A stretch of 64,000 nucleotides of DNA from Polytrichum commune (lineage: Eukaryota > Streptophyta > Polytrichopsida > Polytrichales > Polytrichaceae). The position numbers and the translations under genes were made by a program. The stretch lies in assembly GCA_950295325.1 (NCBI GenBank), contig OX485805.1, positions 53,096,758-53,160,757 of the forward strand, written 5' to 3'. Under the pieces are notes generated by a model, which saw only the letters and a list, made by a program, of their open reading frames with translations, did not search any database and was not told where the DNA came from. Every line of letters begins with the position of its first letter. The first letter of the stretch is position 1. Below are positions 1-64,000 of this stretch, piece by piece.

Positions 1-199
1 GGTTTATTTGTCAGCTGTTACCTAGCAGCCCACTCTCTTTCACCCTACAATTATGAATATCAAAATTTGAAGCAGACATCATAGCTCATTCTCTTCTCTT
101 TCTTCTTTTCTCTCCTACCTGGGAAGAATTTGTATGCTTGTAACAAAATCTCATCTTGTGGAAATTGCAGCAGTTGCTAAGAACATAAAGCATATGGTA

Positions 200-535
200 G
201 ACGTGTGTAAGTCAAACTCAACAATAATCTGGACACCTATATTTGAGTAGTATATGGATAGGTGTGGATGTAAGGGCTGGCACCAAAAAGACATGTATCT
301 AAAAGAGATTGGACTGAGTGATCAAAGTATCCTACCCATTCTAGGCTCAACAGAATTGGGGAACCTATATGACCATTTCATGAGCAAAGGAATCTTTACT
401 TCGATAATGAATAAGAGTTTGACAATTATGAGGCAAATCGCTACAGGCATGCTTTGAACTTGCTAATCATTTTACACTAGGTTGTGTGTTTCATATCCTT
501 TAAGAAGTGTTTGATTTGATATGATCTTGTCCGGT
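200..535 (+). repeat. Dispersed repeat family B, copy 1
   Basis: This stretch shares long collinear runs with about 4560-4860, 15160-15335 and 61180-61520 in the same orientation, and with about 21060-21490 and 28720-28930 inverted. Shared pieces include 'aataatctggacacct', 'agagattggact' and 'ttggggaacctatatgacc'. No conserved reading frame is kept between copies, so it is treated as a non-coding repeat. In several places it lies beside copies of the larger family RF1 and may be an end of the same element. Confidence 0.7.
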
Positions 536-1749
536 GGGGGGGATTAGAAACAATTTTTTTTTTAAAAACCTCACCCAATTTGAACATGCTAGCTAAAATA
601 TACAGGCTGCAAACTAAAAATGTCATATTTGCACTTGACACACATTGGACAGCTCATGGGGCCACCTCCCACAACAAGAACAGTGAGAACACCCTAAATC
701 AGTACATACCTTCCATCCACATAGATTGCCACCTAATGGATTGCAAACCCATGAGAATACTAGGTGGCGACCCATTTTGAGTTGCATGAGCAACTAAGGG
801 TGAAATAGGGAGACCAGTAGAGGTGCCTTAGATGGATACCATCCTCTATGCATGACATAATCTTTACTCTGCATTTTCTTGACTCTCACAAGATATTGTT
901 CTCCCTCTTTAGTATGACATGTTCGGGAAACACAAAAAGTCGTATTATCGAGGTGTCCTCTTCTCATTAATATGACAAATGGCGCAAAGTTGTCGTATTA
1001 TGGAGGGAGTACGAAAACATAAGTAATATGAGGTTTAAACACACACACACACACACACATACACACACATATATATACACACAACGAGTTTAAGCAATGT
1101 AAATGGTATGAAATAATAACTTATAACTCCAAACAAATACAAATATTTTCAAGAACTCTTGAAATAGGAGTCCAAAGATTTCTGGTGTTGCCTATCCAAG
1201 TTAGCAACTGTCATCTTATCTAATATCCCTACTAACTTTTGAAAACTAATAATTTCATAAACACCAAAATATAAATAATTCTCTAATAATAAACTAGACA
1301 ACAATGATGCATGACGTTTAGCAACATACTAGGTAGGAGGCCACTCTAACCCTAACCATGTCCGTTCTGCACTAGTAACCCTAATTATCATTAAGTTCCC
1401 AATGATAAGTGAAGTTCTCAAGTACTTCCCAAGTGAAAATGGATGTATTTTAAATATACATAACATAGATGAAAGGAATCTTAGCATTAACTACCTCTTT
1501 AATATGACAAAACGGAGATACTAAATGTCGCATTATCAAGTGTCGTAGTCGTAATAAAGAGGGAGTTTTGAACTAAAAAGTTTGTCGTGCAAAAATGTGT
1601 CGTAATATCGAGGGTGTCATATAAACGAGTGTTGTATTAATGAGGTTAGACTGTAGAGTGAAGTTCATAGCACCTAGAGCAATCACATAAAAACACGCGT
1701 AACAATCATAATCAAGCCATGATTATGCAAATAAGGTGTCATTCATGTT
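536..1749. other. AT-rich non-coding stretch with MITE-like pieces
   Basis: No supportable gene. About 898-1010 and 1492-1660 carry related sequence built from 'ctccctctttartatgac' on one side and 'gtcgtattatggagggagta' on the other, which resembles Stowaway/Tc1-mariner MITE ends of the CTCCCTC type. The flanking TA duplication is not clean, so class and ends are uncertain. A CA/TA microsatellite lies at about 1038-1084. Confidence 0.4.
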
Positions 1750-2305
1750 TCAAAATTCACTACTAGCAACGATATTACAAAACTCCGTGCAGTTATATGT
1801 CTCGAAACAATATTCATCTACAAGTTTAGTGTAGCCTTGTGGAGCTTCATACAACCTTAGCCAATTAATTGGCCAAAGGACAAAATAATTAGGTGCCATG
1901 CCAATTGCAGTTATCGGAGGGTCAATTTTATGAAGGGAAAAAAGGTAGTAGTTGTTTTGATACAACTCGGTGATTGTAAGAGAAACGTAGGCTTGGTTTA
2001 TCACCCTTGAGTGCAACATCTCACTTGCTACATTTTGAACAACACCCTTTCCAATGATGTGCGCCTTGGAGTCTTCCTCTTCATAACCACATATTTGCAC
2101 CACATTCCCCACTTTCTACACATTGTAAGAGCCGTATGTCAGTCCATATAAGTCACAAGAAAATTTAATCTTGTTTCTTGTGTTTTGCAATTATATCATA
2201 CTCTTAAGTAGATCATGAAACTCACCAAATCTTGTTTGAAGCCTTAGTAACACAAGGAGGTTTCTTAGGCCGACGTTTGTCAACTTTTTGTTCTCACCTA
2301 CTTTA
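1750..2305 (-). pseudogene. Broken protein-coding fragment, possibly transposase C-terminal region
   Basis: A 120-codon open frame (2112 to 1750) lies just after a possible splice acceptor (tgtgtag, about 2127). Before it, around 2305-2235, a lysine/arginine-rich stretch (KRRPKKPP) ends at a gtgagt donor and has an in-frame TGA ahead of it. Together they look like two exons of one decayed gene. The body (GKGVV near residue 22, hydrophobic beta-like segments after it) resembles the C-terminal part of plant En/Spm-type transposases, but no diagnostic motif is present and this assignment is weak. It could also be an unknown host gene remnant. Confidence 0.3.
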
Positions 2306-3875
2306 TCATTTTTTTTATTTTTTTTATTTTTACCCTTCTTGAAGGGCTATACTTTTCCTTCTCTAAATTATCTTTTTCTCTCTTTGATTTGCTTACCTAT
2401 GTGACATCAAATGGTTACATTGGTTAGTATGCTCCAAAAATCATCACAACTAGCACCAATGATAGTCATTCACCATGTCCAGTCAACCACTTTAGCATGA
2501 AAAATGATAAAACATTGTTCACAATCCTACTATACTAGATAAAATGACCTTGGCCAACTTCAAAAATTGTACCTCCACCTTCATTGGCCTCAAATCATAC
2601 GCAATATAACTTGAATTACTTAGCTCTATTGCATGTCGGTCTCACCTCTTAGCATAAATATTACTCATCTTTATCCTCCTTTGTCTTTACAAAATTGCAT
2701 ATATTAACTCTAAAAATTTCAATTTCCAAAAGATTAACCTCCATATGATCAAGCATATGGAAATATAAAATGAAAAATGTCAAATATATAAGATTAAGAA
2801 ACAAAGTCTCATAACATCACATATATTAAATTTACCTACCACATAAATCAACTCTAAAAATGTTCATAATATGTCAAACACATGAGATTGTTATTTGATT
2901 ATCACGTACATAAGAACAAATCAAATCGAGTTTTGTACTTGATCACAATCCTCATGCCCTAACGAGGTTTTTTGGGACCCATAAGGTTTTTGTGCCTCTA
3001 CCACAATTGGTATTTCAGCTACGGCACCAAATTCTTAAGTTCTGTTTATAGAGTATTTTGACCTTGAGCATCCAAGGAGACAAACTTTTAGGAGAATTTT
3101 ATTTTTTATTATTAGCAATTGAAGGACGTTGGCCACGTATTGGCGAGGTAGCCACTATTCCATTAGGATATCAAGCTTAACCGTCGCTGCATCTAGTGTG
3201 CTTTAAAGTGCATTGAATTTTAAATCTAGTTGTCTTACATGTGACCTTGTGACCTTGTGTCCTCAAGCCTTATACTATTGATGAGATATAGATGAGAAGA
3301 TACCCCACAACCACATTGAGCATCATGTACCCTTTTTATTGATTTTTGATTTAAAAAAAATTAATATGAAAGATGTTGGTTGGCCAACTTTTGATTGATA
3401 CCAAATGATTGGCAAATGTTTATTCTAATTGAGGTTATTGGAAAAATATGACCATGTATCTAGCTTTTGGATTGGGCCTATGAGTATCTGAGATATAAAA
3501 TATTGAATCTCAATCAATAAATATTTTGGGCTACATGTTTTCTAGGGTTTGAGGTTTGAGGGCCAGGGCTGTGGTATAGGTTTTAGGATGTATGTGGTTG
3601 ATGATCAATACTAAGTGCCTGATTTGGCGACTTTGGGATTTACATAGATAAATATCATTTGAGATTTGGTTTATTGTTTTAGATGTATCAAGGAAGATGA
3701 TATGAGTATACAAGGCTATAGGTTTCATAGGTTTAGGGTTTGATGTCTAATGTATAAGGTTTAGTGTATGGGATATAAGTAAGTGATTTTATGAATAAAT
3801 TATTTAGGGGTTGACACGTGGTAGCATCTTTTAGTGATACAAAATGATTGGCCAATGTTTAATATAAATTGAGGT

Positions 3876-3906
<31 letters not shown>

Positions 3907-4559
3907 GCTTATTGATTTGGACTTATGAGTAGGCGACAATAAAATATTGTTCATATTCAGAAATACATGTGTGGGCTTTTGAATCTATGCTTTACGGTTT
4001 GAACGCTAGGGTTAGAGTATAGGTTATGGGGGTTTGTACTAGATTCCTTTTGTGGTACCAACTCATTAGTCATTTTTATATTCATACTCTAAATTGAAGT
4101 TATTAAATAAGTAACAAACCTTATTTAGCTTATTATTTTGGCCCTATAAAGTAGGAAATATTGAAATATCAGACCTTCATGAATACATTAGGCTATAGGT
4201 TCTACAGTTGAAGGCTTGAAAGCTAGGTATAGGGTGGGGGGTTATAAGGTATAGGAATGTGAGATCGATAATCAATACTAGGTGCTTTAATTCGTGAGTT
4301 TAAGGTTTACAAAAACCTTGGAATTAATATTTGAGAATCTAATTTGAGTTCAAATAGGTACCAATACATATTTAAATATAATATTGGCACCTATGAACAT
4401 GGTTTAGCTTGTAGGGTAAGAGGATAGGCATAGGATTTGGAGTTTGGGGCCACTTGTGAGCATTTAATTGTCTATTCAATTTAATTTTAAATGAGCAACA
4501 CATTTCCATTGCCAAAGAATGAAATTAAGGAAAATGTGCCTAATTCACTTGTTATCTTG
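2306..4559. other. AT-rich non-coding stretch with degenerate tandem units
   Basis: No gene seen. From about 3370 to 4330 three degenerate copies of one unit follow each other; each carries 'accaaatgattgg'-like sequence, then 'attgaggttatt', then 'gatcaatactaagtgc'-like sequence. An (AT)n run lies at about 3885-3905. The unit has no open frame conserved between copies. Confidence 0.45.
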
Positions 4560-4860
4560 ATTGCACACCTATGTTCAATGATGGGTGAAGTCTAACTCCA
4601 AGAATGGATACCAAAAAGATATGTGATTCAAATAAATTGGACTATGTGCTCAATTTTTGATAACTAGCCTAGGTTCAATAATCAACATAATTGGGGAACC
4701 TATATGACCATTTAATGAGCACGGATATCTTGACTTGGATAATGAATGAGATGTTCATGTGAGCTCCGAAAATTATGAGGAAAGTGGCTACGGTATTGAT
4801 TTGGATTTGGTAACCATTATCAGGATGGCATTGACATCATGTGCTACAAATGTTTGACAG
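4560..4860 (+). repeat. Dispersed repeat family B, copy 2
   Basis: Collinear with 200-535: 'ttggggaacctatatgacca' is shared exactly, followed by the same order of diverged blocks (attatgagg...ctacgg...ttgctaa/ttggtaacc). Non-coding. Confidence 0.65.
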
Positions 4861-5494
4861 ACACAAATCGATCTAAGTTAGAAAAACACCGAGGATGACA
4901 GACACAATATGTGACATACACAGATGCTTTTGGAAATGCATTTGTGGATTCATGTGTAACAAATGGGATCTTTTTGAAGATCCGCTCATAGGAGTACTCG
5001 TGGGTGTTGAATGCAACAATGAGTTGTCGATTATGTAATTGGGGCATAACTGTGCGCTGACCTTGCGATAAGATAAGATGAGCGGGTGAACAAACTGGCA
5101 GGTGAAGCCCATGTTGCTTATGAACTCTCTTCTCCCTTGTGAGGTGTAGTGTTAAATACTGAGACTACATCATTCCTCAGATCGTAGATTTGATCATAGT
5201 GAAATGTTGTGCGTTCCTCTGCATTTGCTAGAGTTCATACCGAGCCTTCTATTGACAGTGGGTGTAGAATGCAATGGCATACATAATACCTTGTCACCAA
5301 AAAAATGACCAGATTTTGTTTTCAGCTTCTCAACTGGATGCCGCTCGATCCTCAGAAGAGGCACACCATTTAATGCAGGAGTTCAATTGTAAGCCTCCTT
5401 TCAGAAGAGGAGGTTTAGTCAAGAGCAGTGGGTTGAAATTGCTATTTGCTACTTGTAGAGAGTTCTGATTTTGTGTTTGCAGGAGCTTCTCATA

Positions 5495-6483
5495 TTACCT
5501 ACTTTTTGTTGCTGTTTTGTGAGTGTTATCATCAGAATCATGTTCACTATCATCTTTGGAGGAATCTTTGTGTACATCCATCTCATGCATTTGGGCGGCA
5601 GTTGCTCGCTCAGCTGCTGCAAGAGCTTCAGGGGTGTTGAGATCAGCAATTCCCAAAGGTAAGTCCTGCACAAATATTTTAGTGTTAGAATATGTGGGCC
5701 TTGTGTGGTTACTCTTGTCAATCAGAAACCTACATTTGAGTGGTACACGGCAAAGGTTGTAGTTAAGAACGGTAATGAAAGAGACATGTGTTACAACGAG
5801 ATTGAACAATGTGCACAAATATATTAACCAGTTAAGGCTGCCCAGAGGGCGGACACCGAAAAGACACATGTTAGCATGATGAGATTGGAGTATGTGCATG
5901 AATTATAATATCCGGTCTAGCTTCACCGATGAAGACAATTGAGAGGGCCTATATAATTGTTAAGAGAATGAAAATCTTCGCTATGGACTTTTAAGATTCC
6001 GTTTCTTGAACTTGAAATGACAATCCTTGTCATTCACAATTGCTAACGAGATGAGACAATTTCCAAGCCAAGACAAGAGTCAGAAATGTCTCTGGAGTTG
6101 GAAGTGCTCAAAAGAGGACCGCTTAGCTTAATTAGCACTCGAACTGAAGGATAGGTCCTTTATAACCACTGCAGAAGGTTTTAATGTAGAATTGGCAAGG
6201 GATCTCATTCGTAGACAAACATTAGGGTAACTGGAATTTTTATGACGCACAAGATGGCAGCAATGAGTATTGGAGGAAGAAAGCAGAGTTTTGTCGCAAA
6301 TACCATCTCTATGTGTGGTGCTGCGCCATTGGCACTGACTGCTTCTATGTCGAACTCCTGTTGTCCCTTCTCCTCAATGCCAGCCATCAGCTTTCTATTC
6401 GCTTCATCCACGATGGGAAGAAATGCTCTCACCCGATCCAGCACTGCTGCCACAAAGTCATCAGAAGAACACAGAGAATCGTA
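5495..6483 (-). CDS. NOPCHAP1-like (C12orf45-like) protein, two 3' exons
   Basis: Two minus-strand exons join in phase 0. Exon 6483-6304 encodes about 60 residues with VLDRVRAFLPIVDEANRKLM, FDIEAV and, at its end, IEM; it is preceded by a tcacag acceptor and followed by gtattt. Exon 5665-5495, after ttgtgcag, starts DLPLGIADL and runs through TPEALAAAERA to an acidic, Ser/Asp-rich tail and TAA. The joined core (FLPxxxxAN, FDIE, IEMDLxLG) matches the NOPCHAP1 family, small chaperones that bring box C/D snoRNP NOP58 to the R2TP complex in human cells; a plant role in snoRNP assembly is inferred. The 638-bp intron holds no other frame. The first exon(s) are not resolved; a GC-richer stretch at 6.8-7.1 kb is the likely promoter or first-exon area. 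No stop or frameshift breaks the visible part, so it may be functional. Confidence 0.72.
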
Positions 6484-6790
6484 CTGTGATGCAGCCAGAG
6501 TTCAAATTGAAGCGAATTCCTGTCCACCATGATAATGAATTTGTTTGCTTCCAGATGGACGTAAATCATGCTAGTGTCGCAAAGTGGCGAAGTGCAAGAT
6601 TTGGGTGTGCATTGTTTTCTTTGTGAATATTGAATTTGAGGCACGAGCAATGCTCCTACAATGTGGCCAAAATTGGAACTCAAAAAATACCTGTCCAAAG
6701 TGAAGATAAACTTGTTCTAGACGTAAATTATGCCAGTGTTGCAGAGTGACGAAGCACAAGACATAAGGACTTAGGGTTTAGGGTTTACGA
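6484..6790. other. Upstream part of NOPCHAP1-like gene, with partial duplication and telomere-like motif
   Basis: About 6565-6610 and 6725-6770 are related (aaattatgccagtgttgcagagtgacgaag-like versus aatcatgctagtgtcgcaaagtggcgaag), a small duplication. A short interstitial telomere-like string (ttagggtttagggttt) lies at about 6771-6786. No N-terminal exon could be fixed here. Confidence 0.35.
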
Positions 6791-7104
6791 CACCACTATC
6801 ATATGCTTCATGCATCGAACAACTGCTCCTTGTGAATTCAAATCAAAATCAAAATCAGGAACAACCGAAGGTAATCGAGAGAAGCTCACGGGGTCGCTCT
6901 CTCACTCCAGTTGCTCCTTGCTTGTCGGCTCCTGTCTCTTCTCCTTCGTCTCCGTCATATTCCCTCCACACATACACACATACGCACACACAGACGCGCG
7001 CTCATGTCGTTGGATGAGTACCCTGAAGTGGATTCAGACTCCTTTTGAGGAATAAATGGGTTAATACTCATATATTGAGCATGGTTCCTGAGGAGAGGCG
7101 ACAG

Positions 7105-7380
7105 CAAGGCGCTCCACTTGATAACCCATGAAATCTCGGGTTCAAATCCTTGCGCGCACGCTTGCCTCGCCCCACCGCACCTGGAACCATACCCAAAACC
7201 ACACCAAAATGAGCTCCAAAGAAGAGCGCTTACCATGCCTCCGGTTGGTGGCGGAGGTAGCAGCGGATCTAGCTACCACCATGGCAAGCTTGCTCGCCAA
7301 GGCCAAAGCCGCGAAGCAAGCCCAAATCCAAAGAGCCGCCGAAGATCGGAAACGACGCCTTTGATGCGCACAGAAGACGC
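7105..7380 (+). other. tRNA-like B-box and small basic/helical open frame, uncertain
   Basis: 'gggttcaaatcc' (about 7138-7149) fits a pol III B-box and is followed about 60 bases later by an ATG (7210) opening a 51-codon frame that is rich in Ala, Lys and Arg (MASLLAKAKAAKQAQIQ...RKRRL). The B-box hints at a tRNA-derived SINE head, but no convincing A-box was found. The frame may be the 5' part of a repeat, since it runs straight into the tandem repeat at 7393. Neither reading is firm. Confidence 0.2.
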
Positions 7381-7392
7381 GCTCAAGGCCTA

Positions 7393-7582
7393 AGAGCCAA
7401 AGAAGCTCAACAATGTGTCATTGAAGCTCAACAATATGAGCCAATGGAGATCGGGTGATGCCCAAAGCAAAACACCCCCCAAAACAAAGAGCCAAAGAAG
7501 CTCGAAAACATGCCATTGAAGCTCAACAAATATGAGCCAATGGAGCTCGGGTGAAGTCCAAAGCAAAAACACCCCCCGAAAC
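7393..7582 (+). repeat. Two-copy tandem repeat, period about 95 bp
   Basis: The unit starting 'agagccaaagaagctc' occurs at 7393 and again at 7488, each ending in an A-rich, C-run segment (aaaacacccccc). The copies differ by scattered substitutions and small indels. Confidence 0.8.
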
Positions 7583-7949
7583 GCAAAATTTTATTTGTTT
7601 TTTTGGGAAGCTTTGGGAAATGTCAATAAAGCATGAAATTAACTCGGAAGTCAACCACATAACAAAATCCTCGTAGCATCGATGTTATAACTTTTGTGAC
7701 TTACCATTTGAAGGGTTTTTTGTCATTCTAAAATGAAAACTTAAATTAGTGTGTTGATTTTAGTGTGTATATTTAATGGAAGTTTAGGTAATGCCTTCTA
7801 CTTTCGCAAGTATTCATACACATTCAAGCGTGATTAAATGTAATCAAGTCTTATTAACCGTCAATGAGCGCAAGTCCTTTTTTGTGTGTGGATTTAAAGC
7901 TAGAGATGTACGAGAGGCGGGTGCCTAGGGGTTGCTTGGTTGTGTTGTA
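7583..7949. other. AT-rich non-coding stretch
   Basis: No gene or repeat structure recognised. Confidence 0.4.
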
Positions 7950-9740
7950 TCTTGGGTGTGGGGTAGAATTTGGGGTGGTATAGGGGGGGGGGTGGATGTG
8001 TTTGGTGGAAAGACAGTTGTGGCTTGCAAAAGTGCATTTTTCCATTTTCTAAATTTGGTATGGTATTTATTTTTGAATTCTTTAATAATGAGTATGCGTG
8101 TGTTCGTGCGATCTTGGATTTGGGGTAGGATGGCAATGTTGAAGGAGAAGAATTTTTCTAAGGAATTTCTCTATATTGGATCTTTTTGTTTGGGTGAGAG
8201 TGGGGTAAAATGGGCTTTTGTACCATTCTTCCCATAGCGGGGAATTGTTGAGAGGAAAGGTGGTGTCTATGAAGTCTAGATGGATGTTGAGGTGTTTTCT
8301 TTAGTATAAATAAGGATCTAGTGGTTGGTGATCTAGAGCACACTTGATATAATAATGTAATAGGTGTTCAGCTCCACCGTATTTGTTGGCTCTAAATTTC
8401 ACTATTCCTTGGTATATTTGGCTTAATGGGCTTGGGTCATTGAGTGTCTATGTGAGTTGTTTGCTAAGTGTAATGGCATATCTTGGGAGCAGGGAGAATG
8501 CTTCAATGCCGAACGTTTCGCAGAGTAGCTGGGCAAGGATGTTAAGGGAGTCTTTGGGGATGTTACACATGGATTTTGTGAGTTTGATGAGGAGTATTTT
8601 AGTTTCTTGATGTTTGGGACAAAAAATGGGCAACATAAAAGGCATATTCGATGCCTAGACGAATGACTATGTTTAAGATCTTTATCTTTTGTTGTAGTGA
8701 TGCGGAGAATAATGTAAGACCATGCTTTGTTTTTTGATTTTTGCCATAGTGATTTCATTTTGTATGGCCCATTTTAAGGATGGGACTAGTCGTATTCCTA
8801 GGTATGTGTATGCTTCGTTTTGTGAGAGAATGGGGAGTTGTTGTTGTTTATAGTTAATGTTTTGGGCTTGTAGTTTTGATTTGTTGGGGCATCATGTGAC
8901 TACGCATTTGTTTATGCCTAGTTTCATGTTTACCCAACCGGAGTATCGTCTTAGTTAGTTGAGTTGGGGTTGTATGTGTATATAGTCAACAAGGATGGCT
9001 AGGTCGTCGGCGTAGGTTATGGTTGTGATACTATTTGAATGGATGTTGTTGTTGTAAAGTGTGCACATTAGAAGGAGGTGATTGATTCTACGTAGATTTA
9101 GCCAACTAGTTCGATGGCGTCTGGTGGGTATCCAAGATCTTCCATTATGGCCAATAATCTAGGTTGGTCTATGAAGCCAAATGTGTTTTAAATATCTATG
9201 TGAGTTAGGTAGGTATCTTTGATTGTGAATTTGGCGTCGTCGAAGGCGGCGATGATTGCTTGAATTTATCTAGCCATATTTCTCATGGATCTTAAGCTTT
9301 CTTGGCTGTGGCAGAGGATTTTATATTGTTCAACAAATGTGGTGAGGATGGAGGTGAGTATAATTGTAAAGAGTTTGTAGATGGTGCATGCGAGGACTAT
9401 GGGTTTGTAATTTGTGACAATTGTGGATGGAGGAGTATGATGATCCTATGTTTCCATTCACAAGGTATTGCTTTCTGGTGGCAACATTGTAGGGAGAATA
9501 GGTACATCATGTTGTGGAGTTTGCATGGTAGGGCTCTTAGGATATGATTGGGGATACAATCTCGTATGGGGGATTTGCCTATGGATCATAGATTTTGGAT
9601 GTACGTGTGGTATATAATTCTAGTGAATGAAGCGGCTAATGGAAGGAGCATGAAGGAGGTTTTTGTGTGTTTCATATCCTACAAAATGTGGCCTAGGTGC
9701 ATCAAGAAAAGTACCCAAAAGCATATTTTTAACTTACACA
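7950..9740 (-). pseudogene. LINE (non-LTR retrotransposon) reverse transcriptase remnant
   Basis: Reading the minus strand with several frame changes gives the ordered blocks of a LINE reverse transcriptase. LRALPCKLHNMMYLF and WKHRIIILL lie near 9545-9440. TIKDTYLTHIDI and PRLLAIMEDLGYPPDAIELVG follow near 9240-9110, the palm motif YADDLAILVD is near 9020, and a YLGIRL thumb-side block is near 8800. Coding-like sequence (LLCETFGIEAFSLLPRYA) continues to about 8100. YADD is the catalytic metal-binding motif. Many stops and at least four frame changes show the copy is dead. Neither an endonuclease domain nor a poly-A tail was identified, so it is truncated at both ends. Confidence 0.75.
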
Positions 9741-9819
9741 AAGAAGGCTAAGAATTAAACTTGAGCGTTGAGGTTTGATTCCGCATTTCAAGCCACTCCT
9801 TAAAGATGGTGGTTGTCAA

Positions 9820-9965
9820 TAGGGGAGTGCTATCTTGTGAGTGGTGAGCAATGAGCGGTGATTAATGAGTGGTAACTTGTGAGCAGTGAAGAAGGCAATT
9901 TATTTGGTAATAAAACCACTGGTATCTTATAACCGTGGTATTTTGGCATGAAGAATAACAATTTT
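9820..9965 (+). mobile_element. Remnant of the GCTATCTTGTGAG foldback MITE
   Basis: 'gctatcttgtgagtggtgag' at about 9829 matches the outer TIR of the MITE at 48593-48934, with the same gagcggtgag-type internal repetition after it. The other end is poorly preserved (ggtatcttataaccg near 9933 is a weak candidate). Confidence 0.55.
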
Positions 9966-12900
9966 AGGGTTTAGTAAAAGAAGAGTGGGGAAGATAAACA
10001 AGATGAAGGAAAACGATAAACAATACATGATAAATTTAGACTACTTTTTTTCTTTTTTTTGCGTTTAGAGTTATAGCTATTTCATTACGCTAGGTGTCTC
10101 ACAAAGGATGATATATGTTGAATGAAGACTTGGTTGTATGAGGGCTCAATGCAAATCATATTGCAAAGAATATGTGATCGAGTTTGAAATTCATGCAAGT
10201 TTAAGATATAGGGAGAGAAGGAAATGCCATCAAAAACATTAACTAAGTTTCTATAATGTCCAAATATTTCTACAAGGAATGACAAAAAAATGTTAGGTTT
10301 ACATTTGGTGTTGGCAATACGCAGTTTCAATTAGTACTGAGCAAGACAAAATAGAATTGGTGACACTAAATGCAATATCTAGTGTAGCGTGCCTAGCTCA
10401 CACCCACAATAGGTCCTCAGAACAATCCCTTTTGTCGACACCAAGAGCCCCCCCCCCCCCCCCTTGCCACCGGCACTTCACACATAGGTGGGGGAACCCT
10501 TGCCGATTAGCTCGACATGTGGGGCCCATGCCACCCCCATTTTCCACCCACCCGCTAGCCTTCGCTTTCTTTTATTTTCTTTTCAAAAATTGTCAATTTT
10601 TTGGCATTTGCTTTTTGGGAGGGTGGGGAATGGACTGAACAAGGGGTGTAAACCTCACAACCACCACCGTGATGTCTCTGTTGTATATACATGATTTTCA
10701 TATATATTCTTGTTTTTTGTTATGATATTTCTATATATACGGACACTTTAATAAAAGGTTCCATATGTACATGGCTCGCATTCTCAAGAAAGTCGAGTGC
10801 CCCACCGACTCGTGGTCAAATCCAGCCAAACCGTCGTGTTGAAAACCTAACCTAGCATTGGTAAGCAAGGTGCAAGTATTTTCAACTAGACCAAAAGAAT
10901 AGTGAACACTTAATGGGTGCAAGCATGATAATAAAGTGGACCAAAATAGTGCTCCAGTATGCTAAAACCATAATTTTGTTGGTCAAATGCCTAAAAGTAG
11001 TAGCACAGTGTTGTTTAAATTGGAATTGTTTTCACGATGACCTCTATTGTTGTGTCAAGTACTCAAATGTAAAATATCAAGTTGAGATCTTTAAATCCTA
11101 TCATTAAAAGTGATGCTCTAAAGCAAATAGTTGAATTTGGTTTTGGATTTAGATTTTATGACCTTGGATTTTAAAATTGGATTTTTTTTATATTCATGGA
11201 ATTCATTATCCACTTGAGCGCATCATCAATTTTAATTTATTTATTGAAAATTATTAGTTAAATGTAATTTTATCATACCTTAAACAAATTTTAAACATTT
11301 GCTTGTTCAATATCACCTACTTGCACGCCACTTGAACCGTCTTCTAAAATATATAGAATTTTCTTGGAATTATTTTTGTCATCATAAAGTGCTTGGCTTT
11401 ATAGATCAATATGTTTTTTAAATGTCTGTGATTTTTTTTCTTCACAAAATTCAAATGTAGTGTATAGTTTTGAATCACTTTCACTGAACACTAGGCATGG
11501 ATCAGGAGCTATCCACTTTATCATCATTGCACCCTAAAACAATCATTACCATCCACAAATTGACCAAAAAGTAGGTCTAATACTTGGGAAGTGCACTCAA
11601 AATTGTACATACCTCCTATGTGGGTGCATAAACATGGTATTATATAAGGTTAGGGAATATAAAAGGAATATAACTATAAGATAATAACTTTCTTCAGTTT
11701 TTAGGCATACTAGACTACTTCTAATGCAATGAGATTTGTAAGCATACATTAAAGGTTGTAAGCATGATGATTTTGTGGTGTATGTATGTCAAACATTTCA
11801 CTATTTTTCATTTTCCAGCTTGTATGAATACTTGAGCTATTTCTTATCGATAAGTTGTATGTATATCATTTTTTCATAGCTTCAAACACTCTATAGAGGA
11901 GTATTAATTTAGGAGCTACATGTGCACATCATTTCTCACTTCATCTATGTGTGCAGCCCTTGAGGTCTAAAATACCCCATGGTGCACTTAATGTATTGCA
12001 TGTGTAGCAAATAGGTGCACATCCTTCACAAATAACCATATATGATACTCTCACATCATATGGCTTCGTCTCAAAATAGATGATGAGCCATAAAGAAATA
12101 TTAATTGTGATTATGGGTTACAAATATACATAGGGCTAGGGTACCCTAAACCATCACTGGAAAAGAGATTCAAGGATGGAAGATGATTCATATGAGGCCA
12201 CCAAGTAGGCCAAATCAGTCATCACCTCATTCTCAAGTTTTAGGCTAAGATTTCACATCATAATGGTCTTCAATCAAATTGGGTAGAATCAAACACTAAT
12301 AAATAAAGGAATAAACTTACCAATTATATTGGGTAACTCATGAAGGAATTTAAAGGAAATCTTTGATGAAAGGACTTGAAATCAAGATAGAAGTTCTTTC
12401 CACTTAGTCCATATTGTAAAGGTGGTGAGAAGTTACTTAACCTTAAACATTACACTAGGTAATAATATTGGAAGACATAATCTTAGTTCTATCCTAAAGA
12501 CACCTAGTCTTGATATTAGGGTTAGGAGAACATAAGCTTGTAAGAACTCTTGAGCACGTAATTCTAGGAAAATTCCTCTGAGTCTTGGGAAAACCTTTGC
12601 TACAAAGGAAACATATGTTTGAAAATAAAATCATAATATCGCAGAAGTTTAAGAAATCCATTCGATTGATCAAGATTAGGAAATAATGTTGGGAGATTAA
12701 GTGTTAATATTAGATGATAGTTTGAACCTTTGAGAAGTTAAAATTATACCTAGAAGAGAATATTTCTATTCACCTCTAGATTACTAGAAGAAGACTAAGT
12801 TCAAGACTAATATGCAAATATCCACTTCACATAATTTAGATTCTTAGGATTGTTTCAAAGATTAATTCTTATAGGAGTGATGTTCATGTAGGCAGTCAAC

Positions 12901-14190
12901 AATGGGTTACACCGTTTAAGGTTAAGGGTTGAAGGCCATCTTAACATTCTTACTCTTGGCACTATAGATATGTTATGCCCTATGAAACCTTGGAATTCAT
13001 ACTTACATAGATTTGCAACAAGTGCATATATGTATAAGAGAATATAGAAAATTAAGTAGGGCTGAAGATAATCATCCAATGTCTCCATATTTCATTCATT
13101 CTATGGATGGTCTGTCCAACCCTCTAGGGTTTGGAGTTTGCCTTTAAGTTATTTATTAATTTATTATTTGATTGGAGGGGGTCTAGATATAGGATAATCA
13201 TGGAAAGAAATTGGAGGGAAATACTACTTGGTGTATAGTATGAGATGAAGTATTTTGCCTACAAATATTGGAGGATTATTATTAGAAATATTTTTACTTT
13301 TGTTTTATACACATGTCATAGTAATACATTTTAATGTGATTTGGAAGTAGAAATGCTAGTTCTTAGCTATTTAACATTGTTTATGTGATCTTTTTTCATC
13401 CACCCAAAGTTTTGTGCATAGGGATATTAATATGAAGGTGACATACACATGACATATCCTCTTGATGAAAGGTACACCCCCGTGTGGAAATATCTTGATG
13501 TTTTGTTTCAAATATATAATGGAGCCCATTGTTGAGCTAAATATTAACTCACTACACGATTTGAGGGATATTTAATAATCTAGAATTGTGTGAAATGTTT
13601 GTTTTCAAGACATTGTTTGTTGAATCAATTCATTATTTGTATAAAAAATTAGAATGAATTATTTTCTACAATTATTGGAAGTTTACTTTCTTCAAGTTTT
13701 TGCGACTACACTTCTTACGCGACCTTATATTGTGGGTGGAAGGTTAGCGTGGGTAGAAAATACCATAGTCCATTGTATTTTATGTGTAGATTAAGAATTA
13801 GGGTGGCTTATAAATTGATGTAAGTCTATTATTATTCAAGTGACAAATGATAAAATACTAACAAAACATTGATATAATAATGATACAACATCGATGTCAC
13901 ATTGATATTATAAATCATACCACAATTGTTTACATTCATGTAAATGATCCCATAACCTTAGTTTTGAATCTATAAAATTATGGGTTCGAAAATGGTTTGA
14001 GTCAAAAAAAATTACATTGACATATCAAATGTATCGACATATACACATATCGACGTATCCTGGTATGAATAAATTGTAGTCACCACAATAATAGGATTCA
14101 ATGGTGCACCTACTAACTTATCTATAATTTTTCCGGTTCTGTCAATTTTAGTATGCTGGTTATTTGTGTTTGGCTAATAAGTACACTAAA
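9966..14190. other. Long AT-rich non-coding stretch
   Basis: No supportable gene. Items seen: a GC-richer patch with a C-run of about 17 at 10448-10464, short AT-rich microsatellite-like pieces, and many short open frames without coding character. The patch at 10430-10640 has no conserved motif. Confidence 0.5.
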
Positions 14191-14196
14191 TAAATA

Positions 14197-14388
14197 ATTT
14201 AGTGTCACTTACTATTTGGAATCATGAAATGCCATATCTATTCACAATATATCTCATATTTTACCAACAAATCTCAAATTGGTTGTTTGGACATTACAGA
14301 ACATTAATAACTTTACTTGGTAATAACATTACACAAACAATCAAAAGATATATCACTGTGTAATTCCAAATAGTAAGTGACACTAAAT
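14197..14388. mobile_element. Small TIR element (MITE) with 26-bp perfect inverted ends
   Basis: The left arm (14197-14222, starting atttagtgtcacttactatt) is the exact reverse complement of the right arm (14363-14388). The 192-bp unit is AT-rich with no coding potential. No clear target duplication could be fixed, so the superfamily is open. Related 'agtgtcacttac' sequence occurs near 18548. Confidence 0.7.
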
Positions 14389-15159
14389 ATCAGGTTTAGT
14401 GTTGTGTGTTGCCCCTGTGTTAAGAAAGTCTGGTATGTATTAAAAGAACTTTGTAAGGGACATGTAAGTTAGAGGCTACAGTGGTTCAGAAAGCACTGGA
14501 GTGTTCTTATGGTGGTAGTCTGAACTTGTGCTACGAGACTTTTGTCCAAACAAAATAAAATTGGTGAAGTGACCATATATGCTAGGACCTATGCTTGTGT
14601 ATCGTTATGTAAGGAGACACAAATACAATTCAAGAGTTCAATAAGTGCCACCACACAACTGTAGAACAACAACCGTCTAAGTCCTTTTATGACAACTTAG
14701 TCAAATCACAAGTATAAAGCTTATGTGGTGTATGGGTGTAGAATCAGGCTTCATAAGCATAATTCTGAGTCACTGTCAGTGCACAACTATTTTCATGTGA
14801 GCCTAGACAGAGCTTCCTAACACAAGTTCAGATGGTTTTGCTTTGAGCATGTCAAGCTAGCAACAAATGAGGTATAATTTTTTTTTAACGAATCCAGGAT
14901 TGTCAGTTGAAGAGATTCATGAGGCTTCCAGTCTATCTTTAAGGACAACGCTCAATTAGAAGTCTAGTGAGTGATGTGGGTAGACGGATCATGCGATTCA
15001 CCATGAACAATCCTATAGTGTGGTCTGGTATACTTAGCAGTGTTGAAATCATCTTACCATAAAGGCCCAAAAAGATTCGAGATTTGAATCTAATAATATC
15101 AATCGTGTTCAAGTGCTTAAAATGACGATTCTAATAAGTAAGATAGAGTTTATGCCTAA

Positions 15160-16872
15160 ATCGAACACAACAATAATCTGGACACCTTCATATTTGAGTG
15201 GAATGTGGTTAGAATGTAGGTGCATATCTAAGAATTAACACTCCAAAGACATGTGTTTCAAAGAGATTGGACTACATGCTCCAAATATGCTAACCATTTT
15301 GGGCTCAACAGTAAACATAATTAGGGCCAGCATAATCGACAATAGTCCGAGTTCCAAACTTTTATCATCTCTTGGCCCTAGACTCTACTAGGTTTTGTAG
15401 AAGACGACTTTTGTATTTCAAAATTCAGAGCCTTGCAAACTTCGGCAACATGTACTTAGACCTCCAGGAATCAAACAAGGCAACATCCTTGGCTGCAGTT
15501 GAGACCAACACGCAAAGAGTGAGTTCGGTGATGTAGTAACAGGTCCCTTCTCCTTCTGAAATCTCCTAAGAAGCATGTCATTTTGGAGATTTCCAAAGGA
15601 AAAGGAGGTTTGTCACTACACAACGAAGGCCATTCGACTTCCACAACAAGCACAGATCTCCAGGCACCAACAAGACAACATCGATCCATGGCTGGAGTTG
15701 CAACCAACGGGCCAAGATTGAACCCTGTCATGTAAGTGACAGGCCTCACACCCTTAGAAATCTCCCAAGCAGCCTGCCTTGTAGGATTTCAAAAGGTACG
15801 AAGCGTGCCACTTACATTACAGAGTGCAACCGAATGTGGGTGATGTCATTTCTTCCGAGATCAGCAAACTTGGGCGTGGAATATGTGAACAATGTCGGTC
15901 CGCAACTGGCTTGGAATTGTTGGTGAATGCAAATAAGTTGAGTTTCGCAAGAAATGACAGGCCTCCTTCCCTTGACAGTGTTGAAAGAGGCCTGGTAGCC
16001 ACTCCATCATCACTGAGTGCAACTATGGTCTCTTGCACCATTGCCAAGGCGAAGGAGGTCTGTCACTTCTTGACACAATGGAAGGTGGCACCTCAGGCAA
16101 CGTCAACGCTTCGGAGTCTAGACTCCATAGATCATCTACTCAACTGTGGAAAACTATTCTGAAGGCATCGTGTTATATAGTGCAGCCAATGTTAGGGCAA
16201 CCGAAGTTTCCGCACCAAGTACAAGTGCATGAGGCTGCCCATTCACGATGCAATTCTTTACTTTCTTTATGGTTACACCTATAGATGTATGACATCATGG
16301 ATCACATTGGGCTCATCAACTACTCCTTCTTATCTAAGAGTTTCTTTCTACATTTTCAAGACCTTGTTTAGAAAGCGAGCTCTGAAAGCTTGATTTGTAA
16401 CTCATTCCTTAAGACAAACTGTTCAAAGAATAACAAAGATGGCATCATATGGTTGAACCTTCAATGTAAGGTAATGCGCTCCATGCAAGCAATTTGAGAG
16501 ATTAATAAGAATCTTCATAGATAAGAGATGACATAATTTTCTTGAAATTAAGTATGTTACACAAGTGTTTATCGTGTCTTAAACATATTAGCTGAAGAGC
16601 AAATTAGGCAACCTTTCCATATATGCTCATGAATTAATATAGCTATTTATTAACAAACACATTGAAGTATGACATGGAGGTGACTCACATTATATCATGA
16701 TAGAAATTACATGAACTTTTGGGGGGTATAAGTATACCCATGGGGTTCACAGATCATTTGAACTCTAAATGATGTGTGTGGGTGACTTTGAAATAGAAAC
16801 CCCTATATATGAAAAACTTAATATAGAGACAACATAGACATATGTTCTAACGGTACCTTAGTTCATAAACTC

Positions 16873-16917
<45 letters not shown>

Positions 16918-17197
16918 AGGTTAAAATTTAATGTGATAAATGCCTCAAGTCCACTACATACACAAAACATAAGTTATGAAAAAGAATTGGTACAATCCCC
17001 TTTCATTGAAACCTATATCTTCCTTAGGATGTAATCTATAATAAATTGACCCTACAAAACACATCTATTGTTAAAAGCAATGATGAATAGCCTTTTCATT
17101 TGTACATACTATAGAAAAATAATGCCTCTTCCTTATGTATAATGTACATGCTAATACTTCAAGTAATTATACCTCCTTTAGTTTTTTATGTTACTAG
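15160..17197 (+). repeat. Repeat family RF1, copy 1 (inverted), distal part
   Basis: This is the reverse complement of about 26.9-28.95 kb and 57.2-59.0 kb. The best-preserved block (15470-16290) contains 150-190-bp sub-units, each with 'catggctgcagttg'-like and 'gaaatctcc'-like pieces. A shared open stretch of about 112 codons (15824-16162) is matched on the other strand by 28339-27977. The frame is not kept in the third copy, so protein coding is unlikely. The unit begins with a family-B piece (15160-15335) and contains a TA/CA microsatellite at 16869-16915. Confidence 0.7.
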
Positions 17198-17205
17198 GTT
17201 GTACT
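17198..17205. repeat. Target-site duplication (left) of hAT MITE
   Basis: gttgtact occurs here and at 17632-17639, exactly flanking the element with poly-G/poly-C ends. Confidence 0.85.
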
Positions 17206-17631
17206 CACGGGGGGGGGGGGGGGGTCGCTACTTGTTAAGTTGAACACCACGTGCGGACAAAGTTTGCTACCCCCATATTATATGCCATAGATTATTTGAA
17301 AAAATATGATATTTTTTCTACATATACATAACCATTGATAATATCTTTTGTATATTTTTTTGAAATTTTTAGTCATCTTCATTTTTGTAGTAAATGTTTT
17401 AGTTCGATTCTGTGTCATTCTAGTTAGAAACGGTATGTTTTATTGAAAAATAAGATCATCAAATTTGGTTACCATTTTCTACTAGGTAATAGATACCATG
17501 TAATAGATACTCATGAAAAACAATTGATAAAATTTTGACCCATTTTGGTGGTGCAACTTACCAAAAGTAGATTTTTTTTGGTCGCACGTGGTGTTCAACT
17601 TGACAATGGAGTGACCCCCCCCCCCCCCGTG
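17206..17631. mobile_element. hAT-type MITE with homopolymer-G terminal inverted repeats
   Basis: The 426-bp element starts CACGGGG (G-run of 16) and ends CCCCGTG (C-run of 14). Beyond the runs the inverted repeat continues (left 'agttgaacaccacgtgcg', right its complement) for about 55 bp in all. An 8-bp duplication (gttgtact) flanks it, the size typical of hAT elements. The interior is AT-rich and has no transposase. The long G-run inside the TIR is unusual. Confidence 0.9.
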
Positions 17632-17639
17632 GTTGTACT

Positions 17640-18849
17640 TGGTATCAATAGTGGACTCCCGGAAAGGTATATTTGGATGAAATAAACTCCTCATGTGAGA
17701 AACCTAAGGAGGGCCACTGATTGGGGAGATCTGGTAGTTAGTTACAGATAAATTGGTTGAGATTGAGAAATAACCGATTGAAGTTCAAGCCTCCAGGTAA
17801 ATTACCAATCATTTTAGAGAAATGTATAGAATATACCTCAATTTAATAAATCAAACCGGAGGATGCCAACATGTAAACGGTTGGACTTGCAAACACTAGG
17901 ATCTCAACCGATTATGCCCAATAATCTCCCTGATCATTGAGGAGGGCCTTGGTATACTCTTACCTCTCCCCCATAACTCATAGTAACCTACTTATATCCA
18001 CGGCACTAGAAGGAACAATACCCACCCAATATGTATACTTGAACGTAATTCAAATTCTTCGCAGACACCCTTTTGTGGACATACATGACACTATACATGC
18101 AACATTGAGTGCCCTCCCAAAGAATTAGACCTTGAGCTCTACCCCGCAAGAGTCTTCACTATTTAAAAATGGCTTCCAAATAATATGTTTTGGGTTAAAA
18201 TGATTACAAAAGCCCAAGAATCAATAGTAAAAACAATTGTAAACGATAGAAAGAAGGCTTTTGACAATGTCAAGAAGAATAGAGATCATGGAATGTTACT
18301 TAAAGGTGGGGTTGGGAATGATGAGGTTTAAATTGGAGGGGTATAGTACAGGAAATTCAAACCAACCCCAAATTTTATAAAAATACATTTGGAAAATAGT
18401 GTTTGGGAGACCTAGGTAGAAGATGAAATTGGATGAGAATCCACACCTTACTTTCATCTACTAGGGGGGGGGGGTGCTTCCGTTGACCCATGCCATGTCG
18501 TGCTTTAGTTTATCGTTTATAGTATTTAGTGTCACATGCATAATAGTGTCACTTACCCTATTTTGAGGCGTATGGTAGGTTACATTGTTGATTAACAACT
18601 TCACCGTGATTGTCACCTCGTGACATTTGGCATTGAAGTGCACTTACTAATATCTTGACATGAGCATGTTCAATAGTGTTATGAGGTGCATGTCTATGTT
18701 TTACAATGCTCTACTAATTAACTAAAGTGTACACAAATGACACTTGCCATTAGTATGCTCAAGAATACCTTCCTCTTGCATTATAAATTCAAACACATGA
18801 CACTTGCCATTAGTACACTAAAAAAAATCTTCCCCTTGCATACTAAAAT
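17640..18849. other. Non-coding stretch, partly RF1-derived
   Basis: About 18120-18300 shows diverged inverted similarity to 26.3-26.5 kb and 57.6-57.7 kb (a block around 'gcttttgacaatgtcaag'), so this is the middle of RF1 copy 1. A G-run lies at 18464-18473. No gene seen. Confidence 0.4.
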
Positions 18850-19620
18850 GCAAGACTATCATCCAACGTATCCCAATGTGTTAATGTAATTATTTTTTCA
18901 CTTAAAGTAGTTACTTATGTTGACAAATGAAATCATATTGACAATTAATAGGCGTGACACTTTGAGAGCTCTAGGCATCTAGTTTAGGCCCTTCGCAAAC
19001 AATGTACGTGCCACTAAATGCCATGAACGGTGTAGAGGTGAGAAGGAGCCTCAAACATTCCTATCAAAGGGGCCCATTCATAGCCTGATTTATAATCAAT
19101 GGGTCAGCTTTAGAGGTCGAGCTCAACCGCCCAAGCAAAAGGAGAGAGTGACCGTCCCGTGCACCAATCCTTCAATTTGTACCTTCAAGATGAGCACATG
19201 AACGTTGTGCCTTTGTCTCAATAATTTGTTATTAAGTTATGGCCCTCTTCCAAAGCAACTTGGTTGGAGAGAGAACTTATTAAGTCCTCTAGTGCCATGT
19301 CATGTCATTAGGTGGGTGAATGCCACATCACACTTCACATCTTGCCAACTAAAGCACAGCTTTACCAACGTGCTCTAGTACCGTAGCTTTAATAAACCGG
19401 AAAGAGAGTCCGGAGGAGCCACAAACATTAGCATCACAGTAGGGCCCATTGACTCCTACTTTACATACTTTACTCCAAGTATTCAGCCCTGATTGCTAAA
19501 TTTGTGGAGTGAACACAAAAGGAGAGAGTGACCATTCTTTCCACCAACACTTCATTTTCTGCCTTGATGAATTCATGAGCTTTGTGCTTGTGGCCTTTTC
19601 TCAATTATTCATATCATCGC
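18850..19620 (-). repeat. Repeat family RF1, copy 1 (inverted), proximal part
   Basis: About 18850-19290 is the reverse complement of 55740-56200 over its whole length, with long exact runs such as 'caagcaaaaggagagagtga' and 'gatgagcacatgaacgttg'. About 19380-19600 is a second, more diverged repeat of the same unit. The core 'ttttgcttgggcggttgagc' marks further partial copies near 25310, 26080, 54040, 55340, 55900 and 56300. Confidence 0.75.
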
Positions 19621-21059
19621 ATTTAGCACCAAGAATCCTCAAGGAGTGCACTATTCATTAAAACCAAGCATCACATGCGTGCATGCCCCTTATTAAAATA
19701 CCCCTGTATACATTTTATTTTTGCTAAAATCAAGCAATATACTTACAAATCTCATTGCTTCAAAATACATTTCCATACGTACACAAGGGTCCAAAAACAA
19801 ATACAGAAATTTTATATAACATGTGTACAAATGTTTGGAAATGCAAAAATATGGCCCTATTACATGTATAATATCAAATCATGGATTTTTAGTTATAAAG
19901 TCGTTACTTAGTGGATGAAAAAACACATGATTCTTGGTCCAGGTCTAACTTGAACGCGTAAACGCGTAAATGCGTACTTTACATATATTTTTCTATAGCC
20001 TCATGTATATCTACTTCTTGCTTAATAGCAATATGTCTCTTGTACGTACATTTTGTACATGCTTGTTTTAAATAATACCCCTTTTGTTCACCCACATGTA
20101 TAAATACAGTACTTGAACAATGCACTCCCTGGGCAAGAATCTCTGTACTATTTACGAGTTGCTCGTTGGCAATTGAAAGCAAATTCCAACGCATCAAAGT
20201 GAGCTTATTTGAATTCCATATGCAAAATTTACATGGGTTTCAATTTTTTGATGATAGACAAACCACAGTCACAACAAGAACCGCATGCTAATTCTTAGAA
20301 GTTACAGGATGTTTTTGAAAAGCAATACGACTTTAAATTTTTGAATATTCTTCAACCATTTGAGAAGAAGGATTGCTACACTATTCATACAGTTGAAATC
20401 TTGATTTAACATCAAGTTAACATGCTCTGGATTCATGTGTAAGATTTTGATTGTAGATATTCATAAACAATTCGTATCAAGGTATTATATAGCGAACTTG
20501 TGCCGCCAGACTCAAAACTAACATAATATGTACAACAAGTTTTGAAGGAATAAAAACAGATCTCATCGTAGTGTGTGGAAATGCTTATGAATATAGTGTT
20601 GAATAATAGATGTTGCATAGAATTCTACATTGTACATGTACTTGTACATTCGTTGAAGTAGTTTTCTACACTGGGGCAAAAATGAGGTGCGTAATGGGCT
20701 CACCGAAAGAATAAAGAATACTCTAGTCATATATATAAACTTACCCCTCTGGGACTTTTTCCCTTAAAATATCAACAACAATACATTTTAAATGAAAAAT
20801 ATGCTCCAAGGGTGTCCAATTTGGATGTAGGGCTCAAGATGTGGTGCCACGCAAGGTTCCATGCTCAAGCTCAATTGCGTGCAGATGAAAGTATAATGGT
20901 GTGATCTTTAATCTAGGCTTGATTTAGAGGTCATTTTGGCCAAAACAAAAGGATCCATGTGTTTTGGACTGCTTTTGCACCAAAAAGTAGTTAGCAAAAT
21001 CAATGTGTTGGATATTCCTTCCTATACGGAATTCACATGTAGCAACCTGCAAGAGCTAA
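19621..21059. other. AT-rich non-coding stretch with one arm of a long inverted repeat
   Basis: No gene. About 20350-20640 is a diverged reverse complement of 23140-23390 (shared: gaattctatg, gcatttccacaca, ccttcaaa, ttgttgtacatat, attgtttatgaatat, agatttcaactgtatg). Confidence 0.55.
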
Positions 21060-21495
21060 AATATCATTCAAACTACCCAGCTTCTTAAATTGTTCACGTC
21101 TCCTTGAGGTAGATGTGCCTTAGAGGGACACTTTTCTCCTTGCACTCACTTCTCATAAGATATGGAACACGTAATTAGTGCAAGATGATTAACAAATCCA
21201 CATTGTGCATGCAAACCTTTGCTTCATAAATTTCTGAAGCTCAGATGAATATGTTATTCATGAACAAAGTGAAGATTCTATGCTCATGAAATGGTCTTAT
21301 TTGGTCCCCCAATCAATTCCACTAGTGAGCCCAAAATTAATTAGCATATTTTTGAGCACATAGTCCAATCTCTTTTGAATACATGTCTTTTTGGTGCTAG
21401 TTTTTTGCTCCACACCCAACCACATACCACTCGAACATAAATGTCTAGATTATTATTATGTACGATTTAGGCACGTCTACATTATAATCATTCAT
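21060..21495 (-). repeat. Dispersed repeat family B, inverted copy
   Basis: Reverse complement of the 61180-61520 and 200-535 units (agtccaatctcttttgaata, catgtctttttggtgcta and a degraded gttcattaa block occur in the expected reversed order). Confidence 0.6.
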
Positions 21496-22130
21496 AGGCC
21501 CCCTCATGATCACATGTCAAAAAGACTCCAATAGTCACAACTTTGGAATTGTTGGCTTTATATTAATTGCAACTGATGTTATCAATATAGGTCAACGCAG
21601 ATGCTTTTGTCCAGGCACCTATCTATGCAAACATAACATTAGTAACAATATATTTTTGGACACACAAACAGTTCAAATTTGTGTGAACAATGCTAACTTT
21701 ACAAAGATGTCATCCGTACGCCCACGCACCCTGCATCGAAGCTCTTGGTTGATGTTGGCCCACCCAGGAGGTGAAAGCTACCATCAGGGATGCCATTGGC
21801 AACTAGCCTCTCGCAACGGGCACCTAGCAGCTGGACAACAGGTAGAAGGCTGCTCTAAAGGCTTTGAAGCTGCAATGAAGAGCTTTCAGGGTCCAGTGCC
21901 TTTGAGGCAACAATTCTTGCTAGTCTGTCATCGGATTGTTGATCGGACAATGGCGTTGGAATGTTGGTGGCATCCTTGAGACCTTTATGCACTAATTTTG
22001 GAAGGAGCTATTGGCCCCAAGATCCACGGTGGCAACTCGTTTTTGGGAAGAATCCACGGGGTCCTTGGGACGAAAAAAGATTAAAAGAGTAACGATCTGA
22101 CGTAAAATTACTCAATGTTGTGCATTTGTT
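21496..22130. other. Non-coding stretch with a GC-richer patch
   Basis: A 157-codon open frame (21506-21979, +) runs through a GC-richer patch at 21700-21980. Its product has no motif I recognise and low coding character, so it is not called as a gene. Confidence 0.25.
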
Positions 22131-22137
22131 TTTTGAA

Positions 22138-22210
22138 CCATGGGAATATAACCATGGGATGCGGGGTGTTTAGTATAAATATGAGCCATCCCATGGTTAT
22201 ATTCTCATGG
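22138..22210. repeat. Strong hairpin (inverted repeat, 24-bp arms, 24-bp loop)
   Basis: Arms 22139-22162 and 22187-22210 are complementary at 23 of 24 positions (ccatgggaatataaccatgg against its complement). A single related arm (catcccatggttatattt) is seen near 63465, so it may be a foldback repeat. Confidence 0.75.
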
Positions 22211-22464
22211 CCTTCGTAACGGAAACACAATGAAGTTGGGTAGTTATGGATATTAGAATTTTAGTATTATCTACCCTTTTGTTGAGCCCATTCTCTAATG
22301 TCCCAAAGTATAAAATTACTTCGAATAGACACTAACGGAATTATTTTAGTGATTATTATTACACCTCATTGGTAGGAAACCACACAAAATCAAAGCTCAA
22401 CACTATCTGCGTTGCAGGGGCATATGTACGCTATATAGGTTGCAAACGCCTCAGCAGACAAGTA

Positions 22465-23095
22465 CAGTAATCTCCCGCTTAAGTACGCACTTTGAACAAG
22501 AGCCGTTGGTGCGTACTTTATTCATATTTCTTTCTAGAGCCTTTGATTTGATGAATTGCAATGGGTAATGGATGAAACCTTAGGCAACCCTCTTGACCGA
22601 AGCCCAACGATGTGAAATCATTGCAAAGTTGAGCAAGCCGAACACGCCAAGCAAGCGTTGGGGCCAGAGTATGAAATTAGTGAAGGCACCATCCGGAAAG
22701 TCTGGGACAATCAGAAGAACATATTGAATGAATCATTTGTTGCAAGAGCCTATCGAGACATTTGCTGAATATGAAAATGCTACTGACTTCAAAGGCTTTG
22801 AATCTCTACATAGCATTGCCCTCGACATTGACAACCAGTTACTTTGCTTTGATGTTCAAGCAGAAGCTGTCAAACATATGTATGATGAACTGCGACGATC
22901 GTTTGAGATGTTTCAATGACACGTTAACAAACTGACATTGAATGTCAAACGTAAGAAATTCATGCATTTGTGAAAAGTGACTCTACATGACATGTTCAAA
23001 CAATAAAATATAAACCCTGATTTTTGGCAAAAAAAATTGCGCACTGAAAAGGGATGCATACTTAAACGGGTGCGTACTTAAGCAGGAGACTACTA
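22465..23095 (+). mobile_element. Pogo-like (Tc1/mariner superfamily) non-autonomous transposon
   Basis: The ends form a 26-bp imperfect TIR: cagtaatctcccgcttaagt at the left, and the complement of tagtagtctcctgcttaagt at the right. TA lies immediately outside each end (22463-22464, 23096-23097), the Tc1/mariner target. An internal frame around 22629-22755 reads ISEGTIRKVWDNQKNIL, which looks like the helix-turn-helix DNA-binding part of pogo/Tigger/CENP-B-type transposases. A second frame at 22728-22919 may be a transposase remnant. No DDE catalytic domain remains, so it is a deletion derivative. Confidence 0.8.
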
Positions 23096-23139
23096 TAGGG
23101 GTGCAATATGGTACAATATGTGAATGTGAATGATTACAA

Positions 23140-23390
23140 TGCAGAATTCTATGTAATATCTCTCGTGTTTTACACTAGCATTTCCACACATGATGACATT
23201 TTTTTCAATCCTTCAAAGTTGTTGTACATATCCTCGTTCTGTGCCTCGTTACACAGTTTCATTACATAATATCTTGATACAGATTGTTTATGAATATAAA
23301 CATTCAACATATTACGCATGGGTTTATGGCATGTCAAGATGTTAATGTGAGATTTCAACTGTATGGATGGTGTGACAACTTTATTTTTGG
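23140..23390 (-). repeat. Second arm of long inverted repeat with 20.35-20.64 kb
   Basis: Collinear, inverted and diverged relative to 20350-20640; the arms are about 2.5 kb apart and enclose a family-B copy, the hairpin and the pogo-like element. Confidence 0.55.
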
Positions 23391-23841
23391 GTGTGAACAA
23401 CATTTAAGCACTTAAAGTTGTTCATCTTAAGTCATCTTACTTTCAAAACCACCATGTAACTTGTAAGGGTTAATATGAGGCTCGTGTTGACTTTGGATCA
23501 TCTATCAATACAAACTGGAAACCTTACAATTTTTGCATATACGAATCAATTGAGCATCATAATATTACTCATGCGTAGTTGTCTGGTCCTTTTTCTATAA
23601 GGAATACACTAGATGTAGGCCATGAATCTAGTCAACTACTTTCTCTGTGTCCGCATGAAATTCGCAAACATGTCTTACGTGACCGGCTATGTTTGTGCCA
23701 GGGTGCATGTGACAGGCTTGGAAGCCGGCTGGTAGACAATTACTACTATTGGAAATCTAAACCTTAGCTTTGCTTTGATAATCGGACCTGGGCATTCCCA
23801 ACCTAATTGCCCACCCTAGTCGGGTGAACAATACTCATGCT

Positions 23842-24976
23842 CAGGGGTGTTTTTTCACAAGGTCCCTAACATGTCTAGGGACATGTTCATAAAAAAAAAA
23901 CATTTCCAGTGGACGGGTTCTTAGAAAATGAACCGGTTTTGGGACGTGTCAAATTCACTTTGGACGGGTTCTAAAAATAACATTTTTAAAATTAAAAAAT
24001 GGTACAAATATCAATTACGTTATGTCATATATGACATGTGAATATAAGCATAATGCAATCAAACCACTAATACCCAATCAAACTATCAATCTTGAAGTGC
24101 TTGATTCACCTGCATACATTAATTCATCAACCACAAAATTTAGAACCTTTTTAACATAATGTCAAAGATTACAATTGAAGGTAAACTTAGTAATTGAAAC
24201 TCACACATTGACCCAACAACTTACAAGCTCAACCCTGCAATTTGCTAGGGTTTAACTTGAATTGACAAAAATTTCCTGCACAGCCCTTGAATCTGCACTC
24301 AACCCACAACAAAAGAGAGGAATAAGACTCTCAAGATTTAGGATGCTAATGAATCGAACATATGCAACTGAAAGCTAAAGCAACTGAGAGACCAGTGAGA
24401 GATAACTTGATTGCAGTCGTCAAATGAACCGGTTGAGTTTGAGAAATCACCTGTTGAAGTTCAAGATTGGAGGAGAAGATTGTTCCAGCGGCACTCTTCA
24501 ACTTCTTGAATTCGAGTTAGTTTCAAATGAACCGGTTGAGTTTGAGAAAACACCTGTTGAAGTTCAAGATTGCAGGAGGAGATTGTTCCAGCGGCACTCT
24601 CCAACTTCTTGAATTCGAGTTAGTTTCAAATGAACCGGTTGAGTTTGAGTGACTGAGTCTAGTTCAGTTTCTCTGAACTAGTCTGTGGACAAACAGACAA
24701 AATGGGGCAGTGGCAAGTTGGCAAATTGGTAATTATAATAGAAAAAACAGAAATGAACGAAGATAGTAAGATACTATTGTTTCCAAGTGGCAAGTGCACC
24801 AATCACGTGCCGACATCTTTCGGATTATCTTTATCGATTTGTTTTTCCCTTTAACCTTTTCATGGACGGGTTGGTTTAGAAATTACCGGTTTTGGGACGG
24901 GTTGCAATTTTTTTTGCCTTTCAATTCGAGGTTTTGGGACGTGGACGGGTAAAAACTTTGTGAAAAAACAACCCTG
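23842..24976. mobile_element. hAT-type non-autonomous transposon, 1135 bp
   Basis: The left end CAGGGGTGTTTTTTCACAA and the right end (complement of CAGGGTTGTTTTTTCACAA) form the TIR, flanked by an exact 8-bp duplication, ctcatgct (23834-23841 and 24977-24984). CAGGG ends and an 8-bp duplication are hallmarks of hAT elements. Both subterminal zones carry repeats of ggacgggtt and ccggttttgggac, as expected for hAT transposase-binding sites. The interior holds a tandem repeat (24421-24650) and no transposase. Confidence 0.92.
24421..24652 (+). repeat. Tandem repeat inside the hAT element, period 102-103 bp
   Basis: 'caaatgaaccggttgagttt' starts at 24421, 24524 and 24626, giving two near-identical full units and a partial third. 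The period is not a multiple of three, which argues against the short open frame across it being coding. Confidence 0.9.
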
Positions 24977-25199
24977 CTCATGCTGAGTACAATTCATTTT
25001 GCAACAGTGGCCCAACTTTAATGGAGAATGATGCTCACGAAATGCCTGACACGAGGGGTGCATCACTCTAGTGCTAAGTAATGTAATGGTCATGCGGTGC
25101 GTTGAATTCTCCTTTCAATTGTGAACAAAAAAAAGAACTTGTAAATTCCTGCTAATGTAATGATAAATTATTGACATGCTCGGCGTTAAATGTGACAGT

Positions 25200-28100
25200 T
25201 CTAATACTCTCTATCTTTTTAAAAATAAATCACAGAAAAGGTCACGAGCACGAAGTTCATGTACTCATCGAGATACAAATAGGAATGGTGGTGGAAGGAA
25301 ACGGTCAGCCTCTCCTTTGGCTTGGGCAGTTGAGCTGAGCAGGGCTCAGAAATGAGGACTGTCGATGGGCCCATGTGATGCTAATGGCATTTGTGGCTCC
25401 TCAGGGGCTCTTTCGTGTTCATTAAAGCCACTAGTCTACGTTGGTGAGTTGTACCTTAGTTGGCAAGACGTGACATGGCTCTAGAGGCCAGGAATGAGGG
25501 ACTGAGGCCAATTGCATGAAATTTCAGCCCCTTGTGGGTTGGAGGCCGGCCTCAGCTACACATTACAATAAGATTATAACGGGGGTCAATTTTCTCATAT
25601 GTAAAGATCTTAGGGCCAAGAAGCTAGGCTGATTCAATAAATCTAGTATAATCCAACAAATCTAGTATAGAGCTGTTCAAATTTCCACATAATCCAACGG
25701 ATTTGGTTCGTTAAAAACACATCATATTTAAATTTTTTTTAAAAATTGTATTGAATTCTGACATTGGCCCTCCGTTTTGGGTGCACCCAATTCAACGAGC
25801 TTGGGCCATGTCATATCATGCATTTTTTGATTAAAAAATCCATACTACCGAATTGGCCCGGCCTCTAGGTAGGTATGAACCAAGCGTGGGGAGGAAGTAC
25901 TCTTACGGTGACGCTTGGTCAAACATGAACACGGTATAGAAGAATGAGCTCCCATTCACGTCAGTGTACAAAACAAACCCCGACGTTATTATTATTTTTT
26001 CATGTGCTCATCTTGAAGGTGCAGATTGTCAATTGAGGGTTGGTGGAAAGAATGGTCACTCTCTCCTTTTGCTTGCCAAGTGGTTGAGCTCAACATCTAA
26101 AGCAGAGACCTGTTACTCGAATTCCAGGATCATGGATGGACGGACCCGCTTTAAACCCCCCCCCCCCCCCCCACACACACACATGAATCCAGTACATCCT
26201 CCACCCGAGTCTACCACCTACCACTCTCTAACCTATTTTTTGAAGAGTTTGGAGTTCGTTGGAGTTCCGCTTACCATTCCTCTTCATTGTTAACGTTGCT
26301 ATTTTCCTTCAGCTTAAATCTTGCCATTTCCAATCTCCACCTTTAAGGAACATTCCAAGACCCCTATTCTTCTTGACATTGAGTAAAGCCTTCTATAGAA
26401 TCAATATATGTTTCTATTGCTTTTGATTCTTGGGCTTTCCTAAATCAATTTAACCCTCATATTTGTCACTTGGAGGTCTATTCTAAATACGGGATATTGT
26501 TGGGGGTAAGGCCAAGGTTTGTTTCTCTGGAAGGGCATTCAATGTAGCATGTTTGGTATCATGTGGGTGTACAAAAGGATGTTCACTCAGAATTTGGATG
26601 AAATAGGCCTCAATGAAAGTGGATTGCACCAATTTTGCATATGTATTTGAGGCATTTATCGCATTAGATTGAATACCTAACGATACTTACATGAGTCTAT
26701 TATGTAGCATACAATTAGAATGTAATATACCTTTGTGTTCTCTATCATGCCTTTTCATATATAGGAGGTTTTGTGGAATAGTCACCCACTCAAGCCATTT
26801 AGAGTCCGAATGAAGAATGGAACCCCCAGATTTACATGTGTCATAGTTCAATACCTTTGTCAACAGAAAGTGATTTATGAGCATATATAGAAAGCATGCC
26901 TAATTTGTCCTCCAATAATTACTTATATTTTGTATGTACATTGTTGAGAAATTTCACTTTGGGATTGAAATTGTCATGCATATAAATACATCAAACTATT
27001 AATTTATGTAATTTATGCTTTGTATGTATAGTCTTCCTTTTGGTCACAAGAATTTGAGATATAAAAGGTTTTAAGAAGGGGCCTCTCATGCACGTGACTC
27101 CCACTCTTATAGAAGTTTGGCCCCCCACCCCCCAATGATCTAATAATTTATAAACTATTGCTTAGAAAAGTGGTTATTATATTATTATATTACAAATACT
27201 TCAAGACATAGCCCATAGTCATGAGGCAACTAATGAATGGACTTCCCAACCAAATCCTCATATCTGTTATAAAACCTATCCCACTTCCCAAATGGTATTT
27301 GACTCCACATAAGAGTTTTTGAAATATTTAGTTTTTTTCTTACACATATCTATTTTATTCTATAAAATCATTACTTTTTTTTTGAGAAATAATCAAATAT
27401 TATTTATTATGCATAATAAATGATGACTACATAATATTACGTCCAAATTTGGTACATGTGACATCAATATGCAACACAAATTTGTTATAAATAGCGCATG
27501 TCTTTCATGACATGAATGATAAGTTTCTTGTTTCATAATCAAATGTTGTTCATACTGTATGCATTTGGTCACTTGTTTCTATGCTTCTTCGATTATCTAA
27601 AGGTGTCTACATATGATAAACATGTTTACAAATTATCTAGTAAGAGCTCAAGCGAGTATTGTTATCTCTCATTTTATGAAGATTCTTTCTAGTCTCTTCA
27701 ATGCTAGCATGGAGTTTAGTACCTTGTATTGAAGGACCTTCAACCGGATGATGTCATTCTCATTTTTCTGTGAACAAACTGTCTTCATGAATGAATTATA
27801 AATAAAGCTTCCAAACATCACTTTATAAGTAAGATCTTAAGGATTGTTGAGGCTAACATTTCCATGATGTCATTCATTTATAGGTATTGTAAAGATTCAA
27901 CTAAAAAACTGAAGCGTAAATAGGCAGCTTGCATAACTTGTACTTGGTGCAGAAACTTCGGCTGCCCTTAAGCTGGCTACACTATATAATACGATGGCGT
28001 CAGAAATAGTTTTCCACAGTTGAGTAGATGAGCTATGGAGTCCGGACTCTGAAGCTCAGACGTTGCCTGAGGTGCTACCTTCCATTGTGTCAAGAAGTGA

Positions 28101-28950
28101 CAGACCTCCTTCACCTTAGCCACAGTGCAAGAGACCATGGTTGCACTCAGTGATGATGGAGGGGCCACCAGGCCTCTTTCACACTGTCTAAGGGAAGGAG
28201 GCCTGTCATTTCTTGTAAAACTCGACTTATTTGCATTCACCAACAATTCCAAGCCAGTTCCGGACCGACATTGTTCACTTATTCCAGGCCCAAGTTTGCT
28301 GATCTCAGAAGAAATGGCACCACCCACATTCAGTTGCACTCTGTTATGTGAGTGGCAGGCTTCTGACCCTTTTGAAATCCCACAAGGCAGGCTGCTTGGG
28401 GAGATTTCAAAGGGTCAGAGGCCTGTCACTTACATTACAGGTTTCAATCTTGGCCCGTTGGTCGCAACTCCAGCCATGGATGTTGTCTTGTTGGTGCTTG
28501 GAGCTCTGTACTTGTTGCTGAAATTGAATGGCCATTGTTATGTAGTACTTCGCTCTGTGTACTTTTAGTGATCTCCATGACTTAGTCTCTTGGAAGCTTT
28601 GAAATGTAAACGAGGTGTGTGACTACATCACAGGACTCATCTTGGCCCATTAGTCTCCACTGCAGCCAAGGATGTTACCTTGTTTGATAACTGGGGGTCT
28701 ACGTATCTGTAAATCAAAGTCGGTGAGGCAAATTACTAACAAATCCAGTAAGGGAGATAGTGTTCTTCTGATACTTTTCTCTTGCGCACCCAGTTCTTGT
28801 AGGATATGAAACACGCAAGTAGTTAGACATGCTTAGCAAATCCAAATATCCCCTGTAGCCATTCGTCTCACAATTTTCGGAGCTCATATAAATCCTTCTG
28901 TAGAATATTTATTGCGTGAACATTTCCACCAGTCAACATATCAAACAACT
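25200..28950 (+). repeat. Repeat family RF1, copy 2
   Basis: Collinear with 55.2-59.0 kb in the same orientation and inverted relative to 15.2-19.6 kb. Order of blocks: the 'ttttgcttgg...ggttgagc' unit (25.2-26.1 kb), a C-run followed by 'ctccacccgagtctaccacc' (26.2 kb), 'cttgacattgagtaaagcc' (26.4 kb), 'caatgataagtttc' type sequence (27.5 kb), the 27.93-28.72 kb sub-repeat block, and a family-B piece (28.72-28.93 kb). No conserved reading frame, no LTR/TG-CA ends and no TIR were recognised. The 27977-28339 and 28125-28568 open frames lie within the sub-repeat block. Confidence 0.7.
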
Positions 28951-29620
28951 TCGCTTCAAAACTCAACAAGGTCTGTTGTCCATTGTGGAGTGTGGTGAGC
29001 ATTTCAACCATGGTGGCCATGTTTACTGCTGGAGGAATGTCGGTAATCTTGTTTTGGAACCGTCAGGAAATGACATGCCTCCTTAAAAGGACTCACAGCA
29101 AATTTGCTAAAGTCCTTTTATCAGCTACGGAGGGGATTTATATGCATGACCATGACAATATTGGAACTTATTAATGTAAATTTATGGCAACGTGGATTCT
29201 GCAGGGCATATCACAAGAAACACTATATTCGGTATTTGGAGACTTTTTGTTGATTATGAGACTATATAAGGATGCACATTTCAAAATTGGACCAGTAATG
29301 ACGACTAAAAATCCCATATGTATAATGGTATGCTACTATTATTATACATAAAGGCATGGAAGTGAACAAAAATGTGAGCCATACATAAAAATAGTTGCGT
29401 ATGAAATGACAACTCGTTATGAATGGAAGGGAAGATGCGAAGAATGAATGGAAGTTGAATGAATTAATTGGGATTGAAATACAATTATAATGGAAATACC
29501 ATCAATGTCTTGAGTAACTTGGAATAGCATAGAAAGTAAGCACTTAAATATGTTCTACACCTAAGCCCATTTAGGGAGTCCATCCCACTAGTACGCTTCT
29601 AGTCACACTGGTCCGACCCA
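28951..29620. other. AT-rich non-coding stretch left of the gene-rich block
   Basis: No gene supported. Composition changes sharply at about 29630 from AT-rich to GC-rich, which may be the edge of the inserted block. No TIR or target duplication could be matched with the right side near 45.1-45.6 kb. Confidence 0.4.
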
Positions 29621-30600
29621 CTATTTTTTTTTTGCGGCTAAGTCCTTTTTTTTGGCGGCCTCCATGGCTCTAAAAATCTTAGGCCCATGACTGTATCCTT
29701 GTGTGTTGCCTGGACAGGAATATGTGTCGTTCTTGCATGTTTCAGGACGCGCTCCCGAATTGTACGAGGTGGTATTATAAGTAGAATGCGAGGGCGTTTG
29801 CGAAAGGGAACGTCTTGCGCTTCTCCGGAGGGCCAGACAACGATCGGACTCGGAAGATGCGGCCTTGAGGGCGTGCCTATCCAAGGAGGACGTGGAGGAG
29901 GGCCGGGCACCAAGCGAGCGGGTAGCCACCTGCGAAACAACGTCATAGGAAGATAAGAATAGGAATGGAGTGGGGAAAATAATGAGGGCGGTTTGGGATG
30001 GGCACTCGTAAAGAGAACGGCACGCAAACGGAAGACAAGGGAAGCAAAAGCGGGAAAGGGGTTTAGGGTTGAGGAGGGCACCTTGGCTTTGGGGACGTCC
30101 ATGCGGGGAACGGTGGGAACGAGGGGGGCGTCGACGGGAGCATCCGGAGCCGATGGAACTATTGTATTGGTGAGTGGCGGGGGGGAGTCGAGGCGTGGGG
30201 GGCTCACGATGGCGGAGGACGTTGCGGGGGGAGGAATGGAGTCGGCGGGGGAGGTGTGGCAACGGGGGCCTTCCATGCGGAGACGCCGGCTCGGCCTGCG
30301 ACGAGCACGCCGTCGTCCTTAGAGGGCGAGAGGTGCCCCAAACGAACGAGCGTCCGTTTCTCCTTGGAGAGGGGGGAGGGCGACGGGGCGTAGGCGCGGG
30401 CGCCAAGTGCGGGGGGCGGGTTGTTGACGACGCCGACGTCGCGGGAGTAATCCACGGCCGAGGCCGCGTCGACCGCCGAGAACTGGTAGAGGGATGGCAT
30501 TTGGAAGTCCGTGACGTCGCGGGAAGGGGAGGCAGGGGGCGAGAGGGGACGGGAAGGGCTGTCAACCACAGGGGCGTCGCATATGGGGGCAGACTATGGG
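29621..30600 (-). pseudogene. Proline-rich open stretch, probably a decayed or intron-bearing gene
   Basis: A GC-rich minus-strand stretch can be read as one product with frame changes. It starts near 30569 with FQMPSLYQFSAVDAASAVDYS, runs through Pro/Ala/Ser-rich sequence and changes frame in a C-rich run near 30220-30250. A likely intron ends at ttcgcag (about 29935), and the stretch ends in a Lys-rich tail (AAKKKDLAAKKK) near 29630. It follows the FCP1-like exon by about 140 bases on the same strand, so it may be the next gene or later exons of the same transcript. No domain is recognised and low-complexity composition makes the frame uncertain. Confidence 0.35.
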
Positions 30601-30707
30601 CAAGAACAACAACAACAACAACAATCACAACAACAAAAGACATCCAAAAACGAAGCAAGCATTAGTAAATGTGAACCACATGATACAAGCAAAGACATGG
30701 AGGCATT

Positions 30708-31475
30708 TCAAATCAATTTATTGAGTTTGGCGAGCCTCATGATGCTCTTGAATACATTATCACGGGGGCTTAAACCCACATTGCCTATGGGGTTGGACCT
30801 AACAAAAAATGGTATGCTACCGGCGTGGACAACAAACCTTCTAAGGTAAGGCGCTAGCGTATCGACCAAAAACGTGTCGTTTCTATCGCCGGTCCAAGTG
30901 GCGGGGAAGATGACGTTCCCCGGGGGGTTCAAGACGCTTTTGGTGGGGCTGTCGTCGACGAGGACGGTGTTCTCGGGGGTCGGCCACCACCCGTGGGGTA
31001 CCCCCTGCAGCCGGGGGATGCCCCGCCACAGTCTTGACCTCAGGACCTTCAGGAATTGTTGTCCTCCGCCACGACCGCCGAACTTTGGAACCGGCATACC
31101 CTTTTCGTCAAGCAATTCATCGCAATCCTCTTGGCCGAGGATGAGGCAAGGGCTCGGAAGATCGCGGAAGAGGAAGTCGACGATTGGCTCGGTGTTCTCC
31201 ATGACCATGGAGCTCCACACAATGACGTGAGCTACATCGAGCACCTCTCGAAGGAAGTCACGCAGGCCGGGACGGGCGCGAACAACCTTGCGGTTAATGA
31301 GAGTGTCGAACTCTCCGTCGTAGTCCCTTTCGTCGGGGTGACGGAAGGGACGGGTGGGGACCCGGGGGATGTGTTCGGTGTGACACAACACCCCGTTCAG
31401 GTCGAACACGACGAACGGTTTGTTTCGGGTAAGACGTCCACTGGTCGAGGGTTTCCGACCTATCTCCGGGGGATC
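30708..31475 (-). CDS. FCP1/SCP-like HAD-family phosphatase domain (last exon)
   Basis: The exon follows a splice acceptor (taatcacag, AG at 31477-31476) and stays open for 255 residues to TGA. Near residue 24 it carries KPFVVFDLNGVLCHT, the HAD motif I region. The nucleophile Asp is present, but the second Asp of the usual DxDx(T/V) is Asn. VIVWSSM is motif II, and VLVDDSPTK is motif III with the paired acidic residues; a FCP1-type C-terminal FLVDTLAPYLRRF follows. FCP1/SCP enzymes remove phosphate from the RNA polymerase II tail. The Asn substitution removes the usual general acid, so catalysis may be weak or lost; related plant proteins with DLNG are known to me. It has no internal stop. 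Whether it is its own gene or the 3' exon of the ParB-like gene upstream is unresolved: exon 33496-32038 ends in phase 2 and this one starts in phase 0. Confidence 0.75.
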   Translation of the reverse strand, partial: DPPEIGRKPSTSGRLTRNKPFVVFDLNGVLCHTEHIPRVPTRPFRHPDERDYDGEFDTLINRKVVRARPGLRDFLREVLDVAHVIVWSSMVMENTEPIVDFLFRDLPSPCLILGQEDCDELLDEKGMPVPKFGGRGGGQQFLKVLRSRLWRGIPRLQGVPHGWWPTPENTVLVDDSPTKSVLNPPGNVIFPATWTGDRNDTFLVDTLAPYLRRFVVHAGSIPFFVRSNPIGNVGLSPRDNVFKSIMRLAKLNKLI

Positions 31476-31591
31476 CTGTGATTAACAACTCGACTAGTTT
31501 AATTCTATGATCCAATAAAGAACATTGCAGTAAGGAAAAGACGATTATGCGAGGAAAATAGTGCAAGGAGAATGTGGTCAAGTGCAGACTT

Positions 31592-31689
31592 GCGAATGAG
31601 CGTTCGTGAATGAAGGCTGGGGTGGCGCATCATTTACGAACGCTCGTTCGTGAGCGTGGATAGAAGCACATGTACGAACGCTCGTTCGT
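31592..31689. repeat. Palindrome copies between the FCP1-like exon and the upstream exon (3)
   Basis: acgaacg-ct-cgttcgt occurs at 31636-31651 and 31674-31689, and a decayed copy (gcgaatg-ag-cgttcgt) at 31592-31607. They lie in the 562-bp interval between the splice donor at 32037 and the acceptor at 31476. Confidence 0.95.
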
Positions 31690-31990
31690 GAAGGAGGGTG
31701 AAAGTGGGCGCGAAAGTGTAATGATGCACATGAACATACATAATACAAAATGCGATACGATACAATAAGTTTGGGAGATGCGACGCAGAGATCATCTGCT
31801 GATATATTAATTCCGTGAATATTTACAATTTGTCTCACGTGATAAATTTTCACAGTTTCCTATGGCAAATTCATGCCGTGTTCTACAAAATTTATCGGGC
31901 TAAGGGTCCACGTAGAGAAGGGTCCTCGCACTCCTCGTGATGCTGATGGAGAGGAACCGCCAAGAACACAACGCGCATGGGTTAGTGGTT

Positions 31991-32111
31991 ACGAACGCGC
32001 GTTCGTCAAATGAGTGGTATTCTCAGAGGAGAGTTACCTCGTCATCGGGGGGAGGGGCAGCGGCGCTGGACCGAGCAGTTCCTCCTCTTCGATTAACGAA
32101 CGCGCGTTCGT
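31991..32111. repeat. Palindrome copies at the 3' end of the ParB-like gene (2)
   Basis: acgaacg-cg-cgttcgt at 31991-32006 (just beyond the donor) and 32096-32111 (inside the open frame, read there as TNARS). Confidence 0.95.
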
Positions 32112-32489
32112 AATCCCCATTTGGCCAGCCGCCTCTGTCTCCATGGCGTCTGTGGCACGCTCCGACTGTGACGCCTGGGTCTGCACAATGTGGTCCGCGT
32201 CGTCGTCGTCGTCTCCGCCCAGGTTGAGAGTGTCCATGCGGACATCCTCCATCTCCGCGGATGGATGCCGTTCCAGGTCAGGGCTCTCAACGTCCATTCC
32301 CTGGACAGCTGCCGCGTCATTGGGGCTCCCCTGCGTTTCCTCCACAATGACCATGTCAGTGTGTTGCGCAAATTCATCGCCCTGCCTATGCACTACCCTC
32401 GGGACGACTGTCAAAGAGGCGGTGGCAGTGACTGAGGCCAGTCCTACCCTTGGAGGGGGAGGGGTTAGGACTGCCGGACCTGAAGATTC

Positions 32490-32505
32490 ACGAACGCGCG
32501 TTCGT
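32490..32505. repeat. Palindrome copy inside coding exon C
   Basis: acgaacg-cg-cgttcgt lies within the open frame, where it reads RTRVR. The palindrome can therefore sit in coding sequence without closing the frame. Confidence 0.95.
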
Positions 32506-33528
32506 AAATCTTCGTCCTCGCGTATGGCAGCCCTTATCGCATCGTGGGAGTTGGCGGGGGTGGCAGTCATTTGAGGGGGCGGAGGACTCCCAGCTGGCGT
32601 TGGGTGTGGTGCTAGTGGGTGCGAAGGTCCTCCGAGGAACAGGCCTGGAGGGGGGGTATGGAGGGGTATCCTCCGGGGAAGGGGTAAGGCTGTTGTGCTG
32701 GCGCCGAGAAGCTCTGCATATTTCTGAGCATCTCAAATATGGCGTCCGTCTTTGCTGCGGACTCCTGCAGCGCCTCCTGCATGCGGGCCATATTTCTTGC
32801 ACTCTCCTCTGCCGCAGCCGCCATTTCCTCCTTCATTTTCTGCTCTAGCTTGGCATTCAGCTCGGCAACAGTCAGCGCCTCCTCCTTCACCCGCTTGTTT
32901 TTGTCGTAATCAACCCCTAGCTCCGCCATGATGTCCATGTCGCCCTCGTCCTCGTCGGACACCTCGATGATTGCTCCTTCAGGCAACTCCACATACGGAG
33001 TCTTCTTCATTCTCCTCCTTGTGTTCCGGAAGAGGTCCAAGGATGGACGCGAGCGTTGGTCGAGGAGGTCGAGGGTCTCCATCCTCGGAACGACGACGGG
33101 CCTTGGAGATACTGAAGTCGAGCAGCCTCCAGGCGTGCCGAAGGGTTCCGCACCCGACACTCTAGCAGGGAGGACATCCTGGGTGGTCCCAGCCGACGAT
33201 CCTGTATAGCCCCCCGGTGTCCCTTGGGGGTCAGAAGGATGACCCGTTGGCGCCAAAATCCGTAAAGGAGTGATGTTGAAGGACTGCAGGATGGCGTCCA
33301 CGTCTACGTCTACGGAAGGGGCGGGCTCGTCATCGTCTGTCTCCATGCCCGGCATGCCTTCGTCGACGGGCATGCTGAAATCCTCCCTAGGGACACCCAT
33401 GTCGTGCAGGTCCATTGTGAAAGCCTTCACCCTGTGGACTTGGTATTCCTCCTCGTCCTGGGCGTCGATGTAGCTATTTACGCACAACCCCAGCATCTGT
33501 AGCAACGATTGCAATCATGTCAGCATAT

Positions 33529-33629
33529 ACGAACGCGCGTTCGTAAACAAAAACATCAACATCAACCCACAGAAAGACATTGGCAACTATTAACATCTAG
33601 CTCAATGAACATTACGAACGAGCGTTCGT
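33529..33629. repeat. Palindrome copies in intron B-C (2)
   Basis: 33529-33544 (centre CG) and 33614-33629 (centre AG) both lie inside the 152-bp intron 33648-33497. Confidence 0.95.
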
Positions 33630-35011
33630 AAATCGAAGGAGTGCTTACCATGGCCGCGTACATAAACTTGCTGCCTCCAAAGATGTTGTAGACAGTCTCT
33701 CCACTGATTGCCAAGCTCTGCAACACTGACACGTAGAACTCCAACCTGAGCTCCAATGCGGGGAAAATAGTGTATAGTGTCTCCTGCAGCAGTTCCTTGG
33801 GAGGGGGTGAGGAATGCTGTATATCTTCTTGAAAATATTGTTTGCCTTCACAGGCGCTCTCCCATGCCTGAGTGCATTGTATGTCAAGAAGATCAGGCTG
33901 ATAGCTCCCACCTGCTTGTTGCCCCTGGCTTCGTTGATGGCCACGATCCCTTCTGTTTTTGCGGGCACGTAGGTGCTGTGGTAGATGCTGTATTCAAACT
34001 TGATGGTATTCTCGTACAGCTCCGTCACAATGACTAGTTTCTCTTGTTCCACTATCCAAAGCCATACGTGAGGCTCCCTCATGGTAGGCGATTTGTAGTC
34101 TTCAAACTTTGCTATGAAAGGGTTATAGAAGGGCAAATCCTTTCCCCCTTGCCTCGCACCTCCTGGGATCCCCCTAAAATCAATCAGGGCAAATGGGCAA
34201 CCCCTGCGGTCCTCCCTCACCTCGGCCTTGCTGATGGTGCCGTCCCACTTAGAAAATGTGGTCCTCTCCAGCCCGGTGGTTACCAAACAAAATCTGGCCA
34301 CTCCCTCGAATGTGGCCCTTCGCTTCCTCTCCAAAAACTTTATATACAACTCCACCTCCTGGGGATCTGTCTCTGTTTTCTTGGTCCGCTTGTTCCCCTT
34401 GAGTTTCAAAACGGAGGCGTGTTCCTTAACTAGACTACGCATGGAAGAGCCGTTGATGTTGTAGCCGACCTTGAACTCTTTCCATCCAGCCCAGTTGATG
34501 TCTCCGTCGGCCTGGAAGAGTTTGTACTCTGGGACGAGTGTGCCCAACTCCCTCATCGCGTTAGTCTTCAATTTGCGATGCTCGCACCACTCCTTGATGG
34601 AGTACGTTCCGGGCCTATGCTTTGGCCTCTTCAAAAAAATCTTCAGGTAGGGGATTGTTCTACCGACGGTGTTCCCAAGAGCATGCACTGCACATCTCTG
34701 CAATTCGGACTCCGTCAACCCCTGAAGCGGCCTGAAAAATTCCCTCAGCAGCGGAGGGGCTTCCCCACTCTTCTCCTTGTTATATTTTTCTTCAGTGTCG
34801 GGGTTGACGAGATCCCCCGCACTGTGAGCATCAAAAAACTGGGTCCACAAATCCCAGGTGTCTATGTTGCAACAAATGAGCCGGAGTTCACCCTTCAGCT
34901 CCAGCACGGACTTCGTTGACGTGGACTTCATGTCGATGGAAGAGAATTTATCTACCATCGCATCGCAAAACGCCTGCATTAGAAGAAAATAATGTCAGCG
35001 GGCAACCAAAT

Positions 35012-35084
35012 ACGAACGCACGTTCGTAAATAAAATGATCAAGAATGTTGAAAAGGAACCTGAGAATTACGAACGCTCGTTCGT
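35012..35084. repeat. Palindrome copies in intron A-B (2)
   Basis: 35012-35027 (centre CA) and 35069-35084 (centre CT) both lie inside the 119-bp intron 35092-34974. Confidence 0.95.
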
Positions 35085-36420
35085 AAACTTACCTTCCATT
35101 GTGGAGACTAGTTTTTCGCATTCTTCCTCTCCTTTGGTGGGCACCCATGTGCAACCCACACGTCTCTCGCAGCCACTATGTTCGCTGCCCACGACGCTTC
35201 AAATGCCTTGATTTTATTTCCGGATTTCAGAAATGTCGAAATTTTCTGGAGCTTGTCCCAGTCGTCAGACCAGACCAGGAACGCTTTCCAGTAGCGGAGG
35301 TCCCCCTTGAGCTCATGCTGGAAGTTATCATCCTTTAGAATGATCTGCGAGGCCTCCAAGCTGTGCTGTCCATCAATAATCCAGAACTCCCCGTTCTGGA
35401 TTCGTGCCCAATCCTTTTCCGTGGGATGGGAAGTGAAACCTTTTGGCATAACACACACTGTTTGCCTATCCCACTTCACATTGTTCATCAAGTTATTTAT
35501 TTGCCACTTCACACCCCCGCTTTCACGTGACCTCACCACCCACTTGTTCGGGGATTTCTCGCATCTGAAGCAGTCCACGTTGAAGGTGAAGTGCCGTCCC
35601 ATGGGCCAGCAATTCTTCGAGTAATTGTTGAAGTCTCGAAGGATACGAGTCGCCTTTGCAGCATCAGGGTTTTCTCCCTTTTTCAAAGGAGTCGGCATGA
35701 CAGGCGGCGAGTTGACCTCCGCGGTCTCCGTTACACCTGACTTCTCCATGTCATCCCTAGTTCTTTTAGATGGCGTGGAGTGTCTGCTTGGCCCTTCTGT
35801 CAATCTGCTACCTGTTGGCACTGGCCGCGGCGCACTTCTGGAACCTCCTGCTCTAGATGCAGTAGGTTTTTTTGGACTCTTTTTCTTCTTGTTAGCCTCG
35901 GCGACGGCACTGTTATACTTGGAAATGTTCAGGGCCAGTGCAGTGAGCTTCCTGGCAGTCCAATGTTGGCTGAGGCTGTACTTCGTGAAGAGGTTAATCA
36001 GGTCAAAATGCTTTGCATCCTCTACAATATTATTCTGTGCGTATGTATGGGAGAAAGGGTGCCTCCTGAAGTCCAGCAGGAGGTTGATGTTGTCTTTTTT
36101 GTTTTTCATTTCCAAAATGACAAAATCACCCTGTGCCTCTATAGACTCTATCCCCCAGGTCTTCATCTGCACCCACTGCTCAGGCTGGTCTGGCCTTGTC
36201 TCCAACTCGTATGTGAACCTAAGGACGAACATCCCGTCATCACTTTTCTCGGGGAGCGCCGTCCACTCCCCGATGAAGTCATCTTTGGGGATGTAGTTGT
36301 CGTTGCCATTGTCATCTGTCACTGACTCCGGAAGGCGATCCAACTGTACTGCGAACATCTCTATTGCGCTCTTGCCTGGTCTAGCCATCTGCAATATAAG
36401 ACACTTTCAGAATGGCATTT

Positions 36421-37103
36421 ACGAACGCGCGTTCGTATTTCTGGTTGCTTTGATGTTCATATGGTGCAATCAAAAGGTACGGGGATCGTTTTTGAGAATA
36501 ATTTTTCTATTAGTTATTGGATGTACATATTTATGTCCATGCCTCTTTGTGGATTTACGAACGCGCGTTCGTAAATCCTGGGTTTGTTTTCATCCCTGTT
36601 TACGAACGACCGTTCGTAAATTTTGGATATTGATTTGTGATTACTGTGTACTTACGAACGGACGTTCGCAATTACATGATGTTCCTTATTTGGTCAATTA
36701 CGAACGCGCGTTCGTAAATCCTGGATTTGTTTTAAACCCTGTTTACGAACGACCGTTCGTAAATTTTGGATATTTATTTGTGATTACTGTGTACTTACGA
36801 ACGGACGTTCGCAATTACATGATGTTCCTTATTTGGTCAATTACGAACGTGCGTTCGTAAATCCGGGGTTTGTTTTCATCCCTGTTTACGAACGACCGTT
36901 CGTAAATTTTGGATATTGATGTGTGATTACTGTGTACTTATGAACGGACGTTCGCAATTACATGATGTTCCTTATTTGGTCAATTACGAACGCACGTTCG
37001 CAAATGTATAGGGTGAGTGCGTATTTTACGAACGCACGTTCGTAAAAGTAGAGGGGTTGGTGTATTAGATGTATACACGGCACATTTACGAACGATCGTT
37101 CGT
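36421..37103. promoter_or_regulatory. Palindrome array upstream of the minus-strand gene (13 copies, 143-bp tandem unit)
   Basis: ACGAACG-NN-CGTTCGT copies start at 36421, 36557, 36602, 36654, 36700, 36745, 36797, 36843, 36888, 36940, 36986, 37028 and 37088. From 36557 to 36986 they sit in a tandem repeat of exact 143-bp period with three palindromes per unit (centres mostly CG/TG, AC, GA). Most are extended to TTACGAACG...CGTTCGTAA. The array begins 33 bases upstream of the first readable exon. Position and dyad symmetry suggest a site bound by a dimeric protein; this is inference. Confidence 0.9.
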
Positions 37104-37974
37104 AAATGTGGTCATGTGTGGGTATGATAATAAATGCTTTGTCCGTACATGAACGTATACGTATATATACGAATACGTATGTATGGGTTTATGAAAGTTG
37201 CGATCAACATAGGTTGGATTTCTGCCTGCAACTCTTGATCAGAATGATGAAACACAAAGTGCAATATGGAATCACAACAAAATTTTAGATTCAGTGATTG
37301 GGAATTCATAATGAAGAGGAAAGTCCTAATTCATTCAAAACATGCCAAAGCTCATAATGCATAAAACAAAACACATGTAATTCAACAAAGAAGAATTTCA
37401 GATTGCAAAGAAGTGTTTTGAAAAGGAAAGTTGTACTCACATTGAATTGTTGCACACACAAAACCTGCTGCCTGCTACTCAGAAACCAGAAACCTCACAA
37501 ATGGACTGACTTCACTTTCAAATGCAATCTTCTACCCTCGCTCCTTTCTCACACTCTCAAGCCTTCAGAACTTATATACAAATCCTACAAATATTCTGAT
37601 GTACACACAACTCACAAGCCCTTAAAACTCAAGTTTTCTGGAACTCTCAAGTTTTTTGAAACACTCAACCTCTCAAGCTTTCTAAAACTGTAAACCTCTC
37701 AAGATTTCTAAAACTCTCAACCTCTCAAGCTTTCTAAAACTCTCACCCTCTCAAGTGATCCTAATTTCAAGCTTCTGACAATGCGAGTCAAAGAAAACAT
37801 ATAATATGCGGCGCCACAAACGGCAAGGGCTTCGCCACACCTAAGCTCTCCCCTCCTCCTCTGGTCCAAATGACAAATGAGGAGGAAAGGAAGAGGCGCG
37901 GGGAGGTACCCGGCACCGCTAGGGTTTCCTGGCGGCGGCCACGTACGTGGCTGATGGCCACTGGCCAGGGCTGG

Positions 37975-38115
37975 GAGGGGGGAGGGGATGGGGATGGGGA
38001 GGGGATGGGGATGAGGATGGGGATGATGGGGGTGGGGGATGGGGGATGGGGATGGGGAGGGATGAGGGATGAGGGAATAGCATGGGGGGGATGAGGGAAT
38101 AGCATGGGGAGATGG
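37975..38115 (+). repeat. G-rich purine minisatellite (GGGGATGGGGATG type)
   Basis: At least 15 runs of three or more G separated by A/T form a nearly pure purine strand. Such sequence can form G-quadruplexes on the plus strand. Confidence 0.85.
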
Positions 38116-38279
38116 ATGCATGAGGGTTTAGGAAATAAGAAATACGAAATGGTGGGAGCTTAGTTCGGGGACATGAATTTTACATTCCCCTTAATACCTC
38201 TACAGTTGGATTCCTTGTAAACATATTTTAGAAAAGTATGTTCAGTTAATTTGTACAACACAATGCATGTCATTTAGTA

Positions 38280-39465
38280 GGTTTTCGATGAAGAATCCAC
38301 CCCAATGTATATATGGTGTTTTGCAAGATAGAGTTTTCATGAACCACACATCCTTAAAGTTGTTCAATGGTTCCTCAAACAAATATGACATACATAAAGG
38401 ATGCATTTTAAATTGTGGACAGGGGCTATCTGATTCTCCTCTAGAAGTGGGGGAAAATTCAATTTTCAATACGTTGTCATTAATTTCATGAGGTGTTAGC
38501 TTGACCCACCCTTAATATGATATTTAGTGTTAGATACTCTAAATACAAACGCATAGTACACTAAGTATCACTAACGATATAAATCCTAAGCCCACAAACC
38601 ACCTAGACAACTTTCACAAACCCTATACGCTAACCCCAAACCCTAAACCCTAACCCCTAAACCCTACATCTTTTTATCTTACCAACCTTTCTTATATAAG
38701 GCCATGTTGTGGTCTATGGGCATCATGTCAAAGTGGTAAACCAATGTTGGTTCGATTGGAAATTGCTTTATGTGGTTCATAGCAACTATAATAATCTAGA
38801 CTCATGCGAATAATTGTCATTTTGAGATAAAACATTGGCTTAATAGGTGAAGAGGGAAATTTAGAATGCTAGCCCTTTCACCTTAGTATATAGTTTTGAG
38901 TGCAATTTGATCACACAATGCATACTTAATCTTATTATAACATGAATGGTTTAAGACTTTGGTTTAAATCAACAGTTTAAACTATGGTCATGCACATACT
39001 TCTTGTAGGATGCAAATAATATAAACAGATAATTGTAAGTGTATACTAATGTATGCACCATTCCAAATTAGTTATCCATTTCCACACCATGGTGGAGGAT
39101 AAATGAATTTCCAATAGGAGGTGAAGTCATTTAATTAGTTGTCGACTTGAACTAACAAACGAATACTAGTGCCATCAACTTTTAATTTCACCAATGATCA
39201 ATTGCATTTAAACTTATATTAGTTCATAATATGGTCCGATGTTTGGCGAGCCTCGAGTGTAGGGGGTGGATTCAAATGAAGAATCCACCCGCAAGGATGT
39301 GTATATGGTGTTTTAAAATATAAAATTTTCATGGACAATATATCTTTCAAGGTGTTCAATGGTTCCTTAAATAAATATTTATCGGATAAAGGACTCAATT
39401 TCAAATTGTGGCGAGGGCTATCCTAAACCTTTACAAGAGGTGGAGGAAAATTTATTTCCCATAGG
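38280..39465 (+). repeat. Diverged direct repeat pair (about 190 bp each)
   Basis: 38280-38470 and 39270-39465 share 'atgaagaatccaccc', 'tatatggtgtttt', 'gttcaatggttcct' and 'aaattgtgg' in the same order about 985 bp apart. Confidence 0.7.
38630..38666 (-). repeat. Interstitial telomere-like repeat
   Basis: Several copies of ccctaaa/aacccta in a row, with errors. This is the plant-type TTTAGGG motif on the opposite strand. Confidence 0.75.
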
Positions 39466-40412
39466 ATGTCAAACACATATTAATAATTGTAAGTGTGACT
39501 TCACGTAGGTATGGTTTTAATTCTTATCATTATCGTATGCACCGTTCCAAAGTGATTGATCATTTCCAATCATGCCATTTTAATTCATTATTTTCAAACC
39601 TAGTGTTACATTTGAATGAAGACCTTATCTACATATACTGGGTAAGATTGGTTCAAAATGTCATCAATCTACCTAGTACAAGCCATAATGGATTAAGCGA
39701 CTTTTTATTGGTATTCATGCACTTGATGACCATATTACGGGCATTTTTTTAATGTGAATCATATGATACCTACAATTTTAGGGGCTTCCACAACATGTTC
39801 TTAGCCACTCTTACCTCATTGTGTGTGTGAATATGTATTACCCTAAACCCTTCATCACTTTATTAGGTATAATCAATCGTCAATTAACTTGGACTTCACA
39901 CCTTAGTCGCAAATCATTTAAAACTCAATGTTAACCATCAACCTATATAGACATTATGTATCTAATATTATATATATGTGTATATATAATATATAATATG
40001 AAATTTATATAGACATAAAAATATAGATATATATTCTCGTGAGACCTTGGTAACAACTAAGGTGTGCGACCGATTGACATATTTACAATATGTTGCGTGC
40101 ATGCAAGACATGCTCCATACATAATGCTATTTATATATATCCGCATGGATGGAATGGCATATTGTTAGGTCAAAATAGGCGGCGGGAATCCTCTTTTTAA
40201 ATAGCATCCAAGGGATTTTGAACCATCAGGGGGAAGGTACTTAAAGCTCTTCCCCCCACATCAGAGCTCTTTTCTGCGGCACATCCAAGTGTGCGCTCCA
40301 CAGACCTGACTGGAACGAGCTCAAACCATTTTCTTGTGCGCCCACCCTATACCTCCCAGGTACACTATAGTCTGCACATACCCGTATATACCGCCGCAAA
40401 TACCGGACCTTT

Positions 40413-41609
40413 ACGAACGCACGTTCGTAAAGATGAGTTGGTAGCATATGCACAATAGGCTCAGACACGTGATGTGAGTGGTTTACGAACGTGCGTTCGT
40501 AAACTGAGCATTAGACATACTCCACGCTGATTTACGTATATGTAGTCAGAGGCATGAAAGTTGTCAATGATATACGAACGTGCGTTCGTAAGTAGAGCAT
40601 TAGACATACTTCATGTTGATTTAATTATATGTAGTCAGAGGCATGAAAATTGTCGATGACATACGAACGTGCGTTCGTATATATTTCCTTCAAGATACAG
40701 GGCACCTAACTTCGTGTGATGTGATTGGTTTACGAACGTGCGTTCGTAAATTGAGCATTAGACATACTCCATATTGATTTAATTATATGTAGTCAGAGAC
40801 ATGAAAATTGTCGATGACATACGAACGTGCGTTCGTATATATTTCCTTCCAGATACAGGGCACCTAACATCGTGTGATGTGATTGGTTTACGAACGTGCG
40901 TTCGTAAGTAGAGCATTAGACATACTCTATGTTGATTTAATTATATGTAGTCAGAGGCATGAAAATTGTCGATGACATACGAACGTGCGTTCGTATATAT
41001 TTCCTTCCAGATACAGGGCACCTAATTTCGTGTGATGTGATTGGTTTACGAACGTGCGTTCGTAAGTAGAGCATTAGACATACTCCACGTTGATTTACTT
41101 ATATGTAGTCAGAGGCATGAAAATTGTCAATGATATACGAACGTGCGTTCGTATTTATTTCTTTCGAGATACAGTCTCACCTAAGTTCTTGTGATGCGAG
41201 TTGTTTGCGAACGTGCGTTCGTAAGTAGATCATTGTACATAGATCCACGTTGACCTACTTATAGGTAGTCGTAGGTACTAAAATGTATCAATGATACACG
41301 AACGTGCATTCGTATATTTTCCTTCCAACCTTCCAACCCACATAGGCTCCCGTGAATCTGTGATGTCCAACTGAACATCTGATGGTGGGTTATTCACGAA
41401 CGTGCGTTCATAAATATCAATTGATATTATTTTGCAATTATCCAGAAACAGCCGTTAGTTTGAACACATGCCTCCAAGTCCTTGGCTATGGATATCTTTT
41501 CTGTCGAGTCAATAGTTTTTACAAACAAGGTCACGGCTAGAACATATTATTTATCGTTCCTATGGATACGTCCATATATTTCGGCTAGGACTTACGAACG
41601 ATCGTTCGT
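40413..41609. promoter_or_regulatory. Palindrome array upstream of the DUF7869 gene (14 copies, 158-bp tandem unit)
   Basis: Copies start at 40413, 40485, 40574, 40663, 40732, 40821, 40890, 40979, 41048, 41137, 41207, 41298, 41396 and 41594. From 40574 to 41137 spacings alternate 89 and 69 bp, i.e. a 158-bp unit with two palindromes, nearly all with centre TG. Copies at 41298 and 41396 have arm substitutions; half-sites persist near 41645 and 41832. The array ends about 380 bp before the ATG of the plus-strand gene. Confidence 0.9.
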
Positions 41610-41991
41610 ATACATACATCCCTCAGTTTGGGCTCTGTCTTGGGGTCGGTCGTTCGCATGCACACACCCGTCAAAGACATGCCCCTCAATTGCTTTACTG
41701 CATCATTATAATGATGCAAGTGCATTTTGGGTGCTCATAATCATTGCACGTTGCTTATCCATTTTACAATTGCATGCCGTTGTCCATTGCCGTGTAGATC
41801 CCATGTTGTATTTCCATGTCATGGCGTTGTTTTCGAAAGCACGTTCGTCTACATATGTGAGGTCCCCCAACGATGCCGCGAGAGTTCTTTGTGATTTTTG
41901 AGCCATATACCTACACAGCTCTCGTATTCGCTTTTGTGTGCATTGCTGTGCTTGTTTTGTTTGTCATTAATTATTGGTTTGCTTAGGTTTT

Positions 41992-44900
41992 ATGGCGCTG
42001 CCCGCGGCATATAGTTCATTGGAGTTTCCCACAATTGCTTCGTCCTCCGATGGTAACTGTGAACTTTCTTCCCCGTCGGCGGGTAGTAATGGTATGCCTA
42101 ACGTGATGGGGGTGTTTGTGGATGCATCCTCCCATGAATCTTTGGAAGTGCACGAACAATCTCTACATTCCAGGGATGACCACGATGACATTCCTTTGTG
42201 TGCCGGTTTCGGGAGGGAGCAATGGGTTGGCCTTGATGTCGTCCTACACAACGACCTTGGTGTCCCTGTGGCAGATGGCATATGTAGAAATTCCGATCCC
42301 CGTGATTGTGTGGATGCCAACCCCCTTGGTCCTAGCGATGTTGGTGTGTGCATCTTGAATTCATTGCTTCCGCTTGAGGTCCCGGTGACATGGAGATTCT
42401 CCTTGCGTCGATGGCCTCTTTGTCGGGTTCTCCATGACGGAGTGAGCTTGTTGGACCATGAGCGGCGCCATAAGCAAACGCAATTAGCTTTGTTGGTCAA
42501 CATACGTCCTCGTAAAGGCCTGCGCAAATATGATTCTAACCGTGTGCCTCGAGGAGATAAAAAACGTAGACGGGATTGCATATTGGGAGACGAATCTATC
42601 CGTCTTGTGTCCGCCAAGGACTATTGCGATCGGAAATGTTGCCAATTTTTCTCGCGGGAGAAAATTAAGTCCCTACGTCAAGAGATGTGGCTTGCGGATT
42701 TCCGGATGAGATCGGCAAAGAAACTCAAGGTCCACAGAAATGTGCACATTGACACCCATGGGCATAAGGTGGTCACACTTGAGAATGTGGAAGTGTGTTG
42801 TACCGCGTGGTATACCATCCATGCCGTTTCAAAGTCTGACTTTTATAGGTTTCAAAAGTATTCATCGTTGGGTCGGCGCTCTCGATTTCATGGAAATTCG
42901 GGCACAAAGAAACCCAGGGAGGCTACACTCCAAGCCTCTGCGACACTTTCCACCATCATTGTCCCATTGGCTGATGCAATGCCCCACAAAACGAGAACAT
43001 TGTCGTCAGGGGAGAAAGTTGTACAAATGGTTTTGCCCATGGGAACAAAATGGAAGAACATTTTAACGGACATTAACGAAGTGGGTCACATAGCGGGATG
43101 TGGGCCCATTTCTTTGTCCAAGTTGAATGTGATTAAAAACCAACAGTTTGCTGAATACATTTTGAAGAGACCTGGGGACAAGTTCGCTAGGTGTACGACG
43201 TGTGAAAAATACAAAGGTCTTCGGGACGCCCACCCCATAGGCACCGAATCACACTCCAAACACCAAGGGAAATATATTGAACATGTCAACAACCAAGAGG
43301 CTCACCGTCAAGATTACTACAAGAACCGTGCTCTATCCATAATGAGGCCTACAGAGGTTCTAACAATCATCCATGATAAAATGGACCATGCAAAGACCGC
43401 ATGCCCTTGTTATGCACGGAAAATAAAGGCCACGGATGGACTCTTCAAGTTGCCAGTAGTTGTCACAGGTTTGTATGAAATCACAAATATGTGTTCAAAT
43501 TATCCAATTTTACTAGGTATGTTTGCGTTAGGTTTCAACTTCATACATCCGTTTAGGGTTGTTGTTGTTTTCATTCATGCATCGTTTGTTTCTTTCCCAG
43601 GGATGATTGCCCACGGACATGAAGACGTAAAGTATGCCCATTATGGTTTGGATTTTTACCCTGGCGATGCTAACCACACGGTGGGATCATTTGCAAAACT
43701 CTTGCGCGATCTGGAGAAGCCACCGGTACATTCATCACGTGCATTGTTTGATGGTTGTGGAACGACACCCCTTTATGAAGCACTGCTTGAGGGGAAGGAG
43801 GTTTGTATGTCGTCATTGCCGGAGCCACCCGGAGAACCTCTTTGTGCGAAACCTTTGTCTCCAACTCTCCACGTTCAACTTGATAATTGTGCGAAGGACA
43901 ACAAATGTCGATACGTATTTTGTTTTTGGTCCTTGCTTGTGGCGAAAGGAATCTTCAAGGAGGTGTTTGTGTCTTTCTTGATGGTGGGACACACACACGA
44001 TGACATTGATGCGTCTTTCGGACGGTGGAGCATGAAGTTGCATGAAGAAGATTTTCCAACCATACCACTTCTTATGAAATCGTATATGGATTTGGACCAT
44101 ATGCCGGTAATTCCGCACATGATTGAGGAAGTACCAGATTTCAAGGCCTTCATCAAGCCATACATGTTGAAGGGAGGGGACCATTTGGTGGGACATACCA
44201 AAGCACAACAATTCCGATTCTATATAAGGGATGATGGTCTCCCGGCCATGCAATTTAAGCTTTTGTGCACATCTCCTAATTAGGGCCCGGATGATGGTAT
44301 ACTCGTATGGCGTCAAGACAATGATGGGAAATGTTTGCTCCCGGATGGGGATCCAAAGCCTTGCAAACCCGACCCCATGAGGAATGGGCCGGAAATCATT
44401 AAAGGCATATCCGGATTCATTGAATATTGGAAAGAGTTGTGTGAGGAGGACATCACTAGACGTGTTAGAGATACTCATGAATCTTTGATTGCGTATTGGG
44501 ATCGCATTCGCTCGGCCCTAATGACACTTGGTGGCGACACCCGTACAACTTTAACACAAGGATTTTGGCCACAAAGCCGTTTAACGGTTGTCGAGTCCGA
44601 CACCATGTTTTTTAGCAATGGAGACGTTCGTGAAGAGTTCGCAATGGACGAGCATTACGTTGGCCCTGCCCGCAATTGACCGGCACCGTCGTTTCGTGTA
44701 GGTGTTGATTGCCATGAAGGTTATTTGGTCCTCGTACGAGCAGGGGATGAGGAGCATCCTAAGCCAATTTGGTTGGTGAAAGCATTGTCTTCACCCAATT
44801 TTGTTCGAACTAGCCCCAACTTTCGTCAAATTGAGGTGGAATATTGTCGTCCAAGCACTAAAGACCAAAACGTGCTACGCATTTATTTAGGTTGGGACAC

Positions 44901-45120
44901 CAAAAAGAATTTTAAGTGGACAGTGGACTCAGCGTACACACCGGTTTGGATAAACACGGATACTATACTTTGTGCTTGAAAGCCGCGGAAAGGTTCCAAA
45001 ACAGAAACAATGACCATCCCCCAAAAACATATAGATTTTGCCAAAGACAACTTGGCACGTATTGCAGCTGCGGTGAATGACGCCGAGAATGGATATGAAG
45101 CGGAAGATGGAGATGTGTAA
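41992..45120 (+). pseudogene. DUF7869-family protein, probably transposon-encoded, with in-frame stops
   Basis: The frame runs from ATG 41992, soon after a ttgcttag acceptor-like site that suggests a 5'-UTR intron, to TAA at 45118-45120. Removing one intron (43469-43600, gtttgt...cccag, 132 bp) leaves 999 codons in one frame. The N-terminus is acidic and disordered; a Cys-rich DYCDRKCC block starts near residue 210. HGNSG and FARCTTCEK, TGMIAHGHED near residue 492, and QLDNCAKDNKCRYVF followed by VGHTHDDIDASFGRW near residue 620 define the DUF7869 family, widespread in eukaryotic mobile-element-like genes; an RNase-H-like transposase role is suspected, not shown. Three stops interrupt the frame (TAG 44281, TGA 44677, TGA 44977), yet coding character continues after each, so decay is recent or the mutations are few. 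It is divergent from the minus-strand gene and preceded by the 158-bp palindrome array. Confidence 0.8.
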
Positions 45121-46258
45121 ACATAACATATTAGGTGGGAGTTAATGGTGAAAAACATGGGTGCTTAGTAGACTTGGTTTTTATTAGACTTAGTGGACTT
45201 GACACACTCCATTGTGGTATACGTTTGGGATGTGCCATCCAAATAATTCATAAGAGCCTTACTTATGGGATGCGCACCCCAAACTCTATAATGACCTAAA
45301 CCATTTGTTTTTTTAGAGTCGATTGTTATTTTCCACAAGGAGCTTACGTTTTCATTTTAAACGAAATTCCCTATTTTTAGTAATAAGAATATGTTTTACG
45401 TGCGAATTTCTAAATCGTCATGTTCTTGATGTTCCCAATATTCCGTATGCCCACAATATTGGCATCCCAAACTATGGGCATATTTTATTTTGAGACTTTC
45501 AAAAGTCTCCGATTAACGAATATAGTGTTAAGAGTCTAGTCACACAAGAGGGTGTGGAGACTTTGGCTTCAATAGGTGCGGAGCCAGAAACATTACCATC
45601 ACAGGGCCCCATTCAGAGTCCCGATTTTTGAGCACTTCAGAGGTCTTGCTCAACTGCCCTAACAAAGGGCCCGAGTGACCATCCTTTCCAGCCACGTTTT
45701 AATGTACCTTGATGAGTACATGCAACTCTGTGCCTGATGCTTTCTTCCTCCATAATTTACACAGTCGAGCTTTGCTTTTTCAGAAGTGATTTGCAGTACA
45801 GCTTGCACTTCATCAAAACTGATTTAGTTAGAACATCAAGGCCCACCCAGTTATGAGATTCAAATTACTGAGGATTGTATCCCGCACAGCATTGTGCCTA
45901 ACATGCATTTGCTGAATATTGAGATATTTAACTGTACTAAAACTCAAATATTTTGGATAATCTTGTGCCATAATTGATATCACTATCACAAGTCTTGCAA
46001 TCCATTTTCATGAATTTTTGAAAACTTGACAAACATCATTTGTAAGCTCATTTCTCCTGTGCTTCTGTTGTGCAATCGTCAAAATTACCCTCCATCCACA
46101 CCATGTCACCATCTTGTTGACAGCTTTCTAAATGGTTTAAAGAAAGGCTTTCATTTAAGTGATTCATAGTTTGCAAGGTCTTAAACATAACAAACAATCA
46201 GATCAAATTCCTAAACTTGAGAAAAAGATGAGAGAAAGTATAATGATAAACTTTGAAA
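45121..46258. other. Non-coding stretch right of the gene-rich block
   Basis: No gene. About 45560-45730 is a diverged piece of RF1 (gagccagaaacattaccatcac, aaagggcccgagtgaccatc). A short direct repeat (tttgggatgtgccatcc / atgggatgcgcacccc) lies at 45228-45282 and could mark an element edge, but this is weak. Confidence 0.4.
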
Positions 46259-46312
46259 CATAACATTACTCAACACCCATTGTATGTTCAGTGGGTTGTT
46301 GAGTAATGTTAT
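46259..46312. repeat. Hairpin with 20-bp arms
   Basis: 'cataacattactcaaca' and its complement 'tgttgagtaatgttatg' are separated by about 16 bases, giving a stable stem-loop. No Rho-type or pol III context is apparent. Confidence 0.8.
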
Positions 46313-46344
46313 GATTGAGAATTCCATAATTCTAATGATTTGAT

Positions 46345-46690
46345 GTTTTCTATACAGTGTGTGGATATTTTCGCACTCCAAAGTATGGAACCACTACATA
46401 ATTTGCCAAAATTATTTAACATAAGCACAAGTATGATTGGGCAAGTTTTTGTGCAACATTTACTTTCTTACGACGTGCACTAATATGCGCAAGTGGGTTG
46501 CTCCAAGCTAATTTATTGACATTCCATACTATTTCAAATATTTATTATCACAACCAAAAAATGCAAGTAATGTTTTGCAATTGTTGTGGTTGCTTTACAG
46601 TTGAATAAAAAAAAATTATGAGTTGTTGTGATTTAATTTGGACCCAACGTAATTTGGATAGGTAAAAGGTTGCAAGCTATTTGCAAAGGC
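46345..46690 (+). repeat. Direct repeat C, left copy (flanks the gypsy element)
   Basis: Collinear and roughly 80% similar by eye to 51905-52250, with shared runs such as 'gttgctccaa', 'ctaatttattgacattcca' and 'gcaagctatttgcaaa'. The copies lie on both sides of the gypsy pol region but do not have TG...CA ends, and a better LTR exists at 50018, so they are treated as an independent repeat. Confidence 0.65.
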
Positions 46691-47235
46691 ATCATAATTG
46701 CACAAATTAGTGTATATTTGAGCTAATTAAGGCAATTCATTTGAAACTAGGTAGTTGAGATAGATCCCCCAAGGGCTAGACTCTTCACTGGAAACCTAAA
46801 ATGACTTATGTGGGTCACTTTGAAATTAAACCCCCTATATACAATAAGTTTATAGGAAGAAAAATAAAATGCATACATATTAAGAGTAAGTGCAAGCACA
46901 GTCAAGTACACAACTCCATTACACTGCGTGGGTTTAAGTGAAAGTGATTCAAAACTATATATTAACTTTGGATTTTGTGAAGAAAAAATAATAAATATTT
47001 GAAAATCACATTGATCTACAAAGCATAGCAACTTATGTTGCCAAAAAAAGTTCCAAGAAAAGTTTATATATTTTAGAAGATAGTGCAAGTAGTGTGCAAG
47101 TAGAAATATTGAACACATAATTGTCTAGAATGTGTTTGAAACATGATAAAACTACACTAAGATGATTTTTTTGTCCAAAAAACTCATATTTGTAGATGCT
47201 TTATGGCTATACTTCCTTCTTTTTTCTTTTGCTCC
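46691..47235. other. AT-rich stretch before gypsy pol; RF1-like piece
   Basis: About 46780-46930 resembles 16740-16830 ('gtgggtcactttgaaat...ccccctatata'). No gag or protease coding was found, so the gypsy element is truncated at its 5' side. Confidence 0.4.
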
Positions 47236-49977
47236 CGTATTATTTTAAAAGAAAAAAGATGGTAGTTTGAGACTATGCGTGGATTATAGAGGGCTAAATA
47301 AGTCTACCATCAAGAACAAATATCCTTTGCCCATATTTGATGAATTGGTTGATCGATTGAGTGGAGCGAAGAAGTTTTCAAAAATTGATTTGAGGACTGG
47401 ATATAATCGAATTAGAATCAAAGAGAATGACATTCAATTTGGAAAAAACGGTTTTTCGTAGTCGTTTTGGTCACTATGAATATTTGATAATGCCTTTTGG
47501 ACTTACCAATGCGGCTGCCACATTTATGAATATCGTGAATACTATATAATTTAGAAAATATCTAAGAGTCTTCACCCTTGTTTTTATGGATGACATATTA
47601 GAGTTTTCCAAAAATGAGGAGGAACATAAGGAATACCTTGAGAAGGTGTTTGATGTTTTGAGGAGACATAAATTATATGCTAAAAGATTAAGTGTCAAAT
47701 TTTTCGTACTCAGATTGAATACCTTGGACATGAGTTGTTTAAAGAAGGTGCCTCCGATGATCCTAAAAAGATCGAGATTGTGGTTAGGTGGCTCATGCCA
47801 TAGGATAAGATTGAGGTTAGATGCTTTATGGGGTTGGCTACTTACATGAGAAAGTATGTAAGGGACTTTGCCAAGATTTTAGCCCCCATAATGGATTTGT
47901 TAAAAGGCAATTTTGAAATAATCACTTGGACTAGTGATTGCCATATAAGCTTTGAGACTTTGAAGAAAACTTTGACAGAAGTTCCAGTCTTGAGGATCTT
48001 GGATCCCTTGAAATGCGGGTTGGTCTTGTGCACATATGCCACTGATATGACTATAAGTGCTATCCTAATGCAAGAAGGCATGGTAATTGCTTATGAATCC
48101 AAAAAACTAAGCAATACCGCGTTGAATTATCCGGTTCAAGAGAGAGAATTGTTAGCGATAATTCATGCATTAGAAATTAGGCGTCACTATTTATTAGGTA
48201 GTGAATTTAAAATTGAGACTGATCATTAGTCATTACAATATTTGATCAATCAATCTAATCTTAATCGTAAACAAAGTCGTTGGATAGAATTCATGCAAGA
48301 ATTCAATTTTGAAATCCAATATGTTAAGGGCAAAAAAAATGTTGTAGCCGACTCGTTGTTACGTAGACCATTTCTAAACGTAGTCTCAATAGTGAAAGAA
48401 ACTATGTTTGACAACATTAAGGGATTTTATAAGAATGATGCGTTTTTCACTATTTTTTTTGAGAGTTTGTCAAAAGAATATGGAATTCAAGAGGAAATTG
48501 ATAAATTTTCTACCTATGTTTTGGATGCGGGTTATTTAAATTACAAGTCTAGAATTTGTAATCTAGAGGTGGAGGATCATAAAAACAGCGACGCTATCTT
48601 GTGAGCGGTGAGCAGTGAGCGGCGAGCGGTGAGCAGAAAATTTGAAATTTTTGAAAAAAAATCAGAATATTTGACTTAATTCTTACACCGAGTAGGACTC
48701 TTCGTATAGTTTCTTTACAAATATGACTAAAAGTAGATGGTACGTTTAACTATGGATGGTGCCTATAACTGTGGAGTGGAAGAAATTATAAACTTTTGAA
48801 AAAACCATCCATAAAAAGAAATGGAAGAAAACGAAGAAAAAAAATTTAGAAAAAAAACTTTAAAATTTGAAGAATAAAAATTCAAATTTTCTGCTCACGG
48901 CTCACTGCTCACCGCTCACCGCTCACAAGATAGCATTCCTGGAGTCTATTTCAATGGATTTCATTGTGGATCTTTCTAGAACTTAAAAAAGCTTTGATAG
49001 CATTTTTGTGGTTGTCGATAGACTAAGTAAGATGGCTTGATTTATACCTACCACTACAACTGTGACAACTTCGGGAGTAGCTGAGTTGTTTTTAAAAGAA
49101 ATATTTGTGAATTATGGGTTGCCGCAAGAAATAATTTGTGACAGAGGTAAAAAATTCGTGAGTGAATTTTGGAAATCTTTATTCAAATTGTATAGTACCA
49201 AAATTAGTATGAATTCTACATATCATTCGAAAACCGATGGACAAATTGAGAGAACCAATAAGAGTCTTGAAGACATGCTTAGAATGTACGTTGGAAAAAG
49301 ACAATAATCTTGGGATAAGTGGTTGTACTTGATACAATTTGCTTGTAATTAACAAGAGCATAGTAGCATAGGGATGAGTCCATTTTATGTGTTAATATAT
49401 GGTCAGGAATGTAGAATTCCTTAGCAACTCCTAACTCTAAAATTAAAAGTTTGAATCAAATGATTCAAGAGATGCAACATAGTGTATTGGAATAAGCTAC
49501 GCAATGTATGCAAGGTGCACAAGAGAGATCTAAATTTTATGCCAATAAGAGAATGAGGGTGAGAGAGTTTGAGGTTGGCCAAAAGGTATTTTTGAAAGTA
49601 GCGCCTAAACGCTCTAGATTAAAAAACATGGGAGGTCAAGAAAATTGTCTCCTAGATTTTGCGGTCCATTTCAAATTCTAAAGAGGATTGGTCAAGTGGC
49701 GTATGCATTAGATTTACCTAAGGACTGGAAAATTTATAATGTGTTCCACGTAAGTTTGTTAAGAAGATATGTGTCCGATCCCAATCATATACTTCAAGAT
49801 TTACATCAAGTAGTTCATGAGGGGGAGATGTTGGCTGAACCTGAAAGAATTTTGCAGGTTGATTTGCAACACCTCAGGAATAGGTCATTCAAGAGATTTC
49901 TTGTTAAATGGAAAGACTATCTAGAGGATGGAGTATCATGGGAGTTAGAAAATAAATTCAAGATTCTTGCCTGAATT
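47236..49977 (+). pseudogene. Ty3/gypsy chromovirus pol remnant (RT, RNase H, integrase, chromodomain)
   Basis: Blocks appear in the Ty3/gypsy order. Reverse transcriptase is at 47260-47730 ([12 protein letters not shown], then MPFGLTNAA, then FMDDIL, the catalytic box). RNase H is at 47990-48375 (ends KKNVVADSL). The integrase core is at 48940-49410 (SMDFIVDL, VVVDRLSKMA, TDGQIERTN). Integrase C-terminus and chromodomain are at 49645-49974 (GPFQILKRIG; FKRFLVKWKDYLEDGVSWE). The chromodomain places it among chromoviruses, which target heterochromatin by binding modified histone H3. Gag, protease and the integrase zinc finger are missing; a 342-bp MITE sits where the last would be. Several stops and at least two frameshifts make it inactive. 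A TAG replaces the usual Gln in TDHQSL, and a TGA sits in SKMA-FIP. Confidence 0.93.
48593..48934. mobile_element. Foldback MITE inserted in the gypsy element
   Basis: The outer 54 bp on each side are inverted repeats with only a few mismatches, starting gctatcttgtgagcggtgag and ending ctcacaagatagc. The TIRs are built of short gtgagc(a/g)-type direct repeats, and the 234-bp middle is AT-rich. No clean target duplication is visible and some gypsy coding (integrase zinc finger) is absent at the site, so insertion was accompanied by a deletion or the flanks have decayed. A second copy remnant is at about 9829. Confidence 0.85.
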
Positions 49978-49996
49978 TTGTCATTGTGGATTATGA

Positions 49997-50017
49997 CTTA
50001 ATTTGAGAGGGAAAGAC
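49997..50017 (+). other. Polypurine tract of the gypsy element
   Basis: 'gagagggaaagac' lies directly before the TG of the LTR at 50018, the expected position of a plus-strand primer. Confidence 0.7.
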
Positions 50018-50431
50018 TGTAATGGACTAATTTGAAAATGTATTGTTCAGGATGAAAATAATACGCAAGGATGAATGTCTGTAATGGACTAATTTGGAAA
50101 TGTATTGTTGAGGATGGAAATAAATCGTAGGGATGAATGTCCAAGACTAAGAAACGTGGATGGATGGAAGGTCGAGGGACGAGCAGTCGGATGACTCTTA
50201 TCTATGTAAAGCAAAGTGAAAATGATATACACATATAGATAAGGAGACTTTAGTTTATGTATAGGATGACTTGAGTCTTCTAAAAATATCTTATGGATAC
50301 TATGTATAGATAGGGCTCGGGGAAAGGAGAACACACATAATGTTTTGTGTGTGTCTCCAAGTTGGGAGGTGAGCCTCTTGTCAATAAATGTTTGTTTATT
50401 GTTTATGAACAATTTAACAAGATAAATTACA
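50018..50431 (+). repeat. LTR of the gypsy element (414 bp) with internal duplication
   Basis: It begins TGTAATGG right after the polypurine tract and ends TTACA. A roughly 61-bp direct duplication lies at its start (ctgtaatggactaatttg at 50017 and 50078). Directly after the LTR comes tggtatcaaagc (50436), close to the initiator-Met tRNA primer-binding site found after 5' LTRs, rather than host DNA. No second LTR copy was found within the window. Confidence 0.7.
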
Positions 50432-50435
50432 AATT

Positions 50436-50451
50436 TGGTATCAAAGCATCG
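50436..50451 (+). other. Primer-binding-site-like sequence (initiator Met tRNA type)
   Basis: 'tggtatcaaagcat' differs from the usual plant TGGTATCAGAGC at one of twelve positions. Its place after an LTR that also follows a polypurine tract means this LTR is bordered by internal sequence on both sides. Confidence 0.6.
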
Positions 50452-51904
50452 TTTTGACAAGTTTATAACAAATTCAAGGAATATGAATAAAAATTCCAAC
50501 TTCAAAATAATGAACACAAAATCCACATTCACAACCATAATTAACCATTACTTTTTGAGCAATACTTCTAATGATAAGTTTTGAAGATCTTATCTTGATA
50601 TTCTATATTTGAGTACCTAGCACAACAATAGAGGGCACCATGAACAAAAATCCAATTTAAATAGCACTTTGCTACTACTTTAGGTGTTTGACCAAAAACT
50701 TATGGTTTTAGGATACTGGAGCATTTTTTTCTTTATACTTGACCATTCTTGGTCCCTGTCATACTAGAAAATGGATCCATGTATCTATAGTAAGCTATTC
50801 AATTTACTGTGATAAACGCCTCCACTACATATACAAAGTATGAATCATGAACATAATAAGTCTTTATAATATAATAAATCCACTTTCACTTTCCAATGAG
50901 AAAGTCATTGAACATTTTAATCAACAACATCTAAGTCAATAATTGCATCAAGAAAAACAAAACAAAAAAACAAAAGTACAATAACTTAGCCACAATCTTG
51001 AGCACAAAACTCAAGAGAGTTCATGTTCAAGTGAAAACCCTACTAAGATTGGATAGGGTAGTCATTGAGGACTATATGACCATTGTGGATGAAAATGGGA
51101 ATTGGATGCAACATACACATCTAATGTCAATATTTTCTTGAAACCTTAAGGCCTCATTTTCTACATTTGCCTTTACTTAAAGAAATTGAGCCCTTTTAAT
51201 TGTACACACGAGAGAAAAACAATACCTCTCCTTGTGCATATTGTGTACACTAATGCCTCAAATATAACCCCTTCTTACACTCACATTAGTTTGTATGTGG
51301 TGTGAAGAGTCCACCCCCGGGGATAACTCATTAAAACATGCATTAACATATGTCCAATAGACCGAATGTCACTTGGGATGACTTGGGGCATTGATTCATA
51401 TGCGTGGGTGCAATTGGTTGTAGCGACATGGACCCAAACTAGTAGACAAAATTATGAGAACTCATAATTTTGTCATAAGTTGATTTCCAAATAATATATG
51501 CTAAAATGTGTTGTATTCCTTGAATAACCACAATTGCTAACAAGCTCTAATCAAATTAACTCCAATCTTACACAAGAAATGTAATGCCTTAAGGACAATC
51601 ACAAAATATGTGTTTGAATGTCATTGTCTGTCACAAAGCATCTGTGGAGATATATTATTCATATTCTCAAATTTGGCCTAGTTTGTTCATAGCAAAGTAG
51701 GTACAACATGTAATGTAAACAACACATCATATGCATCCATGCTATCTTTGCATGCAACTCAATTAAGTAGAGCTACAAATTAAGTAAAGCAAGACCTACA
51801 TGCATGTAATTAGGCAAAATGGAATTGTACACATGCAATTCTCTAAACAAACCCTAGATTTTTTTGATGATAAATTTAACCTTTGTAGTCCGTAAATCTA
51901 ATGA
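50452..51904. other. AT-rich non-coding stretch
   Basis: No gag frame could be read after the PBS-like site. About 50790-51350 carries diverged RF1 middle-part sequence (gtgataaacgcctc...cactacatatacaaa; cf. 16935 region). Confidence 0.4.
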
Positions 51905-52250
51905 ATTGATATTTTCTATCCAGTGCGGGATATTTTGGCACTCCAGAGTATGGAACTACTACATGATTTGCCAAAAAAATATTAACTTAAGCACATGTCT
52001 AATTGGGCAAATTTTAGTGCAATATTTACTTACTTAAGACCTGCATTGATATGTGCACTCAGGTTGCTCCAAACTAATTTATTGACATTCCACACTATTT
52101 CAAAATTTATTATCACAAAAACAAAATGCAAGAAATATTTCATAGTTATTGTGGTTGCTTTATGACTGAATAAACAAAGTTATGAGTTGTTGTGATTTGA
52201 TTTAGACCCAAGATAATTTGCATGGGTAAAAGGCTGCAAGCTATTTGCAA
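51905..52250 (+). repeat. Direct repeat C, right copy
   Basis: Collinear with 46345-46690; see that entry for shared runs. Confidence 0.65.
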
Positions 52251-52790
52251 ACTTATAAACTTATTCATCAAAGTGTCATTAGAAAAGTCACGACAATGAT
52301 AAAAAAAAAATACCATATGTCACTAAATACAATTCATTTCCATTTTGCACAAGAGAATGAAATCAGTTTGGAAATCAACACGGATGACTGGGTGTTAACC
52401 ACGTCTCCACCACATCGATAGCAAGCGTGCTTGCCACGCATCCAAGCAATGTGACTCCACAACAACCCCAACAGACATCACAATCTTCATTTTCTGCTTT
52501 CATGTTTTCTTCTAAAGTTGATGTTGCCCTGAACCAAACTCAGTCTTTGCCGTGCTGGAGGAGATTGGGTTTCATTGCACCGGCCAACTTTTGCATTGCA
52601 AGGATGTGGTTGAGTCGCCCATCCATTTCAATGTTGATGACTCATTGCAATCCACCGGGTCCAACAAAGCCTCGTCAGCCTGCAATACATTATTTTCTCA
52701 TTGCATCTGGATCATTTTTTTGGGGCTGAACTACTATTTTCATTAATCCATCAGTGAAGTCATAGATGGATAAATTACCGTTGGACCACT
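52251..52790. other. Stretch with a short open frame, not recognised
   Basis: A GC-richer piece at 52400-52730 opens two overlapping frames (100 and 64 codons). One reads LEEIGFHCTGQLLHCKDVVE, with some coding look, but no family is recognised and no splice structure is evident. Confidence 0.25.
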
Positions 52791-54470
52791 TTTGTGTATC
52801 CAGTGTGTGGGGACATTTTTGGGCTTAATTGGTCAGAATTCTAGTGTTTCCGAGTCCAACCGGTTACATGTTGTGATCTTTCCATTTTTTCTTTATTTAG
52901 TTAGATATATATATTCCACATATTTTATTTAAATGATGGGTAATTTTCGTGAAGTCTGTAGCTTCAACCGTTCCTTAGTAAATAGTGGTTTGTTCTCCCT
53001 GTTTGTTGCATCTATCTTCACTAAATAATTTGAAAGGAATATGTTTACTAAAGCTTTATGTTGAGAGTCTTGTCCATGTTTTGTCACACTAAAGAATATG
53101 GAGTTAGCAGGCAAAGAGGAGCCACAAACATTATCATCACAAGAGAGCTAGCTTGATTTCTAAGCGACCTTTGTTTGGCGTTTTCTCAAAAATTCATTGG
53201 TACAGCTTGAGAAGCTAAAGCTTTGAGTCACCAAAATGTAGGATGTTTTGGGGGACCTTGAAGTTAATTTTTTTGTGATTGAGTCCCCCACATCATGGAA
53301 AAGGTTCACTAACATCACTCCACTTTACACTAGAGCTTGTGGGTGTAAGGGATCAAGAATTTTGAATGGGTGAAAATAGTACATGGAGTTTTACATGGCA
53401 GATAAAACGTAATAGATTAGTTTTCATCGTCTATCATGTTTAGTGTGAAGCTCACCTCAAAGAGATGGTCCAAAAAATTCAAGGAAACCCATGACATTTT
53501 AAAGTTAAGCTCACAACGGGCCTTTACTTGTTTTTATAGCTTGAATTGTAGAAGAGTCCACAAACTTGCAAATTACATTAAAATTTATGTTGGACCAGTT
53601 TTGTGTATCCAGTGTGTGGGGACATTTTTGAGCATAATCAGTCAAAATCCGAATGTTTCCAAGTTACATGTTGTGGGCTTTTGATTTTTCTTTATTAGTT
53701 TGAGATATAATATTCTATAGATTCCTCTAGAATGATGGGTAATTTTCCTGAAGTCTTGAACTTCAACCGGGTATTTTCCAAAATCAACCGTTCAACTATA
53801 ACTAGTGGCATATTCTCCCCGTTTGTTGCATGTATCTTCACTAAATAACATGAAAGGAATATGTTTACTATAGCTTTTGTTGAGAATCTTGTCCCTGTTT
53901 TTTCACACTAGAGAATTTGGGTTTAGCAAGCAAAGAGGAGCCATAAACATTATCATCACAAGGGTCCAATCAAAGTCAGCTTGATTTCTAAGCGAGCATA
54001 ATGAGTCTATGCTTTAGATGTCAAGCTCAACCGCCCAAGCAAAAAGGAGAGAGTGACCATTGTTTGGCGTTTTCTCAATAAATCATTGGTACAACTTGAG
54101 AAGCTAAAGCTTTGAGTCACCAAAATGTAAGAAGTTTTGGGGGACCTTGAAGTTAAATTTTGTGTGATTGAACCCCCTCATTATTAAAAAGGTCAAAAAA
54201 TATCACTTCGCTTTCCACTAGAGGTTGTGAGCCTAAGGGATCTATGAAGTTTGAATGGGTGAAAATAGTACATGGAGCCTTACATGACACAAAAATGTAA
54301 TAGACTAGTTTTCATGGTCAAGCTCACCTCAAAGAGATGGTCCAACAAAATTCAAGGAGACCCATGGCACTTCACACTTAAGCTCACAACGGGCCTTGAC
54401 TTATTATTATAGCTTAAATTGTAGAAGGGTCCACAAATTTTCAAATTACATTAAAATTACTTCTAGTCAC
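52791..54470 (+). repeat. Tandem duplication, unit about 0.81-0.86 kb
   Basis: The unit starting 'ttgtgtatccagtgtgtggg' occurs at about 52791 and 53602, and the two copies stay collinear to about 54470 (shared: ggcgttttctcaa, gagaagctaaagctttgagt, cacctcaaagagatggtcca). The second copy carries an RF1 core piece (53990-54060) absent from the first. A third, partial and diverged copy is at 54975-55180. No coding frame is conserved. Confidence 0.85.
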
Positions 54471-55199
54471 ATGATGGCAATTCCCTATTAAAAAAGAAAA
54501 GAAAATGAATCTTTATTTTAATTGATGATACTTTAGAGTAATAGTCATATATGCACAACTATTTTGAGCTGGAAAAAACAACAATTTTTTTAGAGCGAAT
54601 CTTGGAAGTTTTCAAAATCTCATGGTTAGTCTCTTCATAAACAATCACCATTACTTGGACATAATGCTCACCTCAATCTAGTGACATGTGCGTGTTTGAC
54701 AATGCTTGCAATGGACGACCCACAATGTGTGCCTTCAAAGAGCCGGGCCTGATTTTGGTGTAGATAGTTCAGCATGAATAATTTGAGTGTCACGTAGCTT
54801 GAGCTTCCAAAGCTTCACCATATTATTGGTTATTGAGAAAAAGCCACACACACAGTTCAAGTGCTCATCAAGGTGTATTCAAATGCTAATGCAAATGATG
54901 GTCACCGGCCTGCTCCTGTTCCTTGGGTGGTTAAGCTTGACACCCAGGCTTACTTACAGATTCGGCCGGTTCTCACTCAGTGTCCGTGGAGATTTCTGGG
55001 CAGAATCGGAACTGGTCACATGTTGTGATCTTTCACATTTTTCTTATTTAATGTGAGGTATATTCCTTAAATTTTATTGAAATGATGGGTAATTTTTGTG
55101 AAGTCTGGGACTGCAACCAGTTATTTCTCAAACTCAACCGGTTGATGTGTAACCAGCGGTCGGTTCTACCAGTTCATTGTAACGTGCACTGGACTCTGA

Positions 55200-58100
55200 G
55201 TGACTATCGTACACGGAATGGTCTGCTGTGGATGGGATGGGATGGGATGGGCGATGAATTATTGAGGGAATGTAAAGCAACGAGCATTCATGTGATCAAG
55301 GTACGTGGGGTGGACAGGAGGGTCACACTCTGCTTTTGCAAGGGCGGTTGAGCTTGACATCTATTATTAACTTGAAGTGCTTGCTCAGAACAATGGGCCC
55401 CTCCCAGTCTTCTCTTCACCTGCTCAAGCCAAAAGGCTCCACACTACGAGTTGTGGTTAACTCGGCTATAATAATAAAAGCGATGGTGATTTAGCCACAG
55501 CTGGCATGACGTGGTGTGGCAGGGCCTCCAAATGACGTGGCCCTACTTCAATGGTGTTGTGAAATCTGAGAAGTTATTTTTATCCCTCGAGAGACTTGAG
55601 CTCATAACCTTATTAGTTGACAATAAATACCATATTTAGTGTAGTCTACATTGGTTAAGCTGTATGTTAGTTGACAATATGTGAAGCGTGATGTGGCATC
55701 CACTCAAATGACGGGACATGGCGAGTATGGAGGCCAGGTCACTTATGAGGGACTCAGTAAGTTCTCTCTCTCTCCAGCCAAGTTGCTTTGGAAGAGGCCC
55801 GTAACTTAATAACAAATTATTGAGACAAAGGCACAACGTTCATGTGCTCATCTTGAAGGTACAAATTGAAGGATTGGTGCAAGGGACGGTCACTCTCTCC
55901 TTTTGCTTGGGCGGTTGAGCTTGACCTCTAAAGCTGATCGGTTGCTTATGAATCGAGCTATGAATGGGTCTCTTTGATAGGAATGTTTGAGGCTCCTTCT
56001 CACCTCTACACCATTCCTGGTATTTAGTGGCACGTACACTGTTTGCGAAGGGTCTAAACTAGATGCTTAGAGCTCTCAAAGTGTCACGCCCACTAATTAC
56101 CAATATGATTTCATTCGTCAACATAAGTAATTTTTTTAAGTGAAAAAAATAGCTACATTAGCACATTGGGATACAATAGATGATAAACCTGTGTTCTAGT
56201 TGAGACAAAGGCAGGGTGGAGCACAATGTTCGTGTGCTCATCTTGAACATACAAATTGAAGTGTTGGTGGAAGGAATGGTCACTCTCTCCTTTTGCTTGC
56301 CTGGCGGTTGAGCAGCGAGCTCGAAGTCTAAAGCACAGAGCCGTTGCTTAGAAATGAGGCTCTGAATGGGCCCCTGTGATAGGAATGTCTGAGGCTCATT
56401 CTCACCTACTTAAGCATGCCGTGGGTGAACGGAAACTCCCCTTCTTGAAACCGGCACATGAAAGTAAGGTGTGGATCCTCATCCAATTTCAGCCTCCACC
56501 CGGGTCTCCCACCTATCATTTTTCTAAATCTGTTTTCCAAAATTTTGGAGTTGATTGGAGTTCCCTTACCATTCTAGTTCAGTTCAAATCTTACCATTCT
56601 CAACTGCTACCTTTAATGAACATTTCATGATCTCATGGCGTTAATGCCTCAAATAATACCATTCTTACACTCAGTGACGCTAGCTCATACATCGTATGAA
56701 GAGTCCACCCCCTAGAATTTTATTGACCCTATCGTTACTTGCATGGTATAGAAGACATAAATATGTAGCAGCACATTATATTTGTTGAGAAAAAACACTA
56801 ATCAAAAGATTTAGTTGTACCAAAACATATGAGCTTGAATCCAACAACCCTACACATTGATTTTGAATGTGAACCCCAATAACTTTTGTCAATTCTTGAA
56901 CCTACACTAGTAGAAAAATATGTCAAAAAGAACTGCAGCCAAAATCGGTTGCGGTTCTTTTGACTAGCTTGACCAGTAGTTGGTGAGGGACTACAGATTG
57001 TTTTTCTTTCATTTAGCGATTGACATTTTAGGAATTTAGGGGCATGTAATATATTGTTGAAAAGGCCTTAAAACTGCAGTCACAAGACAAAAAAGAAAAA
57101 TTCATAGTCGTTTAGCAACTACCAATCAGGTTGGTCAAAAGAACTACAACCGATTTCAGCTATGCGTTTTTGGGGCATAGTTTTCTACTAGTGCTACCAA
57201 CACACTATCATCTCTTGGATTTTGGCATGCAAAAAAACCCTCCCACAACAAACAAGGAAGGGGCAAGGAAACACCTTTCCATAAACGAATAGAATAAATG
57301 AACACAAACCTAGACTTTGAAACCATTAAATGAACAAAAAGCGGGCTTCATTATTTTGGATCATGAGGGATGGTAGAGAAATTTCATCTAAGTTCAAATA
57401 GACCATAAATTTGATCCTCCACAGCTTAAATGGTTTTGACCCTTTTCTTGATATGCTATGTTTTTTCCTCTAATAACCACAAAGTGGTGAATATGAATCA
57501 CATGTGTATATTACCTATATAGCGCTTTTTCCCTCAATAAGGGGCCTCATGTTACCTCTACACATGCTCTAACATGTTTCTCCGAGGGATAATTTCAACC
57601 CTATGTTTTAACCCCCCATGTTTCCTATCTTTTCTAAGTGCCCTCCTTTACTCCATCATCCCTATTCCTCTTGACAATGACAAAAGCGCTCTTTCTATCA
57701 TTTGTAATTGATTATATTATTGTTGACTCTTGGGTAGTTTCAAATAGAACAGGTTTTTTGATGACCTCAATGATAAGTTTCTCATTTCGTAAGCATACGT
57801 TGTACACATGCATTTCATCACATTTTTCTAAGCTAAGTGATTAATTATGTATGACATCTACATATAGAAAATAAAATGTTGACAACATATCTAAGCTCAA
57901 GCGAATCATATCTAATCTCATTTATAATGATTATCTTTAATCTCTTGAAATGCTTGCTTGGTGCTTGTTACCTTATATTGCAAGTTCAACAACATGATAT
58001 CATTTGTGGTATTTTGTGAACAATTTGTTTGAACATGAATGATTTATAAATCAATGGTTCAGACCTGGCTTTGGAAACTGCGAGATCTTGAAAATGCAAC

Positions 58101-58990
58101 TTCAAGAAATGCTTAGGTTTTAAGGATTGATGAGCCTAACATGACCCATGATGTCATTCATTTACACATGTAACTGTAAAGAAAGTAAAACATGAAAGCC
58201 TTAAACGGGCGGCCTCCATCACTTGTACTTGGTGTCGTAGCTGTCCCAAAGCTGGTTGTGTGCCTATATAATACAATGGTCTCACAATTCATTTCCACAG
58301 CTGAGTAGATGGTCCGTCTATGGAGTCCGAAGCTCAGACATTGTCCGAGTTGCCACCTTCCCCTCTATGCACACTTGTAGAAGTGACAGACTTCCTCATC
58401 CCGGGCAATGTTGCCACAGGCAATAGTTGCACTCACTGATGTGGGGAATACGGTAGCCTCTTGCAACATCGTGAGGGACAGGAGGCTTGTCCCTCAACTT
58501 AATAAGTTGCATTCACCAACAATTCCAAGCAAGTTCTGCACCAACGTTGTTGATCTCGAATGAAATTACGTCACCCATATTCAGTTATACTCTGTTATGT
58601 ATGTGGGTTACATCCTCACCCACTGTAATCACAAGCAACAGGCTGCTTGGGAGATTTCACAGGGTGTGGGTGTACCCCACTTACATTGCAGGGTTCGATC
58701 TTGGCCTATTGGTTGCAACTCCAGCCACGGATGCTGTCTTGTTGGTACTTGGAGCTCTACTTGTTGCAGAAGTCGAATGGGCTATGTTATCTAGTACATT
58801 GTGTTTGCTTTTAGAAATCTCCAAAATGGCAGGCCTCTTGGGAGATTTCAAAAGGTGAACGAGGTGTGTGAAGACATCACAGAACTCACTCTTGGCCCGT
58901 TGGTCTCAACCACAGCCATGGATGTTGCCTTGTTTGATATGTGGAGGTCGCAGCAGCTGTTGCCGAAGTTCACAAGGGTTTGAATTTTGA
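55200..58990 (+). repeat. Repeat family RF1, copy 3
   Basis: Collinear with 25.2-28.95 kb, with an additional head unit duplicated (55740-56050 and 56190-56410). The CACTA MITE at 56905-57193 is inserted in it. The 58200-58980 part matches the 27.93-28.72 kb sub-repeat block. No protein domain seen. Confidence 0.7.
56905..57193. mobile_element. CACTA (En/Spm) MITE, 289 bp
   Basis: It begins CACTAGTAGAAAA and ends TTTTCTACTAGTG, with cta on each side (56902-56904 and 57194-57196), the 3-bp duplication expected of CACTA elements. The inverted similarity continues inwards for about 80 bp with mismatches. It has no coding capacity. Confidence 0.93.
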
Positions 58991-61179
58991 AGTGCAAAAC
59001 TTTCGTCCATAGATCCTAGAGTCTAATTAAGACAGAGAGATGATGAAGTTTGGAAGTCAGCATGATATTGTCATTGATGAGTGCTTGCCACCAGAATAGG
59101 AAGACGTGTGTGAGGAAGTGATGCCGCCTTCTTGTCCTAATGCAAAAACTAAGATTCACTTGGAAAGCGTTCTCCGTGTGGCATTACAACGTCCAATGCA
59201 GGACCGCCATGATATATACCTGCAGAGGCTAGTATGGGTATTTGACAAAATAACATGAAATTCAGGTATCTTTTCTCCAATCTGGAACACTACTCTGAGC
59301 AGGGGCATGCCGCTGAAGTTGACGAGTATGCTTGAATCGCGTTTGTGATTTCAGCTTAATATGATGTTTACTGTTTGTCATTATAACATGTTATGCTTCT
59401 TTGTTATGAGCTGTGCTAACTTTAAACCCCCCTAGTAGGCTTCAAGGTCATCAAAGAGGGATTGAACACTTTTGATTTTGAAATGAAACGTCTTATATTA
59501 TAACTGTTCTTTTGATTGTAGCAATATATAAATCGGTTTTCTGTAAGCTAAGTTCTCATTGTACATGTGTTTAAGTAGAACTTGAAAATTTGAAGTGTTC
59601 ATTCTTGGAAGTTCTACGGAGTTTGATGAGTTTGTAGTTTAGAGGGGGTGGGAATCCTTGGCCTCCAACTGGTGGGGGGCATGGCCAGGTTCAATCCCTG
59701 CCAAGGATATTGGATAAAAATTATTTTCTTAAAATCAAATGTGTTGAGTAGTATTTGTGTTTGCAATTGGTTGGTTTACATATGATAGAGTTTTGAAATG
59801 ATTATGTGAAAAACAGAGGCGAAATGAACCGAATTTTTTTTTCAAGCTTAGTCGTTTAAACCCTAAATGCCCAAGAAGCCAAAAAGTGGTTGCGAGCGGT
59901 TTTCAAAGATATATCTCCCAAGGGGAAAAATTCTCTTTTCTTGTTTTTTTTTCCTTCCACTTGGACATAATAAAGTTTTTGCACCGTTTAGAGTAAACAG
60001 ACAAAATTTTATATCAATGACTCTAAGATATGGACCTTGAAGTAGTTGAAACTCTTAATTTTGTCTTTGTTACAAAAGAAACTACTTTGGAAAAGTAACA
60101 ATGACAATGAAATTAATAATGTTGGTTTTTTAAACCAAATCATGAAGCTCAAACTTCTAGCCAATCGTATCAAACATCAAGTGATTTCGATACATCTTAA
60201 AAATTTCTTTATTCTCTAAAGAAAATTGCTTGTAAAATGATTTGATGGACACCAAGGGTAAAGATCCATATTCCAACCACGCAAATGTGATTTGAACTAA
60301 CCCCCTAAAACTTTCTCTTGTATGCCAATAAAAATAAAAATTTCTCATGCATACTTGATTCAAGTGCCCAACGGGTAGTTCTTACAGGATTCCTGAAAGA
60401 AACCTCCCTCCCCAATCACTGCTTTGAAACTCAAAATCCTTTCCAACAGGACCTTAGAGCAGAGAGACGATGGAGTTTGGTGCTCAGCACATAATTTGTC
60501 TATGGCAAGTACTTGGCACCAGAACCAGAAGACGTTTATGATAAAATGATGCAGCCCTTTCGTCCTTATGAGTCGTGTGTGCAGCAAACCTAGGGTGTCA
60601 ACTTCAGAAACTATGTCCCTATGATAATCGTCATTTTCATATTATAGTAGTGAGCACAATTACTATGATCAGATTTATGTCATGAATGTTATCTGGGTCT
60701 TTTTGGTAAGATGGTTTCAACACAACTTAATATGGCATCAGCAGGGCATCCTCACTCAAAGAAATCCTCAACACCATTGATTCACTGTATTCGCAAGAGT
60801 ACGAGGGAACGTGTTGATAGTTTTTGTGAGCAAGGATGCTCCTGTTGATGCCAGGAATTGTGGGCCATTTGTCTCATCCAGAGCATAAACTACCGTGGCT
60901 CAATAGTTGTGGGGACACACCTTCAGAACAAGGGGACTACACCAAAAATCTGGACTTCGTCGCAAAACCGACTGGTTTATATGCTGGGATCAAGTCGGCC
61001 TCCATAATTTATACAACACCGGAGTCTGGTGATCTTCTCTCCATATTAGTCTATGCGCTATCTTAGTGCTACCAATTTGGTGTTGAATTTTGAAATGTGG
61101 AAGTCTTTTGACAGTTTGGTCTTCGAGTGGGGTTAGTGGTTTTAATCACTTAAGGTAGACGTGCCTAAATTCTTAAATG
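58991..61179. other. Non-coding stretch with small repeats
   Basis: About 59036-59140 and 60460-60560 are diverged direct copies (gagagatgatg.agtttgg; gtgcttgccaccagaa / gtacttggcaccagaa; gaagacgt). At 59645-59715 'ggttcaatccctgcc' follows 'ttggcctccaactggtgg', resembling B- and A-boxes of a tRNA-derived sequence. No gene is supported. Confidence 0.4.
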
Positions 61180-61520
61180 ATTTGGACACCCGTATTTGTG
61201 TGGTATGTGGTTAGGTGTGGATTTAAGCACTGGCACCAAAAAGACATGTGCTTAAAAGAGTTTGGATTATGTGTCCAATTTATGCTAACCATTTGAGGTT
61301 CAATAGTCAACATGATTGGGGAGATTTGAATGACCACTTAATGAACACAAAAATTTTCACTTTGAAAATGAAAAAGATATATGTATGAGCTCTGTATATT
61401 GTGAGGCAAATGGATATGTCCATGGATTTGGATTTGCTAATGATAGACTTGCACTGATTGTGTGTTTCATATTGTACAAGAAGTGGGTGCAGATAGAAGT
61501 GATTCCATCTAAAGTACATC
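61180..61520 (+). repeat. Dispersed repeat family B, copy near 61.3 kb
   Basis: Collinear with 200-535 (ctggcaccaaaaagacatgt is shared exactly, followed by aaaagag.ttgga, then the attgggga...gaccac block and gtgtgtttcata). Confidence 0.75.
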
Positions 61521-64000
61521 CACCTTGTGCTAACTTGGCACGATTATAGTGAAGCTTTCCAGTTCATCAGACACATGTACAGTAGGTGTCCATGTCCTGA
61601 TAAACTAACAAACCACAAAATGATTCAATTTCTGTGCAAATTATGTATGTGTTGGTCTGCAAGTGGGAGGTGGTGCTTTACACAAATTTGTGTGCAGTGG
61701 ATGTTGATTTGGTCTGTTCAGGGATTACGTCAACTGTCTCGAGCAGTAACGTGGGAGTGCATCTAGGTGGACTCAGTTGTTAAGTAAAGGAAACTATCCC
61801 CAAACTATCCCAAAGTTGTGAATTGTCAGTCTTGAGGGGTCTGGAATTCCATGGGATAAGAAATTCTGTGAGTACTAGGCCCCATATAGATCATGATGAC
61901 ATAGAGTCCGCATTTTGCTTCAGCAGATTGAGCATTCTGAACAATGAGTTTTTTTAGCACTCTGTGATGTAGCACATGGGAACACATGAGAAATTTGATG
62001 CATGCTATTTACTTTAATCTTGTTGGTGGACACATAAATTGTACATCCAGCTCGATTTCATTTTAGAGGCATGTACAAAAGCATCAGAGAAGAGCACGTG
62101 TGAGATGTTGACAACTATCCCATTACATAGTCTTAGAAGCCGGACGATGTCTACTACTACATGAGGCATTGGTTCACTTTTCTGATGCACAATTATTTCC
62201 ATTTCATTCATGGACCATATTATCTTGGTCGCACAATTGTGTATAGACTGCAACAATGCAGCATCGGACATTTGACAATGATTGTAAATTTTATGAGTTG
62301 AATCTAAGGATCTATTAAGTATGTGCCAATCCTCATGCTAGGTTATGGATGCATGGTACATATGATTTCATCCATCACACTCGTTGGTGCCATTTGAAGC
62401 AATCTTAAGTCCAGTTGAGGCACCCCATAAATATCTCTCCTCTCAATGACACACAAGTATATATATATGTGCACACATATATTATCGAAATTTTTTTTTG
62501 TGCTTTATCATATATATTGAGTGTGATTTCTAAAATGATTAAGTACATTGTTCTACATGGCATGTGGTTGGGATTTCTCCGAAATTCTTTGCATAATGTC
62601 TCTCAGCCAATATTACGTTGACCTCTAAAGAAATAAGGAAGCACAAACTTGACATGACACTCATACTCTAGATCAAGTACATTGCATAAGCAAAAATATT
62701 TGTGCCCAAAAGAGCACTCCTATTCCTTTCCATCCAACACAACCTAATGCTACCATCCTTGATGCGTTTGACAATTCATATGGGCTTGTATTTAAGGATT
62801 AGGAAAGTGATGTCCTTTCATTGCCTTCTTACTATAAGTAATGGGAGTGTTTTGGTGTGTGAGCACAAGAAAGAATAATTGCACACATGCATACCCATCA
62901 TTCTTTTAACAAAAAAAAGCCTTGAAATAGTATGTATGGTGGAATCATCTTTTCATCATAATTAGTTTCAAAAACCGTAAATATTTAATAATGTGGTATA
63001 ACACAATTGAATAAATCAACCACAAAATTTCCGCATGCTTCTAGCATGGATTTATCCATGATGATAGGTATCTTTAGGATATGATTGTTTGCAACATTCC
63101 CCTCTTGCCGCGGGGGGAAGCATGAGGAGATTTAGATGTATTGATATAGGTAGATGGTGCTAAATCTAACATCCCACCCAAAGCCAACACTCTAAAATCT
63201 TGCACAATAAGCACATAATGATTATGAAAGTGTTCATCACCTTAACATTAGATTCATGTGTTGGTTTGGGTTATGTACCAATAAAACCTTGAACTCTTGT
63301 CTTAAGTTTTGCATGTACGTAATTCGAATAAGACAAACAAAATTGGTGCATTCAAAGCCCTATCAATTGCTCACAAGTCTTAGAATGTAGAACTTCTTAA
63401 AACCAATAATAACGTCTATGCTCGAGATTCAAGCTTAATTTGAGTCTCCTTGCACTAAGTTAGGACATCCCATGGTTATATTTTTAGGACCCGCATGCAT
63501 GAACACACATTACTTAATAATGTTATGATTGAGCGCACCCAAAGAATTGAATTGTTAAACTTCTAAGAGGTTATAACAACTAATATTCTCAAATCACAAA
63601 CATAGTGTCATAAATGGGTTGTGGATGGGACGGTAAGTACATATGTTGAGAATTAACCATTGACATGTTTTAGCAATTTACTGGACATGTATACTCTTGA
63701 AGGCGATGCAACCATTGTTTTTGTTATGACAAACTCTAACTATTGAAACAAGACACATTCCTTTGTTTGACCTCCAAGATGTGCTTAAACTATACATGAC
63801 CGTATGAACACTATGGAAGAGAGTTTAAATAGTGTGGATTAGCAAAGCCTAAACCTCCAACCAGCAAGAAAATACAAGCAAAAAAAAGATCAACTCAACA
63901 AAAAGTTGATCAGAGTACAAAAGGAAAACAAGCAAACCCAAAAAAAAAAAAAACAATTTATTTATTTTTTAATTCTGGGAAATTCACCTCAAATGGTAGC
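61521..64000. other. AT-rich non-coding stretch to the window end
   Basis: No gene or complete element recognised. A TA microsatellite-like patch is at about 62458-62485 and an A-run at 63939-63951. Confidence 0.45.

Follow-up and report, generated by a model that had tools for sequence, protein, structure and literature searches.

A 64-kb stretch of DNA from the moss Polytrichum commune (the window) contains a short palindrome in many copies, which raises the question of what carries this palindrome and what recognizes it. The exact dyad, ACGAACGNNCGTTCGT, occurs 29 times in the window. With up to three mismatches, 45 raw matches were obtained, compared to a mean of 0.66 and a maximum of 4 over 100 shuffles; dropping shifted overlaps of the same motif leaves 39 non-overlapping dyads (29 exact, seven with one mismatch and three with two). 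The first-pass annotation had counted about 37 dyads between 31592 and 41609, which is accurate (37 of 39, at ≤2 mismatches), but its statement that they are confined there does not extend to the other two, located at 30342 (one mismatch) and 41833 (two mismatches).

All dyads of the window, including these two, lie within one DNA transposon with terminal inverted repeats (TIRs) and a 4-bp target duplication (TSD) (Table 1). TSDs were found in both of the copies for which the two ends were available (AAGA/AAGA in the window, TATG/TATG in the diverged copy E4). With its TIRs and TSD, the element is a class II DNA transposon. Membership in CACTA/EnSpm, considered from the CACTA-like start of the TIR, was rejected, as the ends read AACAC...GTGTT, the duplication is 4 bp, and the plus-strand frame hit DUF7869 but none of the models for CACTA transposases. 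A 4-bp TSD, as found in the window element and in E4, is a feature of Sola elements, but is a weak basis for placement in Sola1 because 4-bp TSDs occur in other superfamilies too. In the window copy, the frames of exons a and b are broken and the DUF7869 frame contains a stop. Many copies of the element are very similar to each other; their numbers are to be read as "at least" the values given, because only 97 of 1074 first-look candidates were scored for exon a and 95 of 1048 for its lineage-2 relative.

Table 1. Features of the transposon in the window (window coordinates; domain names from models and profile matches).
Feature	Position	Strand	Remarks
Left TSD AAGA	29215..29218		identical to 45530-45533
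Complete DNA transposon	29219..45529		16,311 bp, decayed copy
Left TIR AACACTATATTCG...	29219..29247	+	29-bp arm; E3 and E4 alignments end at 29218-29219
Exon d	30708..31475	-	NIF/FCP1-like phosphatase domain (PF03031)
10 dispersed dyads	31592..35084		8 in three introns between exons a-d, 2 in exon c
Exon c	32038..33496	-	acidic/proline-rich region with two in-frame dyads
Exon b	33649..34973	-	one helical and one amino-methyltransferase-like half; frame broken in this copy, open in E3
Exon a	35093..36388	-	PH/FERM-F3-like and ParB/Noc-like domains, DGQHS motif; stop near end here
Motif array A	36421..37103		13 dyads (≤2 mismatches), immediately upstream of exon a
Motif-free centre between arrays	37104..40412		from spacing of exact dyads
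Motif array B	40413..41609		14 dyads (≤1 mismatch), directly upstream of DUF7869 frame
DUF7869 (PF25273) frame	41992..44283	+	interrupted at 44281
Right TIR	45501..45529	-	29-bp arm, 90% complementary to left arm; E1, E2 and E4 alignments end at 45529
Right TSD AAGA	45530..45533		identical to left copy

The two dyad arrays consist of tandemly repeated units of 143 and 158 bp. The motif-free centre between them is also 3.2-3.3 kb long in copies E1, E2 and E3, as judged from the spacing of exact dyads. Array A probably sits in a 5' UTR intron, and an acceptor-like cttag immediately precedes the ATG of the DUF7869 frame. The dispersed dyads are located at 31592, 31636, 31674, 31991, 32096, 32490, 33529, 33614, 35012 and 35069. 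Dyad pairs in introns a and b lie inside the splice sites. The dyads at 32096 and 32490 are within coding exon c and are translated in frame; they are the exceptions to the earlier placement of all dyads in promoter arrays and introns. A gene-poor copy of the element retains the dyad arrays.

The 7-2-7 form first described is the core of a longer dyad, TTT-ACGAACG-NN-CGTTCGT-AAA, as seen in 175 copies collected from the window together with four further regions. Arm positions are 95-99% fixed and the TTT/AAA flanks 81-89%; the fourth flanking base is weaker, and positions further out hold at most 0.18 bit. The 2-bp centre is indeed free, with 15 of the 16 dinucleotides found in the pooled copies (TA is missing). 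Dyads at unlike spacings share the same arms, whereas the intervening sequence differs. The arms are thus far better conserved than their flanks, a condition on which the earlier interpretation depended, and non-CpG sites agree: over three copy groups, 33 of 2282 arm cells changed, against 2680 of 75507 cells in non-coding sequence elsewhere, or 0.4 times as often (Fisher p 2.6e-9, cells not independent), where one group (G86) consists of copies 65-99% alike, so that misalignment may inflate its non-coding rate, and where in one of the three groups the arms barely exceed other non-coding DNA in conservation. In contrast, the special protection suggested for the CpGs of the arms was not supported: these change to TG/CA in 69 of 1520 cells. 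This is close to the exon rate (100 of 1880, Fisher p 0.30); compared to CpGs in other non-coding sequence (167 of 2356, p 0.001) it is modestly lower, by less than the reduction seen at non-CpG arm sites. In open-licence PMC papers, six exact dyad sequences gave no text match, and the titles and abstracts of the related literature surveyed name no such palindrome.

The motif had been regarded as private to one gene block; the genome, however, contains 5602 exact copies, compared to 4 for the reversed pattern used as a control. The 100 places listed of these 5602 form five clusters in the first 2.5 Mb of contig C1, and among these matches all five clusters belong to the transposon family and none lies outside it, in agreement with the proposed link to DUF7869-type elements as opposed to a scattered distribution. 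A second lineage of the element, in which exon a is 43% identical to that of lineage 1 and the layout is the same, carries the dyad ACGGACG-NN-CGTCCGT. This dyad was predicted first, from intron read-through of metagenomic homologues, and was then found in the genome (1394 copies; control, 1). The symmetrical dyads, to which the lineage-1 tally is restricted, read ACGAACG in 378 of 378 cases in lineage 1 and ACGGACG in 44 of 46 in lineage 2; loci L019 and L021, which duplicate the window and E1, were excluded from this tally and from the covariation analysis. The arms are switched element-wide in lineage 2, whereas the TIR is nearly alike between the lineages (92.6% over 54 bp). The palindrome varies in step with an element-encoded protein of DNA-binding type. 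This would be expected if every transposon family tagged its copies with a private address.

The element encodes a multi-exon minus-strand protein opposite the DUF7869 gene, whose product is presumed to be the transposase. Separate minus-strand genes were considered and rejected, as phase-0 GT-AG junctions predicted from the sequence allow E3 to be read as one four-exon gene. A fifth, proline-rich open frame (~29.6-30.6 kb) lies behind an acceptor-like site, and was not counted as an exon because no donor was found by eye. The domain anatomy of the minus-strand protein was established by modelling, in which its parts resemble PH/FERM, ParB/Noc and amino-methyltransferase folds: the exon a model adopts a ParB/Srx fold and the exon b model a Beta-class/MT-A70 amino-methyltransferase fold. 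The GxxR-type arginine, which belongs to the CTP pocket of ParB/Noc, is absent from the 21 sequences that cover the site (DGQHS in 19, GGQHS in one and DGQHT in one; six further sequences of the 27 lack coverage). Similarly, the catalytic motif [DNS]PP[YFW] was found in none of 40 exon-b homologues, all of which have DF(R/C) at this position (P0003, returned by the exon-b search too, was counted once, under exon a). Behind the ParB-like domain, the second-look fold tables gave no match to a helix-turn-helix, which is not evidence of absence. Pfam scans found no ParA-like match among six window frames, and neither DUF1985 nor DUF287 in the window exons, the 40 exon-b homologues, or the open exons of E3 and homologues. 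No significant hit was obtained in PDB sequence searches, whether with exon a or with each of the two alignments, and none of 38 exon a pattern matches in viral contigs was confirmed. DUF7869 was not found by name in open-licence PMC papers, and 32 homologues of the DUF7869 protein have no informative names. Neither the TIR/TSD element nor the ParB-methyltransferase-like protein appeared in the first-pass annotation.

With moderate confidence, the dyad is interpreted as the recognition site of the element's own ParB-methyltransferase-like protein, which could keep both genes expressed against silencing. The earlier view of a dimer-type site tied to DUF7869 genes fits this interpretation, the binder most likely being an element-encoded protein. 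Binding by this protein rather than by the DUF7869 protein, dimerization, and an anti-silencing outcome are inferred. As a dimer, the protein would contact both fixed arms whatever the centre. Since the dyads lie ahead of both genes, within the three introns of the protein's own gene and even in one coding exon, it could act over much of the element from several entry points, maintain expression of both genes against host silencing, and act in trans on gene-poor relatives that retain the arrays.

ParB and Noc sites are 16-bp palindromes, and the moss element resembles bacterial ParB/Noc with parS/NBS in both its palindrome and its modelled ParB/Noc-type domain; unlike these systems, it lacks the canonical arginine motif and a ParA-like match in the scanned frames, and is a transposon with thousands of sites in a large genome. 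A captured bacterial ParB-methylase that loads at parS-like palindromes, spreads along the element, excludes silencing and was switched together with its palindrome is possible, although doubtful. It would represent a parABS-like clamp re-used for anti-silencing in a eukaryotic nucleus, comparable to VirB against H-NS. VANDAL elements are of Mutator type. VANC, rightly proposed as a functional parallel and the best one available, is a trans-acting element protein with a short private motif in introns and upstream, often in tandem repeats, and VANC21 and VANC6 have different motifs (PMC5735166, PMC10398659). The moss dyads share this placement and the difference between related families, whereas the moss protein has neither of the VANC domains (DUF1985/DUF287) and its site is an extended dyad, in contrast to the VANC motif YAGTATTAY. 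On the best reading, the dyad system would be VANC-like in logic without VANC domains, marking the element's own copies. ParB-like and DNA-methyltransferase accessory genes are known in algal transposons such as Sola1-1_Ec32 of Ectocarpus, likewise a giant DNA transposon with the accessory gene opposite the transposase strand and with ParB-like and N4C/N6A methyltransferase domains (PMC12477816). The moss-element protein differs in being multi-exon, in its PH-like and FCP1-like parts and in the absence of the usual catalytic motif, and the moss element has a candidate cis site specific to each lineage; the string "palindrom" does not occur in the main text of PMC12477816. A ParB-like domain is also joined to an adenine methylase in the bacterial fusion Bce_0392 (PMC5512222), whereas the moss protein has extra domains, introns and a replaced catalytic motif.

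Dyads that serve the DUF7869 transposase or a partner in synapsis or excision, as Spm TnpA sites do, are an unlikely explanation. They co-occur with DUF7869 genes, persist in the gene-poor copy, and the DUF7869 protein likewise diverges between the lineages; however, the TIR stayed alike while the dyad switched, and the sites lie in introns and upstream arrays. Spm/TnpA-type sites cluster near element ends. Here no dyad is subterminal, as the outermost ones lie 1.1 kb and 3.7 kb from the respective ends, and the Spm TnpA parallel drawn earlier is therefore the poorer one. Somewhat less likely, the protein would be catalytically active as an N6A/N4C methyltransferase and would place a self mark at the palindrome or close to it: the modelled fold and a printed proposal for the similar Ectocarpus Sola1 protein (PMC12477816) speak for it, and the replacement of the catalytic motif in every exon-b homologue speaks against it.

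A host transcription factor, insulator or replication protein exploited by the transposon would account for a short, symmetrical site in front of genes, but is improbable given that none of the 100 listed places (of 5602) falls outside the family and that one host factor would not readily explain different sites in two lineages of one genome. A role in RNA, where the palindrome would fold into an intronic hairpin with a 9-bp stem and a 4-base loop and affect splicing or stability, agrees with the dyad pairs of introns a and b, which lie inside the splice sites; it is highly improbable, as the arms hardly covary within lineage 1 (378 exact copies; compensated pairs in 2 of 22 two-mismatch copies) and the arrays persist in the gene-poor copy. 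The tandem repeats, the similarity of many copies and the one copy group in which arms are barely better kept would all be expected from passive spread of a functionless motif by repeat turnover and recent amplification, yet this has the least to commend it in view of the reduced non-CpG change over the three groups, the arms shared between unlike spacings, and the element-wide switch in lineage 2.

For the preferred protein-recognition reading, the two lineage-matched dyads that coexist in one genome make the protein-DNA code directly testable, by one base-pair exchange per arm. While the covered text of PMC12477816 names no target for the algal ParB-methyltransferase-like genes, the moss genome offers a candidate target in thousands of copies. 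If correct, this would add to VANC a second, independently built system of sequence-specific transposon self-recognition, and might yield sequence-specific tools for the epigenome; it would help explain how such transposons recognize themselves, if each family marks its own copies.

A third lineage was also considered and rejected; two proteins, P0051 and P0058, read LRPRGRK, suggesting ACGNCCG-NN-CGGNCGT. The genome has only 29 copies of this pattern (control, 7); 27 of them are ACGGCCG, and 22 lie within 2.6 kb of a listed lineage-2 exon a. The pattern is therefore a local variant, present as one or a few dyads in lineage-2 elements.

The palindrome ACGAACG-NN-CGTTCGT is real and strongly non-random in the window, with 29 exact copies and, allowing up to two mismatches without overlap, 39 dyads, compared to a mean of less than one match in shuffled window sequence. 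Between 31592 and 41609, 37 dyads were counted, in agreement with the approximately 37 of the first-pass annotation. The conserved arms and free centre that it described also hold; its 16-bp length does not, since TTT/AAA flanks extend the site to TTT-ACGAACG-NN-CGTTCGT-AAA, with arms 95–99% fixed and a free centre in the pooled dyads (n=175, from the window and four other regions). The genome (408 Mb, 64 contigs) contains 5602 exact dyads, versus 4 for the reversed pattern used as control. The 100 places listed of these 5602 form five clusters within the initial 2.5 Mb of contig C1; all five match the window transposon family, and the dyad is confined to this family among the matches listed.

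Every window dyad lies inside one DNA transposon of 16,311 bp, with AAGA flanking its inverted repeat on both sides. The window copy is decayed: its exons a and b are frame-broken and its DUF7869 frame contains a stop; at least 97 copies of exon a are present in the genome (97 scored of 1074 first-look candidates), many without stops. Another copy, E2 (L012–L014), is interrupted by other repeats, and ORFs starting LTPPIEV and LMALPLCLL are common to E2 and E3.

Coordinates of features in the window element
Feature	Window position	Strand	Position in E5 (lineage 2)	Remarks
Terminal inverted repeat	29219-29247 and 45501-45529			Alignments to other copies in the same genome end there
NIF/FCP1-like exon	30708-31475	-	11898-12668	
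Exon c dyads	32096-32111 and 32490-32505			Translated in frame as TNARS and LRTRVRE
Array A	36421-37103			13 dyads
Motif-free centre	37104-40412			Contains G-rich repeats, CTCTCAAG repeats and an 82-bp internal repeat
Array B	40413-41609			14 dyads

Array A is located upstream of a minus-strand multi-exon gene, whose four exons are open in copy E3 and joined by phase-0 GT-AG introns, and array B upstream of a plus-strand frame that matches DUF7869 (PF25273, E 1.3e-38) and is presumably the transposase. The motif-free centre between them, of similar length in E1–E3, probably holds divergent promoters; between 41849 and the right element end, a stretch of 3.7 kb, no dyad was found. Introns a and b each contain one dyad pair, close to the donor and acceptor, and four dyads lie in the window copy's third intron. 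The exon c peptides are the same in E3, so the site is kept where the dyad dictates amino acids.

In metagenomic homologues, the translations of exons a and b run past the donor sites into the introns, so that the dyad is spelled in amino acids. Read-through of the lineage-1 proteins encodes ACGAACG, and that of several lineage-2 proteins ACGGACG-NN-CGTCCGT. With the lineages split at 60% identity and types assigned by rule, proteins above 60% comprise 23 AAC-type, 0 GAC, 8 ambiguous and 19 without a dyad (of 50), and those below (38–58% identical) 7 GAC-type, 0 AAC, 2 of another form, 2 ambiguous and 18 without (of 29), counts that are non-independent as exon a and exon b proteins may share contigs. 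The second palindrome thereby predicted as possibly present in the moss's own genome was confirmed there, with 1394 copies versus 1 for the control. One of its clusters, E5, is the same type of element; identities to the window element are 92.6% for the terminal repeat (54 bp), 43% for exon a, 54% for exon b, 62% for the NIF/FCP1-like domain and 62% for DUF7869 (113 residues). E5 has 13 exact ACGGACG and 0 exact ACGAACG dyads, placed as in the window in two arrays and just inside introns. Symmetrical ACGxxCG dyads read AA in 378 of 378 lineage-1 cases (window, E1–E4 and 28 loci); of the lineage-2 cases, 44 of 46 read GA (7 loci; the AA exceptions are one each in L053 and L054); 8 more lineage-2 dyads are asymmetric. 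TTT/AAA flanks are retained in the lineage-2 dyads examined, and the lineages thus differ by one base pair per arm.

A third lineage with ACGNCCG-NN-CGGNCGT, suggested by two proteins, was rejected: the genome contains only 29 copies (control 7), 27 of them reading ACGGCCG, and for 22 of the 29 a listed lineage-2 exon a is no more than 2.6 kb away. ACGGCCG-NN-CGGCCGT is a local variant inside lineage-2 elements (for example, C1:62557940-62558073), and probably explains the LRPRGRK read-through of proteins P0051 and P0058.

Substitutions were tallied over 30 lineage-1 loci in three groups; the cells share ancestry and are not independent, so Fisher values are a guide only. Non-CpG changes affect 33/2282 arm, 2680/75507 other non-coding and 593/34477 exon cells, and the arms overall are constrained about like coding sequence, with arm versus non-coding rates of 1.2% vs 4.2%, 1.5% vs 1.7% (little different) and 1.6% vs 5.6% by group. 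CpG to TG/CA changes affect 69/1520, 167/2356 and 100/1880 cells, respectively. Because arm CpGs decay about three times faster than other arm sites, the special escape from methylation hinted at in the first-pass annotation is not indicated.

The most likely candidate for the dyad binder is the predicted ParB-methyltransferase-like protein of the minus-strand gene, assigned from models, with ParB also matched weakly at the sequence level (E 0.035). It would bind the dyad as a dimer and thereby mark same-lineage copies; its most plausible role would be to counter silencing, as VANC does. The DUF7869 protein, which co-diverges between the lineages too, remains a rival binder. A gene-poor copy, E4 (9.5 kb, within C1:636000-655999, about 75% identical to the window element where aligned), bears on trans action: it keeps both ends, the same terminal repeat and a TATG duplication, and has 33 exact dyads; allowing up to three mismatches, the 20-kb region around it has 44. 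Its genes are reduced to short DUF7869 and NIF remnants, and no match to exon a or b was found. That E4 keeps arrays but lacks the gene suggests, from a single copy and short of proof, that proteins made elsewhere use them.

A late exon of the minus-strand gene encodes, in both lineages, a domain resembling the NIF/FCP1 family of RNA polymerase II CTD phosphatases; it reads DLN at the position where the family consensus is DxD. Pfam scans found neither DUF1985 nor DUF287 in the element's exons or in exon-b homologues, and the minus-strand protein is therefore not a VANC. The Arabidopsis VANC proteins, as outlined in PMC5735166, counter silencing and resemble the present system in having a private motif in introns and upstream tandem repeats that differs between relatives (VANC21 and VANC6). 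The closest published relative found is an Ectocarpus Sola1 element with an opposite-strand gene for a ParB-like and methyltransferase protein, and proteins of this kind are suggested there to bind and modify the transposon that encodes them (PMC12477816); the window element may also be a Sola1. New here are a candidate target that occurs in two lineage-matched forms within one genome, a methyltransferase-like protein that lacks the usual catalytic motif, and added domains. No paper was found when the open-licence PMC literature was searched for six exact dyad sequences. Outside the element, the window contains a 103-bp direct repeat at 24420-24649 (two complete units and the beginning of a third) and an inverted repeat of 66 bp (88%) at 48586-48941.
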